From contig CP136063.1 of assembly GCA_032622095.1 (NCBI GenBank), forward strand, positions 23,996,987 through 24,060,986: a stretch of DNA of 64,000 bases, written 5' to 3'. The position numbers and the translations under genes were made by a program. The notes below the pieces were generated by a model, which was not told the DNA's origin, did not search any database, and saw only the letters and a program-made list of their open reading frames with translations. The stretch comes from Siphonodentalium dalli. Lineage: Eukaryota; Mollusca; Scaphopoda; Gadilida; Siphonodentaliidae. Below, piece after piece: positions 1 through 64,000 of the stretch. Numbering within the stretch: position 1 is the first letter of the stretch; each line of letters begins with the position of its first letter.

Positions 1-50
1 AGTACGTTACACCATGTATGGTCAAATGTACATTAACATATATATAGAAT

Positions 51-1088
51 AAGCTCAAGTGGTTCGGTTCATATCTCTCTAATCGTGTTCAGAGGATTCA
101 AATTGGCAGTGCGTTTTCAAAAACCTTTCATCTGCAATATGGAGTCCCTCAGGGATCTGTCCTGGGGCCTGTCTTGTACTTAATCTACACCAAACCACTT
201 GGTGAGATCATCAGGCGACACAGTGTCTCTGCTCACATGTATGCTGATGATACACAGCTTTACATTTCTGGTGATAACCCATATTTTCTTCTCACTGTAA
301 TGGAAAACTGCATCGGTTCTGTGAAATCGTGGATGTTGGCTAATAAACTAAAATTAAATAGTGACAAAACTGAAGTAATGTGGGTGTCTAAGCCGTCATA
401 CATAGAAAAGGTGGGCATGGATGTTATGACTATTGATGGTAACCAAGTTTATTTCTCAGATAAGGCGAAGAACCTTGGTGTATTTTTGGATAGATCACTC
501 TCTATGACATCACATATTAGCCAGATATGCAAGACAATATACATTGAACTTCGAAAACTGGGTCAAATGAGGAAATACATAAACACTGACTCAGCTAAAA
601 AACTTGCTTCATCTCTGATTCTCAGTCGACTTGACTATTGCAACTCTCTTTTGGCTGGTATACCATCTATCCAAATTACCAGGCTTCAGCGTCTGCAACA
701 CACTGCTGCAAGGATAGTTCTGTGTCGTAAAAGATCTGACGACACAGATGAAATGTTGCAAGAACTACATTGGCTACCTGTGACAGATAGGATTATTTAT
801 AAACTTGTTACATATGCATATCAAGCAACCCATGACCCAAAATCTCTTCCAGCATACTTCAGTGATATCCTTGTTCCGTATGTCCCACACCGATCACTTC
901 GTTCAGAGGACAAACTTCTTTTGACACCATCTGGTGCTAATTTGATCACGGTTGGCTACCGATCTTTCAAAGTAACATGCGCAAATGCATGGAATCCTCT
1001 GCCATTGAACATAAAAGAGTCACCATCTCTTGACGACTTTAAAAAGTCATTGAAAACTTACTTGTTTGCACGGCGTTTCAGAAAGTGA
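51..1088 (+). pseudogene. Non-LTR reverse transcriptase, C-terminal fragment
   Basis: The reading frame is open from about position 51, upstream of any usable start, so this is the 3' part of a longer ORF2. About 345 residues remain. Visible motifs are GVPQGSVLGP near residue 31 (RT motif 4) and YADDTQLY near residue 64, with the catalytic aspartate pair of the polymerase palm. The thumb and C-terminal region follow (SRLDYCNSLLAG, LQRLQHTAARIV, ELHWLPV), a run typical of CR1/L2/Jockey-type LINE proteins. The endonuclease domain and the RT fingers are missing. No stop or frameshift is visible in what remains, so the insertion may be fairly young, but it cannot move by itself. It encodes no host function. 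Confidence 0.85.
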
Positions 1089-1201
1089 CTTTGATATTGT
1101 GTATATTTATATTTCTTCTTTATGTTTATGTCAAGCGCTTAGGGCCCGCTTATTGGGGATAAGCGCTATACAAATATTATTATTATTATTATTATTATTA
1201 T
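51..1201 (+). mobile_element. 5'-truncated CR1/L2-type non-LTR retrotransposon
   Basis: A 3' portion of a LINE: a reverse transcriptase C-terminal coding region, a short 3' UTR with a small hairpin (AGCGCTTA near 1134 pairing with TAAGCGCT near 1160) and a terminal (ATT)n microsatellite from about 1174. A 3' stem followed by a short-unit tail is typical of CR1/L2-clade elements, where the element enzyme recognises its 3' end. The 5' end is lost, as expected from incomplete reverse transcription. Clade assignment rests on the motif style and tail, not on a tree. Confidence 0.85.
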
Positions 1202-1264
1202 AACAGGACAAGAACATCGAATATGCATGGAACAAAATAAGTAGCAACACATAATAATGTTATT

Positions 1265-1796
1265 CTATGTTAATGTACATTTGACTGATAGGGCAGTGTT
1301 CGTTTTTTGTTGTACTCGATTAACCAGTTCGTCACTTGATCGCCAAACACCTTTCTTTTTCAGTCCACAGTGGACGAAATATGTCAGTGCCTGTAGAGTT
1401 GTTGGGTCTGTGCTTGTTAATATTTTATTGAATAACCTCTCGTTAGGGGTGGTTAGGAGATCAGGTATTAGTTTCTTGTGAAATATGGCGCGCTCGTCGG
1501 ACAGTGAGGTACAATGGAGGAGAAAGTGCTCCTCATTATCAATTTGGTTGCAGGTTTCACATTTACGGTCTGCTTCATCGAAATCGAAATAGCGTCCGCG
1601 CCCAATGCCCAGTGTGTGACAACTAATTCTGAATTTCGTGAGGGATTCTCGTTGTTTGGGGGTGGAAATGATGTCAAGATATTCCTCCAAACAAGTGATT
1701 GTTTTGAACGTTCTGTATGTTCTATGCTTGTTGCGTGGGGGATCACGTCTGTTGCTATTTCTGGGGAGTTTGCTGCGAATATTATCGTTAAATAGT
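1265..1796 (-). pseudogene. C-terminal fragment of a second non-LTR retrotransposon ORF
   Basis: Read on the minus strand, the frame runs through PPRNKHRTYRTFKTITCLEEY, LTKFRISCHTLGIGRGRY and then a cysteine/histidine cluster, CETCNQIDNEEHFLLHC. That arrangement is the tail found after the reverse transcriptase domain of many invertebrate LINEs. The open frame continues upstream of its first methionine to about 1796, where an in-frame stop appears, so only the last ~175 residues survive. It lies tail to tail with the LINE on its left and probably belongs to a different family. Nothing suggests host use. Confidence 0.6.
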
Positions 1797-1799
1797 TAT

Positions 1800-4440
1800 G
1801 TCTTTATTGAGTTATCAAAGAAGTCGTTGATGTTGTGATGTGGTGATAGAGATGTGATTAACTGTTGACAAGAAGGAGTATAAAATAGGTTGACAAATAC
1901 ACGAAATGTTTATATATCAGATTCATATTCTCTGAAAAATACTTGGCATGGTCACAGCAGTTTTACCTCTGTTTTCAACGTTTTGCATATGAGTAAAATA
2001 AATGTGCATATGTATGTTGTTTGTATTGGGACCCAAACACCGTGTTCAAAGTTGATTTTTTTGTTACTCCAGTGCGCCTTTCTGTGGCATAAAATGCCCG
2101 TAGAACAGTATTTCGAGTTTTTATCAACCTATATCGATACCGGCAAAACATTCAAAAGCGAATATTATTACATGCATTTTAAAGCGCGAACTATACCATA
2201 TGGCTTTAATTAATGTTATATAATACCCTAGATAGAAACTTTTGATAATCTACGGGGGGTATCGACTGCGATTAACTTATTACCCGACACTCAATTATAT
2301 AGCACTCTAGTCGGAATATTCGATAATGACATCACACCGCGGGTAATTAGATATATCCATCTCACTCATGAAAACGGCGCCGATTCACGGGTGCAACAAC
2401 CTGATGATTTGGCACAGAGCGCAGCGGGTGTCAAATATTTATGTCCTATATTCTGCCGATTTCTAGGTTTAGCTTTGTATGTGTTATACAAACTACATTT
2501 ATCTATGTGTATTTCCTGTTTATATGTTTATATGTTCGTATGTTTAATTCACATATCATGTTTAGGTAATGTACTATATATGCGCTCATGTGTTATGTGA
2601 CAATGTGGTCACGGATGACATATTATCATTAAAGATTCGGATGATGACACCACACAGTGGGGGATGCCGTTTATCCATCGTTCGCAGGAAAAAGACTTCG
2701 CTACAACATACGGACACGTGCTTGCCATTAATGAATGGGTTCCAGATTCTTTCCGGCAATTACTATTTGGCATATTTCAACATACTAAGCGGACGGTACT
2801 TTGACCTCGACTTTTTTGATACACTGTATTTCTCTGTCAGACGAGCGCGCCCTATTTTACGAGAACATATCATGTGAAACATCCCCAATGAGAGATTATT
2901 TAAACAAATAATGACCATGACAGACTCAAAAACTATACGCCTCGGCGTAATTTGGAATGAGGTATACGATATATTGACAAATAAAACAAACCATTGACAT
3001 ACCGGCTTCATATGCTAGCTCTGAAAAATAATATCCATGGTCACAGCCATTTGATAAACGTTTTCATTTTAATAAACGCTCTTTCTTATGAACAAACACC
3101 GCGTGTTAAACGTTAAATTTTGTATGAATTAAATGCTTCTTCCCGACACATATAATGCCCGCAGAAAGGTTGTTCGTGTAAGTACAAACCAGTTCGTTGT
3201 CGGTAACAATTAAAAAGTGATTATTTATTAGATGTATTTATGAGTGCAAACCGCCATGTGTCTTGAGATAAAAAAAATATGTATATTTTATTTAAAACAC
3301 TTTTGTTTTTTTTAAATTGAGCTCTGCTCCATTCACTTATTATTTATTTTATAATTTGTTAATTAAATCTAACACCGTGATAACATCCGCTAGGGTACCC
3401 CGAGTCATCACACCAAATGCAATTGAAATCGGTATAGGGAGAAAATCCGGGCAGATAGACAGATAGATAGACAAACTTTTACACTGAATTTATACTCTTA
3501 TATATATCTAGACCAAGAGAGATTCATTACAATGTGTATATTATGTATTTAGTCTGGCCATCGTTTTTATGGTGTGCTGATATGCCAGCTTCGTGATCTA
3601 TGGCAATACATTCCATGGCTACAGCAGTTTTACAGCTATGTTCTACTTTTCACATACATACAAGTGAAGAAAAAACGCTCTTCATGTCTGCGATATCTAG
3701 AATAGACTAATACTGAACGCTCTTTTCTAAACCACCTCGTGGAATTTTCTGTTTTTGTTTGGGACCCAAACACCGTGTTTAAAGTTGTATTTTACATTAC
3801 ATCAATATGTTTTTTTTGGGAACTCGGCATGCTCATTTAACGGCAGAGTGTACATGTATGTATCGACCTATTTCGGTACCGGTAAAATTTCGAAAGTGAA
3901 CATTATTAGCTGTATTTTGAATCACAAACCGCCATGTGCCAAGTAACATCACTTATCTAATCAAAGCACGTACCAAAATGTCATATGCTGACCTAACAGA
4001 ACTGACAAATTACTTTGAATTACGATTGGGGCCGCCATGTGGCTTTGATGGTAATTGATTTGATGTTACACAACCAAGAGCCGTTCGTTGGTTATGGATA
4101 CGTCCATTTTAAAGTTTGTTAGAAAACTCACGCTGATGTTCAACTCCGATACACGGAGTATCTTAGACACATTTTATTGCTGTATACACACGAGTACATG
4201 CATATACCAATTTGGATGTCGACAGCACTTACGCTATGCGGATATTGTTTGTCCCTGGTACATTGTGCCTGCATCTTTCAGTCAAAGAAAGGTAAACTTA
4301 TTGGACATGTAAACTTATTGGTTGCTTATCGGTACTTGTCCCCATTATTGGAATCTAAGTTGGTCGATTTATGGTCGCTGGTCTGGATCTGGTTTCACGC
4401 GTTTATCTGACTTTAAGGAGGAGTAAATTTCTAATCTGCT
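1800..4440. other. Non-coding, repeat-derived stretch
   Basis: AT-rich sequence with no open frame I can support as a gene. Diffuse repeats are visible: a phrase near 2030-2160 (GGGACCCAAACACCGTGTT and following) recurs diverged near 3758-3900. A phrase near 3375-3450 (GGGTACCCCGAGTCATCAC) recurs near 56975 and, diverged, near 49360. They look like old copies of unnamed interspersed repeats. Confidence 0.5.
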
Positions 4441-4759
4441 CTAACGTTTTGTAGTTTGCAGGGTCCGCGCTGGACCAAAATTTACTTTGCCATATAATTC
4501 GCCAAAAGAAATTTTTGTTTGCCAAATTATTTCAAAATTTGCGAAATACTATCCTTGTAAGTATCATTTTCTGCAACTTTGAGTCTTATGTTCTGACACT
4601 CGCGGTTTGAACAACTTTTGATATCGATAGAAAAGCGAGAAGTTAATAATTATATTCGCATCTCTAGTTTATCACCACATAATACACCAATAATCAAACA
4701 ATAACACGATAGAAGGGTTGCCTTATCAGAAGGGCGCATCACAAGAGGATTTGCTATGT

Positions 4760-5044
4760 TTGTTTGTTTGTTAGTGTTTATAGTCGTTCTAGCCGCTAGG
4801 CCACAAACGACGTTGTCAATTTTACGGGTGGAGGAAAGACCACACAGAGGCTTAATTTCACCCGGAAATCGTTCCACTGCGTGTAGAAACCACAGACCCC
4901 GGAAAGCAACTGACAACCTTGCCCAGGTACACGATTCCGGTCACCCTCTATATGACGGGGTTAGAACCATCTTCGTCGGCGCTGGACGGTCTGTGGCGGC
5001 GTAATGCAGCTGGAACTCTACCGACTGGACCACCGGGGCCCCGG
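4760..5044 (-). mobile_element. tRNA-derived SINE with 10-bp target duplication
   Basis: Read on the minus strand from 5044, the element opens with a tRNA-like head carrying an RNA polymerase III A box (TGGTCCAGTCGG) and, about 70 bases later, a B box (GGTTCTAACCC). An unrelated body of about 200 bases follows, ending in a short (ACAA)n-type tail at about 4760-4773. Identical 10-base sequences TTTGCTATGT lie at 4750-4759 and 5045-5054 and form the target duplication, so both ends are defined. SINEs of this kind depend on a partner LINE for movement. Confidence 0.85.
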
Positions 5045-5054
5045 TTTGCTATGT

Positions 5055-7255
5055 AAACACCTCCACACTAAATCCCACCACCAATCGATATTAATGCTAT
5101 CAGCTTAACTTCATCTTAATAGAGGTGTTCACTTTTCGTAAACCATATACAACACCACTAATATAATTATATTGTACGTTTCCTGAAATGAATGGTGTTG
5201 ATTGACCAATATTGTTTTCTAGAGGAATTAAAAAGTGATTTGCCAAATGAAATTATTTTTTGCCAAATTTGAATTATTTTTGCCATTAGCAAATTTGGCA
5301 AGTGGCAGCGCGAACACTAGTAGTATGGCATGGGTTAATAAAGTTCAAGAATATATGTTTTTGAATGTTTCAACTAGACACTGGCCTTGCAGATTAATCA
5401 AGCATCGCAAAAATCATAAGGGTACTTGTTCGTGTAAGGGATAACAGCACCATGTTCCGTGTGGTTATTTCTACGCACTATATAAGTTATCGATGGACGT
5501 GGTCGACAAGAATAAATATGGTAATATGACCATGCGTTAGCGTAATTAAATAACAAAGCTAAACCTCTCACATTGGGGTAACTGGCTTTTGTTTTTTAAA
5601 TCAAAATTGGTTTATATATTACCTGGTATTCCCGCCAAATAGGGACGTTCCAAAGGGATCCAACCGTGGGTGAGACCATACAATTTCCAACTATATATAC
5701 ATGTACACATAATTTGGTCTAATAACATTTCCAAATATATAGGATTTTTGTCTAATCAAATATCCAACTATATAGCATTTGGTTTTGAGTAATGCAATAT
5801 TTCAATATTGGCTTCATAATTTGGGTTTCCATACATTCTGTTTAAGAGCATGGACTGTGTAAATAAAGACACACATGACAATCATGACATAGCATTGATC
5901 CATATGTTATGTCTCGAGTATACTGCGGCACAGTCTGCGGGCAGAACATGCACATTATACATGCTATTAATCAGAATATGGCTGATGAGCGAATACGAGT
6001 TACACGTATTCAAATTCCAAGAAGTAACAATATATGATGGTAACAATTATGCATGCTGAATGTTATATCGTTAAAGCTGTTATCAGAAAGATATGGAGGT
6101 TTGGCATTACTAATAGACTAGTGACCATGACGCAATGTTCGGTAAAACATACAAGTCTGAACTTGAAGTCGGAAATTGAAACACTTAGATCATTCGATTC
6201 ACTTTTACTTTTAATTTCCAACTATTGAAATTTGAGTCATGAAATTTCTAACTATGCAAATTATGGTCCTCGTTCGGAGTGTGACAACCCACACCCTGTC
6301 GGTACGTGCCTAAGACCAAATCGGATTCACATAACCTATATTGATTATCAATAATTACACTTCGTCCACAACGGTTCATCGAAAGAATGGATCCCAATTA
6401 TAATTTAGATCATAAATTAGACCAAACGTGTTTCCGAGTAGTCTTTATTGTCTGCTACACGTAGTATAAACTATACCAACACCAAAGTGAAAATAATTAT
6501 ACCATGCATGCCGAGTGGGGAACGTGAACATTTTTACGGAATTTAACCAATATATTTGTTGACGCTTGGTGAGCGATGCGACTGATATACTATATATGGA
6601 GAAGACATGTCAATTCCATAATGTTCATTACATTCGTATGATTTCAACGAATATTGATGAACAACGTCATGGTGTAACTTTTCCGGGTGCAGGACATTTC
6701 GGCACATGGACGTTTCGGCACCAAGTTTTCAGGATGTTTCGGCACCTGGGGTTTCGGCAATTGTTATTTCGGACCAAGCATTTGGATGTTTCGGAACGTC
6801 GTCGAAGACGTTTCGGCACATGATTTAATTACTATATTTAATATGATTAGTATGAAGTTGAGCATTTCGCAATGTTTTCTCGCATTGTGTTTTGAAAAAT
6901 GCGGCTAATTTCACTACATTTGGCTTTTACATATGGCTCAAGATAATTTGTTCTTAGTACCAAGATTGTTTACAGAATAAACGATATAGGTAAAAAAATG
7001 ATACATTTGTTATTGTAATAATGATTTATAAGACTATAATCCGAATACTTATGTTTGCCACGTGTATACTATATCAATACAGTTGATATTTATAGCTGGT
7101 ATAAAAGTTTAATCCAGCTGTGTATTTAACGGCCTGTTATATCATCAGATGTCAGAACATAGTGACCAAACTCGATTATACATACATGCATTGAGAGACA
7201 CACGTTAACAGTCACTTTAATCACGTTTGACCCGTCTTGATAAATCAATTAACGG
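5055..7255. other. Non-coding stretch with decayed simple repeats
   Basis: No supportable gene. Near 5235-5310 the phrase TTTGCCAAAT recurs, and related text lies near 4490-4550 on the other side of the SINE. Near 6690-6820 a short motif around TTTCGGCAC repeats about seven times with irregular spacing. The rest is AT-rich sequence without structure I can name. Confidence 0.4.
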
Positions 7256-7260
7256 GAACT

Positions 7261-8152
7261 CACCCCATGCATCCGGATATGCTCGTAGCGGAAGACATGC
7301 TCGTAGCGGAATAACCACATGGCCAGCGATTTGCACATCGTCCTTAGTTGTCGTAAGTTATTTCATAAAAACACGGTTTACTTTACCTTGATTTTTTTTA
7401 AACGTTTAACAGCGATAATCGGTCTACAGAAATGAGCGGTTGTGGTTTCCGCAATTTGCATATTACTGTTCGATAATCGGGTTTTATACGAAAATTATGA
7501 CCTGAAATACTTACTCGATATACGTGTTATCAAATTTTAATGAATCCTTGCATTGACACATTATATAACATACAGTCTCTCAAAGTATGATATCTTAGCT
7601 TCAAAATGAACTGGACATGTTTGCGATGTCAATCATATTAGTGCCCGAAAAATTAGTTTCCATGGATGCACTCACTTGATTTTGGGGCATGTCTATAGCA
7701 AACGTAAAAACACTGCTATAGACATGCCATATTTTCTTGCTATGACCTGCATATATGGTAATTTTTTTACTATGAAAAATGTAGAAACATGACTGAAAAT
7801 GTTGTCTATTATATTAAGGGAATATCCGCGGAAATAGCAATGTATGCAAAGACTATGTTGTCTGGGCTGTTACCACAGAAATCGTAATTTTATGTAAGAA
7901 ATGAAAAGTTTGCCACAATGTTTGGCCTAACTTCGCTATAAAATAGGATTAAACTGCGTCCATGTTTAAAGAAGTTTGATGTACAGTTGGGTAAATTATA
8001 GCCACAAATAGTACCACCACCGTCAACCACTGGTATGTGTTGGTTTCGGTGCAAAATGTGTTTAACCGTGAATGGTGTGCACATCGCGGGCCATGTGGTT
8101 ATTCCGCTACGGGCATGTCTTCCGCTACGAGCATGTCCGGATGCATGGGGTG
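7261..8152. mobile_element. Non-autonomous DNA transposon with ~72-bp inverted ends
   Basis: The left end (7261-7332, starting CACCCCATGCATCCGGA) is repeated in reverse complement at the right end (8081-8152, ending GGGGTG) with only a few mismatches. Five-base direct repeats GAACT lie immediately outside at 7256-7260 and 8153-8157. Each terminal repeat contains two copies of GCTCGTAGCGGA or a close variant. The ~750-bp interior has no transposase-like frame. A CAC start and a 5-bp duplication would suit the Transib group, but that is a weak assignment. Confidence 0.85.
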
Positions 8153-9571
8153 GAACTGGCGTGCGTAATTATTAGTCATTAACGACGAAGAACCATCAAC
8201 GCATGACCGAATCGATCCGCGGTGGAAATTTAGGAACACACCCTAGTCAAGTTGTTCTGCTAATGTGATATGGTGCTGATGGATAATGATTAACTGCTAT
8301 GCGAGGTTACGGCAAACTGATGCTGTTACGAAAAGATACCGTTAATCAGTTTTAAAGTTGTCATTATTGCGGTGTTCGGATAATCTGAACATATGCAAGA
8401 AACGGTATAATGTGTATGAAACATTCAGAAGCACAATACAAATAAGTTAATACTGTTTGTATTAGCTGTTGCAAATCGACTATCAACAATTTAGCTATTA
8501 ATGTTATTTAGCAAATACCAGCGCAGCCATTACTAGTTTAAAAAAAAAATAATATATATATATATACGTTATTGAATGTTTCATACATACACTGTTATTT
8601 ATAAAAACCCTCGGTTTAGCCAAACACCGCGAAAATGACACTTAAAAGAACAAAAACAGTACTTTTCGTAACGACGTCAGTTTGTCCTACCAACAGCATA
8701 ACAATTTCACAAGACCTACTAACGTCATAGCAGAATAGACGGATAGGACCAGTGGAACACAGTTACTAGCCGCGCAGTCACTGCATACCTGTTTCATGAT
8801 ATATGTTGAGTAATTGGACACAGAAAGTACATACTTATAGTTTATTATACAGACTTGACATGACTATGAAGGATTTATTTAATTTTGGCAGCATATTTTA
8901 TTTCCCATGATAAGATAGTACAAAGGCGATGGCACACTATGCCAATATCTCATTTTAAATCACACATCGCATCGCATCAAAGGCAATTATTCAGATACAA
9001 GAAAGAGACCAAAATCATGCACTATGTTACACCGCACTGAAGGTTGATGGTTAATACATATCAATTTTATATATGACAAAACACTCTTTATTGATAACTC
9101 TTTTTGTTGTGCTAGCACTACTAGTAACAGAGATAATAAGATATACTGCAACTGATAAGAGAAGCCTGATTGCCTTATGCATTGTTATATCGGACTGAAA
9201 CCAATGTTGGTTATTTCGAAAAAAATATCACAGAACGCTCTTTATGGTCTTTATCCGTGTGGCGAAACGTTCTCGATTTAGGTATATTTCTTGACATAGA
9301 AAATAAAGCGCAGAGTTACATTAGTAAACCCTGATTGCCTTGAATTGGATTATAGCCATATCAGACATGTGCATGTAGAGTGGTGATCAAGTCGGAAGAA
9401 TTTAAAAATTCTAATGAATTCCAATTCCAGTCACTTCCGTGTCTCTTCAAGTGTACCATGCATGTGCATATACATATCGTATTTTATAGCTGGTATATAA
9501 CTAATCACGCTAAGTACGTATTTGCCTTGTTGCATCCTCTGGTGTAAGAACGTATCCTCTGATGTAAGAAA

Positions 9572-9870
9572 GTTGCGACCTACCTCGAGGTAAACGTATA
9601 CGTATACAACTAAGAGCTCATTCCATCAATGTATCACATTATTATTATCAATAAATTTGAAAAATGATCAAGGAAATATGGGTTGATACAAACATCGGAC
9701 TTGGCACTGCAAGGGTGAAAGTAGCGACCTACCTCGATGTAAACGTATACGTATACAACTAAGAGCTCATTCCATCAATGTATCACATTATTATAATCAG
9801 TAAATTTGAAAAATGATCAAGGAAATATGGGTTGATACAAACATCGGACTTGGCACTGAAAGGGTTAAAG
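9572..9870. repeat. Tandem duplication of a ~150-bp unit
   Basis: Two adjacent copies, starting at about 9572 and 9724 with GCGACCTACCTCGA, are nearly identical through AACTAAGAGCTCATTCC and the closing phrase ATCGGACTTGGCACTG. They differ at a handful of positions. No coding frame runs through them. Confidence 0.85.
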
Positions 9871-9889
9871 CTACATTTAGTTTCGATAA

Positions 9890-10758
9890 TTCAATCAAAC
9901 CGAACGCGCGGACGTAATTAGTAGAAGCAACGGACGACGAACGAAGGTCCGAAGACCGCTCCGCGGATCGGCGCGATGATAATCAGCGATAGGCGCCGCG
10001 CGCCTTCGCTCGAGGCGCGGTGCACCTACCGAGAGGCGGCCCGCGCCTAGCTGGCTACCATATATGCGAGTAGAGGATCTCTATTGTGCTTAAGTTCAAT
10101 AAGGAAATATTTACTTGCGCTTAAGCGCAATGAAGAATATTCAAATAGCGCTGATAAAGCCCAATAATGAATCTCTTAATAAGGAATAATATATTATATA
10201 TAGTACATAAACTCCTTATAATTCAGGTGGTGTAGTCCATCTCCATGGTACAATGGGTGGAACAAATATAGGATTATTCTACTATTTGCAGAAGGGTGAT
10301 CTAATGCGAGAGATATTAATTGTGTTTAAGTGCAATGGGAAGTAATTGCGGTTAAGCATAATAAGGAATGTCTTATTGCATTCTCATTGGGCTTAAGCGC
10401 AATTAGAAATTCCTTAAGTTATTGCGGTTAATCGAAATTGTCTATTAAATGTCAATTTTGTTTCCCATAGAGATCATCAATGATGTTTATGCGCAAGTGA
10501 CCGACGCCAATCTTCTCTGTTGGGATTCCAATTGTTGGCTTATTAAAGATGCACCTATGCTGAAGATACAGTCGCGCTCAAAACGCGCTCCCGTACATGT
10601 AGGTCGGCTGTTGGCCCCAAGTGAATTAAAATGTCATTGAAATAATCGGTTTGTCCCCATAAACATCCATATATTCAAAATACATGTTTTTGGAGCAGAA
10701 TTAGGTAGTCCATATTGGACGCCATCATGGAATTTAATTTTTTGTATAATATTTAGTA
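9890..10758. other. GC-rich island followed by AT-rich non-coding DNA
   Basis: From about 9900 to 10060 the composition changes abruptly to GC- and CpG-rich text with several short palindromes (GGCGCCGCGCGCC, CTCGAGGCGCGG). I recognise no rRNA, tRNA or coding match in it. From 10070 to 10440 a motif close to GCTTAAGCGCAAT recurs about six times in diverged form. No gene is supported. Confidence 0.4.
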
Positions 10759-10862
10759 GTTATGTGGATGGAGTTATCATTAACCTCACATCCTTATATT
10801 GGTTATGCGGATGGGGTTATCATTAAATCTCACATCCTTATATTGGTTATGTGGATGGGGTT
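10759..10862. repeat. ~43-bp satellite, left flank of the viral element
   Basis: Two and a half units of a ~43-bp tandem repeat containing GGATGGGGTTATCATTAA and CTCACATCCTTATATTG. The array is cut at GGGGTT (10857-10862) by the viral element and resumes in register at 37173 on the far side. This shows that the element inserted into a pre-existing satellite. Confidence 0.9.
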
Positions 10863-10963
10863 AGTAGTAATGGGGGCCACTATGGCCCAGTACCCCCCAG
10901 ACAGGGACACTATGGCCCAGTACCCCCCAGACAGGGACACTATGGCCCAGTACCCCCCAGACA
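10863..10963. repeat. Left terminal repeat of the viral element (truncated)
   Basis: The tip AGTAGTAATG is followed by three copies of a 30-bp minisatellite (ACTATGGCCCAGTACC…GACAGGGAC). It then breaks directly into capsid-gene sequence at about 10964. Compared with the right terminus (37139-37172), it lacks a 20-base stretch next to the tip and most of the minisatellite. This is what an internal deletion running from inside the terminal repeat would leave. Confidence 0.85.
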
Positions 10964-11296
10964 GAAGATTTTTATTCAAATAATAGATTTCCGTTTGGTG
11001 TAGATTTGAATGTTGGTCATAATCAAATGTTTGTTTATTCTGATATTGCCGATTTCACAATTGTTGGAAATGTTGAAGTACAAATTTTACGAGTTGTTTC
11101 TTTCAGAATTAAAAGAGATATCGGCGGATTACATGTAAAACATGAATTTTTAAATTTACATTATGTTCCAGTTTCAAAGTCATACTTTGACAAAATTAGT
11201 GTGAATATAAGTGGCGACACAGGAGGAAAATCAATTCAGTTTATTGATGGTAAGTCTTTGGCGAAGCTGCATTTCAGAAAACGAGAGGAGTTCTAA
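10964..11296 (+). pseudogene. Penton-like minor capsid protein, 3' fragment (unit 1)
   Basis: The last ~110 residues of the protein encoded complete at 32986-33819 in unit 2. The homology begins abruptly at GAAGATTTTTATTC, with the terminal minisatellite directly upstream. The fragment carries an 18-base in-frame insertion near 11046-11066 and a 3-base in-frame insertion near 11222 compared with unit 2. The stop and the seven-base gap to the next gene are the same in both units. With the N-terminal jelly-roll half missing it cannot make a full capsid subunit. It may simply be the upstream scar of the deletion that created unit 1. Confidence 0.85.
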
Positions 11297-11302
11297 AAAA
11301 CA

Positions 11303-11677
11303 ATGTTCCCCGTGTATAGAGGTGTACCACGGCAATATGGTAACGGTATTGGTTCAATTTTCAAATCAGTTATGAGATCTGCTGTACCATTTCTAAAACC
11401 GATTGGTCGGACAGCTTTACAACTTGCGAAAAAACACACTTTTGGTGTTGCAGATGAAATTATTAATCAAGGTAAAAGTCCGAAAGAAGCGTTGATGTCT
11501 GAAGGTAAAAAAGCTTTAAAATCTTTTGGCACACAAGCTAAAAATCAAATTTTGAACTCGAGACAAAAACCTAGAAAAAGAGTAGCGAATTCAAAAATGA
11601 ATCATTCAGCTGTCAAACGCCGAAAAAGTCAGTCGAAAAAACATCCTAGCAGTCGAGCTCTTGATATTTTTGATTAA
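11303..11677 (+). CDS. Small basic virion core protein, pX/pVI-like (unit 1)
   Basis: A 124-residue, strongly basic protein. Its N-terminus (VYRGVPRQYGNG) is followed by a predicted amphipathic stretch around residues 17-50 and a lysine/arginine-rich C-terminal half (SRQKPRKR, KRRKSQSKKH). The position between the penton-like and major-capsid genes, the size and the charge fit the small core or membrane-lytic proteins of Polintons and adenoviruses. This is role by analogy, since I see no decisive domain. QYGN followed by G at residues 11-15 fits the adenovirus protease cleavage pattern. The nucleotide sequence appears identical to the copy at 33826-34200. The start is the first ATG, seven bases after the preceding stop, and the stop lies three bases before the next start. 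Confidence 0.8.
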   Translation: MFPVYRGVPRQYGNGIGSIFKSVMRSAVPFLKPIGRTALQLAKKHTFGVADEIINQGKSPKEALMSEGKKALKSFGTQAKNQILNSRQKPRKRVANSKMNHSAVKRRKSQSKKHPSSRALDIFD

Positions 11678-11679
11678 TC

Positions 11680-12984
11680 ATGGCACAAATGGTAAATGGA
11701 TCATGCGAATGCAATAAATCGGAACTTGATATAACACATGTTCCACCAACGGTGGCTACAATGTCAGAATCGCAGTGGATCGAAAATCATCCGATTGCAC
11801 AGCTGAATAATTCTGCTCTGATAGAGTTTGTCATACCATCTCAAACCGAAAAGTGGACAGATATTAATCAATCTTATCTTTATGTGAAATTCAAAATTAC
11901 AAAAAAAGATGGAACTAATTTGGTAGCTGGTACGGAATTAGCACCTGTTAACAATTTCTTTCATAGCATGTTCAGCAGTATCGATGTTTACTTGAACAAC
12001 AAATTGATAACTTCGAATTCTGACACTTACCCATACCGAGCATATTTCGAAAATCTGTTGGGATACTCTCCAGAATATAAAGATAATCAATTAGCAAATT
12101 TAGAAATGTGGTATGGCGATACAGCAGAACAATTTGAAGAGATTACCAAAGGTGGTGGCAATGCTGGATTAACTTCTAGAGAAAGTTTTATCGGTGGTAG
12201 TAAATTTGTTGAACTATGTGGACGCTTACACACTGATCTGTTTCTTCAAGAAAAATATTTACCAAATGGAATTGAAATTCGTATCAGATTAAACAGATCA
12301 CCATCAAAATTTTGCCTCATTGGCTCCGAGGATGGACAAATTGTTTTCGAATCAGCAGTGTTCCATGTCAGAACAGTTAGTCTCTTTCCAGCGGTCTCAT
12401 ATAAATTAAATCAAGAAATTGTCCAGTCAAAAATGAAACTACCTATCAGACGAGTAGAAATAAAAACTTTCACAATTAGTACTGGACTTAGATCAAAAAT
12501 TGAAGACCGCTTATTTCAAGGACAATTACCAAAGAGACTTTTTATTGCGTTGGTCGAAAATAAAGATATGAATGGAGATTTGGGTACCAATCCATTCCAC
12601 TTCAAACATTTCAGTTTGAATAAATTGGAAGTTAGTCAAGACGGTCATACAATACATAACCGTCCATTTGAACCAAACTTCGCAACAAAACAATGTCTCA
12701 GATCATATTTATCTTTGTATCAATCTTTAGGAATGTTTGGTGTTAACAAATCAATTGGCATTAATTTAAAAGAATATATGAATGGTTATTGTTTGTGGGG
12801 TTTCGACTTGACACCGGACCAAGGAAGCGACGAGGGACATCTACATCCTATAAAGACAGGGAACCTGTGTTTGGAGCTTCAGTTCTTGACAGCTCTCACT
12901 ACAGCCGTCAACGTTTTGGTGTATGCTGAATTCGACAGTGAAATAGAGATCACAGCTTTGAGAGAAGTGCTTACTGACTATTAG
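11680..12984 (+). CDS. Major capsid-like protein, intact copy (unit 1)
   Basis: A 434-residue open frame. The N-terminus has a short cysteine pair (CECNKSELD), then IEFVIPSQTEKWTDINQSYL and YVKFKITKKDG. This pattern is shared with the widespread invertebrate family annotated as uncharacterized protein F54H12.2-like, which I recall as lying beside a Polinton-type integrase gene in nematodes. Length, gene order (after the pX-like gene, before the protease) and abundant beta-strand-like segments make it the likely double-jelly-roll major capsid protein, which builds the virion shell. That role is inferred, because the fold cannot be seen from sequence alone. It starts three bases after the previous stop and ends two bases before the next start, so the late genes form a compact block. 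Unlike the copy in unit 2 it has no stop or frameshift. Confidence 0.8.
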   Translation: MAQMVNGSCECNKSELDITHVPPTVATMSESQWIENHPIAQLNNSALIEFVIPSQTEKWTDINQSYLYVKFKITKKDGTNLVAGTELAPVNNFFHSMFSSIDVYLNNKLITSNSDTYPYRAYFENLLGYSPEYKDNQLANLEMWYGDTAEQFEEITKGGGNAGLTSRESFIGGSKFVELCGRLHTDLFLQEKYLPNGIEIRIRLNRSPSKFCLIGSEDGQIVFESAVFHVRTVSLFPAVSYKLNQEIVQSKMKLPIRRVEIKTFTISTGLRSKIEDRLFQGQLPKRLFIALVENKDMNGDLGTNPFHFKHFSLNKLEVSQDGHTIHNRPFEPNFATKQCLRSYLSLYQSLGMFGVNKSIGINLKEYMNGYCLWGFDLTPDQGSDEGHLHPIKTGNLCLELQFLTALTTAVNVLVYAEFDSEIEITALREVLTDY

Positions 12985-12985
12985 G

Positions 12986-13444
12986 ATGGAGTTCACATCA
13001 CAGCTATGGAACTACTATGAAGAATACCAATGTTCACAAAACTTTGCTCCGAGATGGAACCTGATCTTGGACACACTCAACAACGCTATGATTGAAGAAC
13101 TACAAGAACTTATTCGCAAGGAAGTGTCAGAAAACTGTGAAGGATGTAAAATAGAACATCCTAGTCAACGTGAACATGTTCTGTGTTTGTTCTCTACAAC
13201 TGATGATTGGACAAACCAGTTTATCGACTTAGCGCTGATTAAACTTGACATATACAATGTTATGGAAAGATGGTTCCCGAAGCTGATGGAGTTAAACCCA
13301 CACTGCAAGGATAAGTTCGAAGCATACGTCATGTGGGATCATCTGAGAAACAGTTTAGAACTCAACCGCAAAACATTCGATGCAGAGTGGACTCTGATGT
13401 GGTCACAGCGAGTCAAAGAGAATTACAACGATGCAGACAGCTGA
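12986..13444 (+). CDS. Conserved late-block protein of unknown function (unit 1)
   Basis: A 152-residue acidic, probably helical protein starting MEFTSQLWNYYEEY, with a CEGC pair near residue 51 and WERWF/LW-type aromatic clusters. I do not recognise a domain. It begins two bases after the major-capsid stop and overlaps the protease gene by 14 bases, so it belongs to the same transcription block. The unit 2 copy (35495-35953) differs at a few residues and is also open. Two open copies beside broken neighbours could mean constraint or chance. A scaffold or protease-cofactor role would suit its position but is speculation. Confidence 0.75.
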   Translation: MEFTSQLWNYYEEYQCSQNFAPRWNLILDTLNNAMIEELQELIRKEVSENCEGCKIEHPSQREHVLCLFSTTDDWTNQFIDLALIKLDIYNVMERWFPKLMELNPHCKDKFEAYVMWDHLRNSLELNRKTFDAEWTLMWSQRVKENYNDADS

Positions 13445-13904
13445 ACTTCAATATATTCTGGACAATTCCTGGTTGTGTAAACTTAACACAGATGTTTGTG
13501 CTAGACATCTGTTACCAGAGAAGAAACCACAACATATTCAAGCATATATTGTGAACACGCACTCATCGGATCAGCCAGGAGAACACTGGACATTGATGTT
13601 ATTCAATGGAAAATCAGCTGTATACTTCGACTCCTTTGGACTACCACCACCGAGACGATATATGTTACCATTCATAAAAAGGAACTCATCAGCATGGACT
13701 ATGAATACAACACGATATCAACATCGTGCGACAAATGTGTGTGGATTATATTGTATATTCGCACTCCACCACATGATGAAAGGAAAGAGGATGAAAAGAT
13801 TATTCAATTCTCGGGATTTCTTCAAGAATGACAGAACAATAGTTCGATGGTTTGGAAAGCACTATGGTCGATTATACAGAAAAGCAAATTTGCTGTTGAA
13901 TTAA
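13431..13904 (+). CDS. Adenain-like (Ulp1-fold) cysteine protease, intact (unit 1)
   Basis: A 157-residue protein of the adenovirus-protease/Ulp1 clan, which processes precursor core and capsid proteins in Polinton-type viruses. The catalytic set is visible in the expected order: His52 in GEHWTLMLF, Asp67 in AVYFDSFG, Gln97 in RYQHRA and Cys104 in TNVCGLYC. Length is normal for the Polinton form, which is shorter than the adenovirus enzyme (about 200 residues). The start overlaps the preceding gene. This copy is open throughout, whereas the unit 2 copy has a nonsense codon at residue 89, upstream of Gln97 and Cys104. A likely polyadenylation signal follows at 14156. Confidence 0.9.
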   Translation: MQTAELQYILDNSWLCKLNTDVCARHLLPEKKPQHIQAYIVNTHSSDQPGEHWTLMLFNGKSAVYFDSFGLPPPRRYMLPFIKRNSSAWTMNTTRYQHRATNVCGLYCIFALHHMMKGKRMKRLFNSRDFFKNDRTIVRWFGKHYGRLYRKANLLLN

Positions 13905-14279
13905 ACTTCACCAGGACATCGACGGCTGATATACATACAACGCAAAGAAGACGACGACCAGATAACAACGAATGTGTCAACAACTCCACAAAATAGACTC
14001 TTTTGTTATTGATTCAGCGTAGGATGTTGTAGGATGTTCAATTAAGTTTCTTCAAATCTGAGACCTTGTTTTGTACATAAATTATTGTACTTTGTTAATA
14101 TTATTGATGTATAATAATATATTATTGTTCATTGTTCTTGTTCTTGTTTTTGAAAAATAAATGATAAATTTCAACAAAATCGTTTTCACTGTAGGATCCC
14201 CACCAATTGATTCTGTTCGTGTCGATGTGTCATCTCTGGTCAGAATTATACAAACTTTAAATTAGTAATGAAAAAATGT
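13905..14279. other. 3' untranslated and subterminal region of unit 1
   Basis: 375 bases between the protease stop and the palindromic telomere, nearly identical to 36414-36783 in unit 2. They hold the polyadenylation signal at 14156 and no open frame of note. Confidence 0.7.
14156..14161 (+). terminator. Polyadenylation signal of the late block (unit 1)
   Basis: AATAAA about 250 bases after the protease stop, in a T-rich setting. The matching hexamer occurs at 36665-36670 in unit 2. Confidence 0.55.
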
Positions 14280-14833
14280 CTAAGTCCATTTTCATTTTTT
14301 CGATCAGAAATGTCACATCAATGACAGGAACATCTATCCTCAGGGGGGGAACTATGGCCCAGTACCCCCCAGACAGGGACACTATGGCCCAGTACCCCCA
14401 GACAGGGACACTATGGCCCAGTACCCCCCCAGACAGGGACACTATGGCCAGTACCCCCCAGACAGGGACACTATGGCCCAGTACCCCCCAGATATGGACA
14501 CTATGGCCCAGTATATCCCCAGACATGGGCACTATGCCCCAGTGGGCCATAGTGGCCATGTCTGGGGGGGGTACTGGGCCATAGTGGCCATGTCTGGGGA
14601 GATACTGGGCCATAGTGTCCATATCTGGGGGGTACTGGGCCATAGTGTCCCTGTCTGGGGGGTACTGGCCATAGTGTCCCTGTCTGGGGGGTACTGGCCA
14701 TAGTGGCCCTGTCTGGGGGTATTGGGCCATAGTGGCCCTGTCTGTGGGGTACTGGGCCATAGTTTTCCCCCTGAGGATAGATGTTCCTGTCATTGATGTG
14801 ACATTTCTGATCGAAAAAATGAAAATGGACTTA
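14280..14833. repeat. Palindromic telomere junction between units 1 and 2
   Basis: Arms of about 68 bases (14280-14347 and 14766-14833) are near-perfect reverse complements, starting CTAAGTCC / GGACTTAG. Between them lies the 30-bp minisatellite: seven or so units in one orientation (ACTATGGCCCAGTACC), a short asymmetric centre at about 14525-14560, then about seven units in the reverse orientation. The outer tip AGTAGTA found at the ends of the whole integration is absent here. It therefore marks a shared terminal repeat between two head-to-tail units. Long frames on both strands across it are only translations of the repeat. Confidence 0.9.
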
Positions 14834-14912
14834 GAATTATTTTTTTTAAAAGGAAAATCTCACTTTGGAAAATATCAATTAGCTATCAAGAGTATCTTTT
14901 CGATCAGTTGGT

Positions 14913-14928
14913 GGCCCTGAAAAGGGCC
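14913..14928 (-). terminator. Histone-type mRNA 3' stem-loop
   Basis: On the minus strand the sequence reads AAAAC, GGCCCTTTTCAGGGCC, ACCAAC: a 6-bp stem, a 4-base loop and the flanks of the metazoan replication-dependent histone 3' end. It lies 60 bases after the stop of the OTU-like gene on the same strand. A purine-rich stretch (GAAAAGA) follows about 10 bases later, as expected of a histone downstream element that pairs with U7 snRNA. It is not next to any histone gene. Confidence 0.85.
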
Positions 14929-14987
14929 GTTTTATTTTTGTTATAGTTTAGAATCCGCCACATTGAACTTCTTTGTTCGACAAAACT

Positions 14988-15455
14988 TCAATTGATTTGT
15001 CTCCTCTCCTCAATCCATATTTCGCATTCACAATAATGCTCGTGGCAAGCGTGGGGGATCCACACTAGAGGTATTGATGACTTGAATCTTGGTGTTGATT
15101 TGTAGCTGCCTTTGGTAGCATCAAACATGGCGATAGGTCGCTGTATAACAGTCGCCGCTAATTCAACCATCAATCTTGATTCGGCCAAAAGTGGTGAGTG
15201 CCGTAAGTCTTGTGCCGACGCACCAAGTTCGTCCCTCTCTGTGTAGTACAGGTCAACTACCGCATCTCTCAGAACCATCCATCCATCGGTCGTCCCGTAA
15301 ACCCCAATGCTGAGTGCCCTCCAAAATAGAGATATTTCTTCGCCGTACACTGCTTTACAGTATACCCCACGGACCATCATCTCGTCAAGATCGGTTATGT
15401 TTACAGCAGTCATCTTTGAATGCAGAATAAATTGTTCGCTGCCGTGCTTGAACAT
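14988..15455 (-). CDS. OTU-like domain protein (degenerate active site?)
   Basis: A 155-residue minus-strand frame near the left end of unit 2. SLFWRALSIGVYG and LRDAVVDLYY (residues about 57-85), followed by RLMVELAATVIQRPIAMFD and a closing histidine-rich stretch, resemble the helical core of OTU/vertnin-type domains. OTU proteases remove ubiquitin. The usual Asp-Gly-x-Cys nucleophile segment should lie just before SLFWRAL, but GEEI is found there, so catalysis is doubtful. Such a protein could oppose host ubiquitin signalling or have become structural, but neither is shown. The gene ends 60 bases before a histone-type stem-loop on the same strand. Confidence in the frame is good; in the family, moderate. 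Confidence 0.5.
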   Translation of the reverse strand: MFKHGSEQFILHSKMTAVNITDLDEMMVRGVYCKAVYGEEISLFWRALSIGVYGTTDGWMVLRDAVVDLYYTERDELGASAQDLRHSPLLAESRLMVELAATVIQRPIAMFDATKGSYKSTPRFKSSIPLVWIPHACHEHYCECEIWIEERRQIN

Positions 15456-15990
15456 ATATCATGATTGCGCGGGCGGTAGAGAAAGCACATAATGCTTTGA
15501 CGTTAAAAATGACAAATGTTTCCTGACGTTGTGTTTCTTTTCAGTGCATTATCTGTTAGTTTCACCATTTCGATATGTTATAGATTAAATTCATGATAGT
15601 ATATGCAATTAATTAAGATGTTTTAACATATGAATTCATCTTCGTTCATAAACGATGACCAAGTAAAGTTATCAAATGCAATGATCAAGAAAAATGTTCA
15701 GTATGTTTCTTGTGTTCAGTTTTTTTATGTATAAAATATGTACAATTCCAAAACACAAAACTAGAAAATCATTCCATATTTTCCTAACGAGGTAACAAAT
15801 ATATCAAATCATGTGTACCAAATAATAGATAATGATCTAACGAAATTTAAAAAACATTTGTTTGATCGCTATACAATAATGATCAACAAGAACCTCTAAC
15901 CTAATTGATTTGGCTAACTGGGTACGCGGGCGTAATAGTAAGCCTGTTTTTTTGGATGTTAGACTTGTGTCTGTGGTCCAGACATGTAAA
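15456..15990. other. Intergenic region with duplicated regulatory-like blocks
   Basis: A 43-base block at 15508-15550 (TGACAAATGTTTCCTGACG…) recurs at 18314-18356 just upstream of the polymerase gene. Its neighbour (GAATTCATCTTCGTTCATAA, about 15631) recurs beside that second copy. A diverged single copy of the ~279-bp repeat seen at 16747-17497 occupies 15713-15893. No coding frame is supported. Confidence 0.6.
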
Positions 15991-16040
15991 ATACGTTGCG
16001 TATTGAGAAGGAGTTATCATTAAACTTTTTTTTGAACTTT

Positions 16041-16285
16041 TTACCGGATTTTCCCGATGCCTCCTGTGCGGTCGTGAAACCAATTTATTGTCCTATCGTC
16101 ATTCTCGGTGTCTATCAGCTTGACTATCTCTTTCTGCCATGGCATAAGTTTCATTGCTTGTTGCTTGTTGTAGAGGTCTTTCTTGTTATTTTCTTCAATG
16201 ATCTTTGATGCTATACGCCGGCATTTTTCTTCATGTAGTACAAAGCGGTCTCTATGTTCGTCAATCATCTGTTCTGTTGACTTGT
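16041..16285 (-). pseudogene. Rep-type superfamily 3 helicase fragment
   Basis: Read on the minus strand, the frame has a basic/helical lead and then MPWQKEIVKLIDTENDDRTI and a degenerate Walker A, DRTGGIGK. The order PWQ…DDRT…G-x-x-GK is that of the helicase domain of CRESS-DNA virus Rep proteins and related parvovirus-type helicases, which unwind replicating viral DNA. The fragment stops right after Walker A, at a phrase (AGTTATCATTAAAC, about 16012) also found in the host satellite. Upstream it is cut by a piece of polymerase gene. Walker B, the sensor motif and the nuclease domain are all absent, so it is a remnant. Confidence 0.55.
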
Positions 16286-16380
16286 CACCAAAGTTTCAAA
16301 ATTACATTGGACCTTACTTGGCTTCTGATTACTACAAACCAGACATGACGAGCGTGAAAAATCGAGAGAAATTCTTATGA
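16286..16380 (+). pseudogene. Displaced fragment of the element's DNA polymerase gene
   Basis: About 80 bases match 27196-27270 inside the DNA polymerase B gene, including SPKFQNYIGPYLASDYYKPD. This displaced copy has bases at its 3' edge that are missing from the main gene, where an 11-base gap shifts the frame. It was therefore copied before that lesion, or from another copy. It is fused head-on to the Rep-like fragment at a shared TCACCAAAG and runs straight into a histone-type stem-loop 20 bases after its stop. Confidence 0.8.
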
Positions 16381-16399
16381 ATCCTGGAAAAGAGAAAAC

Positions 16400-16415
16400 G
16401 GCCCTTTTCAGGGCC
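16400..16415 (+). terminator. Histone-type mRNA 3' stem-loop
   Basis: GAAAAC, GGCCCTTTTCAGGGCC, ACACACA on the plus strand. Stem and loop are identical to the other two copies. Only the displaced polymerase fragment precedes it on this strand, so the gene it once served has probably been lost. Confidence 0.85.
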
Positions 16416-16483
16416 ACACACATTTCCCAAAAGGTTACTCTTTCATAGCTGAAAAAAACAAAACACGATTGTTCAATTCATAA

Positions 16484-16489
16484 TTTATT
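16484..16489 (-). terminator. Polyadenylation signal, minus-strand gene
   Basis: AATAAA on the minus strand, about 15 bases after the stop of the 16505-16840 frame. That gene therefore appears to use ordinary polyadenylation, unlike its stem-loop-ended neighbours. Confidence 0.5.
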
Positions 16490-16504
16490 CACACAACATA
16501 ATTT

Positions 16505-16840
16505 TCAATTGTTTGTGTCGATTCGTTTATCTGTTTTTGGATTGTAGAATGGTCTCAGCTTCTTTTTCTTGGAAGTTTTCTTGGAATTTTCAATTTCTGG
16601 ATGTTTATCTTCAGATTTGTTCTGTGAATCATTCGTAGGATCAACAGGTCGGTCTTGTTTGGAAACATCTGATGTTGTAGACATCTCTTCAGTTTTGATA
16701 TCTGCATTTGTTCTTGTATTGTTACTGCTTGTAGACTTTTGTATAGTTTTCACATGTGTACCAAATAATAGATAATGATCTAACGAAATTAAAAACATTT
16801 GTTTGATCGCTATACAATAATGATCAAGAAAAATATGCAT
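16505..16840 (-). CDS. Low-complexity hydrophilic protein, unknown
   Basis: A 111-residue minus-strand frame. The first ~30 residues are encoded inside a tandem repeat unit and may be an accidental N-terminal extension. The remainder is serine/threonine/asparagine-rich (STSSNNTRTNADIK), acidic, and ends in a lysine-rich block (KKTSKKKKLRPFYNPK). I recognise no domain. It looks intrinsically disordered, with a basic tail that could bind nucleic acid. An AATAAA lies directly downstream. The start is uncertain, because repeat expansion has replaced whatever lay upstream. Confidence 0.4.
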   Translation of the reverse strand: MHIFLDHYCIAIKQMFLISLDHYLLFGTHVKTIQKSTSSNNTRTNADIKTEEMSTTSDVSKQDRPVDPTNDSQNKSEDKHPEIENSKKTSKKKKLRPFYNPKTDKRIDTNN

Positions 16841-17497
16841 GTTGATCCGTCTCTAAAAAAACACAACTTGAGGAAATACTTGTCGATTTTTAAGTTCAAT
16901 GCGTTGTGTTTTCATTGACGCCCGTGTAACAATCTTGGGTTCAGTTTTATGTATAAAATATGTACAATTCCAAAACACAAAACTAGAAAAACATTCCATA
17001 TTTTCCTAACGAGGTAACAAATATATCAAATCATGTGTACCAAATAATAGATAATGATCTAACGAAATTAAAAACATTTGTTTGATCGCTATACAATAAT
17101 GATCAAGAAAAATATGCATGTTGATCCGTCTCTGAAAAAACACAACTTGAGGAAATACTTGTCAATTTTTAAGTTCAATGCGTTGTGTTTTCATTGACGC
17201 CCGTGTAACAATCTTGGGTTCAGTTTTATGTATAAAATATGTACAATTCCAAAACACAAAACCAGAAAAACATTCCATATTTTCCTAACGAGGTAATAAA
17301 TATATCAATCATGTGTACCAAATAATAGATAATGATCTAACGAAATTAAAAATATTTGTTTGATCGCTATGCAATAATGATCAAGAAAAATATGCATGTT
17401 GATCCGTCTCTGAAAAAACACAACGTCAGGAAATATTTGTCAATTTTAACGCCAACGCGACATGTGATTTCATTGTCGCCCGTGTCAAATGTATACA
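16747..17497. repeat. Tandem ~279-bp repeat carrying a TATA-like box
   Basis: About two and two-thirds units. CATGTGTACCAAATAATAG recurs at about 16752, 17033 and 17310, and each full unit also contains TGTATAAAATATG and CATTGACGCCCGTGT. A further separated copy lies at 15713-15893. The last unit grades into the 5' region of the gene at 17539, so the unit may be a duplicated promoter. Confidence 0.85.
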
Positions 17498-17538
17498 AAT
17501 ATTTTCGAATTTGATCAACCTTACATTGCTATCAAGAG

Positions 17539-18028
17539 ATGGATCCGTTAACAGAATTTCTTCAGAGTGAGATATACAGTGATCCTGTTGCACAGAATAT
17601 ATATGCTGCGCCACAGTCAACAGTCCAAGCTAATACGACAATGACTATAGGTGGTGATACACTCATTTTAAAAGCGATTTTAGATAAACTGAGATGTCTT
17701 CGCAGGGATATTGACGTGAAAACGCAAGTAACGCATCATGAAGTGAAAGTGAGTCTTCGTTTCGTTGCAGAACAGATAGATATCCCAATCAGGGTTCATG
17801 ATGTTCAGAGATCGAAAGAGCAGAAACAGATCAAAAAAGAAAAAATCATCGGCGACGAAAGAAAAACAACCTAAGAGTATCATGAAGGCTTCTACTGAGA
17901 CAAAAGTCAGATTTCATCTTCCTTGTAAAGAATCTAGAGATACAGAGAAATGTGATGAATTCGCAAAAGCTCTCGGTTCTCATGGGAAAGATATGTCAAG
18001 ATATAAGAAAAACACAAAACGGTGTTAA
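17539..18028 (+). pseudogene. Left-arm gene of unknown function, probably frameshifted
   Basis: One frame runs from ATG 17539 for 111 residues (MDPLTEFLQSEIYSDP…, moderately acidic, then a lysine-rich end). A second frame, overlapping it from about 17798, continues to 18028 with a basic region (RSRNRSKKKKSS) and KVRFHLPCKESRD. The simplest reading is one gene of about 160 codons with a single frameshift near 17830-17870. Two overlapping genes are possible. I recognise no domain. A histone-type stem-loop lies 23 bases after the second stop, the spacing normal for histone mRNAs. Confidence 0.5.
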
Positions 18029-18050
18029 AGTCAGATGATAAATTTAAAAC

Positions 18051-18066
18051 GGCCCTTTTCAGGGCC
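18051..18066 (+). terminator. Histone-type mRNA 3' stem-loop
   Basis: AAAAC, GGCCCTTTTCAGGGCC, ACCAAAA: the closest match of the three to the metazoan histone consensus, including the ACCA flank. A purine-rich AAGAAAA follows about 18 bases later, where a U7-pairing element would lie. It stands 23 bases after a stop codon. Confidence 0.88.
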
Positions 18067-18313
18067 ACCAAAATAGTTACAATAAGAAAACTCATGCTAA
18101 TGCTTTGTTTAAAATCTATACTTCTACAGCTCTCACAAATATTTTTTCTTCACAAAATTACATGCATGTTTTTTATCAACATGTTAGTTATCTGGTAAAT
18201 GTTATATTTGCTAGACAAAACTTCTTTTGTTACCAGTCACTTTCTTATAAATTTTTTGGATGCAAATCACATCTACATTTTAGAATTGTTTAATCAACAA
18301 CAAATATTTGAAA

Positions 18314-18405
18314 AATGACAAATGTTTCCTGACGTTGTGTTTCTTTTCAGTGCATTATGAATTCATCTTAGTTCATAAACGATCGCGATGAAAATGCTAT
18401 AAAAG
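18314..18405 (+). promoter_or_regulatory. Promoter region of the DNA polymerase gene
   Basis: A TATA box (TATAAAAG, 18398-18405) lies about 80 bases before the polymerase start codon. Upstream is a 43-base block (18314-18356) duplicated from, or to, 15508-15550. Repetition of the block suggests a shared early-gene control element, but no factor site is identified. Confidence 0.5.
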
Positions 18406-18485
18406 CAGGTGTAATTCTACACTTTACACTTCAACTCCGAAGAAGCCAGTCGCAATATTTTTTGCTGACAAAACTCAAGACAAAA

Positions 18486-19764
18486 ATGTTTAAGAGAATT
18501 AAAAGACCTGTTTCAGACGACGCCACCAGCGAAGAAGATATTGTTAGAAAAAGACCAAGGCCTGCAGTTATTGAAGAGAGCGATATGGAAACTGATGGGG
18601 CAGAAAGTGAAGAAAGTTCTAGTGATGGGCAGATTGGACGCGGTCGAAGACAGAATAGAGAAATTGGTGGGAAGAGAAAGAGAAGTCTGGCTAGAGAGCG
18701 TGTTGTGTTCAATCCAACAAAATATTTCAAATTGGAGCTGAACTCGGAGAAATTTTCCAGAAAATTTAAATCAGCAGCACGACAATTTGGTGTGAAATTC
18801 GAGAAATTTACAGATCCAATCGAGAACATTCCAGAGATATTTGAGAAGTTGACAGAAGAATTGAAACAGAAATGTTCAGCAAATGAGAAGACAAGAATCA
18901 GAGTTACGATAAATCATCCAGGACTTGATATGAGCATTTTCATTCCATTCACAAAAGCCAGTGAATATATATTATTTTTTTTAATGGTGGGACACTCATG
19001 GATAATATTCAAAATGTGGTTCAATCAAATGCAGACTTTACAATGCATGACGGTGCACTCAATTTCGAAATCTTCGTTACAGATATTCCGGAAGGTGGTA
19101 CACGACACTCACTACATTATGGACCATTTGCAGACAAGAACAAGCTGACAAAAGTAAAAAGAAGTATTGTCCGGATTGAAAATGCTGATGATGTTATGTG
19201 TATGGCAAGATCTATTGTCGTCGGAATGTGTAAGGCAGATAGTGATGGATCTGCGTGCTGGTCAAAGAAATGGAAAAGAATAAGACAATCAATATACACA
19301 GCACAAACAGATGCAGCAAAAAATCTACTCAACCGTGCTGGCGGAATGAGTTCCACAAGATTCAAGAAATATTGTATCCAGAATATGTTGTGAAAATTCA
19401 CAATGAATTTGCAGGCGCTGGATTTCTATTTGAACCTGCAGAAATGTGTTCGGAGAGCAAATGTGTACACATCTACTACAACAACAATCACTTCGACACC
19501 ATAACATCAATCAAAGGATTTCTAGGCACCAACTATTGCTGTGAATTCTGTGACATTGGATTCAAAAGTCGTGGCGATCATCGATGCAGATTTGTTTGTG
19601 CATGCTCGTCATTGACACAGTGTAATTTCAAAAATTTGGTGAAGTGTAGAACGTGTCGACGATCATTCAGAAGTAAATCTTGTTTCGACAACCATTTGAA
19701 GACGGAAGGAAAACAGAAAAGAAAAATATGTGATTTGGTTCAACTATGCAACAATTGTGATGAA
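18486..19764 (+). pseudogene. polB: Protein-primed DNA polymerase B, N-terminal half (unit 2)
   Basis: The start is ATG 18486. An acidic/serine-rich and then basic N-terminal region (about residues 1-75) leads to RVVFNPTKYFKLEL. Later come EIFVTDIPEGGTRHSLHYG and a multi-cysteine zinc-binding region (CCEFCDIGFKSRGDHRC…). These precede the exonuclease domain encoded at 26592-29870. Frameshifts are visible near 18970-19000 and 19330-19350. At 19765 the gene is interrupted by a 6.8 kb transposon. Together with the other half this is the enzyme that would copy the element's linear genome from a protein primer. As it stands it cannot be expressed. Confidence 0.8.
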
Positions 19765-19799
19765 GCATTACGTGTACACTGGCTTTAAAAAATGATTCG

Positions 19800-21330
19800 G
19801 GGGTACCTCACCAAATGTACTGAGCTGTTATGGGTCATAATATCAGTTCCAACGGGGTTTTATTACTGTGAAACAAGTCAATGAATATCAAAGAATATAA
19901 CTTGACATACTATATATGATATTTCACGACGTTAGCCACACGCAGACGCCATTTTGACGTCATATCTAACCAAGTAAATTGAAAGCAGTTGCTGCTTATA
20001 TATTATCTTGTTATATATGGTTGTTGGGATATCAGAAAGATTTATTGGACACTGTGTTGTGAACTAACTTGCAAAGATGGTTTGCAGTATTCATTAAGTC
20101 AAAGTGGAGTGGCTCAGGGGCGCGGGGGGTAATTGTTAGAGAAGGGGGACTGAAAACCTGTAGAATGAGATTGTAATATGAATGGATTATTGTAGTCGAT
20201 TTCAACTGGGAATAGGTTATACTGGCGCACCTCTGCCCGTCTGTCAACCTGTACGTCCGTCTAGCCGTGTGTCCAGCCATGCATCTGTATGTATACGTCC
20301 ATCCGATGTCTTTTCGGCGGACTTAGGTCTGAATCAGTATTCTGTGTTTTACGCCATATTTTCGGACAAGAATTATGCTCGCAAAATGAATCATCGGTGT
20401 GTTCTGTCAGCAAATATGTCTCGTGTGGTATATCATCATGACATAGGTATTCAAATTGGCGTCATTTGGGTTCTCATTCTACCGACAAACGCAGCAAATG
20501 CTAGATGCGGTTTGGAACCCCCGAGTCCACACCCTGGGTCTGTGTTTTTGTTTAACACTACTAATTCATCAATATAATCGACTTGAGTGTGTGCATGTGT
20601 TGAGAATGTTACCACTTGGTGATCAGCAATCAGAATCGCGGGTACTAAATAATAAACGCTCTTTATATAAAAACAAAACTGAAAGTTTGATATAAACTCT
20701 TTAAACTTGGATCAAGCCTTGTTATTTTAATATGTGCTTCATGCAGCTTTGTTTGAGGTTGCATATCGATATTCATGTCTATATGATATTCATTATGAAT
20801 AGAGAGGTTAAGGTAATAACGTGTAACGTGAACATCAATGTATAGGAGCAGTCCTGTCTGGTGCATCGAAACTTCATGCAGTTTTGTTTGAGGTTGCATA
20901 TCGATATTCATGTCTCTTTATATGATATTTGCTTATTTTACAGTCGTCGGTATATATAGGCTAGTGAATATGTAAAAGTTGTAGTTAGAAACTTTGGACA
21001 ATTCATCGACTAATGTCTTTTCTAGTTGCTTTTATAAGCTATATAATAATTCAAACACGCGAACTTGAAGGTCAAGACCCTCTTCTGTTATCAAATATTT
21101 TGTCAAAGCATGTATTGCGCGGTCTGGTAGAGTACACTGAATACTTGACTTGAAACAAATTTTATTTACACAAAATACGAAAGGGATTGGGGCACAAGTT
21201 TGGCAACTTATAAAGCCCCTCTCCCAATACGATAACACACAAACATGATGACGGTTTTACGTATACACTGAATATTCGGGTACACGCCAGGAAAATTGTT
21301 TCAAGACTAGCAGGGCATAGCCCCGACAAT
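19800..21330. other. Left interior of the inserted transposon
   Basis: No gene supported. A ~50-base phrase (TTGAGGTTGCATATCGATATT) occurs twice, near 20754 and 20888. A phrase at about 20785-20830 (GAGAGGTTAAGGTAATAAC) is found inverted at about 26250-26275, part of the element's internal palindromy. Confidence 0.55.
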
Positions 21331-24300
21331 ACGTTTAGTTAGACAGATATGATGATTGCAGTTTGCAAACGGTTAACAGCTTTTAAATAGCATATATATT
21401 GGCTATATATGTAATATACAACAATAATTGTCGTATAACAAATAATGTATCATAGACTTCAGTTGCAATAAACTACAAATAAACAATGCATGCATGTTGC
21501 GGTCATTAGCTATATGTGGCCATATATGACCCCTGTCAGTCTAGACTATCAATACACTATCAATAAACACCCACCCATAATCCCCTAATACACAGTGGAT
21601 TCGGGAGTGTATTGGGAATGACACATACCAGCAATGTTAATTGTCGCTGTCTGCAACAGAGGTGAAAGGTTATACCCGAGTGATTTCTGACTATCATTGT
21701 AAAGAAATTGTTTCTTAATTTTGTTAGCGTTTCTTTACAAACATATCAAGAATTTAATAGATAAATATACCATTTTGCGAGGTGAGGTTGGGCACCGGAG
21801 TTATTTCTGATGTTTGTAAAGGAATTAATTTTTATAGCGTTTCTTCGCCACAATCAACAGGTAAATATACAATTTTCCGAGATGATGTAAGGCACCTGAG
21901 TGAATTTTGAAGTTTGTAAGTTTGCATTATCCTGACAACGTTCCTTTACAAAATATCAAGATTAAGCATGACAAATAAACAGCATTCGTTTAAATGCATT
22001 GCATGGTATGGATAAAGAGCATTTGTCCAATTCATGCACAAGGACTTTAATAGAATATAGCCATCGGACAGGGGAACATTCCCTCTGTATAACTAGATAT
22101 TTCCCGAGATCCCCCCTTCTGGATAAGTTGCCGAGATATTAAGAAACAAAAGACGGGGTCCCAACCTCACTAAATTTACAGAGTGCATATGCTATAGATA
22201 ATATTCAATGAATCTGTCGAATTTATCACTTGAAACCCTGGAATATTTCCACGCTGTGGGCAGAAGCTGGGAATTAATTTGATGCCATCGGAAAGGGGAA
22301 CATTCCCTCTGTGTAACTAGATATTTCCCGAGCCCCTCCCTGCTGGATAAGTTGCCGAGATATTAAGAAACAAAAGTCGGGGTCCCAACCTCACTAAATT
22401 TACTGAGTGCATCTGTTACAGAAAATGTTTGTTGAATCTGCCGAATGTATTACTTGAAACGCTGAGATATATCCACGCTGTGGGCAGAACCTGAGAATTA
22501 GTTTGATGCCATCGGAAAGGGGAACATTCCCTCTGTGTAACTAGATATTTCCCGAACCCCTCCAATCTGGATAAGTTGCCGAGATATTGAGAAACAAAAG
22601 TCGGGGTCCCAACCTCACTAAATTACAGAGTGCATCTGTTATAGATAATATCCGATGAATCTGCAGAATTTATCACTTGAAACGCTGGGAAATTTCCACG
22701 CTGTGGGAAGAACCTGTGAGTTATTTTGATGTCATCGGAAAGGGGAACATTCCCTCTGTATAACTAGATATTTCTCAAGCCCCTCCTTTCTGGATAAGTT
22801 GCCGATATATTAAGAATCAAAAGTTGGGGTCCCAACCTCACTAAATTTACAGAGTGCATCTGTTACAGATTATGATTGTTGAATCTGCCAAATTTATTAC
22901 TTGAAACGCTGAGATATTTCCACGTTGTGGGAAGAATCTGGGAATTAATTTTGATGCCATCGGCAAGGGGAACATTCCCTCTGTGTAACTAGATATTTCC
23001 CGAGCCCCTCCCTTCTGGATAAGTTGCCGAGATATTAAGATACAAAAGTCGGGGTCCCAAATGGACGGAGTGTACCTGTTATAGATAATATCCGATGAAT
23101 CTGCCGAATTTATCACTTGAAACGCGTGGAAATATCCCAGCGTTTCAAGTGATAAATTCGGCAGATTCAACAAACATATTCTGTAACAGATGCACTCTGT
23201 AAATTTAGTGAAGTTGTGACCCCGACTTTTGTTTCTTAATATTTCGGCAACTTATCGAGAAGGGAGGGGATCGCGAAATATCTAGTTATACAGGGGGAAT
23301 GTTCACCTTTCCGATGACATCAAAATTTATTCCCAGGTTCTTCCCACAGCGTGGAAATATCTCAGCGTTTCAAGTAATAAATTCGGCAGATTCAACAAAC
23401 ATATTCTGTAACAGATGCACTCAGTAAATTTAGTGAGGTTGGGACCCCGACTTTTGTTTCTCAATATTTCGGCAACTCATCCAGAAGGGAGGGGCTCGCG
23501 AAATATCTAGTTATACAGAGGGAATGTTCCCCTTTCCGATGACATCAAAATTAACTCCCAGGTTCTTCCCACAGCGTGGAAAAATCCCAGTGTTTCAACT
23601 GATAAATTTGGCAGTTTCATCGGATATTATCTATAACAGATGCACTCTGTAATTTAGTGAGGTTGGGACCCCGACTTTTGTTTCTTAATATCTCGGTAAC
23701 TTATCCAGAAGGAAGGGGCTCGGGAAATATCTAGTTATACAGAGGGAATTTTCCCATTTTCGATGACGTAAAAATTATTTCCCAGGTTCTTCACACAGAC
23801 TGGAAATATCTCAGCGTTTCAAGTGATAAATTCGGCATATTCATCGGATATTATATATAACAGATGCACTCTGTAAATTTAGTGAGGTTGGGACCCCGAC
23901 TTTTGTTTCTTAGTAACCCGGCAACTTATCCAGAAGGGAGGGGCACGGGAAATATCTAGTTACACATAGGGAATGTTCCCCTTTCCGATGGCATCAAAAT
24001 TAATTCCCAGGTTCTGCCCACAGCGTGGAAATATCTCAGCGTTTCAAGTAATAAATTCGGCAGATTCAACAAACATATTCTGTAACAGATGCACTCAGTA
24101 AATTTAGTGAGGTTGGGACCCCGACTTTTGTTTCTTAATATCTCGGTAACTTATCCAGAAGGAAGGGGCTCGGGAAATATCTAATTATACAGAGGGAATG
24201 TTCCCCTTTTCGATGACATCAAAATTAACTCCCAGGTTCTTCCCACAGCATGGAAATATTCCAGCGTTTCAAGTGATAAATTCGGCAGATTCATCAGATA

Positions 24301-26275
24301 TTATCTATAACAGATGCACTCTGTAATTTAGTGAGTTTGGGACCCCGACTTTTGTTTCTTAATATTTCGGCAACTTATCCAGAAGGGAGGGGCTCAGGAA
24401 ATATCTAGTTATACAGAGGGAATGTTCCCCTTTCCGATGACATCAAAATTAACTCCCAGGTTCTTCCCACAGCGTGGAAATATCCCAGCGTTTCAAGTGA
24501 TAAATTCGGCAGATTCATCAGCTATTATCTATAACAGATGCACTCTGTAATTTAGTGAGGTTGGGACCCCGACTTTTGTTTCTTAATATTTCGGCAACTT
24601 ATCCAGAAGGGAGGGGCCCACGAAATATCTATTTACACATAGGGAATGTTTCCCTTTCCGATGGGATCAAAATTAATTCCCAGTTACGCTTAGTTAGACT
24701 TATATGATGATTGCAGTTTGCAAACGGTTAACAGCTTTTAAATAGCATATATATTGGCTATACATGTACAACAATAATTGTCGTATAATCAACAATGTAT
24801 CATAGACTTCAGTTGCAATAAACTACAAATAAACAATGCATGCATGTTGCGGTCATTAGCTACATGTGACCATATATGACCCCTGTCAGTCTAGACTATC
24901 AATACACTATCAATAAACATCCATACCGCGCCAATAATCCCCTAATACACAGTGTATTCGGGAGTGTATTGGGAATAAAACATACCAGCAATGTTAATTG
25001 CCGCTGTCTGCCACAGAGGTGAAAGGTTATACCCGAGTGATTTCTGACTATCATTGTAAAGAAATTGTTTCTTAATTTTGTTAGCGTTTCTTTACAAACA
25101 TATCAAGAATTTAATAGATAAATATACCATTTTGCGAGGTGAGGTTGGGCACCGGAGTTATTTCTGATGTTAAATTTAGTGAGGTTGGGATCCCGACTTT
25201 TGTTTCTCAATATTTCGGCAACTTATCCAGAAGGGAGGGACTCGGGAAATATCTAGTTATACAGAGGGAATGTTCCCCTTTCCGATGACATCAAAATTAA
25301 CTCCCAGTTTCTTCCCACAGCGTGGAAATATCCCAGAGTTTCAAGTGATAAATTCGGCAGATTCATCAGATATTATCTATAACAGATGCACTCTGTAATT
25401 TAGTGAGGTTGGGACCCCGACTTTTGTTTCTTAATATTTCGGCAACTTATCCAGAAGGGAGGGCCCCGGGAAATATCTATTTACACAGAGGGAATGTTCG
25501 CCTTTTCGATGACATCAAAATTAATTCCCAGGTTCTTCCCACAGCGTGGAAATATCTCAGCGTTTCAAGTAATAAATTCGGCAGATTCAACAAACATATT
25601 CTGTAACAGATGCACTCAGTAAATTTAGTGAGGTTGGGACCCCGACTTTTGTTTCTTAATATCTCGGCAACTTATCCAGAAGGGAGGGGCTCGGGAAATA
25701 TCTAGTTACACAGAGGGAATGTTCCCCTTTCCGATGGCATCAAAATTAAATCCCAGCTTCTGCCCACAGCGTGGAAATATTCCAGTGTTTCAAGTGATAA
25801 ATTCGGCAGATTCATCGAATATTATCTATAGCATAATTATGCACTCTGTAAATTTAGTGAGGTTGAGAGCCCGTCTTTTGTTTCTTAATATCTCGGCAAC
25901 TTCTACAGAAGGGGGGGGGGGCTCGGGAAATATCTAGTTATACAGAGGGAATGTTCCCCTGTCCGATGGCTATATTCTATTAAAGTCCTTGTGCATGAAA
26001 TGGACAAACGCTCTTTATCCATACCTGCAATGCATTTAAACGAATGCTGTTTATTTGACATGCTTAATCTTGATATTTTGTAAAGGAACTTTGTCAGGAT
26101 AATGCAAACTTACAAACTTCAAAATTCACTCAGGTGCCTTACATCATCTCGGAAAATTGTATATTTACCTGTTGATATGTGGCGAAGAAACGCTATAAAA
26201 ATTAATGAACAATTCCTTTACAAACATCAGAAATAACTCTGTAACTTCAGGTTACAAGTTATTACCTTAACCTCT
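21330..26275. repeat. Palindromic array of a ~225-bp satellite
   Basis: Units marked by GTCGGGGTCCCAACCTCACT repeat in one orientation from about 22080 to 23130. They then flip and continue in the opposite orientation (AGTGAGGTTGGGACCCCGAC) from about 23140 to 24680 and from 25170 to 25980. A ~490-bp block beginning TTAGTTAGAC at about 21335 is duplicated in direct orientation at about 24690 and interrupts the second array. The outer flanks (about 21800-22090 and 25960-26260) are reverse complements. No coding frame is supported. Confidence 0.85.
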
Positions 26276-26591
26276 CTATTTATAATGAATATCTCAATGT
26301 ACATGGTAGTTAGATTACCTCATAAACAGAACATATGACCACACGATGAGGAAATTTTATATGATTTAAAAAAAATTATTTTATTTTATTTAATTCAATT
26401 TAAACAAGTTTAGAACATCAAACGACTGATGTAGCAAGTCTTACAAATGTCTACTTTTACAAGAGTAATGTCAAAACGTGATATATGGGTAATTTGCTGG
26501 CTATATTGGCTTAATTAAATTAGTGAGGTTGGGACCCCGACTTTCTTCTATAATCCGGGGTATGCAGTTTAAAGCAGATGTACACGTAATG

Positions 26592-29500
26592 GAAATTCTC
26601 ACCAATAAATCAAGCAGACATATATGTGCGGGGTTGAAGAAATGCAAACATTGCAAAGAAATCGTTGAAGCAGATCACAGGTGCTACATTCCAAAATATG
26701 AATCACCGGAAAAGAAACCTGCAAAGATTCCATATGTATTCTTTGACTTTGAATGCAGACAAGACACAGGTGTTCATATTCCAAACTTCTGTGTTGCACA
26801 TACCGCTTGTGGAGATTTCATGTGCAAACCAATCGAAGAAAAATGTGAAACATGCGGACCGGATTCCAGAGAATTTGTATTCAAGGGTGACAACGTTTTA
26901 ACAGACTTCACAAACTGGTTATTCCACCAAGATCACAAAGGATGTGTTGCAATAGCACATAATGCTCAGGGATACGATGCACAGTTTCTACTTCAAGCAC
27001 TCATACAAAGTGGAATTCATAAACCAGAACTGATCATGAATGGAAACAAAATTCTCAGTTTAAAATGCAACAGCGTGAAAGTTATTGATTCTCTGAGTTT
27101 TCTGATGATGCCGCTTTCAAAGTTTCCACAAACTTTTCCACAAACTTTTCAGCTGAATGAGATGGCGAAAGGACACTTTCCACATTGGGCGAATTCACCA
27201 AAGTTTCAAAATTACATTGGACCTTACTTGGCTTCTGATTACTACAAACCAGACATGATGAGCGTGGAAAATCTTTGAATGGTACAATGAGAAAATAGAA
27301 AATTACGTGATATTCAACTTCCAAGAAGAGATGGAGAAGTACTGCAAATCAGACGTGGATATTCTTCGCCGTGGATGTGGAAATTTCAGGAAATACATAT
27401 TGGAAACAGAACAGATTGACCCGTTCATTGAGTCAATAACATTGGCGCAAGTTTGCAATTTGGCATGGAGGAAAAATTCAATGCCAGAGAAAACAATTGG
27501 AATCATTCCAGATAGTGGATACCCATGTGCTAAAAACTATTCCATGAAAGCGACACGTTGGCTTCAACATCTATCATTGTCACGTATGATAACAACTAAG
27601 CATGCCTTGAATGGAGGAGAAATCAAGATTGGTGGACACTACGTCGATGGATATGAGGAAGCCACAAGAACAGTTTTTGAGATGAATGGATGTCTGTTTC
27701 ATGGATGTCCAAAATGTTACAGCAACAGACAATACAAGAATCCCTATACGATGCTCACCATGGAAGAATTATATACAAGAACTCAACAGAAGAAAGATGA
27801 ACTGGAAAGTCTTGGTTACAGAGTTGAATCAATTTGGGGGCATCAGATCGACGAAAGAATGAAATCGGATGTGAAATTCAAACAACAAATGGAATCTTTC
27901 TACAAACATCGAGACCCCATTTTGCCAAGAGAAGCATTGTTTGGTGGACGTACAAATGCCATCAAATTGTACGAGGAAATTGGTCAAGATTCCACAAAAG
28001 AAATCAAGTTCATCGATGTGTGTTCGTTGTATCCAATTGCAACAAATATAAATTCTACCCTGTTGGACATCCAGAAATTTTGAGCCAAGAGCAGATCGAT
28101 CAAGAACACATTAGAGACTATGCGGGACTTGTTAAATGTACAATTTTACCACCATCGAAATTGTATATTCCAGTTCTACCGATTTATTGTAACAACAAAA
28201 TGGTTTTTACTTCGTGCAACACTTGCGCCATCAATGAGAACGAGACATGTAACCATTCAGAAGAAGATCGAGCTATAACCGGAGTGTGGACCACGCCAGA
28301 ATTATTCAAAGCAATGGATGTTGGCTACAAAATACTTGATGTGTACCAAATTTGGCATTGGACAGATTGGACAGATGAAATATACAAATCCTATATCGAC
28401 AAACATCTAAAGATCAAACAGGAATGTAGTGGTTATCCATTTGGTGTTGAGACAGAAGAACAGAAGCAAAAGTTTGTACAGGATTATTATGCAGCTGAGG
28501 GTATAAAATTGGAGAACATCGAGAAGAATCCAGGAAAACGCCAAATATCTAAAATTATGATTAATTGTATATGGGGTAAGAATGCACAAAGAAATCTTAT
28601 GTCAAAAACAGAGTATGTGGATAAGCCATCACGTTATTTTGAATTGCTTACTAGTAACAATATAATTGTTCAAAATGTTACACTTCTTGATGGTGACAAA
28701 TTCATTCTGGTAAATTATGTTGATATTTTAGATAATATTGAACCTCATCATTCAGCAAATGTTGTTGTTGCTTCTTTTGTTACAGCGTATGCAAGATTAC
28801 AATTGTATAAAGTTTTTAAAAAACTTGGAGATAGAGTGCTGTATTTTGATACAGACAGCTGTATGTATGTCAGTGATCCATCAAAGAAGAACATCAACAC
28901 TATCGAAGGAAGATTGGGGAAATGGAGCGACGAACATCCAGATGCAAAGATTGTCAAATTTGTTGGACTTGGGCCAAAGAACTACGGATATGAATACATC
29001 AAAGATGGGAGAAGATACACCAAATGTAAGGTAAAAGGTATCACTCTTGATTACAGCACAAGTCAAAAAGTTAATTTTGAAACAATGGTACAATGTGTTA
29101 ATGATCGTGAAAATTTCAAAACTGTTGTTGAGTATCCTTCCAGAATTAAAAGACAAAAGAACCATCAACTGAAAGTGAGTGTCAAACCAAAACTTTCAGA
29201 TCGGTGTACACAAAACGAAAACTCGTCAATGGTATTCACACATATCCATACGGATGGAGATGTTGAGTCATTTCATGTCAAGATGTTGACAGGAGTAGAA
29301 CCTCCAGAAATTGCTGAGAAGATTTATGGATATTTGGTGGCACAGTCAACACTTATTCCAGAGATAAAGAAGGAATTACAAGAAGTCTGGTTTGAAAGAG
29401 AAAAGGAAGCAATACTACGATGCTGTGATGTAGACGAATGTTTACAGAGATTGGACTATCTTGAGACAAGTATATTTTCTCATTTCTCTCAAAAATATAT

Positions 29501-29870
29501 TAAATCATTTATTAAATTCAAAACATTTTTTCTCATTGAAAGAATATCTGATTTTTGGATATTTGGTGGTGATGAACACCATTTAGATTTAGAAACTTTT
29601 GATGAACATGACTATATTCATTATACAAAGTATGAAGATAATTATCCTCTTGCTAGGGGAACCTTTAAATCAGTTCCTAGGATCTATGGGTATTTGTTAA
29701 CAAAAACAATGTCAACATATGCAAAAATTAAAAACATTATAGGAAATGATTTTTTTGTTTACAGAACAAACAGAAGAATAGAAGACTATAATACTTGGAT
29801 TATTGAAATGTTTGGAAATATTTACAGCTATGGAGATTTCTGTTTAAAAACTAAATTCACACGTCGTTAA
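26592..29870 (+). pseudogene. polB: Protein-primed DNA polymerase B, C-terminal half (unit 2)
   Basis: The 3'-5' exonuclease and polymerase domains. A CKHCKEIVEADHRC zinc-binding segment comes first, then Exo I (FFDFEC, about 26739), Exo II (AHNAQGYDAQFL) and Exo III (YCKSDVDILRR). In the palm, motif A is DVCSLYP (about 28015), motif B KIMINCIWGK (about 28550) and motif C YFDTDS (28842-28859), with both catalytic aspartates present. Two lesions break the frame: an 11-base gap near 27272, recognisable because the displaced fragment at 16286 still has those bases, and a single-base-class shift near 28040-28055. The long 3' frame is otherwise open to the TAA at 29870. It is followed after 33 bases by the ATPase gene. 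Family identity is clear; the gene is inactive. Confidence 0.92.
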
Positions 29871-29903
29871 GTTCACTCTCTGATTAGACATCAAAGTGAC
29901 AAC

Positions 29904-30554
29904 ATGGAAGAATCTTTACTTTTCCAACATCCGTGTAATTTCTTTATCAGCGGACCTAGTGGATCAGGTAAAACAGAATTTGTTAAAAAAGTTATTGAAT
30001 TTAAACACGATTTATTCCAAACACCACCAAAGAAAATAGTTTGGTGTTACAAAGAATGGCAAGACACATATAATCGTATAAAAGAAATTGATAACGTTGA
30101 GTTTATCGATGGTATTCCAGACGATGATGAGGAAATTGTATCAGATAAATCATTTCCTCATCTTGTTGTTTTCGATGACATGATGGGGGAACAAGATGAA
30201 GACAAAATAATGCTTTGGTTTACTAGAAAAGGTCACCATCGAAATGCTTCAATAATTTACATTACTCAAAACATGTTCCAAAAATCAAAAAGTAGCAGAA
30301 CTATAAGTTTGAATGCACACTACATGGTTTTATTTCAAAGCGTTCGAGATAAAAATCAAATAAAAGTTTTGGCTCATCAAATGCAAATCAATCATTTGAA
30401 ACAAGCATACGAAGATGCAACTTCAATAAATCATGGATATATTTTAGTAGATTTTCATCCTAGAACAGAAAATTATTTGCGAATTATAACTGATATTTTC
30501 CATAAATGGTTGACAGCTAATGACCGAGGTCCTGTCATTTATTCAAAAGTATAA
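29904..30554 (+). CDS. Genome-packaging ATPase (FtsK/HerA-type, A32-like)
   Basis: 216 residues. Walker A GPSGSGKT at residues 17-24 and Walker B HLVVFDD at residues 86-92, followed by a conserved-looking ITQNMFQKSK sensor-like stretch at about 131-140. In Polintons, adenovirus-like and nucleocytoplasmic large DNA viruses this enzyme drives DNA into the capsid. Length matches the Polinton form. The start is the first ATG after the polymerase stop and overlaps no other gene. The frame is intact, in contrast to the polymerase before it. Confidence 0.9.
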   Translation: MEESLLFQHPCNFFISGPSGSGKTEFVKKVIEFKHDLFQTPPKKIVWCYKEWQDTYNRIKEIDNVEFIDGIPDDDEEIVSDKSFPHLVVFDDMMGEQDEDKIMLWFTRKGHHRNASIIYITQNMFQKSKSSRTISLNAHYMVLFQSVRDKNQIKVLAHQMQINHLKQAYEDATSINHGYILVDFHPRTENYLRIITDIFHKWLTANDRGPVIYSKV

Positions 30555-30588
30555 ATTCAGTTGTTGTTACTTTTCTCATTTTAGAACC

Positions 30589-31176
30589 ATGTCGTCCACC
30601 GAGATGTTTAGTCATGATGAACTGTCACAAATTAAAAATTTCTTCACTTTTGCAGCTGAATTATTTCTTGAAAATGATTGGAAATTACCATCACAGACAA
30701 AAAAGTTTTTTCAGAGAAATAAAAATGTTCTTAAAAAAATCTCTGATCGATCAACTGATATGGAAACAAAACGCAAATTAATTTTACAACGAGGTGGTAG
30801 TGGGTTCCTTGGAGGAGTTTTAATTAGAAGTCTTTTGAAAAATTCATTTGAACAAACTGGTAGACAATCTAAAAGTAAATCAAAGGTTTCTCCAAAACAT
30901 TCAAAGATTACACTGATGCAAACACAACAAAGGGGTAGTCAAAAAGAATCTAAACGTAAAACAAAGCTTTCTCTAAATCATTCAAAGTTTACACCGATGC
31001 AAACTCAACAAAATCAACATTCTAAATTTACACCTATACCTTCTCAGCAGAACCCTCAACATCAACCGTTACAAAAAAAACCAGTTATTGATCTTGAATT
31101 TTCAAAATTTATGCCGTTGTCTGATGCATCGAAATCTGCATTCGAAGCTTTAGAATGGTTCAATCAGAAAAGATAA
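30589..31176 (+). CDS. GG-motif core protein precursor with SKFTP repeats
   Basis: 195 residues from ATG 30589, preceded by an AGAACC leader; a longer frame exists upstream but overlaps the ATPase. The N-terminal ~60 residues are helical. Then comes LILQRGGSGFLGGVLIRSLL (residues about 64-83), where a Gly-Gly is followed by a hydrophobic run. The C-terminal half is lysine/glutamine-rich with three near-repeats of HSKFTPMQTQQ and a closing EFSKFMPLSD. The GG-hydrophobic arrangement is shared with the next gene. QRGG followed by S fits the adenain cleavage pattern. A core or membrane-interacting precursor protein is the likeliest role; no database domain is recognised. Confidence 0.6.
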   Translation: MSSTEMFSHDELSQIKNFFTFAAELFLENDWKLPSQTKKFFQRNKNVLKKISDRSTDMETKRKLILQRGGSGFLGGVLIRSLLKNSFEQTGRQSKSKSKVSPKHSKITLMQTQQRGSQKESKRKTKLSLNHSKFTPMQTQQNQHSKFTPIPSQQNPQHQPLQKKPVIDLEFSKFMPLSDASKSAFEALEWFNQKR

Positions 31177-31232
31177 AAGATGAAACATATAATTTTTCTG
31201 CTCATTTTGAGACAACTACTTAGACAGTGAAG

Positions 31233-31601
31233 ATGCCTTCAAAAACTAAGAGCAGGAAAGCACCGCTGATAAAAAAATATGGTGAGTTGATTGTTGCAAT
31301 GAGTAAAGTTCCATCTGCATATAAAAAGAAAATGATCAACGATGCTCCGAAACAAGTGATGGATTGTATTTCAGAATGTTGTCAAAATCTTTTAAAAGGT
31401 AATGTAAAACTGAATGAAGCTCAGAACCGCAAGTTACATTCGAAGCGTAAACATATCAGATATCTTGCAGACAAGAACAAACCTTTGCAACAAAAGAAGA
31501 AAATTTTGAATCAAAAAGGTGGCTTTTTACCATTATTATTTCTTGCTCCATTGATTAGCCAAACATTAGGTGCAGTTGTTAACAATATTTTGAAAAACTA
31601 A
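31233..31601 (+). CDS. GG-motif small basic protein with hydrophobic tail
   Basis: 122 residues from ATG 31233. It is highly basic through residues 1-90 (KTKSRKAPLIKKYG, NRKLHSKRKH, QQKKKILNQ). A Gly-Gly then precedes a hydrophobic C-terminal segment (GFLPLLFLAPLISQTLGAVV, about 99-118). This architecture recurs in animal Polinton-type elements as far as I remember and recalls small adenovirus core proteins cut at Gly-Gly. The hydrophobic tail could anchor in or disrupt a membrane once released. QKGG followed by F fits the protease consensus. It is 56 bases from the gene before it. Confidence 0.6.
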   Translation: MPSKTKSRKAPLIKKYGELIVAMSKVPSAYKKKMINDAPKQVMDCISECCQNLLKGNVKLNEAQNRKLHSKRKHIRYLADKNKPLQQKKKILNQKGGFLPLLFLAPLISQTLGAVVNNILKN

Positions 31602-31623
31602 ATCTCAAATAAATGTGAAGAAA

Positions 31624-32326
31624 ATGGTTATTGTACCATTCAGAATGTTGGAAGATTTCAAACAATGGAAAATGTCAGAAATGAATAAACCTCAATTACC
31701 TCCTGACCCTGCAATTTCAAATGTTTCAGATTCTTACAAAGAATTGAAATAAAAATATTTCTGAATCAGAAAAGTCACAGTTATTTGGAGAAAATTTGTA
31801 CAAATTGAAAACTTCACAAAAATCTTTAAATTCAAAATTCAGTTTACCTGAACAAAAGTTATCTGAAAACTTTGGGAAAATGAGTGAACATATATTGGGA
31901 AGTGTGCCATCTAAACTTCGTGGTAAAGCACAACAAATTTTAACATTGTTGTCAACTAATCCTAAACTTAGATGGGATGATCGTGGACAATTAATTTATG
32001 GAACAGAAACAGTTACTGGATCAAATATAATTGATTTGATAAACGATGTTGTTCGTCACCGAAAAGGTTTTGACCCAGTTGGTTATGAAATATTCCTACG
32101 CGGATTGGGGGAACTTAATGTACCACAAGATTATGTAGGTAACAGGAATCGATGGTTGTGGATACAAAGACATTTAAAAGAAGGTCACACTGGTGATGAG
32201 TTTCATACACCTCATGCAACTCCTAGCAGTGGCAAGTCAAGAAAACGTTCAGTTGATATTTTCACACCTCAAAGTTTTCCTAAAACCAGAAAATCTATTT
32301 TGAAAGGATGGTCCCCACTTACATAA
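31624..32326 (+). pseudogene. Conserved Polinton-type gene of unknown function, one frameshift
   Basis: ATG 31624 opens a 42-residue frame (MVIVPFRMLEDFKQWK…LPPDPAISNV) that stops at 31750 in an A-rich run. The next frame continues directly with ISESEKSQLFGENLYKL and runs to 32326. A single slip in the A-rich run near 31745-31755 explains the break. The C-terminal part contains RWDDRGQLIYG, IIDLINDVVRHRKGFDPVGY and RWLWIQRHL, a conserved-looking domain that I associate with animal Polinton-type elements but cannot name functionally. It lies just before, and overlaps, the integrase remnant. Confidence 0.65.
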
Positions 32327-32715
32327 AATTTGACAAACTTCTAACTGAAATTTACTACACTCCAAAAGAAGTTGGTGGTTTCAGTGGAGCAAATCAACTT
32401 TTTAAAAATGCGAAAGAAACAAATAACAAAATTAAACTTCCAAATTGGACAAAAGAAATTTTCAAAATTAGTAGAGTTTGTAAAAGTACACCATTAACTT
32501 ACAAATTAGTAGATTTAGATGGTGAAAACATCGCAGGATCATTTTATGGTAAAGAAATTCAACATATAAAAGATAATAAAGTTTACGAAATTGAATCAGT
32601 TGTTGGTAAACGTTCAAGAAAAGTTGCTGGTAAATCAGTTAGAGAAATTAAAGTTCATTGGGCTGGTTATCCTAAAAAGTTTGACAGTTGGATTCCTGCC
32701 ACAAATTTGGTATAA
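32308..32715 (+). pseudogene. Integrase remnant: N-tip fused to SH3-like and chromodomain
   Basis: 135 residues in one open frame, far short of the roughly 300-450 usual for Polinton integrases. Residues 1-37 (IYYTPKEVGGFSGANQLFKN…) look like the extreme N-terminus of the chromodomain-integrase family (F54H12.3-like). From about residue 41 the sequence is the C-terminal region: LPNWTKEIFKISRV, TYKLVDLDGENIAGSFYGKE, then a chromodomain (VYEIESVV…HWAGYPKKFDSWIPA). The zinc-binding HHCC module and the DDE catalytic core are missing between them, so it cannot catalyse integration. The deletion preserves the reading frame. It overlaps the upstream gene by 19 bases. Confidence 0.75.
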
Positions 32716-32725
32716 AACTTTTAAC

Positions 32726-32989
32726 ATGTCTCAAAATGGTTCAGTTGGTCTGGATGCTCCATCACAATTTCAAATCTGTGGAGAATAAATTGCAAAAAAT
32801 CAAGTAACATATTTTACACAAATTATTATAATTGTTGGTATAATCGCTACAGCAATTGTTCATTTAAGTTTACAAAGTGAAAATAACGAACTGTGGTTAA
32901 TTTTACTCAGTAGTTTTTTGGGATACATTTTACCAACACCGTGTTTGAAATATTTGAAAAATCAGTCGGCAGAAATTTTGAAAGTATGA
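32726..32989 (+). pseudogene. Small two-helix membrane protein with an in-frame stop
   Basis: ATG 32726 starts MSQNGSVGLDAPSQF. A TAA at 32786-32788 (codon 21) interrupts the frame, which then continues in the same phase to TGA 32987-32989, about 87 codons in all. The downstream part has two hydrophobic segments, IIIIVGIIATAIVHLSL and LWLILLSSFLGYIL, separated by a short polar loop, so it would be a small membrane protein. The end overlaps the next gene's start as ATGA, an arrangement that supports this phase. Function unknown. Confidence 0.55.
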
Positions 32990-33819
32990 ATTCTTTCTAC
33001 ATTACAATTCCGAGCGACAGTTCAATGGTAATGTATCCAAACAATTCTCAATGTTGTTTTACTGTACAATTACCAAAACCAATTCAAATTGATAAAGAAA
33101 AATGGGAAGTTGCATTAGTCGAACTGATAACACCTTCAGAAACATACAATGTTACAGGGGATTCGTGTAAATTCAATTTGATTACAACTGATGCAATAAT
33201 ACTGTCTGTTCTTCAAAATCGTTTTGAAGAAAAGATATTTACGAGACCTGATGGCGTTCGTGCAATTGAAATACAGATACGAGAAGGTTCGTATACCTCT
33301 GCGGCAGATTTACTTGATACAATGCAAGATGTAATTGATGAAACACTTGGAGAAGCAATGCAAAACGAATACGGATTTCACATCAAGTACTCAAAAGTTA
33401 CAAAACGTGTGAAAATTATTCGCAAGAGTGTAAGTATCCCAAAACTAGGAATTGAATTACCACAATGTCTTTTGCACAAGTTGGGTTACAAAACTGAAAA
33501 CGATTCTGAAGATTTTTATTCAAATAATAGATTTCCGTTTGGTGTAGATTTGAATGTTGGTCATAATCAAATGTTTGTTTATTCTGATATTGGAAATGTT
33601 GAAGTACAAATTTTACGAGTTGTTTCTTTCAGAATTAAAAGAGATATCGACGGATTACATGTAAAACATGAATTTTTAAATTTACATTATGTTCCAGTTT
33701 CAAAGTCATACTTTGACAAAATTAGTGTAAATATAAGTGGCGACACAGGAAAATCAATTCAGTTTATTGATGGTAAGTCTTTGGCGAAGCTGCATTTCAG
33801 AAAACGAGAGGAGTTCTAA
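32986..33819 (+). CDS. Penton-like minor capsid protein (unit 2)
   Basis: 277 residues from ATG 32986, which overlaps the previous stop. A longer frame from 32941 only reads through that gene. The N-terminus (MNSFYITIPSDSSMVMYPNN) and PIQIDKEKWEVALVELITPS are characteristic of a family found beside F54H12.2-like genes in animal Polinton-type elements. By position and size it is the probable single-jelly-roll penton that sits at capsid vertices. The open frame is complete. Compared with the fragment in unit 1 it lacks an 18-base and a 3-base in-frame segment in the last third. Confidence 0.72.
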   Translation: MNSFYITIPSDSSMVMYPNNSQCCFTVQLPKPIQIDKEKWEVALVELITPSETYNVTGDSCKFNLITTDAIILSVLQNRFEEKIFTRPDGVRAIEIQIREGSYTSAADLLDTMQDVIDETLGEAMQNEYGFHIKYSKVTKRVKIIRKSVSIPKLGIELPQCLLHKLGYKTENDSEDFYSNNRFPFGVDLNVGHNQMFVYSDIGNVEVQILRVVSFRIKRDIDGLHVKHEFLNLHYVPVSKSYFDKISVNISGDTGKSIQFIDGKSLAKLHFRKREEF

Positions 33820-33825
33820 AAAACA

Positions 33826-34200
33826 ATGTTCCCCGTGTATAGAGGTGTACCACGGCAATATGGTAACGGTATTGGTTCAATTTTCAAATCAGTTATGAGA
33901 TCTGCTGTACCATTTCTAAAACCGATTGGTCGGACAGCTTTACAACTTGCGAAAAAACACACTTTTGGTGTTGCAGATGAAATTATTAATCAAGGTAAAA
34001 GTCCGAAAGAAGCGTTGATGTCTGAAGGTAAAAAAGCTTTAAAATCTTTTGGCACACAAGCTAAAAATCAAATTTTGAACTCGAGACAAAAACCTAGAAA
34101 AAGAGTAGCGAATTCAAAAATGAATCATTCAGCTGTCAAACGCCGAAAAAGTCAGTCGAAAAAACATCCTAGCAGTCGAGCTCTTGATATTTTTGATTAA
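33826..34200 (+). CDS. Small basic virion core protein, pX/pVI-like (unit 2)
   Basis: The 124-residue product appears identical to that of 11303-11677 in unit 1. Perfect conservation, beside neighbours that have diverged by several changes, suggests either recent duplication or chance. Features are the same: QYGN-G at residues 11-15 as a possible protease site, a helical middle and a basic tail. Confidence 0.8.
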   Translation: MFPVYRGVPRQYGNGIGSIFKSVMRSAVPFLKPIGRTALQLAKKHTFGVADEIINQGKSPKEALMSEGKKALKSFGTQAKNQILNSRQKPRKRVANSKMNHSAVKRRKSQSKKHPSSRALDIFD

Positions 34201-34202
34201 TC

Positions 34203-35493
34203 ATGGCACAAATGGTAAATGGATCATGCGAATGCAATAAATCGGAACTTGATATAACACATGTTCCACCAACGGTGGCTACAATGTCAGAATCGCAGTG
34301 GATCGAAAATCATCCGATTGCACCGCTGAATAATTCTGCTCCGATAGAGTTTGTCATACCATCTCAAACAGAAAAGTGGACAGATATTAATCAATCTTAT
34401 CTTTATGTGAAATTCAAAATTACAAAAAAAGATGGAACTAATTTGGTAGCTGGTACGGAATTAGCACCTGTTAACAATTTCTTTCATAGCATGTTCAGCA
34501 GTATCGATGTTTACTTGAACAACAAATTGATAACTTCGAATTCTGACACTTACCCATACCGAGCATATTTCGAAAATCTGTTGGGATACTCTCCAGAATA
34601 TAAAGATAATCAATTAGCAAATTTAGAAATGTGGTATGGCGATACAGCAGAACAATTTGAAGAGAATACCAAAGGTGGTGGCAATGCTGGATTAACTTCT
34701 AGAGAAAGTTTGATCGGTAGTAGTAAATTTGTTGAACTATGTGGACGCTTACACACTGATCTGTTTCTTCAAGAAAAATATTTACCAAATGGAATTGAAA
34801 TTCGTATCAGATTAAACAGATCACCATCAAAATTTTGCCTCATTGGCTCCGAGGATGGACAAATTGTTTTCGAATCAGCAGTGTTCCATGTCAGAACAGT
34901 TAATCTCTTTCCAGCGGTCTCATATAAATTAAATCAAGAAATTGTCCAGTCAAAAATGAAACTACCTATCAGACGAGTAGAAATAAAAACTTTCACAATT
35001 AGTACTGGACTTAGATCAAAAATTGAAGACCGCTTATTTAAAGAGACTTTTTATTGCGTTGGTCGAAAATAAAGATATGAATGGAGATTTGGGTACCAAT
35101 CCATTCCACTTCAAACATTTCAGTTTGAATAAATTGGAAGTTAGTCAAGACGGTCATACAATACATAACCGTCCATTTGAACCAAACTTCGCAACAAAAC
35201 AATGTCTCAGATCATATTTATCTTTGTATCAATCTTTAGGAATGTTTGGTGTTAACAAATAAATTGGCATTAATTTAAAAGAATATATGAATGGTTATTG
35301 TTTGTGGGGTTTCGACTTGACACCGGACCAAGGAAGCGACGAGGGACATCTACATCCTATAAAGACAGGGAACCTGCGTTTGGAGCTTCAGTTCTTGACA
35401 GCTCTCACTACAACCGTCAACGTTTTGGTGTATGCTGAATTCGACAGTGAAATAGAGATCACAGCTTTGAGAGAAGTGCTTACTGACTATTAG
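34203..35493 (+). pseudogene. Major capsid-like protein, broken copy (unit 2)
   Basis: The same gene as 11680-12984 but inactivated twice. A 14-base deletion at about 35037 shifts the frame after roughly 278 codons. A base change at about 35260 creates TAA in the original phase further on. The remaining sequence is nearly identical to unit 1, with a few substitutions (for example PLNNSAP for QLNNSAL near residue 47). The coding phase returns to match at the end, so gene order and spacing are kept. Confidence 0.92.
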
Positions 35494-35494
35494 G

Positions 35495-35953
35495 ATGGAG
35501 TTCACATCACAGCTATGGAACTACTATGAAGAATACCAATGTTCACAAAACTTTGCTCCGAGATGGAACCTGATCTTGGACACACTCAACAACGCTATGA
35601 TTGAAGAACTACAAGAACTTATTCGCAAGGAATTGTCAGCAAACTGTGAAGGATGTAAAATAGAACATCCTAGTCAACGTGAACATGTTCTGTGTTTGTT
35701 CTCTACAACTGATGATTGGACAAACCAGTTTATCGACTTAGCGCTGATTAAACTTGACATATACAATGTTATGGAAAGATGGTTCCCGAAGCTGATGGAG
35801 TTAAACCCACACTGCAAGGAGAAGTTCGAAGCATACGTCATGTGGGATCATCTGAGAAACAGTTTAGAGCTCAACCGCAAAAAAATCGACGCAGAGTGGA
35901 CTCTGATGTGGTCACAGCGAGTCAAAGAGAATTACAACGATGCAGACAGCTGA
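35495..35953 (+). CDS. Conserved late-block protein of unknown function (unit 2)
   Basis: A 152-residue open frame, the partner of 12986-13444. Differences from unit 1 are few and include LSAN for VSEN near residue 49 and KKID for KTFD near residue 131. It overlaps the protease gene by 14 bases exactly as in unit 1. No domain recognised. Confidence 0.75.
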   Translation: MEFTSQLWNYYEEYQCSQNFAPRWNLILDTLNNAMIEELQELIRKELSANCEGCKIEHPSQREHVLCLFSTTDDWTNQFIDLALIKLDIYNVMERWFPKLMELNPHCKEKFEAYVMWDHLRNSLELNRKKIDAEWTLMWSQRVKENYNDADS

Positions 35954-36413
35954 ACTTCAATATATTCTGGACAATTCCTGGTTGTGTAAACTTAACACAT
36001 ATGTTTGTGCTAGAGATCTGTTACCAGAGAAGAAACCACAACATATTCAAGCATATATTGTGAACACGCACTCATCGGATCAGCCAGGAGAACACTGGAC
36101 ATTGATGTTATTCAATGGAAGATCAGCTGTATACTTCGACTCCTTTGGACTACCACCACCGAGACGATATATGTTACCATTCATAAAAAGGAACTCATCA
36201 GCATAGACTATGAATACAACACGATATCAACATCGTGCGACAAATGTGTGTGGATTATATTGTATATTCGCACTCCACCACATGATGAAAGGAAAGAGGA
36301 TGAAAAGATTATTCAATTCTCGGGATTTCTTCAAGAATGACAGAACAATAGTTCGATGGTTTGGAAAGCACTATGGTCGATTATACAGAAAAGCAAATTT
36401 GCTGTTGAATTAA
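35940..36413 (+). pseudogene. Adenain-like protease, nonsense copy (unit 2)
   Basis: The 157-codon gene corresponding to 13431-13904. A TGG to TAG change at 36204-36206 stops it at codon 89, after His52 and Asp67 but before Gln97 and Cys104, so the product would lack the nucleophile. The rest of the frame is open and nearly identical to unit 1 (Tyr for Asp at residue 21, Asp for His at 26 and Arg for Lys at 61). Confidence 0.92.
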
Positions 36414-36783
36414 ACTTCACCAGGACATCGACGGCTGATATACATACAACGCAAAGAAGACGACGACCAGATAACAACGAATGTGTCAACAACTCCACAA
36501 AATAGACTCTTTTGTTATTGATTCAGTGTAGGATGTTGTAGGATGTTCAATTAAGTTTCTTCAAATCTGAGACCTTGTTTTGTACATAAATTATTGTTCT
36601 TTGTTAATATTATTGATGTATAATAATATATTATTGTTCATTGTTCTTGTTCTTGTTTTTGAAAAATAAATGATAAATTTCAACAAAATCGTTTTCACTG
36701 TAGGATCCCCACCAATTGATTCTGTTCGTGTCGATGTGTCATCTCTGGTCAGAATTATACAAACTTTAAATTAGTAATGAAAA
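36414..36783. other. 3' untranslated and subterminal region of unit 2
   Basis: Near-identical to 13905-14279, with AATAAA at 36665-36670 about 255 bases after the protease stop. No other feature seen. Confidence 0.7.
36665..36670 (+). terminator. Polyadenylation signal of the late block (unit 2)
   Basis: AATAAA in the same context as 14156-14161. Confidence 0.55.
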
Positions 36784-37172
36784 AATGTCTAAGTCCATTT
36801 TCATTTTTTCGATCAGAAATGTCACATCAATGACAGGAACATCTATCCTCAGGGGGGAAACTCTGGCCCAGTACAGTACCCCCCAGACATGGCCACTATG
36901 GCCCAGTACCCCCCCCCAGTCATGGCCACTATGGCCCAGTACCCCCCCCCCCATACATGGCCACTATGGCCCACTGGGGCATAGTGCCCATGTCTGGGGG
37001 ATACTGGGCCATAGTGTCCATATCTGGGGGGTACTGGGCCATAGTGTCCCTGTCTGGGGGGGTACTGGGCCATAGTGTCCCTGTCTGGGGGGTACTGGGC
37101 CATAGTGTCCCTGTCTGGGGGTACTGGGCCATAGTTTCCCCCCTGAGGATAGATGTTCCTGTCATTACTACT
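36784..37172. repeat. Right terminal repeat of the viral element
   Basis: The inner arm (to about 36857) matches the arm at 14280-14347. The 30-bp minisatellite follows in one orientation, then an asymmetric centre (36955-36992) that is the reverse complement of the centre at 14525-14560, then the minisatellite in reverse. An outer arm (37139-37165) and the tip CATTACTACT close the element. The region from about 36832 to 37165 is thus itself a ~330-bp imperfect palindrome. Confidence 0.9.
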
Positions 37173-37340
37173 GGGGTTATCATTAAACCTCACATCCTTG
37201 TATTGCAGGTTATGTAGATGGGAGTTATAATTAAACCTCGCATCATTGTATTGGTTATTTAGATGGAGTTATCATTATACCTCACATCCTTATATTGGTT
37301 ATTTAGATGGTTATCATTATACCTCACATCAGTGTGTTGG
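37173..37340. repeat. ~43-bp satellite, right flank of the viral element
   Basis: About four units of the same satellite as at 10759-10862 (GTTATCATTAAACCTCACATCC and variants). It begins with the target duplication GGGGTT and is in register with the left flank. Confidence 0.9.
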
Positions 37341-37559
37341 GGATTTTGGACCTTGACTTGGGGACCTTTGGTTTTGGTGAGTTTGAAGCCTGTTTACATT
37401 TCAAAATGTTGTCAGTTTTGTATCGTCTGCAGCGGAACTTGGCATGTTGAAGCAAATGTTACAAGGCATTGCACCGTTATGATTTTGGCATTGTTGAACA
37501 GAAGAGAAATACAGAATACAAATCAGTATCAAATGATAAAATGTATATGTAACGAGTCT

Positions 37560-38400
37560 ATAATACAAATGAAAAAATTGGGGAGGGGTGGGCGATATGG
37601 GGAGAAATATGGGTTGATACCGACATAGATTTGAAGAGCGATAATGACCAATGTTGATATATTATGCATCTCAACTCTATTGTTGCGACAAGGCTATAAA
37701 ATAGGGGGGGGTCAGAAACTTAGTTATCTCTATATAGTGCCAGAATAGTTATTTATCGACTTCTATAGTGGTACAATGAAAATTAGAATCAAATTATAAA
37801 ATATGTATATAACACAACTATACCGATGAAAAGACAAATTATAATTTGGGCCGGGATTAGATGTTGGGTTGGTTATATGGAGTAAAAGGAGTTCATACGA
37901 TGAACTGACATAAATTAGTAGAGCTATGGTGATCAATGTTGCCATGTAATGCATCGCGACTGTACTGTAGCGACAATTATAAAATTAGGGGGGAGGCCTG
38001 TAATTATCTCTATCTCAAAATATGGCACCAGAATTATATAGAAAGGAATAGCAATTGATATACGTATACGGCATAGTACACATAATACCATAGACATAAG
38101 TATTGATCACATGATAAAAATATGTACATAACTCGACTATACCGATGAAAAAAATAATAAATTGGACCGGGATTAGAGTTGGGTTGGTTACATGTGGATA
38201 ATTGGATATGCGGTTAATACTGATGAAACAATATAATTTAGTAGAGTGATAAAGACCAATGTTGACACTTAGTCAGCCTATATGCGGGGAAAATAGGGGT
38301 TGATACGATAGACCAAAATAAATTTGTCGAGTGATAGTGACCAATGTTGACTTATAAAGTAATGCGACTGTACTGTCGCACAATTATCAGGTAGAAATTG
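37560..38400. repeat. Diverged tandem repeat, unit ~300-360 bp
   Basis: Three loosely similar units share GGGATTAGA(T)GTTGGGTTGGTTA, GATGAAAA near a conserved AT tract, and TGACCAATGTTGA followed by GCGACTGTACTGT. Divergence is high, so boundaries are approximate. No gene supported. Confidence 0.6.
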
Positions 38401-38464
38401 TCAAATATGTACCCTGATGTCCAATATGGAGCACCTCAGAAAACATTCGCAGGGCCCTAAAATT

Positions 38465-38995
38465 TATTTAACACAGGATTTCCTATTCAAATCGATTTAT
38501 GTCGATAAAACTCTTATTTTTCAAAATTTTAAGCTGAGACTTGGTGTGTCTGTGTAAAAGTCTTATATATTCCTAAAATGACAGGTTCCAGCACGTATTT
38601 ATGTTTTAGATGGCAGAAAGAATTTCTTTTCGATGATAAATTTTAATATAGGATTTGCCATTCAAAACGATTTATGTCCATAAAACTCTTATTTTTCAAA
38701 ATTTTAAGCTGAGACTTGGTACGTCTGCGTGGAATACTTATCTATTCCTAAAATGACAGGGTCTATCGCGTAATTATGTTTTAGATGGAAGAAATGAATT
38801 TTTTTCGATGGTAAATTTTAACATGGGATTGTCCCATTCAAATTGATTTATGTCGATAAAACTGTTATTTTTCAAAATTTTAAGCTGATACACGGTGTTT
38901 CTCAGTGGAATACTTATATATTCCTAAAACGGCAGGGTCCAGTACGTAATTATCTTTTAGATGGAAGAAATTGATTTGTTTCGATGATTTAAATA
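38465..38995. repeat. Tandem repeat, three copies of a ~176-bp unit
   Basis: Copies start at about 38470, 38645 and 38822. Each contains GATTTATGTC(G/C)ATAAAACT, TTATTTTTCAAAATTTTAAG and a closing TTTTAGATGG(C/A)AGAAA. No coding frame. Confidence 0.9.
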
Positions 38996-38999
38996 GCCA

Positions 39000-41537
39000 G
39001 CGTAAACCAGCGTAAACAAATTTAACAATCATTTTCTCAAGTGTCGTTTTGGTAAAAATATCGCTCTCTCGACGGGGAGATCTGATCCGAACAATAGCTA
39101 AGATGTATTTAGATAGAATTATTGAGAGAATTTGACAGATTATGGTGCATTTTGAGAGAAAAGAGTGGAGAAAACGTTTGCTTCAAACACGCGAATTCAG
39201 CCAATTACATTTGCAGACGAGCGCTGTCACTGTCATAATCAGATTGACAACACATTGAACAAATGCAGGCTTTAAACTCACCTTTTTGGGAGGTAAATCC
39301 AATAAATTAGATATCAATACAATCCTTCCTAAGCACATTCAAAGATATCCCGCAAGATTTTAATATCTTAGGACACAGAAACAGTCAAAATGAATGAATT
39401 TAAATCAGCTTCCGAGACGAAGCGAGACATGTATGTGTACGATTTTTATTTTTATGCGCCTTGTTTACGATGACGTCATTTGCGTTGCTTCCCAACCTTC
39501 ACCCTTTCCACTCCCAACGACATTTCAATTGGTTGAAATTAAAAAGTTCTCAAGTTTCAGCTCAACCTGAATCTAGTTACTCAATTGGTAAAAATACTTT
39601 ATCAGTAATTCTTAGTTTTATAAGTTATAACTCTAATTTTATTCACGATACGAGCTCAACATCATAATATGTCACTGTTTATGGCGGTGTTATCCAAACG
39701 TGTGCTTTGATAATGATTATAATTTTATTTTGCGATCAAACGTCAGTGCAGCACAGCAGAAACGCATAGGCACTAGTTCAATTCAGCAGAAACGCATGAG
39801 TACTACGATTATAGACACCCACTGGACGCGCTTCGCGCGTCGGTCAGTGGTTGAAAAATTTCAAACTTCTCACCACTGTAATTTAAAAAAAAATATTTTT
39901 CATGCAGATGACAAATTTTAGGTGCTAAAAAGTCACGCTGGTGTCTGGAGCCACTGTTTCGCAGAAATCGCTACTACTTCATACTGGTGGGGTCAAGGTC
40001 ACCTGAAACAATATTTTACAAAACTCAAAGACATCCTCTAAAAATCCACAAATTCATAACTAACCTTCTCTCAATAAACATACCACACCCATGGTGACAG
40101 AAAACACTGGTACTCTATTCTAAGAAATTTACCCCTACTGATCATTCGAAACTGTGGAGTGTCACCATAGAGCCAGTGGCCACCATGTTGGAATAGAATT
40201 GACAAATTAACAAAAAGAATTTATTTTTATTTTTCGATCAGCCTCCCCATATCAACACTAATAAATTTGAAGAACACAATCACCTTTATTCAAAATTAAA
40301 TGATTTATGTGGATTTAGTTGACATTGGCGCATAGCATTCGGCAAACCTCGCCAGATTCCGTACCGTAATTTCAGTTTGAAGTTACGTCCCCTACATGGC
40401 CCATAGCAAGGTTGGAAATGGTGACGTAATTTTCGTCGTTAGAAAATGGCTGCACCGAGAATTTATTGGCGTTTGCATTCAAACAACAACAACTCTTCTC
40501 CCTTTAAATTCTGGTGCTGAATTATATGTTGTTATGTCGGCGTTTGTTTTCATCGACTATAAGGCGGTCCGGAAAAAGTAACGGGTCGGATTAATTTCGG
40601 CCTTGTAAAAATGGCGGAAAGTGCTGGCCGCACTCGAATCAAATCCGGGAATATCAGTTCATTTGACAATTACTGACTCAGTGACTGACACTGACAGCTT
40701 TGGATTAACAGTGATTGGTATATTTAATTTATAGCCAATTGTTCCATATATTTACAAAGGGATTTTACGCATCTATGCGGATAAGTAACAGTTTCAGTCA
40801 CCAATTTCAACAATAGTGCTCAAGTCAAGAAAATATAGGCAGTTTCTAAATTCTACGAACAAGTCTTAGAGTCGGGACTCAGTTACTGTTACTAGTACCG
40901 GGGTACTTTTAAACATTAGCGTTTCTACTCTAGTTAATTGTGGAAAAACAGTCGGTTTGAGAATAGAATATATAGCTAAATTCAGCTAGGTTAGCAGATA
41001 GCCTGAATACAGGATTACAGAGCAGTAATCCTGTATTCAGGCTGTCTGCTACATGTAATATCATAATCATGTATTGTGGCTGTATTCTCACATTTGGCAT
41101 AATTGCTAGGTCAACATGACCGCTTTCGCAGATTGCTACTTCCAAGTTCCAGCAGTATACATGTAGTACTACTACTAGAAGTATACGCACTACGTGCATG
41201 ACTGAACTAGACATTTGACAGACCTGACGAATACGATCAAGCTATCAAAGGATCGTTCATATCAACGTAGTTTGGCCATAGCAAATTTTCTAATCACGTC
41301 GAGCCAATAAATATCACAACATTTACAAAAGAAATTATCATTTGGCCTATTGTTAACATTTGTTCAAATATTATGATCCTTATCATGGCTTATGACCTTA
41401 ATTATTAATAACTTGAATCTCCTCTCAAGTGTAACGCGTGTTACTGTTGCTGCATAGGTAACTCTCGTCGGTTTTATGTAATAAAGTTACCCAGGTTCCT
41501 GAAATAGTGATAAAGTTACACAGGTTGGACAGAATTG
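39000..41537. other. Non-coding stretch with two notable hairpins
   Basis: No gene is supported. A short ATG frame at about 40610 (MAESAGRTRIKSG…, 21 codons) has a good start context but no visible donor site, so I do not call it an exon. A GC-rich palindrome GACGCGCTTCGCGCGTC lies at about 39826. A 27-bp-arm hairpin occupies 40992-41051. Confidence 0.45.
40992..41051. repeat. Near-perfect hairpin, 27-bp arms
   Basis: TAGCAGATAGCCTGAATACA… and its reverse complement …TGTATTCAGGCTGTCTGCTA pair with one mismatch around a six-base loop. No neighbouring gene explains it. Confidence 0.85.
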
Positions 41538-44500
41538 GGGTATGACTAATTAGTGCCCGGGCAGGTCCGGGTGTTCTCATGGGCCCGCAGACAGTCTAAT
41601 GTGATGCCACATGGTAGTAGGATACAGAATAAGCATATATTGTGAAAATTGACTTGCTGTGTCGTCCACCGGCGGGTTTATTAACCATTTAAATGCCGAT
41701 ATTGACTAAAAGAACCCGGGAGAGCCCAGACGGACGCATAGACCCGACCATATTATATATTGATGACTAATGGTAGCGAGGCACTTACTAAAGGTATATA
41801 TTGCAAATATTGACTCGCTATCTCGCTCGCGGCCGGCTTCATTAACCCCTTAAATGACGATATGCGCCAGAAGAACATGGCGCAAGCCCGGGCACGCCCG
41901 GGCAGGCCCTGGTGATCTCATGGACCCGCAGACAGTCTAATATGATATCATATGGTAGTAGGATACAGAATAAGCATATATTATGAAAATTGACTTGCTG
42001 TGTCGTCCACCGGCGGGTTTATTAACCATTTAAATGCCGATATTGACTAAAAGAACCCGGGAGAGCCCAGACGGACGCATAGACCCGACCATATTATATA
42101 TTGATGACTAATGGTTGCGAGGCACTTACTAAAGGTATATTGCAAATATTGACTCGCTATCTCGTTCGCGGCCGGCTTCATTAACCCCTTAAATGACGAT
42201 ATGTGCCAGAAGACCATGGCGCAAGCCCGGGCACGCCCGGGCAGGCCCTGGTGGTCTCATGGGCCCGCAGACAGTCTAATATGATGTCATATGGTAGTAG
42301 GATACAGAATAAGCATATATTTTGAAAATTGACTTGCTGTGTCGTCCACCGGCGGGTTTATTAACCCTCAAAATATCGATATTAACTAAAAGAACCCGGG
42401 AGAGACCGGACGGACACAGAAACCTGATAATATTATATATTGATGACTAATGGTAGCGAGGCACTTACTAAAGGTATATTGCAAATATTGACTCGCTATC
42501 TCGTTCGCCGTCGGCTTCATTAACCCCTTAAATAACGATATGAGCCAGAAGAACGCGGCGCAAGCCCGGGCACGCCCGGGCAGGCCCTGGTGGTCTCATG
42601 TGCCCGCAGACAGTCTAATATGATGTCATATGGTAGTCGGATACAGAATAAGCATATATTTTGAAAATTGACTTGCTGTGTCGCCCACCGGCGGGTTTAT
42701 TAACCCTCTAAATATCGATATTAACTAAAAGAACCCGGGAGAGACCGGACGGACACAGAAACCTGATAATATTATATATTGATGACTAATGGTAGCGAGG
42801 CACTTACTAAAGGTGTATTGCAAATATTGACTCGCTATCTCGTTCGGCGTCGGCTTCATTAACCCCTTAAATAACGATATGAGCCAGAAGAACGCGGCAA
42901 GCCCGGGTAAGCCCGGACAGGCCCTGGCTGCCTCCTGAACCCGCGGACAGTCTAATATGATTCCGTACGGTAGTAGGATTCTGAATAAGCATTTACTTGC
43001 TGTGTCATCAACCGGCGGGTTTATTAACACTTTAAATGCCGATATTAACTTAAAGAACCCGGGAGAGCCTCGACTGACACAGCGACCCGATCATATTATA
43101 TATTGATGGATAATGGGATCGAGGCACTTACTAAAGGTATACATGTATTGCAAATATTGACTCGCTATTTCGTTCGCGGCCGGCTTTATTAATCCCTTAA
43201 ATGACGATATGCACCAAGAGAGCACGGGAAAGCCCGGGCAAGTCCGGGCAGGCCCTGATGGCCTCATGGGCCCGCGGACAGTCTAATATGATGTCGTATG
43301 GTAGTAGGATATATACAGAATAAGCATAGATTATGAAAATTGACTTGCTGTGTCGTCCACCGGCGGGTTAATTAACCATTTAAATGCCGATATTAACTAG
43401 AAGAACCCTGGAGACTTCTCGGGTTCGATGATACCTTCGGGTTTGGCGATATACCACGTACACGGGGTGAACTACGGGAATAAATAATAAGGTTTTAGAG
43501 AACTTATAAACTTTATTTCATCTAAACGGCACTATCAGTAAATAAAATAAAAAAATATATATATATATATATCACATCACCTTGAAACATTTTATACATA
43601 AATATATTTGCAAGTAAAAATCATACTGTGCACAACATTTCCCGGAAATAGAATCGCTTGAATGATATTACTATAATGGAGACAGAAGTACGATAACAAA
43701 ACTCCATCCAAATAATTGTCATTTCAATTTCAGAAATGAAACTATGCGTCATGCATAATTTGCATATATCTCTATATTTTCCCTTTTGGTAAGTTATAGA
43801 ACTTAAAATTGCAGGACATTTTGTCCGAGAAAAACAGAATAGCTATCTTCAAATAAGTTGTTCTGTGTATAGATCAGTTAAAATTTCTAAATTCTCAAAT
43901 AAACAGAATATTTGTGTATACGCGTATAATTTCCAGGAATGTTCGGGAAACAATATGTACATGATAGTATAAAAGCATTTATGGGGAAAACTCACAACAG
44001 CTGAAACGAAAAATGTCCACCAACAGTACTATATAAGCCACACATATATACACGTGTTTGCAATATAGGGCAAATGAATATAATTTTGTCAAATTGTTTA
44101 GAACATTTCCCGGAAATCTAATCACTCGAACTTCCATATATATGTGTATTTTCGAAAGATTTATCGGACATTTTCAAATGTTTACAGTTAACAAAGGATG
44201 CTAAAACTAGTTAGTAACAATTGGGTGATTGGCGGAATGTTCATATGTTAAACTTCAAGAGTGATTGATTTCTAACTAATTTGTTTCTCACAGTTCGTGC
44301 ATATATGATTTCCAGGAATGTTCATGAAACAATTTATGAATAATATATAACAAGCAAAACAAATATGAGAACCACAAGATATATAACAATAATACCTACT
44401 AATAGCACAATTGAAAGTATAATATATACATACACGTGAATAGATATATAATTCAAAACTTTTTCAAACTGTTTGCATAGTTCTACCCAATAACATAGCT

Positions 44501-46426
44501 TTCTGCACAAGGTCTTCGTCAGTGATGATATATCATCACTGATGAAGGCCTCATGCCGAAAGCTATGTTATTGAACAGATCTAACTAGATGTGCATCTAC
44601 TACACGGCCCCTGTCTTGGTGGGTGACCCATGATGTGCTAGATGTTTGCAATATTGTATAAGAATGGTATCGCTTATGCCCGGGCTTGCGCCATGATCTT
44701 CTGGCGCATATCGTCATTTAAGGGGTTAATGAAGCCGGCGCGAACGAGATAGCGAGTCAATATTTGCAATATATACCTTTAGTAAGTGCCTCGCTACCAT
44801 TAGTCATCAATATATAATATGGTCGGGTCTATGCGTCCGTCTGGGCTCTCCCGGGTTCTTTTAGTCAATATCGGCATTTAAATGGTTAATAAACCCGCCG
44901 GTGGACGACACAGCAAGTCAATTTTCATAATATATGCTTATTATGTATGCTACTACCATATGGCATCATATTAGACTGTCTGCGGGCCCATGAGACCACC
45001 AAGACCTGCCCGGGCGTGCCCGGGCTTGCGCCATGTTCTTCTGGCGCATATCGTCATTTAAGGGGTTAATGAAGCCGGCCGCGAACGAGATAGCAAGTCA
45101 ATATTTGCAATATATACCTTTAGTAAGTGCCTCGCTACCATTAGTCATCAATATATAATATGGTCGGGTCTATGCGTCCGTCTGGGCTCTCCCGGGTTCT
45201 TTTAGTCAATATCGGCATTTAAATGGTTAATAAACCCGCCGGTGGACGACACAGCAAGTCAATTTTCCTAATATATGCTTATTATGTATCCTACTACCAT
45301 ATGGCATCATATTAGACTGTCTGCGGGCCCATGATACCACCAAGACCTGCCCGGGCGTGCCCGGGCTTGCGCCATGTTCTTCTGGCGCATATCGTCATTT
45401 AAGGGGTTAATGAAGCCGGCCGCGAACGAGATAGCGAGTCACTATTTGCAATATATACCTTTAGTAAGTGCCTCGCTACCATTAGTCATCAATCTATAAT
45501 ATGGTCGGGTCTATGCGTCCGTCTGGGCTCTCCCGGGTTCTTTTAGTCAATATCGGCATTTAAATGGTTAATAAACCCGCCGGTGGACGACACAGCAAGT
45601 CAATTTTCATAATATATGCTTATTCTGTATCCTACTACCATATGATATCATATTAGACTGTCTGCGGGTCCATGAGATCACCAGGGCCTGCCCGGGCGTG
45701 CCCGGGCTTGCGCCATGTTCTTCTGGCGCATATCGTCATTTAAGGGGTTAATGAAGCCGGCCGCGAGCGAGATAGCGAGTCAATATTTGCAATATATACC
45801 TTTAGTAAGTGCCTCGCTACCATTAGTCATCAATATATAATATGGTCGGGTCTATGCGTCCGTCTGGGCTCTCCCGGGTTCTTTTAGTCAATATCGGCAT
45901 TTAAATGGTTAATAAACCCGCCGGTGGACGACACAGCAAGTCAATTTTCCTAATATATGCTTATTATGTATCCTACTACCATATGGCATCATATTAGACT
46001 GTCTGCGGGCCCATGATACCACCAAGACCTGCCCGGGCGTGCCCGGGCTTGCGCCATGTTCTTCTGGCGCATATCGTCATTTAAGGGGTTAATGAAGCCG
46101 GCCGCGAACGAGATAGCGAGTCACTATTTGCAATATATACCTTTAGTAAGTGCCTCGCTACCATTAGTCATCAATCTATAATATGGTCGGGTCTATGCGT
46201 CCGTCTGGGCTCTCCCGGGTTCTTTTAGTCAATATCGGCATTTAAATGGTTAATAAACCCGCCGGTGGACGACACAGCAAGTCAATTTTCCTAATATATG
46301 CTTATTCTGTATCCTACTACCATATGGCATCATATTAGACTGTCTGCGGGCCCATGAGACCACCAAGACCTGCCCGGGCGTGCCCGGGCGTGCCCGTGCT
46401 TGCCCGGGCACTAATTAGTCACACCG
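41538..46426. mobile_element. 4.9 kb foldback transposon built of ~340-bp units
   Basis: Five or so tandem units of ~340 bp (41560-43400, marked by CCCGCAGACAGTCTAATATG) are mirrored by about five inverted units (44680-46410, marked by CATATTAGACTGTCTGCGGG). A 1.3 kb unique middle separates them. The ends read GGGTATGACTAATTAGTGCC and, from the other side, CGGTGTGACTAATTAGTGCC. Eight-base direct repeats CAGAATTG flank them at 41530-41537 and 46427-46434. The size would suit a hAT- or P-type transposase supplied in trans. The middle has no transposase frame but contains an imperfect hairpin at about 44487-44573. The right array is the more homogeneous. Confidence 0.88.
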
Positions 46427-46914
46427 CAGAATTGTGATAAAGTTACCCAGGTTAAACATATCTCACAAATATCAACTCGATTTAAAAGTGACTGAGCGTC
46501 ACTGAGGGAAATACCGTTGAGTTTTGGCAAGTAAAAGCCAATATTTGAGCACACATTAACCATACTGTTGATAACAAATCTGAATACAGCAGAAGTCGGC
46601 CCCGCGCGAAGTCGGCCCCAAACAAAGACGGCCACACGCAAAGACACCCCCAGAGAAGTCGACCGCACTATTATGTATATAACAAACATACCCATTGTTT
46701 AAAATGATTCTTTATTTATTTTATGATATACAAATTTAATATGAAACTGATAACAATAATGACAAAATAACATTACAAATGATAACAATAAATTTGAACG
46801 GAGTCCCTGTTGTCAGTTAATTATGGGTGTTGAAATTTCCACGATCCTTCGGAGTAGCTGGCTTGTTGTCAAATCGCAGTCTGTGCACAGTCCCGTGGTT
46901 AAATATTTGAACCT

Positions 46915-47820
46915 GCACATGCGTGGTTTGGCTCAGAATGCTGAAGCGGATATGGAATGTTCTGTGTTGTTGTTGGTTCTGATTGACATCACTAAGGAGA
47001 ACCAGGATGCTGGACCCACGGCTTGAGGGACAACAAGCAGTTTATAGGCTCTTACATGTACCATTTATATAGTGCACTATACAATGAATTAGTTTCAATA
47101 CACTTCACAAAAATTATCACCTCGGTAACACAGCTGCAAAAATATGTACGCATAGAAGTTAACATGCTGACATATCGAGTATGGTACTCTATTATTAACA
47201 CATGAGTGGTGCGAAGTACAGTAATGCCCCAAATAATCGACTTATTAAAACACAGAAGAATTACGGGTAATTTTTTCAGGATTTAGTCGGAAATATAGGT
47301 TGTTGACATTCATTGAAATGCTCTTGCCGAGAATGTATGGCAACAAGCTATATTTCCGAATACTAATAAATCCTGAAAAATTACCCATAATTTTTAATGT
47401 TGCTGTGGTTAAGGAGTCGATTGTTTTGGGGCATTACTGTAGTCACGTTGTAAAAGACTAATGAAGTTGGGGCATGATTTGAATTTATCCTATTGCCAGA
47501 ACCTGGTTAAAATTCTACTGTGTGGTGAGCCATACTCGTCTTCGAGCTACTGATAGTGATGCCATGTACATGTATCCATGGTGTTATTTACTTATTAACG
47601 GTTTGTATTGTGAAGGGAACAATTTGCTCGAACCCCCACTGTAACATTTCACACCAGGTTCTAGACATACAAATTCAAATAATTTCCATACAAAACCAAA
47701 AGGTGCATGGTTTGGCTGCACATGCGCGCGGTTTGGCTCAGACTGCAGAAGTGGAAATGTAATGTTCTGTGTCGTTGGTTATGATCGACATCACTAAGGA
47801 GCACCTTGGTCAAAGATGGT
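46915..47820. repeat. Diverged duplicated segment on either side of the MITE
   Basis: GGTTTGGCTCAGA(A/C)TGC… followed by GTTCTGTGT and GACATCACTAAGGAG occurs at about 46925-47005 and again at about 47728-47805. Short frames cross both, but neither has enough length or recognisable content to call a gene. Confidence 0.5.
47219..47439. mobile_element. Tc1/mariner-type MITE, 221 bp
   Basis: Starts CAGTAATGCCCCAAA and ends with TTTTGGGGCATTACTG, with TA on both outer sides (47217-47218 and 47440-47441). The terminal inverted repeats extend about 90 bases with a few mismatches (AATTACGGGTAATTTT against its complement). Too short to code for anything. Confidence 0.88.
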
Positions 47821-47864
47821 ATTTTAATAAATTTTGTAAAAATATTTCCAGCAATCAACACCAT

Positions 47865-49520
47865 TCTATCATAGAACTCAAATAAATATGTACTGCATTG
47901 TGAATTTCATTTGCTAAATAATTTTTGTTTGTTTACCGGTGATTTTTGTTCGGGATGACTGCATGTTTACATTTTTGCAAACCTGTAGTTCAGATGCAGT
48001 GTTTTACAAAAGGTAGCCTACGTCTATTGTGGTAGCAAGGTATTGTCGCAAGAGCTACACTTGACCTCGATCAATAGTATACCCGTAGGCATGTATCTAT
48101 AAACTCAAATCGACTGAGTCAATTATAATTACAGGCAAAGCTGGTCGAACTGTCATGACATTCTACATGTAGTGGCTACATGACTGATGAGGCAATCACA
48201 GATGGTCATATACATGTTAAATCTGGTAGCATTTTCTTAGACCATGCCATGAATCTCTATGTATCTATGCCAGTCGAGAATGATATATTCCACCAGTACA
48301 AAGTTTTTGCTGTTTCGATAGCGACGTTTGTAATGAAAAAACAGTACAGGTAGTAAATTATGAAATACCTGTTCCTTAATACTAGTAGTGCCTAACAATA
48401 GTGTCAGCATGTGCTGCATGATTAGTAATTTTGGATAACATTCTCAACAATCATTAAATTATTTGGCAAAGAGATACCGGTATAAAGCAAAAATATATAT
48501 AATTAAATTAAAACAGAATTAATTTTCCATCATTATTATAATTAATTCACTCTAAGTCTCCACTGTCACTATTATTGATCATCACTATGATTAGACACCT
48601 GAGAGTGCGATAAAAGCTCACAAAAGTAACGAACCATGCAATCTTGAATTGGGACCACCCCTACTGTGAAGTAGATTTTTGAGGAACAAATATTAACAAT
48701 AAAGGAAAATATTCCCTGCTTGTTTATTCATTGTTATAAATTTCGCTGTTAGAACATAAAAAAAAGTTACCACGTTTGTGCACAGTGCAATTGGTGTAAT
48801 ATGGTCTATAGTATGGTCATATCTAGTGTAGGGATTCATGACATGATCTAGTATTTTTTTAGGTTCGATAGTCTTTTACGGTGAACTCCGTAAACTTAAC
48901 ATGCATACATGCGCGTCTGATTAATGAGAAGTAACCATATAGGAAACGACCCGAACATACAACTATTGCACAATGACATCAGTTTGTTTTATCTGAATTA
49001 TTAATTTTGCCTTGAAAATTTGTTGCTGGGCCAGATTCAACCTTCACCTGATGATTGAATTTTGAACAAATATAGTAACATGTGTTATATGGCTTAGTCT
49101 AATATCTCTGGACTGGCGCCATTGATATTGGTCTGGATATAAGCTAAAACTGTTAGTGGCAATGTCTCACTCTGACCCATGTCTAACTGTGGCCCATATT
49201 CCCCTATATCTGGTGCTGAAACATATGCTCTTGCAAATAGGTTTATATTGTATCTATAACTATATATCCACATACATGTAGATTCCTATTTTTATACATT
49301 TAAATTTGTTTAAATCAAAATTGAGAAATAACTAACGCCAGTATACACTCTACCAAGGCACCCTAAGTCACCACACCAAATTCCGTTGAAATCCGGACAC
49401 CAAAAATAACAAAGACGTGTTGGTCTCAACTTTACTCCAGTCTTATATGTATATATATGCACAGTCCCATGAACATGTATACATTTATTGATGGACGTGT
49501 CTTGGGCTGTTCATACAGGA
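47865..49520. other. Non-coding stretch
   Basis: AT-rich, no supportable gene, RNA or ordered repeat. A diverged copy of the 'CACACCAAATTCCGTTGAAAT' type phrase near 49370 relates to 3410-3440. Confidence 0.4.
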
Positions 49521-49530
49521 TCGGGTTCAT

Positions 49531-50086
49531 TATTCAATATTCCGAAGGCTTAATGTTCCGAAGGTTAATTTTTCCGAAGGTTTGCGATTCCAAAGGTTCC
49601 TTATTGGTCTGAAGGTTCGCAATCAATTAAATTCGCACCCCTCCCACACGAAAACCACACGAGGAATGAAAAATACTATTTAGCTAGTATTCACAAATAG
49701 TACATTTATACACTCCATTCTAATTCCCAAATTGTCCCAGATGTCGGTTATTAATAGCAAGAAGACAGTTGAAAACACCATAAAGTCCTGCATGACTGAA
49801 ATAAGCTGCATGTAAGAAACATCAACATTAAAGGCCCACTTAATCTTCGAATCCCCAGATCACATATATAAAATATTTGCCATATTTGCATTCGAAATAG
49901 GAAGCTCCCTGACATTGTATTATCAACTTACCCGTGTATAATAGACTGTGAACATGTTTTGTAGAGTTGCCGATGTGTATTTGTGCTAAAGTTTAACCTG
50001 GTTTTGTTGTGCAAAGTGTATTATCAAAATAACAAAAATCTTCGGGATAGTGAACCTTCGGAATAGCGAATCTTCGGAATAGAGAC
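49531..50086. mobile_element. Short element with TTCCGAAGG terminal repeats
   Basis: At the left end TTCCGAAGG or a close variant repeats five times at ~18-bp spacing (49541-49625). At the right end the reverse complement CCTTCGGAA and variants repeat three times (50040-50086). The interior (about 49835-50010) is an inverted relative of the repeat family at 57.3-58.5 kb. A non-autonomous transposon is likely, but no target duplication was found. Confidence 0.5.
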
Positions 50087-50099
50087 ATGTCGTCCATAC

Positions 50100-51260
50100 A
50101 TGTGTGTACTGACGTGAGCATATATCCCAAGTTCGCTGGAAATACAGGCACTAGTAACTAGAGCTCCGACGAAACATACATTTATCATTTTATAGATGTA
50201 CGTACATGTGTATTTTGGGTTTCCATACGTACTGACGTAATCAAATTATAAAGAGCGTTCGTCCAGGGGGGGGGGTCGTACAACGTTTGCGGGAAGGTAT
50301 CCCGTTTTTTATGGACGACCAGCTGGGCGCATCCCAGTCGCGCATGTGTTGCGCATGATATGATAAGTGTGAGGTACAGACCCAATCCCCTAACACAAGC
50401 AACCAACTTCGTGTACGTAATTGGTTATAAGAAATAATTATAGTTAATTAAATGTTGACGTTCACATTAGTCAACACATATTAGTCTGAGTAGTGCAGGT
50501 CGTGACTGGATCTGACTGCTCGGTCGTCCTTTTTTACATGGTTTTCAATTTCTTTTTTCCATCTGGCATTTTCGGGGACTAGCCACCCCTAAACGTGCAC
50601 AAAAATTATTTGTGACTCCAACTTTTGTTTACACCCACCCCCCCCCCCCCCAATTTCACTAACATTTATCTAAAATCACACAAAACTCTACTGATATATG
50701 ACTTGGAATGATCTCAATTAGTTCAAATAGCAGTTCAATCTGTTTCAGAAGTTGTTTAATTAAAAAAAATGTTTTATAGCAACCACAACGCGCCGCAGGC
50801 GCGTTGTTGCTTTTCAAGTTTAGGCGTGAATGACGTCATTAATTTTTACAATACCATGAAACAGAATTTCGACGCGGTGAAAAACGGCGCACAAAAATGG
50901 GTTAAAAATCACGTGAATTCCGCTCCGCTTTCGTATAGCATCCTGGGAACAATAATATCCCCCAAAAAAATGGTGAAATCACAGAATCGGAAGTGGACCA
51001 ACGGGATGGTTATGAAATTTAGTTTTTCTGAACAATTCCTATGTGATTTAGCCTTTAGGCCTATAGATTAGTTTCATTTTGACCAATTTCGTTGGTTAGC
51101 TGAACGAAAACCAGCGAAGACGTCATGATATGGTCCATGACGTCATTTACGTCATTTGGCTTTGTGGGCCAGAATCCAGACACATTTGGTCTCTACCGGA
51201 AACACTGATTTCACATCACTAGACTATAGACGCAATTATATATACGAAGTGGCTTTAGCA
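50100..51260. other. Non-coding stretch with a GC-rich hairpin
   Basis: A palindrome AACGCGCCGCAGGCGCGTT at about 50790 is embedded in AGCAACCAC…GTTGTTGCT. Several GACGTCAT motifs lie at about 50830 and 51120-51155. A poly-C run is at 50640. A 100-codon frame at 50769-51071 has no recognisable content and I do not call it. Confidence 0.4.
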
Positions 51261-51269
51261 CTGAGGGCC

Positions 51270-51690
51270 CAAGAACGGTCTGCCGCTCTTTAGCGATGAG
51301 GGCTAAGGAGCGGTATACGGCTCTTTATAGTCGAACACTGGAGATCGAGCAGTACGGATGATAACGTAAGACCGTTCTTTATCGCGCCAGGACCATGTAT
51401 AGCTAAATATTGGTATATACCGATGTACACCACTCCTGTGTCCCGTTCTTTGACGTTTGTCACTGAATAGCAGTATACCGTTCTTTAGTGCCAGCGCTGA
51501 AGAGCGGTAGGCCCATACCGTTTCTTGGTACCAACCGCTAAAGAGCGGTATAGCCTACCGTTCTTAAGCGTATCAGACCCATAAAGATGAGGAGTGGTTT
51601 ATCACTCTTTAGCGTTTGGAACTAAAGAACGGTATAGCGTGTCAGGCCCATATAGCTAAAGAGCGATATACTGCTCTTAAGCCACGGCCT
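51270..51690. repeat. Cluster of inverted ACCGTTCTTTA / TAAAGAGCGGT motifs
   Basis: About fifteen copies of a ~12-base motif (CCGTTCTTTA, CCGCTCTTTA and their reverse complements AAAGAGCGG, TAAAGAACGG) alternate in both orientations within 420 bases. They can form many small hairpins. Single diverged copies (AACGCTCTTTAT) occur elsewhere in the window. Confidence 0.75.
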
Positions 51691-52266
51691 TATATATACA
51701 CATACACGCTTTATTGACCGTACTAACACGGGACATAAATAGAGGCTCTATCAGCGTATAATCGCTTTTGTTAGAAGTTAGGAAACAGCGTATATCTCAT
51801 ATATATTTTGAAGACCTCTGTCTGTCTGTATGTCCTTTATAGAATCGAAAACGGGTTGACCGATCGAGACCAAATTTCGTATATAAGTGTAAAAACGCAC
51901 GGGGATCGTCGACGTCGCATTTTGGACAATCTCTGGGCACCGATTCTCCACTCCCAATCATCAAAATCACCGCAAACGCCTCTTCGGGGGGTTAAGACAT
52001 CAACGATCTTTATATTGACCATATTCGGAGGTGTTAAGGATCAATGATCTTTATTACAATCGAAGCTGCTAAACGGCTACCCATGCGTAAAATATGGATG
52101 CAAAACGAAACGCGGAATGCAATTATCTCGATTAAAAAGGCAGAATGGGACGAAACTTGGTACGTGTGTGTAGTTTGACCAGGTGGTCGACGTTGTCGTA
52201 TTGGCGAGCCCGTGCGGCGCCCGCTTCGCGCATGCGCAGACGAGATCTCGGAAACGGGTGGAGCTA

Positions 52267-55200
52267 CACTGTAAAAAGGACTGTGTGGCAGCTTCCACAC
52301 AATGACTGTGTGGAGGCATTATCTGAACATAAATGTGTACACAATACACACATGTGTGTGTATCACCCAATATCCACACATATATGTGTACATCACCACA
52401 CATATTTGTATGTGACGTCGGTTTTTTTAAATTTCACGTGGTGGTCACCCGCGCGTCGTTGTTTCGTACAGGCTCACAGGCTGCCGTAAAGTGTACACAT
52501 GGAGTCTTGTTGATTGTGGTGGATCTCGAAATTCGATATATTGGTCGGTCTCTTCGATTATTTCTATAGTTAAGGTAAGATTATATTTAAATTGGCAAGA
52601 TATTCACCTTTGTGAGAATTTCCGTATCTATTTTGTATAAAACATGATTGAACGAAATAATAAACTTGATTTGGATTTTCTGATTCAACAATTCCCTGTC
52701 GCATAGTCATATATTTACATTTTAGAGTTGTGCGTTTATCTGGGTTTATCTGTTGTTTCTGTAGTCTATATGATACACATCTTTCCGAAACACAAAACCT
52801 GCTCGAAAATTGTCTTTATGTAAATTGACAAATTCAACTGTGTGGTGAAGACATTTACTGAACAAATGTGTGTTCATCACATACACACTATATATTATAC
52901 AGCGTGCTTTAAACCAGAACCACAATTTTATTATTTTGCACGGTAAGGTTCTCATGTTGATAAAGTAACGACGTTTTTTGTGTTTATATGGAATGCAGAT
53001 GAGAGGAAATATATACTGAGACCAGTGACGTGGCGACAGGGCGGATATTGGGAAGGGTGTGTCTATAACCCTATCCCAAACCTCGGTAAAATTTACTAAA
53101 AATTCCAACAGTTGGAAATTTCATGCCTGACGCAAAGTTACAAGTTTTACACCACATGCATTATAATAGGTTGAAATTGTTCTCTTTGTTTGATTTTTCA
53201 ACCAGTAATTAGTGGGAAATTTATAGTTTTTTTTAGACAAACAGTAGCATATTTTTCTACTTTTGGTAAAACAAAAATGGCCTCAAATGGCCATCGGGTG
53301 GAAGACTTCCATTTGGTTGGAAATTCTAATAGTTGGAAAGCTTGAGGTACCAATTGGAAAATTCAGAACGAGAGGGGGGTGTGCAAATATAATTCTACAA
53401 ATATGGTTCAAGGGGGATGGTGGGGTGTACTTCGACATGTGGAGGTGGACACCCCCCCCCCCCCACCAACGGCGACCACTGAGCCGCGTCCATGAATGAG
53501 ACCTGTGGCTGCCACTGAAATGCCCTAGTCGCATACTACGAAGTTCTATATGACATGTGGCACCCGGAATCACACAAAATGTGTGAAATTGGTGTTTCAA
53601 ATTAATTTCATTTGAATATGATGAGCATCACTGTTGCAATAAACCTTGAAATACGACAATGGACGATCAATGTACCAAGGGAAACAAATTGTTGGGTGGG
53701 TGGGGTATTTATTTATCAATTATATTGGTGGTTTACCAAGACGATGTGAAAAATTAACATGCATATTTTGGCTCCTCTGCTATGTATAACTTGCGTAAAT
53801 TTGGTTACCGAGGGAGGGGCCCGGGGGGGGGGGGGGTGATGTCGTATATCTAATACATATGTAGCCACCGTTTGTGTCCAAAACTTTAAATTGTGAAGAA
53901 TATTATGTCATTCAATAAATGTCATAGCAAATAATGAACTTAGAAATAATCTAAAATTATAAATACTGCAGAATAGTGAGATGTGTCATTAAAGTATTAT
54001 TAGCATTTGGACTAAGTGACGTACATGGGGAAGAGTTATCGTTTATACTATAAAAAAGGGGGGGGGGGCTTTTTTTCAAACTCGCCATGTTTCTCATATT
54101 ATAATCCTTATATATGAATGTATTGTGTTATATATAGCTACAATTCCTTATGTAAAATTGCAAATTTCCCGTGTCAAGATTGCGCTTAATGAGGCATCGA
54201 TCTGGCCATATAGATAAAGTAAAATATATTTATAAATTGTCCGAACATTCATTATGTGAAGCTATAATGAGTAGTACATGTATATATTTAGTATCTTTCA
54301 AAAACTATATTCCTTTCTGAAAATGCGCTCTTTAATGTATGAATTATAATACTGTTATAGATGTACATACAATGTATACTGTAAATAATATTCCCAATGG
54401 CATGTTATAAACAAAATAACTTCTCTGCTTACAGGTTGAATGGTTAAATCATGGCGGTCACGCGGTGTAACGTCGATGTAAATAACAAGATATGGACATG
54501 GCTGCCTTGGCAACGACGCAGATAAACTATAATCAACCAACCAAGAACCACGGTGGAACGTATGAGTTAGACACAAATTCCACAATCAATGATTTTGGTA
54601 TACATATGAAGTCATGTGCTGTAATTTGGTTTCTGTGCAAGAGGCGATTACATTCAAAAAGACTATCCTCTTTGGAGCCCTTAATTTTCTTGTATAATTC
54701 AAGGGATCTCAGAAAGCTTCAGTTAGTTTTAGAGCTTGTTCTTCTACACACGTGAGGGTGAGTCTGATGTAAGACAGCCAACCAGTAGCAATATTGTTCC
54801 AATACATTCAAGTTGAAGGAAAATTCTAGTTATTGATGTGAAACCCATTGATGGAACTGAAACATGCACGCTTATTTATAGTTTAAAGGATGACCTAAAT
54901 ATTACGTGAATGTGTTAAACGGCTGTTTGTTTTGTGTCTTTGTATTATTGATATTAAAGACTATAGCTATACTATATCATTCGTGATTTCTGCTGTGTAC
55001 ACAAAAGAAGGCCGCGGACCCCCGGGATATGCATGTTTGCTGTTTGATAAGTTAATATTCGAAAACGTCCAGCGCCGCACGTCAAGCATCAGTAGACTAT
55101 AACATTTCATATGTATGGCGGGAAAAAAAGGTCCAACGATAGCCGAACTATATGTTTGGCCAATACATATCGGTAAACACTCTTCGTTGAATATGATTTT

Positions 55201-55798
55201 TTTTTTGGCAGGATTAGCAGCCTATTGTTTGGATCGACCACACAAATTTGTACACATGTAATGAACACATATGTGTTGTCTTGCCCAACAGTATTGTGTA
55301 CAAGAACAATACAAAATAGTGTAATGGCGGTGAACACTATTGTTTGGATCAACCACACAAATGTGTACGCATGTGATTAACACATATGTGTAGTCTCGCC
55401 CAACAACATTGTGTACAATAACAATACAAATGTGTGTGGTAGCGGCGAACATATTGTTTCCTTAGTGCAAACATATTTGTGTCCATTCAACGAACAAATA
55501 AATGTGCTGGACCCAAACATCATTGTGTGTGTCAACTACACAACTTTGTAGGTCAGTAACCACACATAAACTGTTCATCTGCATCCACACAATCTTGTGC
55601 GCAACTTAGCACACATTTAATGTGTGCCTACAAAGAACAAGTTGTTTTGGTCGATCCACACAGTATGTTCGCCACCACAACACAACAGATGTGTGGTTAT
55701 TTGCCACACAATTCACCACACAATGTTGTTCTCGATCAAATGGCTACACAAACTGTGTGGTAACTGTGTGGTTCTACCACACAGTCGTTTTAAGAGTG
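52267..55798. mobile_element. Candidate 3.5 kb transposon with palindromic CACA/TGTG ends
   Basis: The left end CACTGTAAAAAGGACTGTGT and the right end, read inward, CACTCTTAAAACGACTGTGT are similar inverted repeats, with TA outside both. Inside each end lie many short imperfect palindromes of the type CCACACAnnnTGTGTGG (52290-52425 and 55220-55790). The middle has poly-G/poly-C tracts and no recognisable transposase. End similarity is only about 75 percent over 35 bases, so this could be two related repeats. Confidence 0.45.
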
Positions 55799-55799
55799 T

Positions 55800-57230
55800 A
55801 TCGACTTGAAATTTGGCATGTGAATGTATCTTGCGCCGGCTACAAATTATTCTCATACATATTTTGAATAGCCCGGACAACGTCGGGCTCATCGGCTAGT
55901 AATGTATATTTGACTTTGATAAGTCTTTTAGTCACCAGTACGCAAATCAAATCTTTATTACAACGACACAAATTAATGAGTAACACGCATAACACATATA
56001 CAACTTTTATATACAATATGCACACAATAAATATGGGATCCTGGATCCCTCCCTTCAAACGTGTTGTTTGTTTGTTTGGTTTTCATTGTTCCTTTTTTGT
56101 TTGTTCTTCTTTTGACCTAGTGTGTATATATAAGATTGTATTCTTCATCATGTTTTCAAATGTCCTTTTGACTATAGTTTTTTGACCTGCATGAGCTAAT
56201 TCAGCTGCCTTCCACAATGTATACACTTAAATTCAATAAGAGACGTCTCTAAAGACCATTTTCTAGAAAAATACAGACTGGATTCAAACGAGGGATGTTT
56301 TCTATTGACAAGAGCCCATGAAACTGTTCGTGCTAAAGATTAGCCCAGTGACATTTTGGGATAATGCGCTCATGTAGTCATTTATATTTGTCATAGATAA
56401 ACGTGGGAAATTGCTAGGTTTAGTTTGGCATTGAGGTGTATGAGTTGCTTTAACGAGAGATGTGGTGGCAGGGTGGTTGTACTGTAGTGTTCCGCGGAAT
56501 CCGCCCCTCCAACTTTGGTGAACATATTCAACATTTTGAAATCCCATGCAGTGACACAGCAACAGTTGGAAACTACGTGTATAGATTGAAATTGTTGTGA
56601 CAGTTTGGTGTATTGGTGTGGTTGCTCCACTACGTGTCACGTGCGATCATATTAAATTGCTGATCATCATGTATACCTAGGTCATTGTGCAGAATACACA
56701 AAATTTCATAAGTTCTAATATTTCCTAAATAGTCTGTTAACCAGCCCATTATCTAACATATTCCATACCACTTATGTTAGTCTACTTAAGCAACTTACTT
56801 CTAGTATACTAAACTAGCTGAAACAGGCTCCCTTTGGCAGCTTATATTCAGCATTTTGATTTATATATATTGTTCAATATACATATTTAACGATTGAGTT
56901 CCTTGCTAAATTTAGCAAAACCAATTTAATGTTTTTTAATTAAATATTTAAAAAAAAAATAATACCATTATAACATCCGCCATGGTACCCCGAGTCACCA
57001 TGGATATTTTAGGTGTTGTGAGAGTAACAGATCATATGAGTTGATAGACATGCAAATATTTCACTGAATGGCTTGATGCACTGATGAACAGTGTGATGAC
57101 AGTTATATTCTCGCCATTGATAGTCACATTAATGTTTGAAGCAGTTGCTCGCTCTTTTTCCATGCACACACTTATCTTAGCTTTAGTTACATCAAGACAA
57201 GTTTATTTATTACAGTATTACATTCTCGAA
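55800..57230. other. Non-coding stretch
   Basis: No gene I can support. A 112-codon minus-strand frame at 56302-56640 has no recognisable motif or start context. A fragment near 56975-57000 belongs to the interspersed repeat seen near 3375. Confidence 0.4.
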
Positions 57231-57269
57231 GCTTCTTTCCGAGGGTGTCGGGGAGGATAGTGCCTTAAT

Positions 57270-58480
57270 ATACGGCTTTAATAACAATATATGCCATAAA
57301 ATGATTAAAATACTATAATGCATCCAGTTTGAAACGTCTGTCTCTCAGAAGATGCCCATAAACAAATAGAAAACAGCTGAAATCATAAAAAAAATATTTC
57401 GGTGTTTATGGCTCCCAGAATGCAGCAGAATTCAAACTAAAATGTATTTTCAATGAAAGGGGAATAACGCTATCTTTAAAATATGAGTTATTCCCCCTTG
57501 ATTGAAAAGAATACACTATGTGCAACAAAACCAGATAAAATTTAAGCACAAAAACACGTCGGTAACAACAAAAATAACATGTTCACAGTTTATTACACCG
57601 GATAAGTTGATAATACAATGTTAGAGAGCTTCCTATTTCAAATGGTATATAATATGGCACATATCTTATATATGTAATCTGGAGGTTCATGGTATATAAT
57701 ATGGCACATATCTTATATATGTGATCTGGGGGTTCGAAAATTAAGTGCACCTTTAAAAGTGGATTATCTCTTTGTAAACATGTATTATATAGTTACCGGG
57801 GTATAAAATATTAGATCTTAGTCGAAGACTCCTGTCCGGAAATGCTTCTATCAATTGATATTAATGTTATTTCGAATATTTTTATGGTAAAAATGTGTGG
57901 TTGTTTAGCTAACAAACAATAGTGGTTACTTTTAAAGGCCCACTTAATTTTCGAGTCTCCAATTATTTTGTTATAGTGACTTGATATACGGTTCTGCCAT
58001 AAAATATTATTAAATTACTTTAAGTCATCACTATTTGAAACAGCTGTGTTTTAGAAGATGCCCTCAGAGAAATAGAAAACTGCTGAAGACACCCCCTCTT
58101 GCACCCAGAATGCAACATAATTCAAACATTTTCAATGAAAAGGACGAACTATATCTTTAATATATAGAGTTATTCCCCCTGCATTGAAAATAATACTCGT
58201 TTTTACTTCAATCTTGATGACAAAATGGATTGGCAACTCAACAAAAACAACATTTCCACAGTTTATTACACCGGATAAGTTTATAATACAATGTTTTGGA
58301 GCTTCCTCTTTCAAATGATATACAATATGGCATATATTTTATATAAAGTAATCTGGGGGGGTTCGAAAATTAAGTGGGCCTTTAAAGATGGATTATCTCT
58401 TTAAATAACAAAATTTAAATAGTTGCGTGGGTATAAAATAATAGATATGAACTGAAGACCCCTGTCCGGAAAAGCTTCTA
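57270..58480. repeat. Two diverged copies of a ~715-bp unit
   Basis: The copy starting about 57270 (GCCATAAAATGATTAAA…AGAAGATGCCC) and the copy starting about 57985 share several blocks in order. These include AGTTATTCCCCCTT/GCATTG, CAGTTTATTACACCGGATAAG, and CTTCTATCAATT…TTATTTCGAATAT. Part of the same family lies inverted at about 49835-50010 and at 58720-58870. Confidence 0.75.
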
Positions 58481-58683
58481 TCAATTAATATTGATTTTAT
58501 TTCGAATATTAAATCGGGACCGTTTATGTTACTATTTTTAGAACAGACCATTCGGATGATACCATATTGCGATATGTGGCTACGCACCGATAGTCAAATG
58601 TCCCAGATTGATTGTTTGTATTGTTTTGTTCCACAGATATAAGCGATAATGAGTATAATTAACGTTTATTTGTGACAAAATTG

Positions 58684-58900
58684 CACAATAAAATTTCTGG
58701 TCTCTGTTAACAGTAACCACTATTGTTCGTTAGCTGAACAAACACACCTTTTTAGACCAGAAAATATTCGAAATAAAATGAATATTAATCGATAGAAGCA
58801 TTTCCGGATTTAAATCTAATATTTTATACCCTGGTAACTATATAATACATGTTTACAAAGAGATGATCCACCTTTAACAGAGACCAGAAATTTTATTGTG
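58684..58900. mobile_element. ~217-bp MITE with 27-bp inverted ends
   Basis: CACAATAAAATTTCTGGTCT…GTTAA at 58684 is matched by the reverse complement ending TTTATTGTG at 58900. The interior relates to the ~715-bp repeat family. Its right end abuts the end of the zinc-finger array. No clear target duplication. Confidence 0.6.
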
Positions 58901-58904
58901 TAAT

Positions 58905-60102
<1,198 letters not shown>

Positions 60103-60103
60103 C

Positions 60104-60900
60104 CCAGGATTGTCCTGGATAATCAGTGTAGGCCTACCGGTATATTTAAATCAGAGTGTATTTAATACGGCCACATCATATATATAAAAATCTGATCTAA
60201 TCCTAATCGAATTTCATTAACACAATGTACCCGTAACAAGGGTCACGTGTCAATTGATCGACTGCCACGCCAAACAAACGACAATGGAAATGTCGAATTA
60301 AGTTGTTGAGTTTATAACATGCGTCATATTATCTTGTTTCATTCAGTAGAACCATTTACAAAACGATATAAATTCAAATGCAAAGTTTATTTGTACAAAA
60401 TCCAAAATAAGGATTGTGACCAACACAGAACAAATGCTATGTTACAATTATACAAGACCCCAACTGTCCAAACATTATCTACCACGTATCCGGGCCTAAT
60501 TCAGGGGACTCCCCCCACCCCATATTGAGAGCCCATTGTTTCCTAAGTTTGTTGGGATTGAGAGAGACTCAGTTGTGTTTTTGCGGAGATGGCCACATGT
60601 TTACTAATTTAAACGATTACAGAGGTTGAATGAGGGCCTGCCGGTCCGGATGGTCTTCCATGCGACGTGAGGCTCGATGGGATTCGACTCGAGCAGCAGA
60701 TGCCGGTGGTGTGTCGGCCCAGGCAATTGGGTAGATGGATGTGATGGGAGTCGACTCGAGCAGATGTGAATGGTGAATGGCGGTGATGTGCTCGATTGGA
60801 CACGGCTCGAGCGACAGATACTGGTGGTATGTCGGCCCAGCATCCGGTGGAATGAATTATGTATGGATGTGGTTCACGAGTTAGATCCGGACCAGCAGGC
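60104..60900. other. Non-coding, ending in GC-rich tandem-like text
   Basis: 60104-60600 holds nothing I can name. From about 60660 to 60850 a ~120-bp pattern (TCGACTCGAGCAG…GGTGTGTCGGCCCAG) repeats loosely two to three times and leads into the GC-rich retroelement. Confidence 0.45.
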
Positions 60901-62720
60901 CCCGCCATATGACGAACTCACGCCATCGACGAGAAATCGGGGGCCAGGCCAGAGGGGATAAAGGAGAGGGGCCGGTACACACAGGGCACCCAAGGGAGGC
61001 GCGTCCGTGGCGAGGACAACAGTGGAGCAGAATAACGACTGTATGGTGCGGTAGCGAGAAGATAGCGGTGGATGGACGATGGAGATGCTACATCCGAACG
61101 GAAGTGGCTAGTCAAAGTAGAACTGGCCGTCGAACCGGAACCCAAGTTGGTCGAAAGCGGACGGGTGGATGGAAAGGGCGCGGTAGGCGGAAAAGGGGTC
61201 TCCCTTTCCGAGAAGGGCCCCATGACCGAGGTGCTGAACGATATGAACCGCGTCATCAAACCGCGAGTAGGAGACCGACGTGAATTCCGGTGTAATGAAG
61301 TCTATGCGCGAGGAACCAGATGGGTAGGAAAGGTGGTGGAGAAGGCGGAAATCGCCGGGTGTGGAATTAGGCGCCAAGAGGGGAGACACGGGGCGTGGGC
61401 AGGGCGCGGGACGGGAAGGGACCCGCCACGCGCCCATAGCTATTTCTTTAGCGAGTGATTCGCGGATGACATTGGGGCGACCGAGGCAGACCGGAGGGTC
61501 CGAGCATTGGATGGGGAGCGGGGGCCAGTGTGTTGTAGGTGGAAACCGGGTGAAGAACCAAGCCACAAGAGCGATTGCGCGGTGGGGATACAAGTCGAGC
61601 CAAAGCTTAAGCGGGAGGAGTTCGCTCGGCGAGTGAGCCAGACCGAAAGGGCCGACGGGTAGCGGGCGGTGGCTGGTGGGCGTGGAGTTTAGAATGAGAT
61701 GGAGCGTCACACAAGGAGCAAGCATGACTGGTGTACGTCGGTTGCCGGGTTGCCGAGGCTGATCTTGAGGAGCAGACGATGGCGCTGGTGGTACTGTGGG
61801 GAGGGTTGGCGAGAGACACAAGAGCCAGCTATTGTTGTCGATGTTGGCCCACGACAGCGATGGGCGAAGCGCGCGCTTGTTCCGGAGTTGTTCGACGGAA
61901 CGCGCCAGCCTAACCCCCCGAAATTCCACGCAGCCCAGCGGAACACTTGCATGTACTGTAATAGAGCGAGAACGTTCGCCGACGGGTGGTACTGAAGGTG
62001 GAGCGAGCTGAAAGTGAAGAACGAGTCCGTCCACTGACGATGTCCGCAATCGACGAAGCCGATGAGCGGGATCGGATGCCCAGTTGACCAGACGGAAGCA
62101 GACAAAACGGCTGTGCGGCTGTGAGCGAACCCCCGGGCGGCGGTTGGAGCGCAGCTAGGGGGACGTATTCGCCGCGAGCAATGCGGTGGCGAATCGTCTG
62201 AGGCACATGCGAGCCGAAACCGTCTGGGTCGAAACTGGCGGGGGCGGGCCCAAGCGCCCGGCCAGCTATGATCGAAATGACGTCATTAAATAGTTCATTA
62301 CCTCCAGTGAACGCTGGCCGGTCCCCGCCCCCAGGCAGAGATCGCAAGTTTGTGGGTGGCATCCGGGCGGTGGCACGTCGCTGAAGGCTGGTAATGGCAT
62401 GGAAGGACGACTGCAGGAAGAAGGCGCCGACTGATGCGGCGGAGGCGGTACAAGGCGATCGGTTCTAGTGCGGCTGTGATGTGAGCTGTCCGATGAAGGG
62501 CACTCGGACACCGAGTGAAGTGGGCTGCCGTCAGAGTATGAGACGATCCGAAACCCGGTCACCCCGAGGCGCAGTCTGAGGCGGAGCGGCGTGCGGGTGC
62601 CCGTGGCATTACCTAGGAAATGAAAAGAAAGTGAAATGGTCAGCGAACGAAGGTGACAATGGCTGGGAGTGCTAGAGCGGAGCAAGGCGCGTGGAGTGCG
62701 GTTTCAGTGGCCAAGGGTAG
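60900..62720 (-). mobile_element. Degenerate DIRS-type retrotransposon
   Basis: A GC-rich island (against an AT-rich surrounding) encoding, on the minus strand, a gag-like N-terminal region followed by a DIRS-type reverse transcriptase. No tyrosine recombinase and no complete split terminal repeats were found. Phrases such as CGGGCGTGATGGC(G/T) near 62727 and 63479 may be remnants of its end repeats. Confidence 0.7.
61108..62362 (-). pseudogene. DIRS gag-like and reverse transcriptase region, frameshifted
   Basis: The first frame (62362 down to about 62100) has VPQTIRHRIARGEYVPLAAL, a typical gag-like opening. A second frame (about 62080-61850) has WTDSFFTFSSLHLQYHPSA and ALLQYMQVFRWAA. A third (about 61800-61108) contains the reverse transcriptase start: ESLAKEIAMGAWRVPSRPAP, STPGDFRLLHHLSYPSGSS, FTSVSYSRFDDAVHIVQHLG and LSIHPSAFDQLGFRFDGQFY. 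At least two frameshifts separate the parts, and the catalytic YxDD region downstream is not recognisable. In intact DIRS elements this protein copies RNA into circular DNA for recombinase-mediated insertion. Confidence 0.72.
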
Positions 62721-62759
62721 CGGACAACGGGCGTGATGGCGTAACCAAATGGATGTGAC

Positions 62760-64000
62760 GAAGTTATAAAGCACCTGATAGATATAACACATACAATGTT
62801 GATACAGACAAAGGGACTGGAGGACAAGTGCTGACTCACTTATGGGTGCCCCCTCTCACATATGTTATGACGCTGAAAATAAATAATAAGTGATGGCAAA
62901 GCAACCTGACCACCAAAAACAAGTTGAATAGACATACATATCACCGGACACCCCACCCCCGAGTTAGTCCTAAGTTTGTATAGAGATATATATATATATA
63001 CGTAAAGCCGAGTATGTGTGGTTCCATTGCTGGCTAGTACGTATCGTAATGTGGAAGAGTTAGTCAAAGGAATTCCGAATCGTCTCGCGTATGGAAGATT
63101 GTACAGCTAAGAAATTTCCCATATTTGCACAATCAGGTAGTGCGGAATCTTCAAATGCAAGGTAATTGAATAAAGAAATATGGTAAGGAAGTAATTGATT
63201 TAATAGATGAATTCCTGTGATTGAATGGAGGTGGCGGCCAAAGAATAATGAAAGGCATTTACGTTACCGTTCCATTGGTGCAGTTGATTGAATTGGCAAT
63301 GTGAACGGATAGCAAGTTGCCACATTCACAGAGGAATCGACGGTGAAATATATGGGCAGGCCGCATTCCGACAGAGGAATACGGTGGTGGTACGGGTGTT
63401 GTAGGCGTAATGGTGTGTACATAACAATGGGGGCTCTCGAATCGAAAATGTTGGTTGTATTCCAGTATAGTCCACAGCGGGCGTGATGGCTACGAGAGAA
63501 GTCAAGAGGTAGCCATTGGGCTAACTAATTATTTACTCTTTCTATGCCGGAGAGAATTAATTATCTCAGTGTAAGGACTACTCGGCGATGAGTATTTCTC
63601 GTTCTAACGCCGGGTGTACACAGTGTTCAAAGTATGCAAGCACATAGAGTTATATAAAATGTTGTTGTTGCTGTTGTTGTCGTCGTCGTAATCAACAAAG
63701 AAACGAAGACATGAAACGCCCTTTATTAATTAATGAATGAATTATTTAATTAGCCCGGTGCAGAAATGTTCCATGAATTCCAGGGTGGCGGAGTTTCTAT
63801 CTATGGGTCCAAAGTTCCATCGCCATAAGCACATTGAGTTAAGAAAATGTCATGCTATTGGATGGGGTAACGTTCATGACAATTTCAAAGAACTGATCCG
63901 AATATTTGACTACTCGTCGATGCGTATTATATGGGACTATGAGGCCGATATGAGTACAGTCTAATAGGACCTAATTGTAACTAAGTATTTGCCCGTGCTA
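62760..64000. other. Non-coding right edge
   Basis: A (TA)n run is near 62990, a (GTT/GTC)n microsatellite at 63661-63690, and otherwise unremarkable sequence. A 75-codon plus frame at 63737-63964 (MNYLISPVQKCSMNSRV…) has no recognisable motif and is left uncalled. Confidence 0.4.

Follow-up and report, generated by a model that had tools for sequence, protein, structure and literature searches.

Histone-type 3′ ends are regarded as nearly exclusive to replication-dependent histone genes. A locus of the scaphopod Siphonodentalium dalli (Mollusca; Scaphopoda; Gadilida; Siphonodentaliidae) raises the question of whether the genes of an integrated DNA virus end in the same way, and what benefit such ends would bring. 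The stretch analyzed, referred to here as the window, comprises 64,000 nt (assembly GCA_032622095.1, contig CP136063.1, positions 23,996,987-24,060,986 of the forward strand), and the genome-wide searches covered this one host genome, of 2.23 Gb.

The integrated virus and its three stem-loops

An integrated Polinton/adintovirus copy of about 22 kb (14766..36857, ends approximate) was recognized in the window by its terminal repeats, MCP relatives, PolB, and A32-type ATPase. Its left terminal inverted repeat lies at 14766..14840; of the 19 loci sampled, 14 have this repeat next to the left arm, over 64-75 nt and at 94-100% identity. PolB is encoded on the plus strand in an N-terminal part (18486..19501) and a remainder (26523..29870), the gene being interrupted by inserted satellite-like DNA. 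The ORF at 26523-27278 matched DNA_pol_B_2 (E 2.9e-6), with the rest assigned by ORF order, and the packaging ATPase (29904..30554, plus strand) matched Pox_A32 (E 3.3e-9). Both matches were above cut-off, identifying a PolB of the protein-primed type and an A32-type ATPase. The MCP search returned 631 relatives at E <= 0.001, and the protein, a relative of double jelly-roll major capsid proteins, is taken to be of the adintovirus type; it is 64% identical to its best database match and 62% identical to an annotated protein of the clam Mercenaria, and a Pfam search of it gave no match. Peptidase_C5, the adenain-type protease, scored 20.9 bits against a cut-off of 21.3, and the search for a retrovirus-type integrase found only a chromodomain above cut-off, in the ORF at 32308-32715. 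The copy resembles Polinton/Maverick elements and adintoviruses in its MCP, PolB, A32-type ATPase, chromodomain-bearing ORF, and terminal inverted repeats, a trait of these elements. A tandem, truncated second copy (10964..14346, plus strand) holds only the late block, with an intact MCP ORF (11680-12984), and has no left arm.

The left arm of the 22-kb copy contains three exact occurrences of the 16-mer GGCCCTTTTCAGGGCC, at the places and on the strands reported by the first-pass annotation; shuffled sequences are expected to contain none. SL1 (14888..14933, minus strand; 16-mer at 14913-14928) is the histone-type 3′ end of gene A and has the downstream element AAAAG, SL2 lies at 16395..16439 (plus strand), and SL3, the 3′ end of gene C, lies at 18046..18092 (plus strand; 16-mer at 18051-18066). 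The full Histone3 model (RF00032), downstream element included, gave scores of 39.3, 40.1, and 36.1 bits, respectively, all above the Rfam gathering score of 34 bits, which supports the proposal that the 16-mer and its flanks constitute a histone 3′ processing signal. A search of window positions 10500-38500 with the same model, up to E 5, revealed no match beyond these three. As had been read earlier, AAAAC precedes all three 16-mers and ACCA follows SL1 and SL3; ACAC follows SL2. The downstream flank of SL3 is unlike those of the nine other gene C ends aligned. Chance origin was ruled out by the shuffles and by a genome control with the reversed pattern, which gave no site. Homology among the three sites is limited to 23-29 nt, a block short enough to rule out local duplication of a larger segment.

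The 3′ end at SL2 recurs behind gene E in other loci. A 79-nt duplicate of PolB (16285..16363, plus strand; source 27195-27273; 97% identical) lies upstream of SL2 and, by comparison with E-type 3′ ends elsewhere, occupies the place of the gene E coding sequence. Judged by its flanks, SL2 is the predicted 3′ end of this fourth gene, whose coding part has given way in the window copy to other sequence, this duplicate included.

Four small genes and their 3′ ends

In the sampled copies the left arm consists of four small genes, laid out as A (minus), C (plus), D (minus), and E (plus), and each has a histone stem-loop beside it, on its own strand, typically 13-22 nt past the stop. In the window, gene A (14951..15413, minus strand) starts at an inner ATG (MTAVNITDL) and was traced by tblastn against the copy in locus L120 in two pieces (15012-15455 and 14951-15022), and gene C (17539..18025, plus strand; starting MDPLTEF) loses its reading frame somewhere from about 17814 to 17852. 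The distance of 60 bases first given from stop codon to SL1 does not describe the gene; the reading frame of gene A is broken near its C-terminal end here, and the distance is 19-20 nt in nine other gene A ends. The window ORFs of genes A and C had no homologue in the protein database at E 0.001. An OTU-like fold, suspected by eye from an AlphaFold model of the gene A ORF, was rejected, the model being too poor (pLDDT 39) and Pfam giving no support. Values of dN/dS were 0.39 for gene A (14 copies without stops) and 0.43 for gene C (12 copies without stops), with medians of 0.21-0.43 across the left-arm genes, and these stem-loop genes are selectively constrained.

Gene 3′ ends were located through the coding sequence in loci L114-L132. 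The stem-loop occupied an equal aligned position past the stop in all 53 (A, 15; C, 15; D, 9; E, 14); the consensus 16-mer was present in 47, the remaining six showing one-letter differences, and was retained in 13 of the 15 other copies of gene A. Conservation of the stem-loop above the distal flank is only modest, with 6 of 848 letters changed compared with 73 of 3885 (Fisher p 0.012, for copies that are not independent). Uncompensated single changes that break the stem were found in gene A of L118, L127, and L128 and in gene C of L114. The 3′ flanks observed were ACCCA, ACCAA, ACTAA, ACACA, or AACCA, and the downstream flanks of the C and E ends resemble one another. Gene D carries two tandem stem-loops, and a U-A pair in the second is a compensatory change; the order GGCCC/GGGCC then GGTCC/GGACC was seen in five of seven aligned copies, and the GGTCC/GGACC stem occurs 13 times among the first 100 genome sites listed. 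AAAA takes the place of the ACC flank behind the first D stem-loop, which also lacks a separate downstream element; both points speak against a working signal.

No stem-loop was found behind PolB, gene F or, in the window, the late genes. Unlike the left-arm stem-loop genes, gene F and the late block have ordinary poly(A) signals. Gene F is a zinc-knuckle gene (zf-CCHC_3 at E 1e-4 in L116, below the curated cut-off), and its C-terminal part lies in a window ORF at 16505..16840 (minus strand), with an AATAAA 16 nt past its stop (16484..16489, minus strand). The AATAAA earlier ascribed to the late block is indeed present, 252-255 nt past the last stop, but the hexamer is not peculiar to that block; another coincides in part with the A-rich lead of SL1, a point against reading the gene A stem-loop as a working signal.

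The stem-loop genes also share a promoter motif, CACAACGTCAGGAAA. Of their 62 starts, 60 have it at a distance of 113-125 nt ahead of the ATG; at the starts of their neighbors without stem-loops, PolB and F, it was found in 0 of 31. In the window it lies 120 nt ahead of the ATG of gene A (15519..15533, minus strand) and of gene C (17419..17433, plus strand), and is lacking at PolB. The motif was not found in the host histone loci L111-L113.

The stem-loops are not confined to the window; confinement to this locus, with an origin in histone gene debris, would have refuted the first-pass annotation. The pattern AAACGGYYCTTTTCAGRRCC has 2881 sites in the genome, host histone arrays included, and the first 100 listed form 33 clusters, 12 of which are full five-stem-loop cassettes. 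Besides the three window sites, 35 matches in 11 loci exceeded the RF00032 gathering score. Among 75 scored Histone3 matches, 12 lie away from the arrays designated C5 and C8, and these were followed; of the 63 inside, those in L111-L113 were read and the rest were assigned to histone genes by position. Of the 19 sampled loci, 11 had been chosen for high-scoring stem-loops outside histone arrays. When capsid genes were instead picked regardless of stem-loops, a stem-loop cluster lay 10.3-10.7 kb upstream of all ten, against a random expectation of 0.8% each. A second Polinton lineage also has a histone stem-loop, behind a different gene and with an ACTTA flank.

Comparison with host and viral sequences, and competing explanations

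The host H4, H2A, and H2B genes read carry the same 16-mer as the viral sites, with an AAAC lead and AAAG at +14 or +16. An AAAG stands at +14 to +16 in 57 of the 73 viral sites; it is missing from 16, which comprise 13 first D stem-loops, window SL3, and the sites at L116 1468 and L122 4611. The viral ends match the metazoan replication-dependent histone 3′ end (RF00032, SLBP/U7) in 16-mer, A-rich lead, and distance to an AAAG-type element, and their genes are like histone mRNAs in short stop distance and uninterrupted short ORFs. They differ from histone genes in lacking core-histone similarity, in the tandem stem-loops of one gene, and in having their own promoter motif. Tblastn with the four core histones gave a best E of 1.7 in the window and nothing at E 0.01 in L114-L132, and the same query recovered H4, H2A, and H2B in L111-L113; a captured histone gene was thus rejected, and histone gene debris dismissed as the source, for the core histones. 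RF00066 matched no host U7 anywhere, controls included. A U7 pattern gave seven matches compared with six for its reversed control, and the six loci read (five distinct sites) showed no convincing U7 hairpin; the 5′ end of human U7 was predicted to pair with the three window sites no better than with shuffles.

Among other viruses, the bare motif GGCYCTTTTCAGRGCC occurs in 101 IMG/VR stretches, and none of 2.9 million IMG/VR contigs matched the motif with an ACMA flank; since the two fuller patterns were unmatched, none of the 101 stretches precedes ACCA or ACAA. No MCP relatives were found in the viral contigs and phages searched. Bacterial bins yielded four Polinton pieces, which are host contaminants (L102-L105). 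Histone3, up to E 1, had no match in them, and no left arm was recognized in the ORF lists of L102 or L104, so these pieces say nothing about presence of the signal. The Polinton/adintovirus literature searched showed no report of left-arm genes ending in histone-type stem-loops, by which the S. dalli family differs from known Polintons and adintoviruses, and the titles of papers found on bracoviral histone H4 named no viral histone-type 3′ ends. In bracoviral H4, histone biology is likewise put to use in association with a virus, but the viral product is itself a histone; in the S. dalli virus the likeness to histones is limited to the 3′ end of the mRNA.

Several explanations compete for these ends. 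Non-functional relics of a histone 3′ end, captured once by an ancestor, recombined between viral genes, and amplified, would fit the short, identical block shared within the window, the modest conservation over the flanks, the broken stems in some copies, and the likeness of the C and E downstream flanks. This history is improbable, given the absence of a core-histone trace, the compensatory change in gene D, the uniform position and sense strand of all 53 ends, the lack of stem-loops behind PolB, F, and the late genes (the latter in the window), and the stem-loop behind another gene in the second lineage. We find it very hard to credit a role of the palindromes at the DNA level, whether in replication, packaging, or recombination or in simple termination of transcription. 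In favor of such a role, the inverted repeats are short and GC-rich, they lie in an arm adjoining the terminal repeat, and junctions between sequences seem to fall close to window SL2 and SL3; however, three strand-specific features (the asymmetric loop, the A-rich lead, and the AAAG at +14 to +16) run along the sense strand of four genes and match the host histone signal.

The ends may instead be real histone-type ends whose benefit lies in poly(A)-independent 3′ processing, export, and translation, and not in S-phase timing; such a route might, for example, evade deadenylation-based control or host shut-off. The signals are complete, the genes share a promoter motif, and the DNA shows nothing of timing, all of which this account accommodates. 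We nevertheless regard it as unlikely. In animals, both the supply of SLBP and decay of the histone type depend on S phase, as the introduction of PMC5011920 states, and timing would thus be expected to accompany the signal.

A possible link to the host cell cycle

The stem-loops are very probably genuine histone-type 3′-end formation signals. We also consider it probable that they are the working histone-type 3′-end signals of four left-arm genes, whose mRNAs would be tail-less and S-phase-linked. On the narrower question of benefit, we lean toward S-phase gating. Host SLBP would bind the viral stem-loop, the U7 machinery would recognize the AAAAG-type downstream element and cleave past the stem, and the A, C, D, and E mRNAs would end in the stem-loop and not in poly(A). 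With stem-loop ends in place of poly(A), these mRNAs would accumulate and be translated in S phase and be destroyed once replication stops, and expression of the left-arm regulon would be limited to times when host cells are able to replicate DNA. We infer, in agreement with the first-pass annotation, that the left-arm mRNAs would be non-polyadenylated and S-phase-linked. The balance of the evidence somewhat favors an S-phase regulon, in which four genes with one promoter motif and histone-type ends place their mRNAs under the host histone-mRNA program. It is likewise rather plausible that the trait, together with this regulon, is of some age, being present in at least two Polinton lineages, and that it has spread with the virus to very many insertions.

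A histone-type end on a whole set of viral genes would, if true, constitute a new viral strategy of cell-cycle coupling. Tail-less viral mRNAs would also explain their possible loss from poly(A)-selected RNA sequencing. The viral copies would provide a large natural set of substrates for SLBP and U7, varied in stem and flank, and the proposal offers a directly testable hypothesis for the expression of integrated adintoviruses and Polintons in dividing cells.

The virus carrying the stem-loops

An integrated DNA virus copy, full-length but damaged, occupies positions ~14766-36857 of the window and is preceded, head to tail, by a truncated copy consisting of the late block only. For the major capsid protein, 631 relatives were found at E <= 0.001, including a Mercenaria (clam) protein with 62% identity. 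PolB and the A32-type ATPase gave matches above the cut-off, and the match of the adenovirus-type protease fell just below it. By similarity, the virus is a Polinton/adintovirus. The histone genes and stem-loops of the host point to an animal, and the capsid relatives to a mollusc. Polinton late genes were also seen in four pieces from public bins named as bacteria (L102, L103, L104, and L105), whose DNA is probably from animal hosts.

The three 16-mers described in the first-pass annotation as histone-mRNA 3′ stem-loops, SL1 (14913-14928, minus strand), SL2 (16400-16415, plus) and SL3 (18051-18066, plus), were found to be exact and correctly placed, with 0 expected by chance. All are full-length RF00032 (Histone3) matches, downstream element included, and their scores of 39.3, 40.1, and 36.1 bits, respectively, exceed the curated gathering score of 34. 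Comparison of 400 nt on either side revealed that similarity at a notable score is limited to 23-29 nt around the stem-loop; thus, duplication of a single long segment was ruled out as their source.

Several other elements were observed in the window. A palindromic 29-30 nt minisatellite (14347-14763 and 36860-37140) edges the outer side of the terminal repeats and is placed between the two tandem virus copies, and satellite-like repeats of ~224 nt, in direct and inverted blocks (21949-25968), lie between two parts of the PolB gene. By eye, an 82-aa open stretch (16044-16289, minus) looks like the helicase region of a Rep protein from CRESS-DNA viruses, a likeness for which Pfam gives no support. 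An ORF with a C2H2 zinc-finger array, also recognized by eye, is located in the flank (59629-60102, minus).

Distribution in the host genome

The annotation had considered that the stem-loops might be confined to this locus. They are not local: in the genome of the one host searched (2.23 Gb, 9 contigs), AAACGGYYCTTTTCAGRRCC occurs at 2881 sites, host histone arrays included, and the reversed control pattern at 0. The first 100 listed sites (contig C1, 0.44-56.3 Mb) form 33 clusters, with 90 of the 100 in clusters of at least two, and 12 of these 33 clusters show all five stem-loops in the order -+--+, or reversed, at similar spacing. When the genome was searched for Histone3, at least 75 of 409530 candidates were scored, and 63 of the 75 lie in arrays on contigs C5 and C8.

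Nineteen loci (L114-L132) were fetched, 11 around 12 scattered scored Histone3 matches, and eight as the first consecutive pattern clusters regardless of score. Rfam gave 35 Histone3 matches on the 11 score-chosen loci. Seventeen of the 19 are left arms of the window's virus, and L129 and L130 represent a second lineage. Because 11 loci had been picked by stem-loop score, a reverse test was run from capsid genes, of which at least 97 were scored among 2102 candidates. A stem-loop cluster was present 10.3-10.7 kb upstream of 10/10 scored capsid genes in the listed stretch of C1, compared with a probability of 0.008 that a random point has a cluster within 15 kb. All of the best 97 among the 2102 capsid candidates share 97-100% identity with the window's gene, and 89 lack an internal stop, which argues for recent spread of the virus family.

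Left-arm genes and their shared ends

From the terminal repeat inward, the left arm consists of the small genes A (-), C (+), D (-), and E (+), the zinc-knuckle gene F (-), and PolB (+). A sense-strand stem-loop was found at all 53 gene ends located by coding sequence in L114-L132 (A 15, C 15, D 9, E 14). The aligned distance from the stop is 19 nt for A, 22 nt for C, and 19 nt for E, and D has two in tandem, at 13 and 41 nt. On individual ORFs, the stem-loops of A, C, and E lie 18-22 nt past the stop and the second one of D 41-48 nt past it; the exceptions to 18-22 nt (12, 59, 157, 176, and 206 nt) are copies with altered frames. The consensus 16-mer is retained at 13/15 A, 14/15 C, 7/9 second D, and 13/14 E stem-loops, and the remaining six are each one letter off. 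An extra gene A end in L127 has a stem-loop with one base changed, and gene E in L120 and L121 is cut off and fused to other sequence, with no stem-loop. The sequence joined to the cut gene is the same in both (L120 3075 and L121 5819) and is PolB-like by eye.

The second D stem-loop has GGTCC/GGACC versus GGCCC/GGGCC, with both sides of one pair changed, a form present at 13 of the first 100 listed sites. Also seen were a one-sided G-U form and single changes that break the stem. A smaller share of letters differs in the stem-loop (6/848) than in the distal flank (73/3885; Fisher p 0.012); the copies are related, and the contrast is modest. Median dN/dS among copies without stops is 0.39 for A, 0.43 for C, 0.33 for D, and 0.21 for E, indicating that these are real genes of a once-active lineage.

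No stem-loop follows gene F, or the late block as judged in the window. Gene F has AATAAA 16 nt past its stop (window), and the AATAAA attributed to the late block by the annotation is indeed present, 252-255 nt past the last stop. AATAAA also overlaps the lead of the gene A stem-loop. Gene F and PolB, on opposite strands, are similar over their first ~44 residues (L116 3722-4330, and similar places elsewhere), as if one start had been duplicated and inverted.

The window copy is a damaged representative of this well-ordered system. The annotation's 60-base gap between stop and SL1 is explained by a frame break near the end of gene A. Gene C is broken in the middle, and the downstream flank of SL3 is unlike nine other aligned gene C ends. 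In place of the gene E coding part there is other sequence, which puts SL2 after a 79-nt polymerase duplicate, and gene D was not found in this copy.

In the second lineage, the L129 ATPase has 72% protein identity to the window's, and a 126-aa gene weakly like gene C (24%, pairwise E 1e-4) ends just before a stem-loop. The gene C-like ORF with its stem-loop lies close to the ATPase in L129 (335-1954, minus), a different gene order.

In the window, the block upstream of gene A resembles that upstream of gene C (81% over 75 nt). Allowing up to 3 mismatches, CACAACGTCAGGAAA was found 113-125 nt before the ATG at 17/17 A, 14/15 C, 14/14 D, and 15/16 E starts (window and L114-L132), and before 0/16 PolB and 0/15 F starts; shuffled upstream sequences give <=0.6%. 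Since the motif precedes the stem-loop genes and not PolB or F, the genes that share a 3′ end also share a predicted 5′ control, and constitute a regulon. At host histone loci L111-L113, CACAACGTCAGGAAA was not found, with only 4-mismatch matches there.

Host histone signal and proposed mechanism

Full-text literature searches, with most subscription journals outside their coverage, returned no report of viral histone-type 3′ ends. Histone-like proteins of adomaviruses are mentioned in PMC11071296, from which the word stem-loop is absent, and in PMC8363768 'histone' appears only in a reference. The S-phase link of the histone-type 3′ end is stated for animals in PMC5011920, and PMC6210712 describes stem-loops on histone mRNAs from bivalves; purine-rich elements were found in only some of them.

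The host histone loci L111-L113 encode H4 (99-100% identical to human) and H2B, with H2A in L113. Their stem-loops have the same GGCCCTTTTCAGGGCC as the virus, AAAC or AAAAC before it, and AAAG at +14 or +16. AAAG is found at +14 to +16 in 57/73 viral stem-loops (window and L114-L132); the 16 lacking it are 13 first D stem-loops, SL3, one in L116, and one in L122. Core-histone similarity was not found in L114-L132. Host U7 was not found in the one host genome, either by RF00066, which was matchless in controls too, or by pattern search.

At the sequence level, the virus carries a complete signal, on the right strand and at the right distance, in host-identical form, confined to one co-regulated gene set and at very high copy number. 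In the proposed mechanism, SLBP would bind the viral stem-loops, U7-dependent cleavage would process the transcripts, and the left-arm mRNAs would lack poly(A). A fair rival is that the benefit lies in poly(A)-independent expression alone. Because a histone-type 3′ end normally brings S-phase timing, the left-arm genes are, by analogy, likely to be expressed in S phase.
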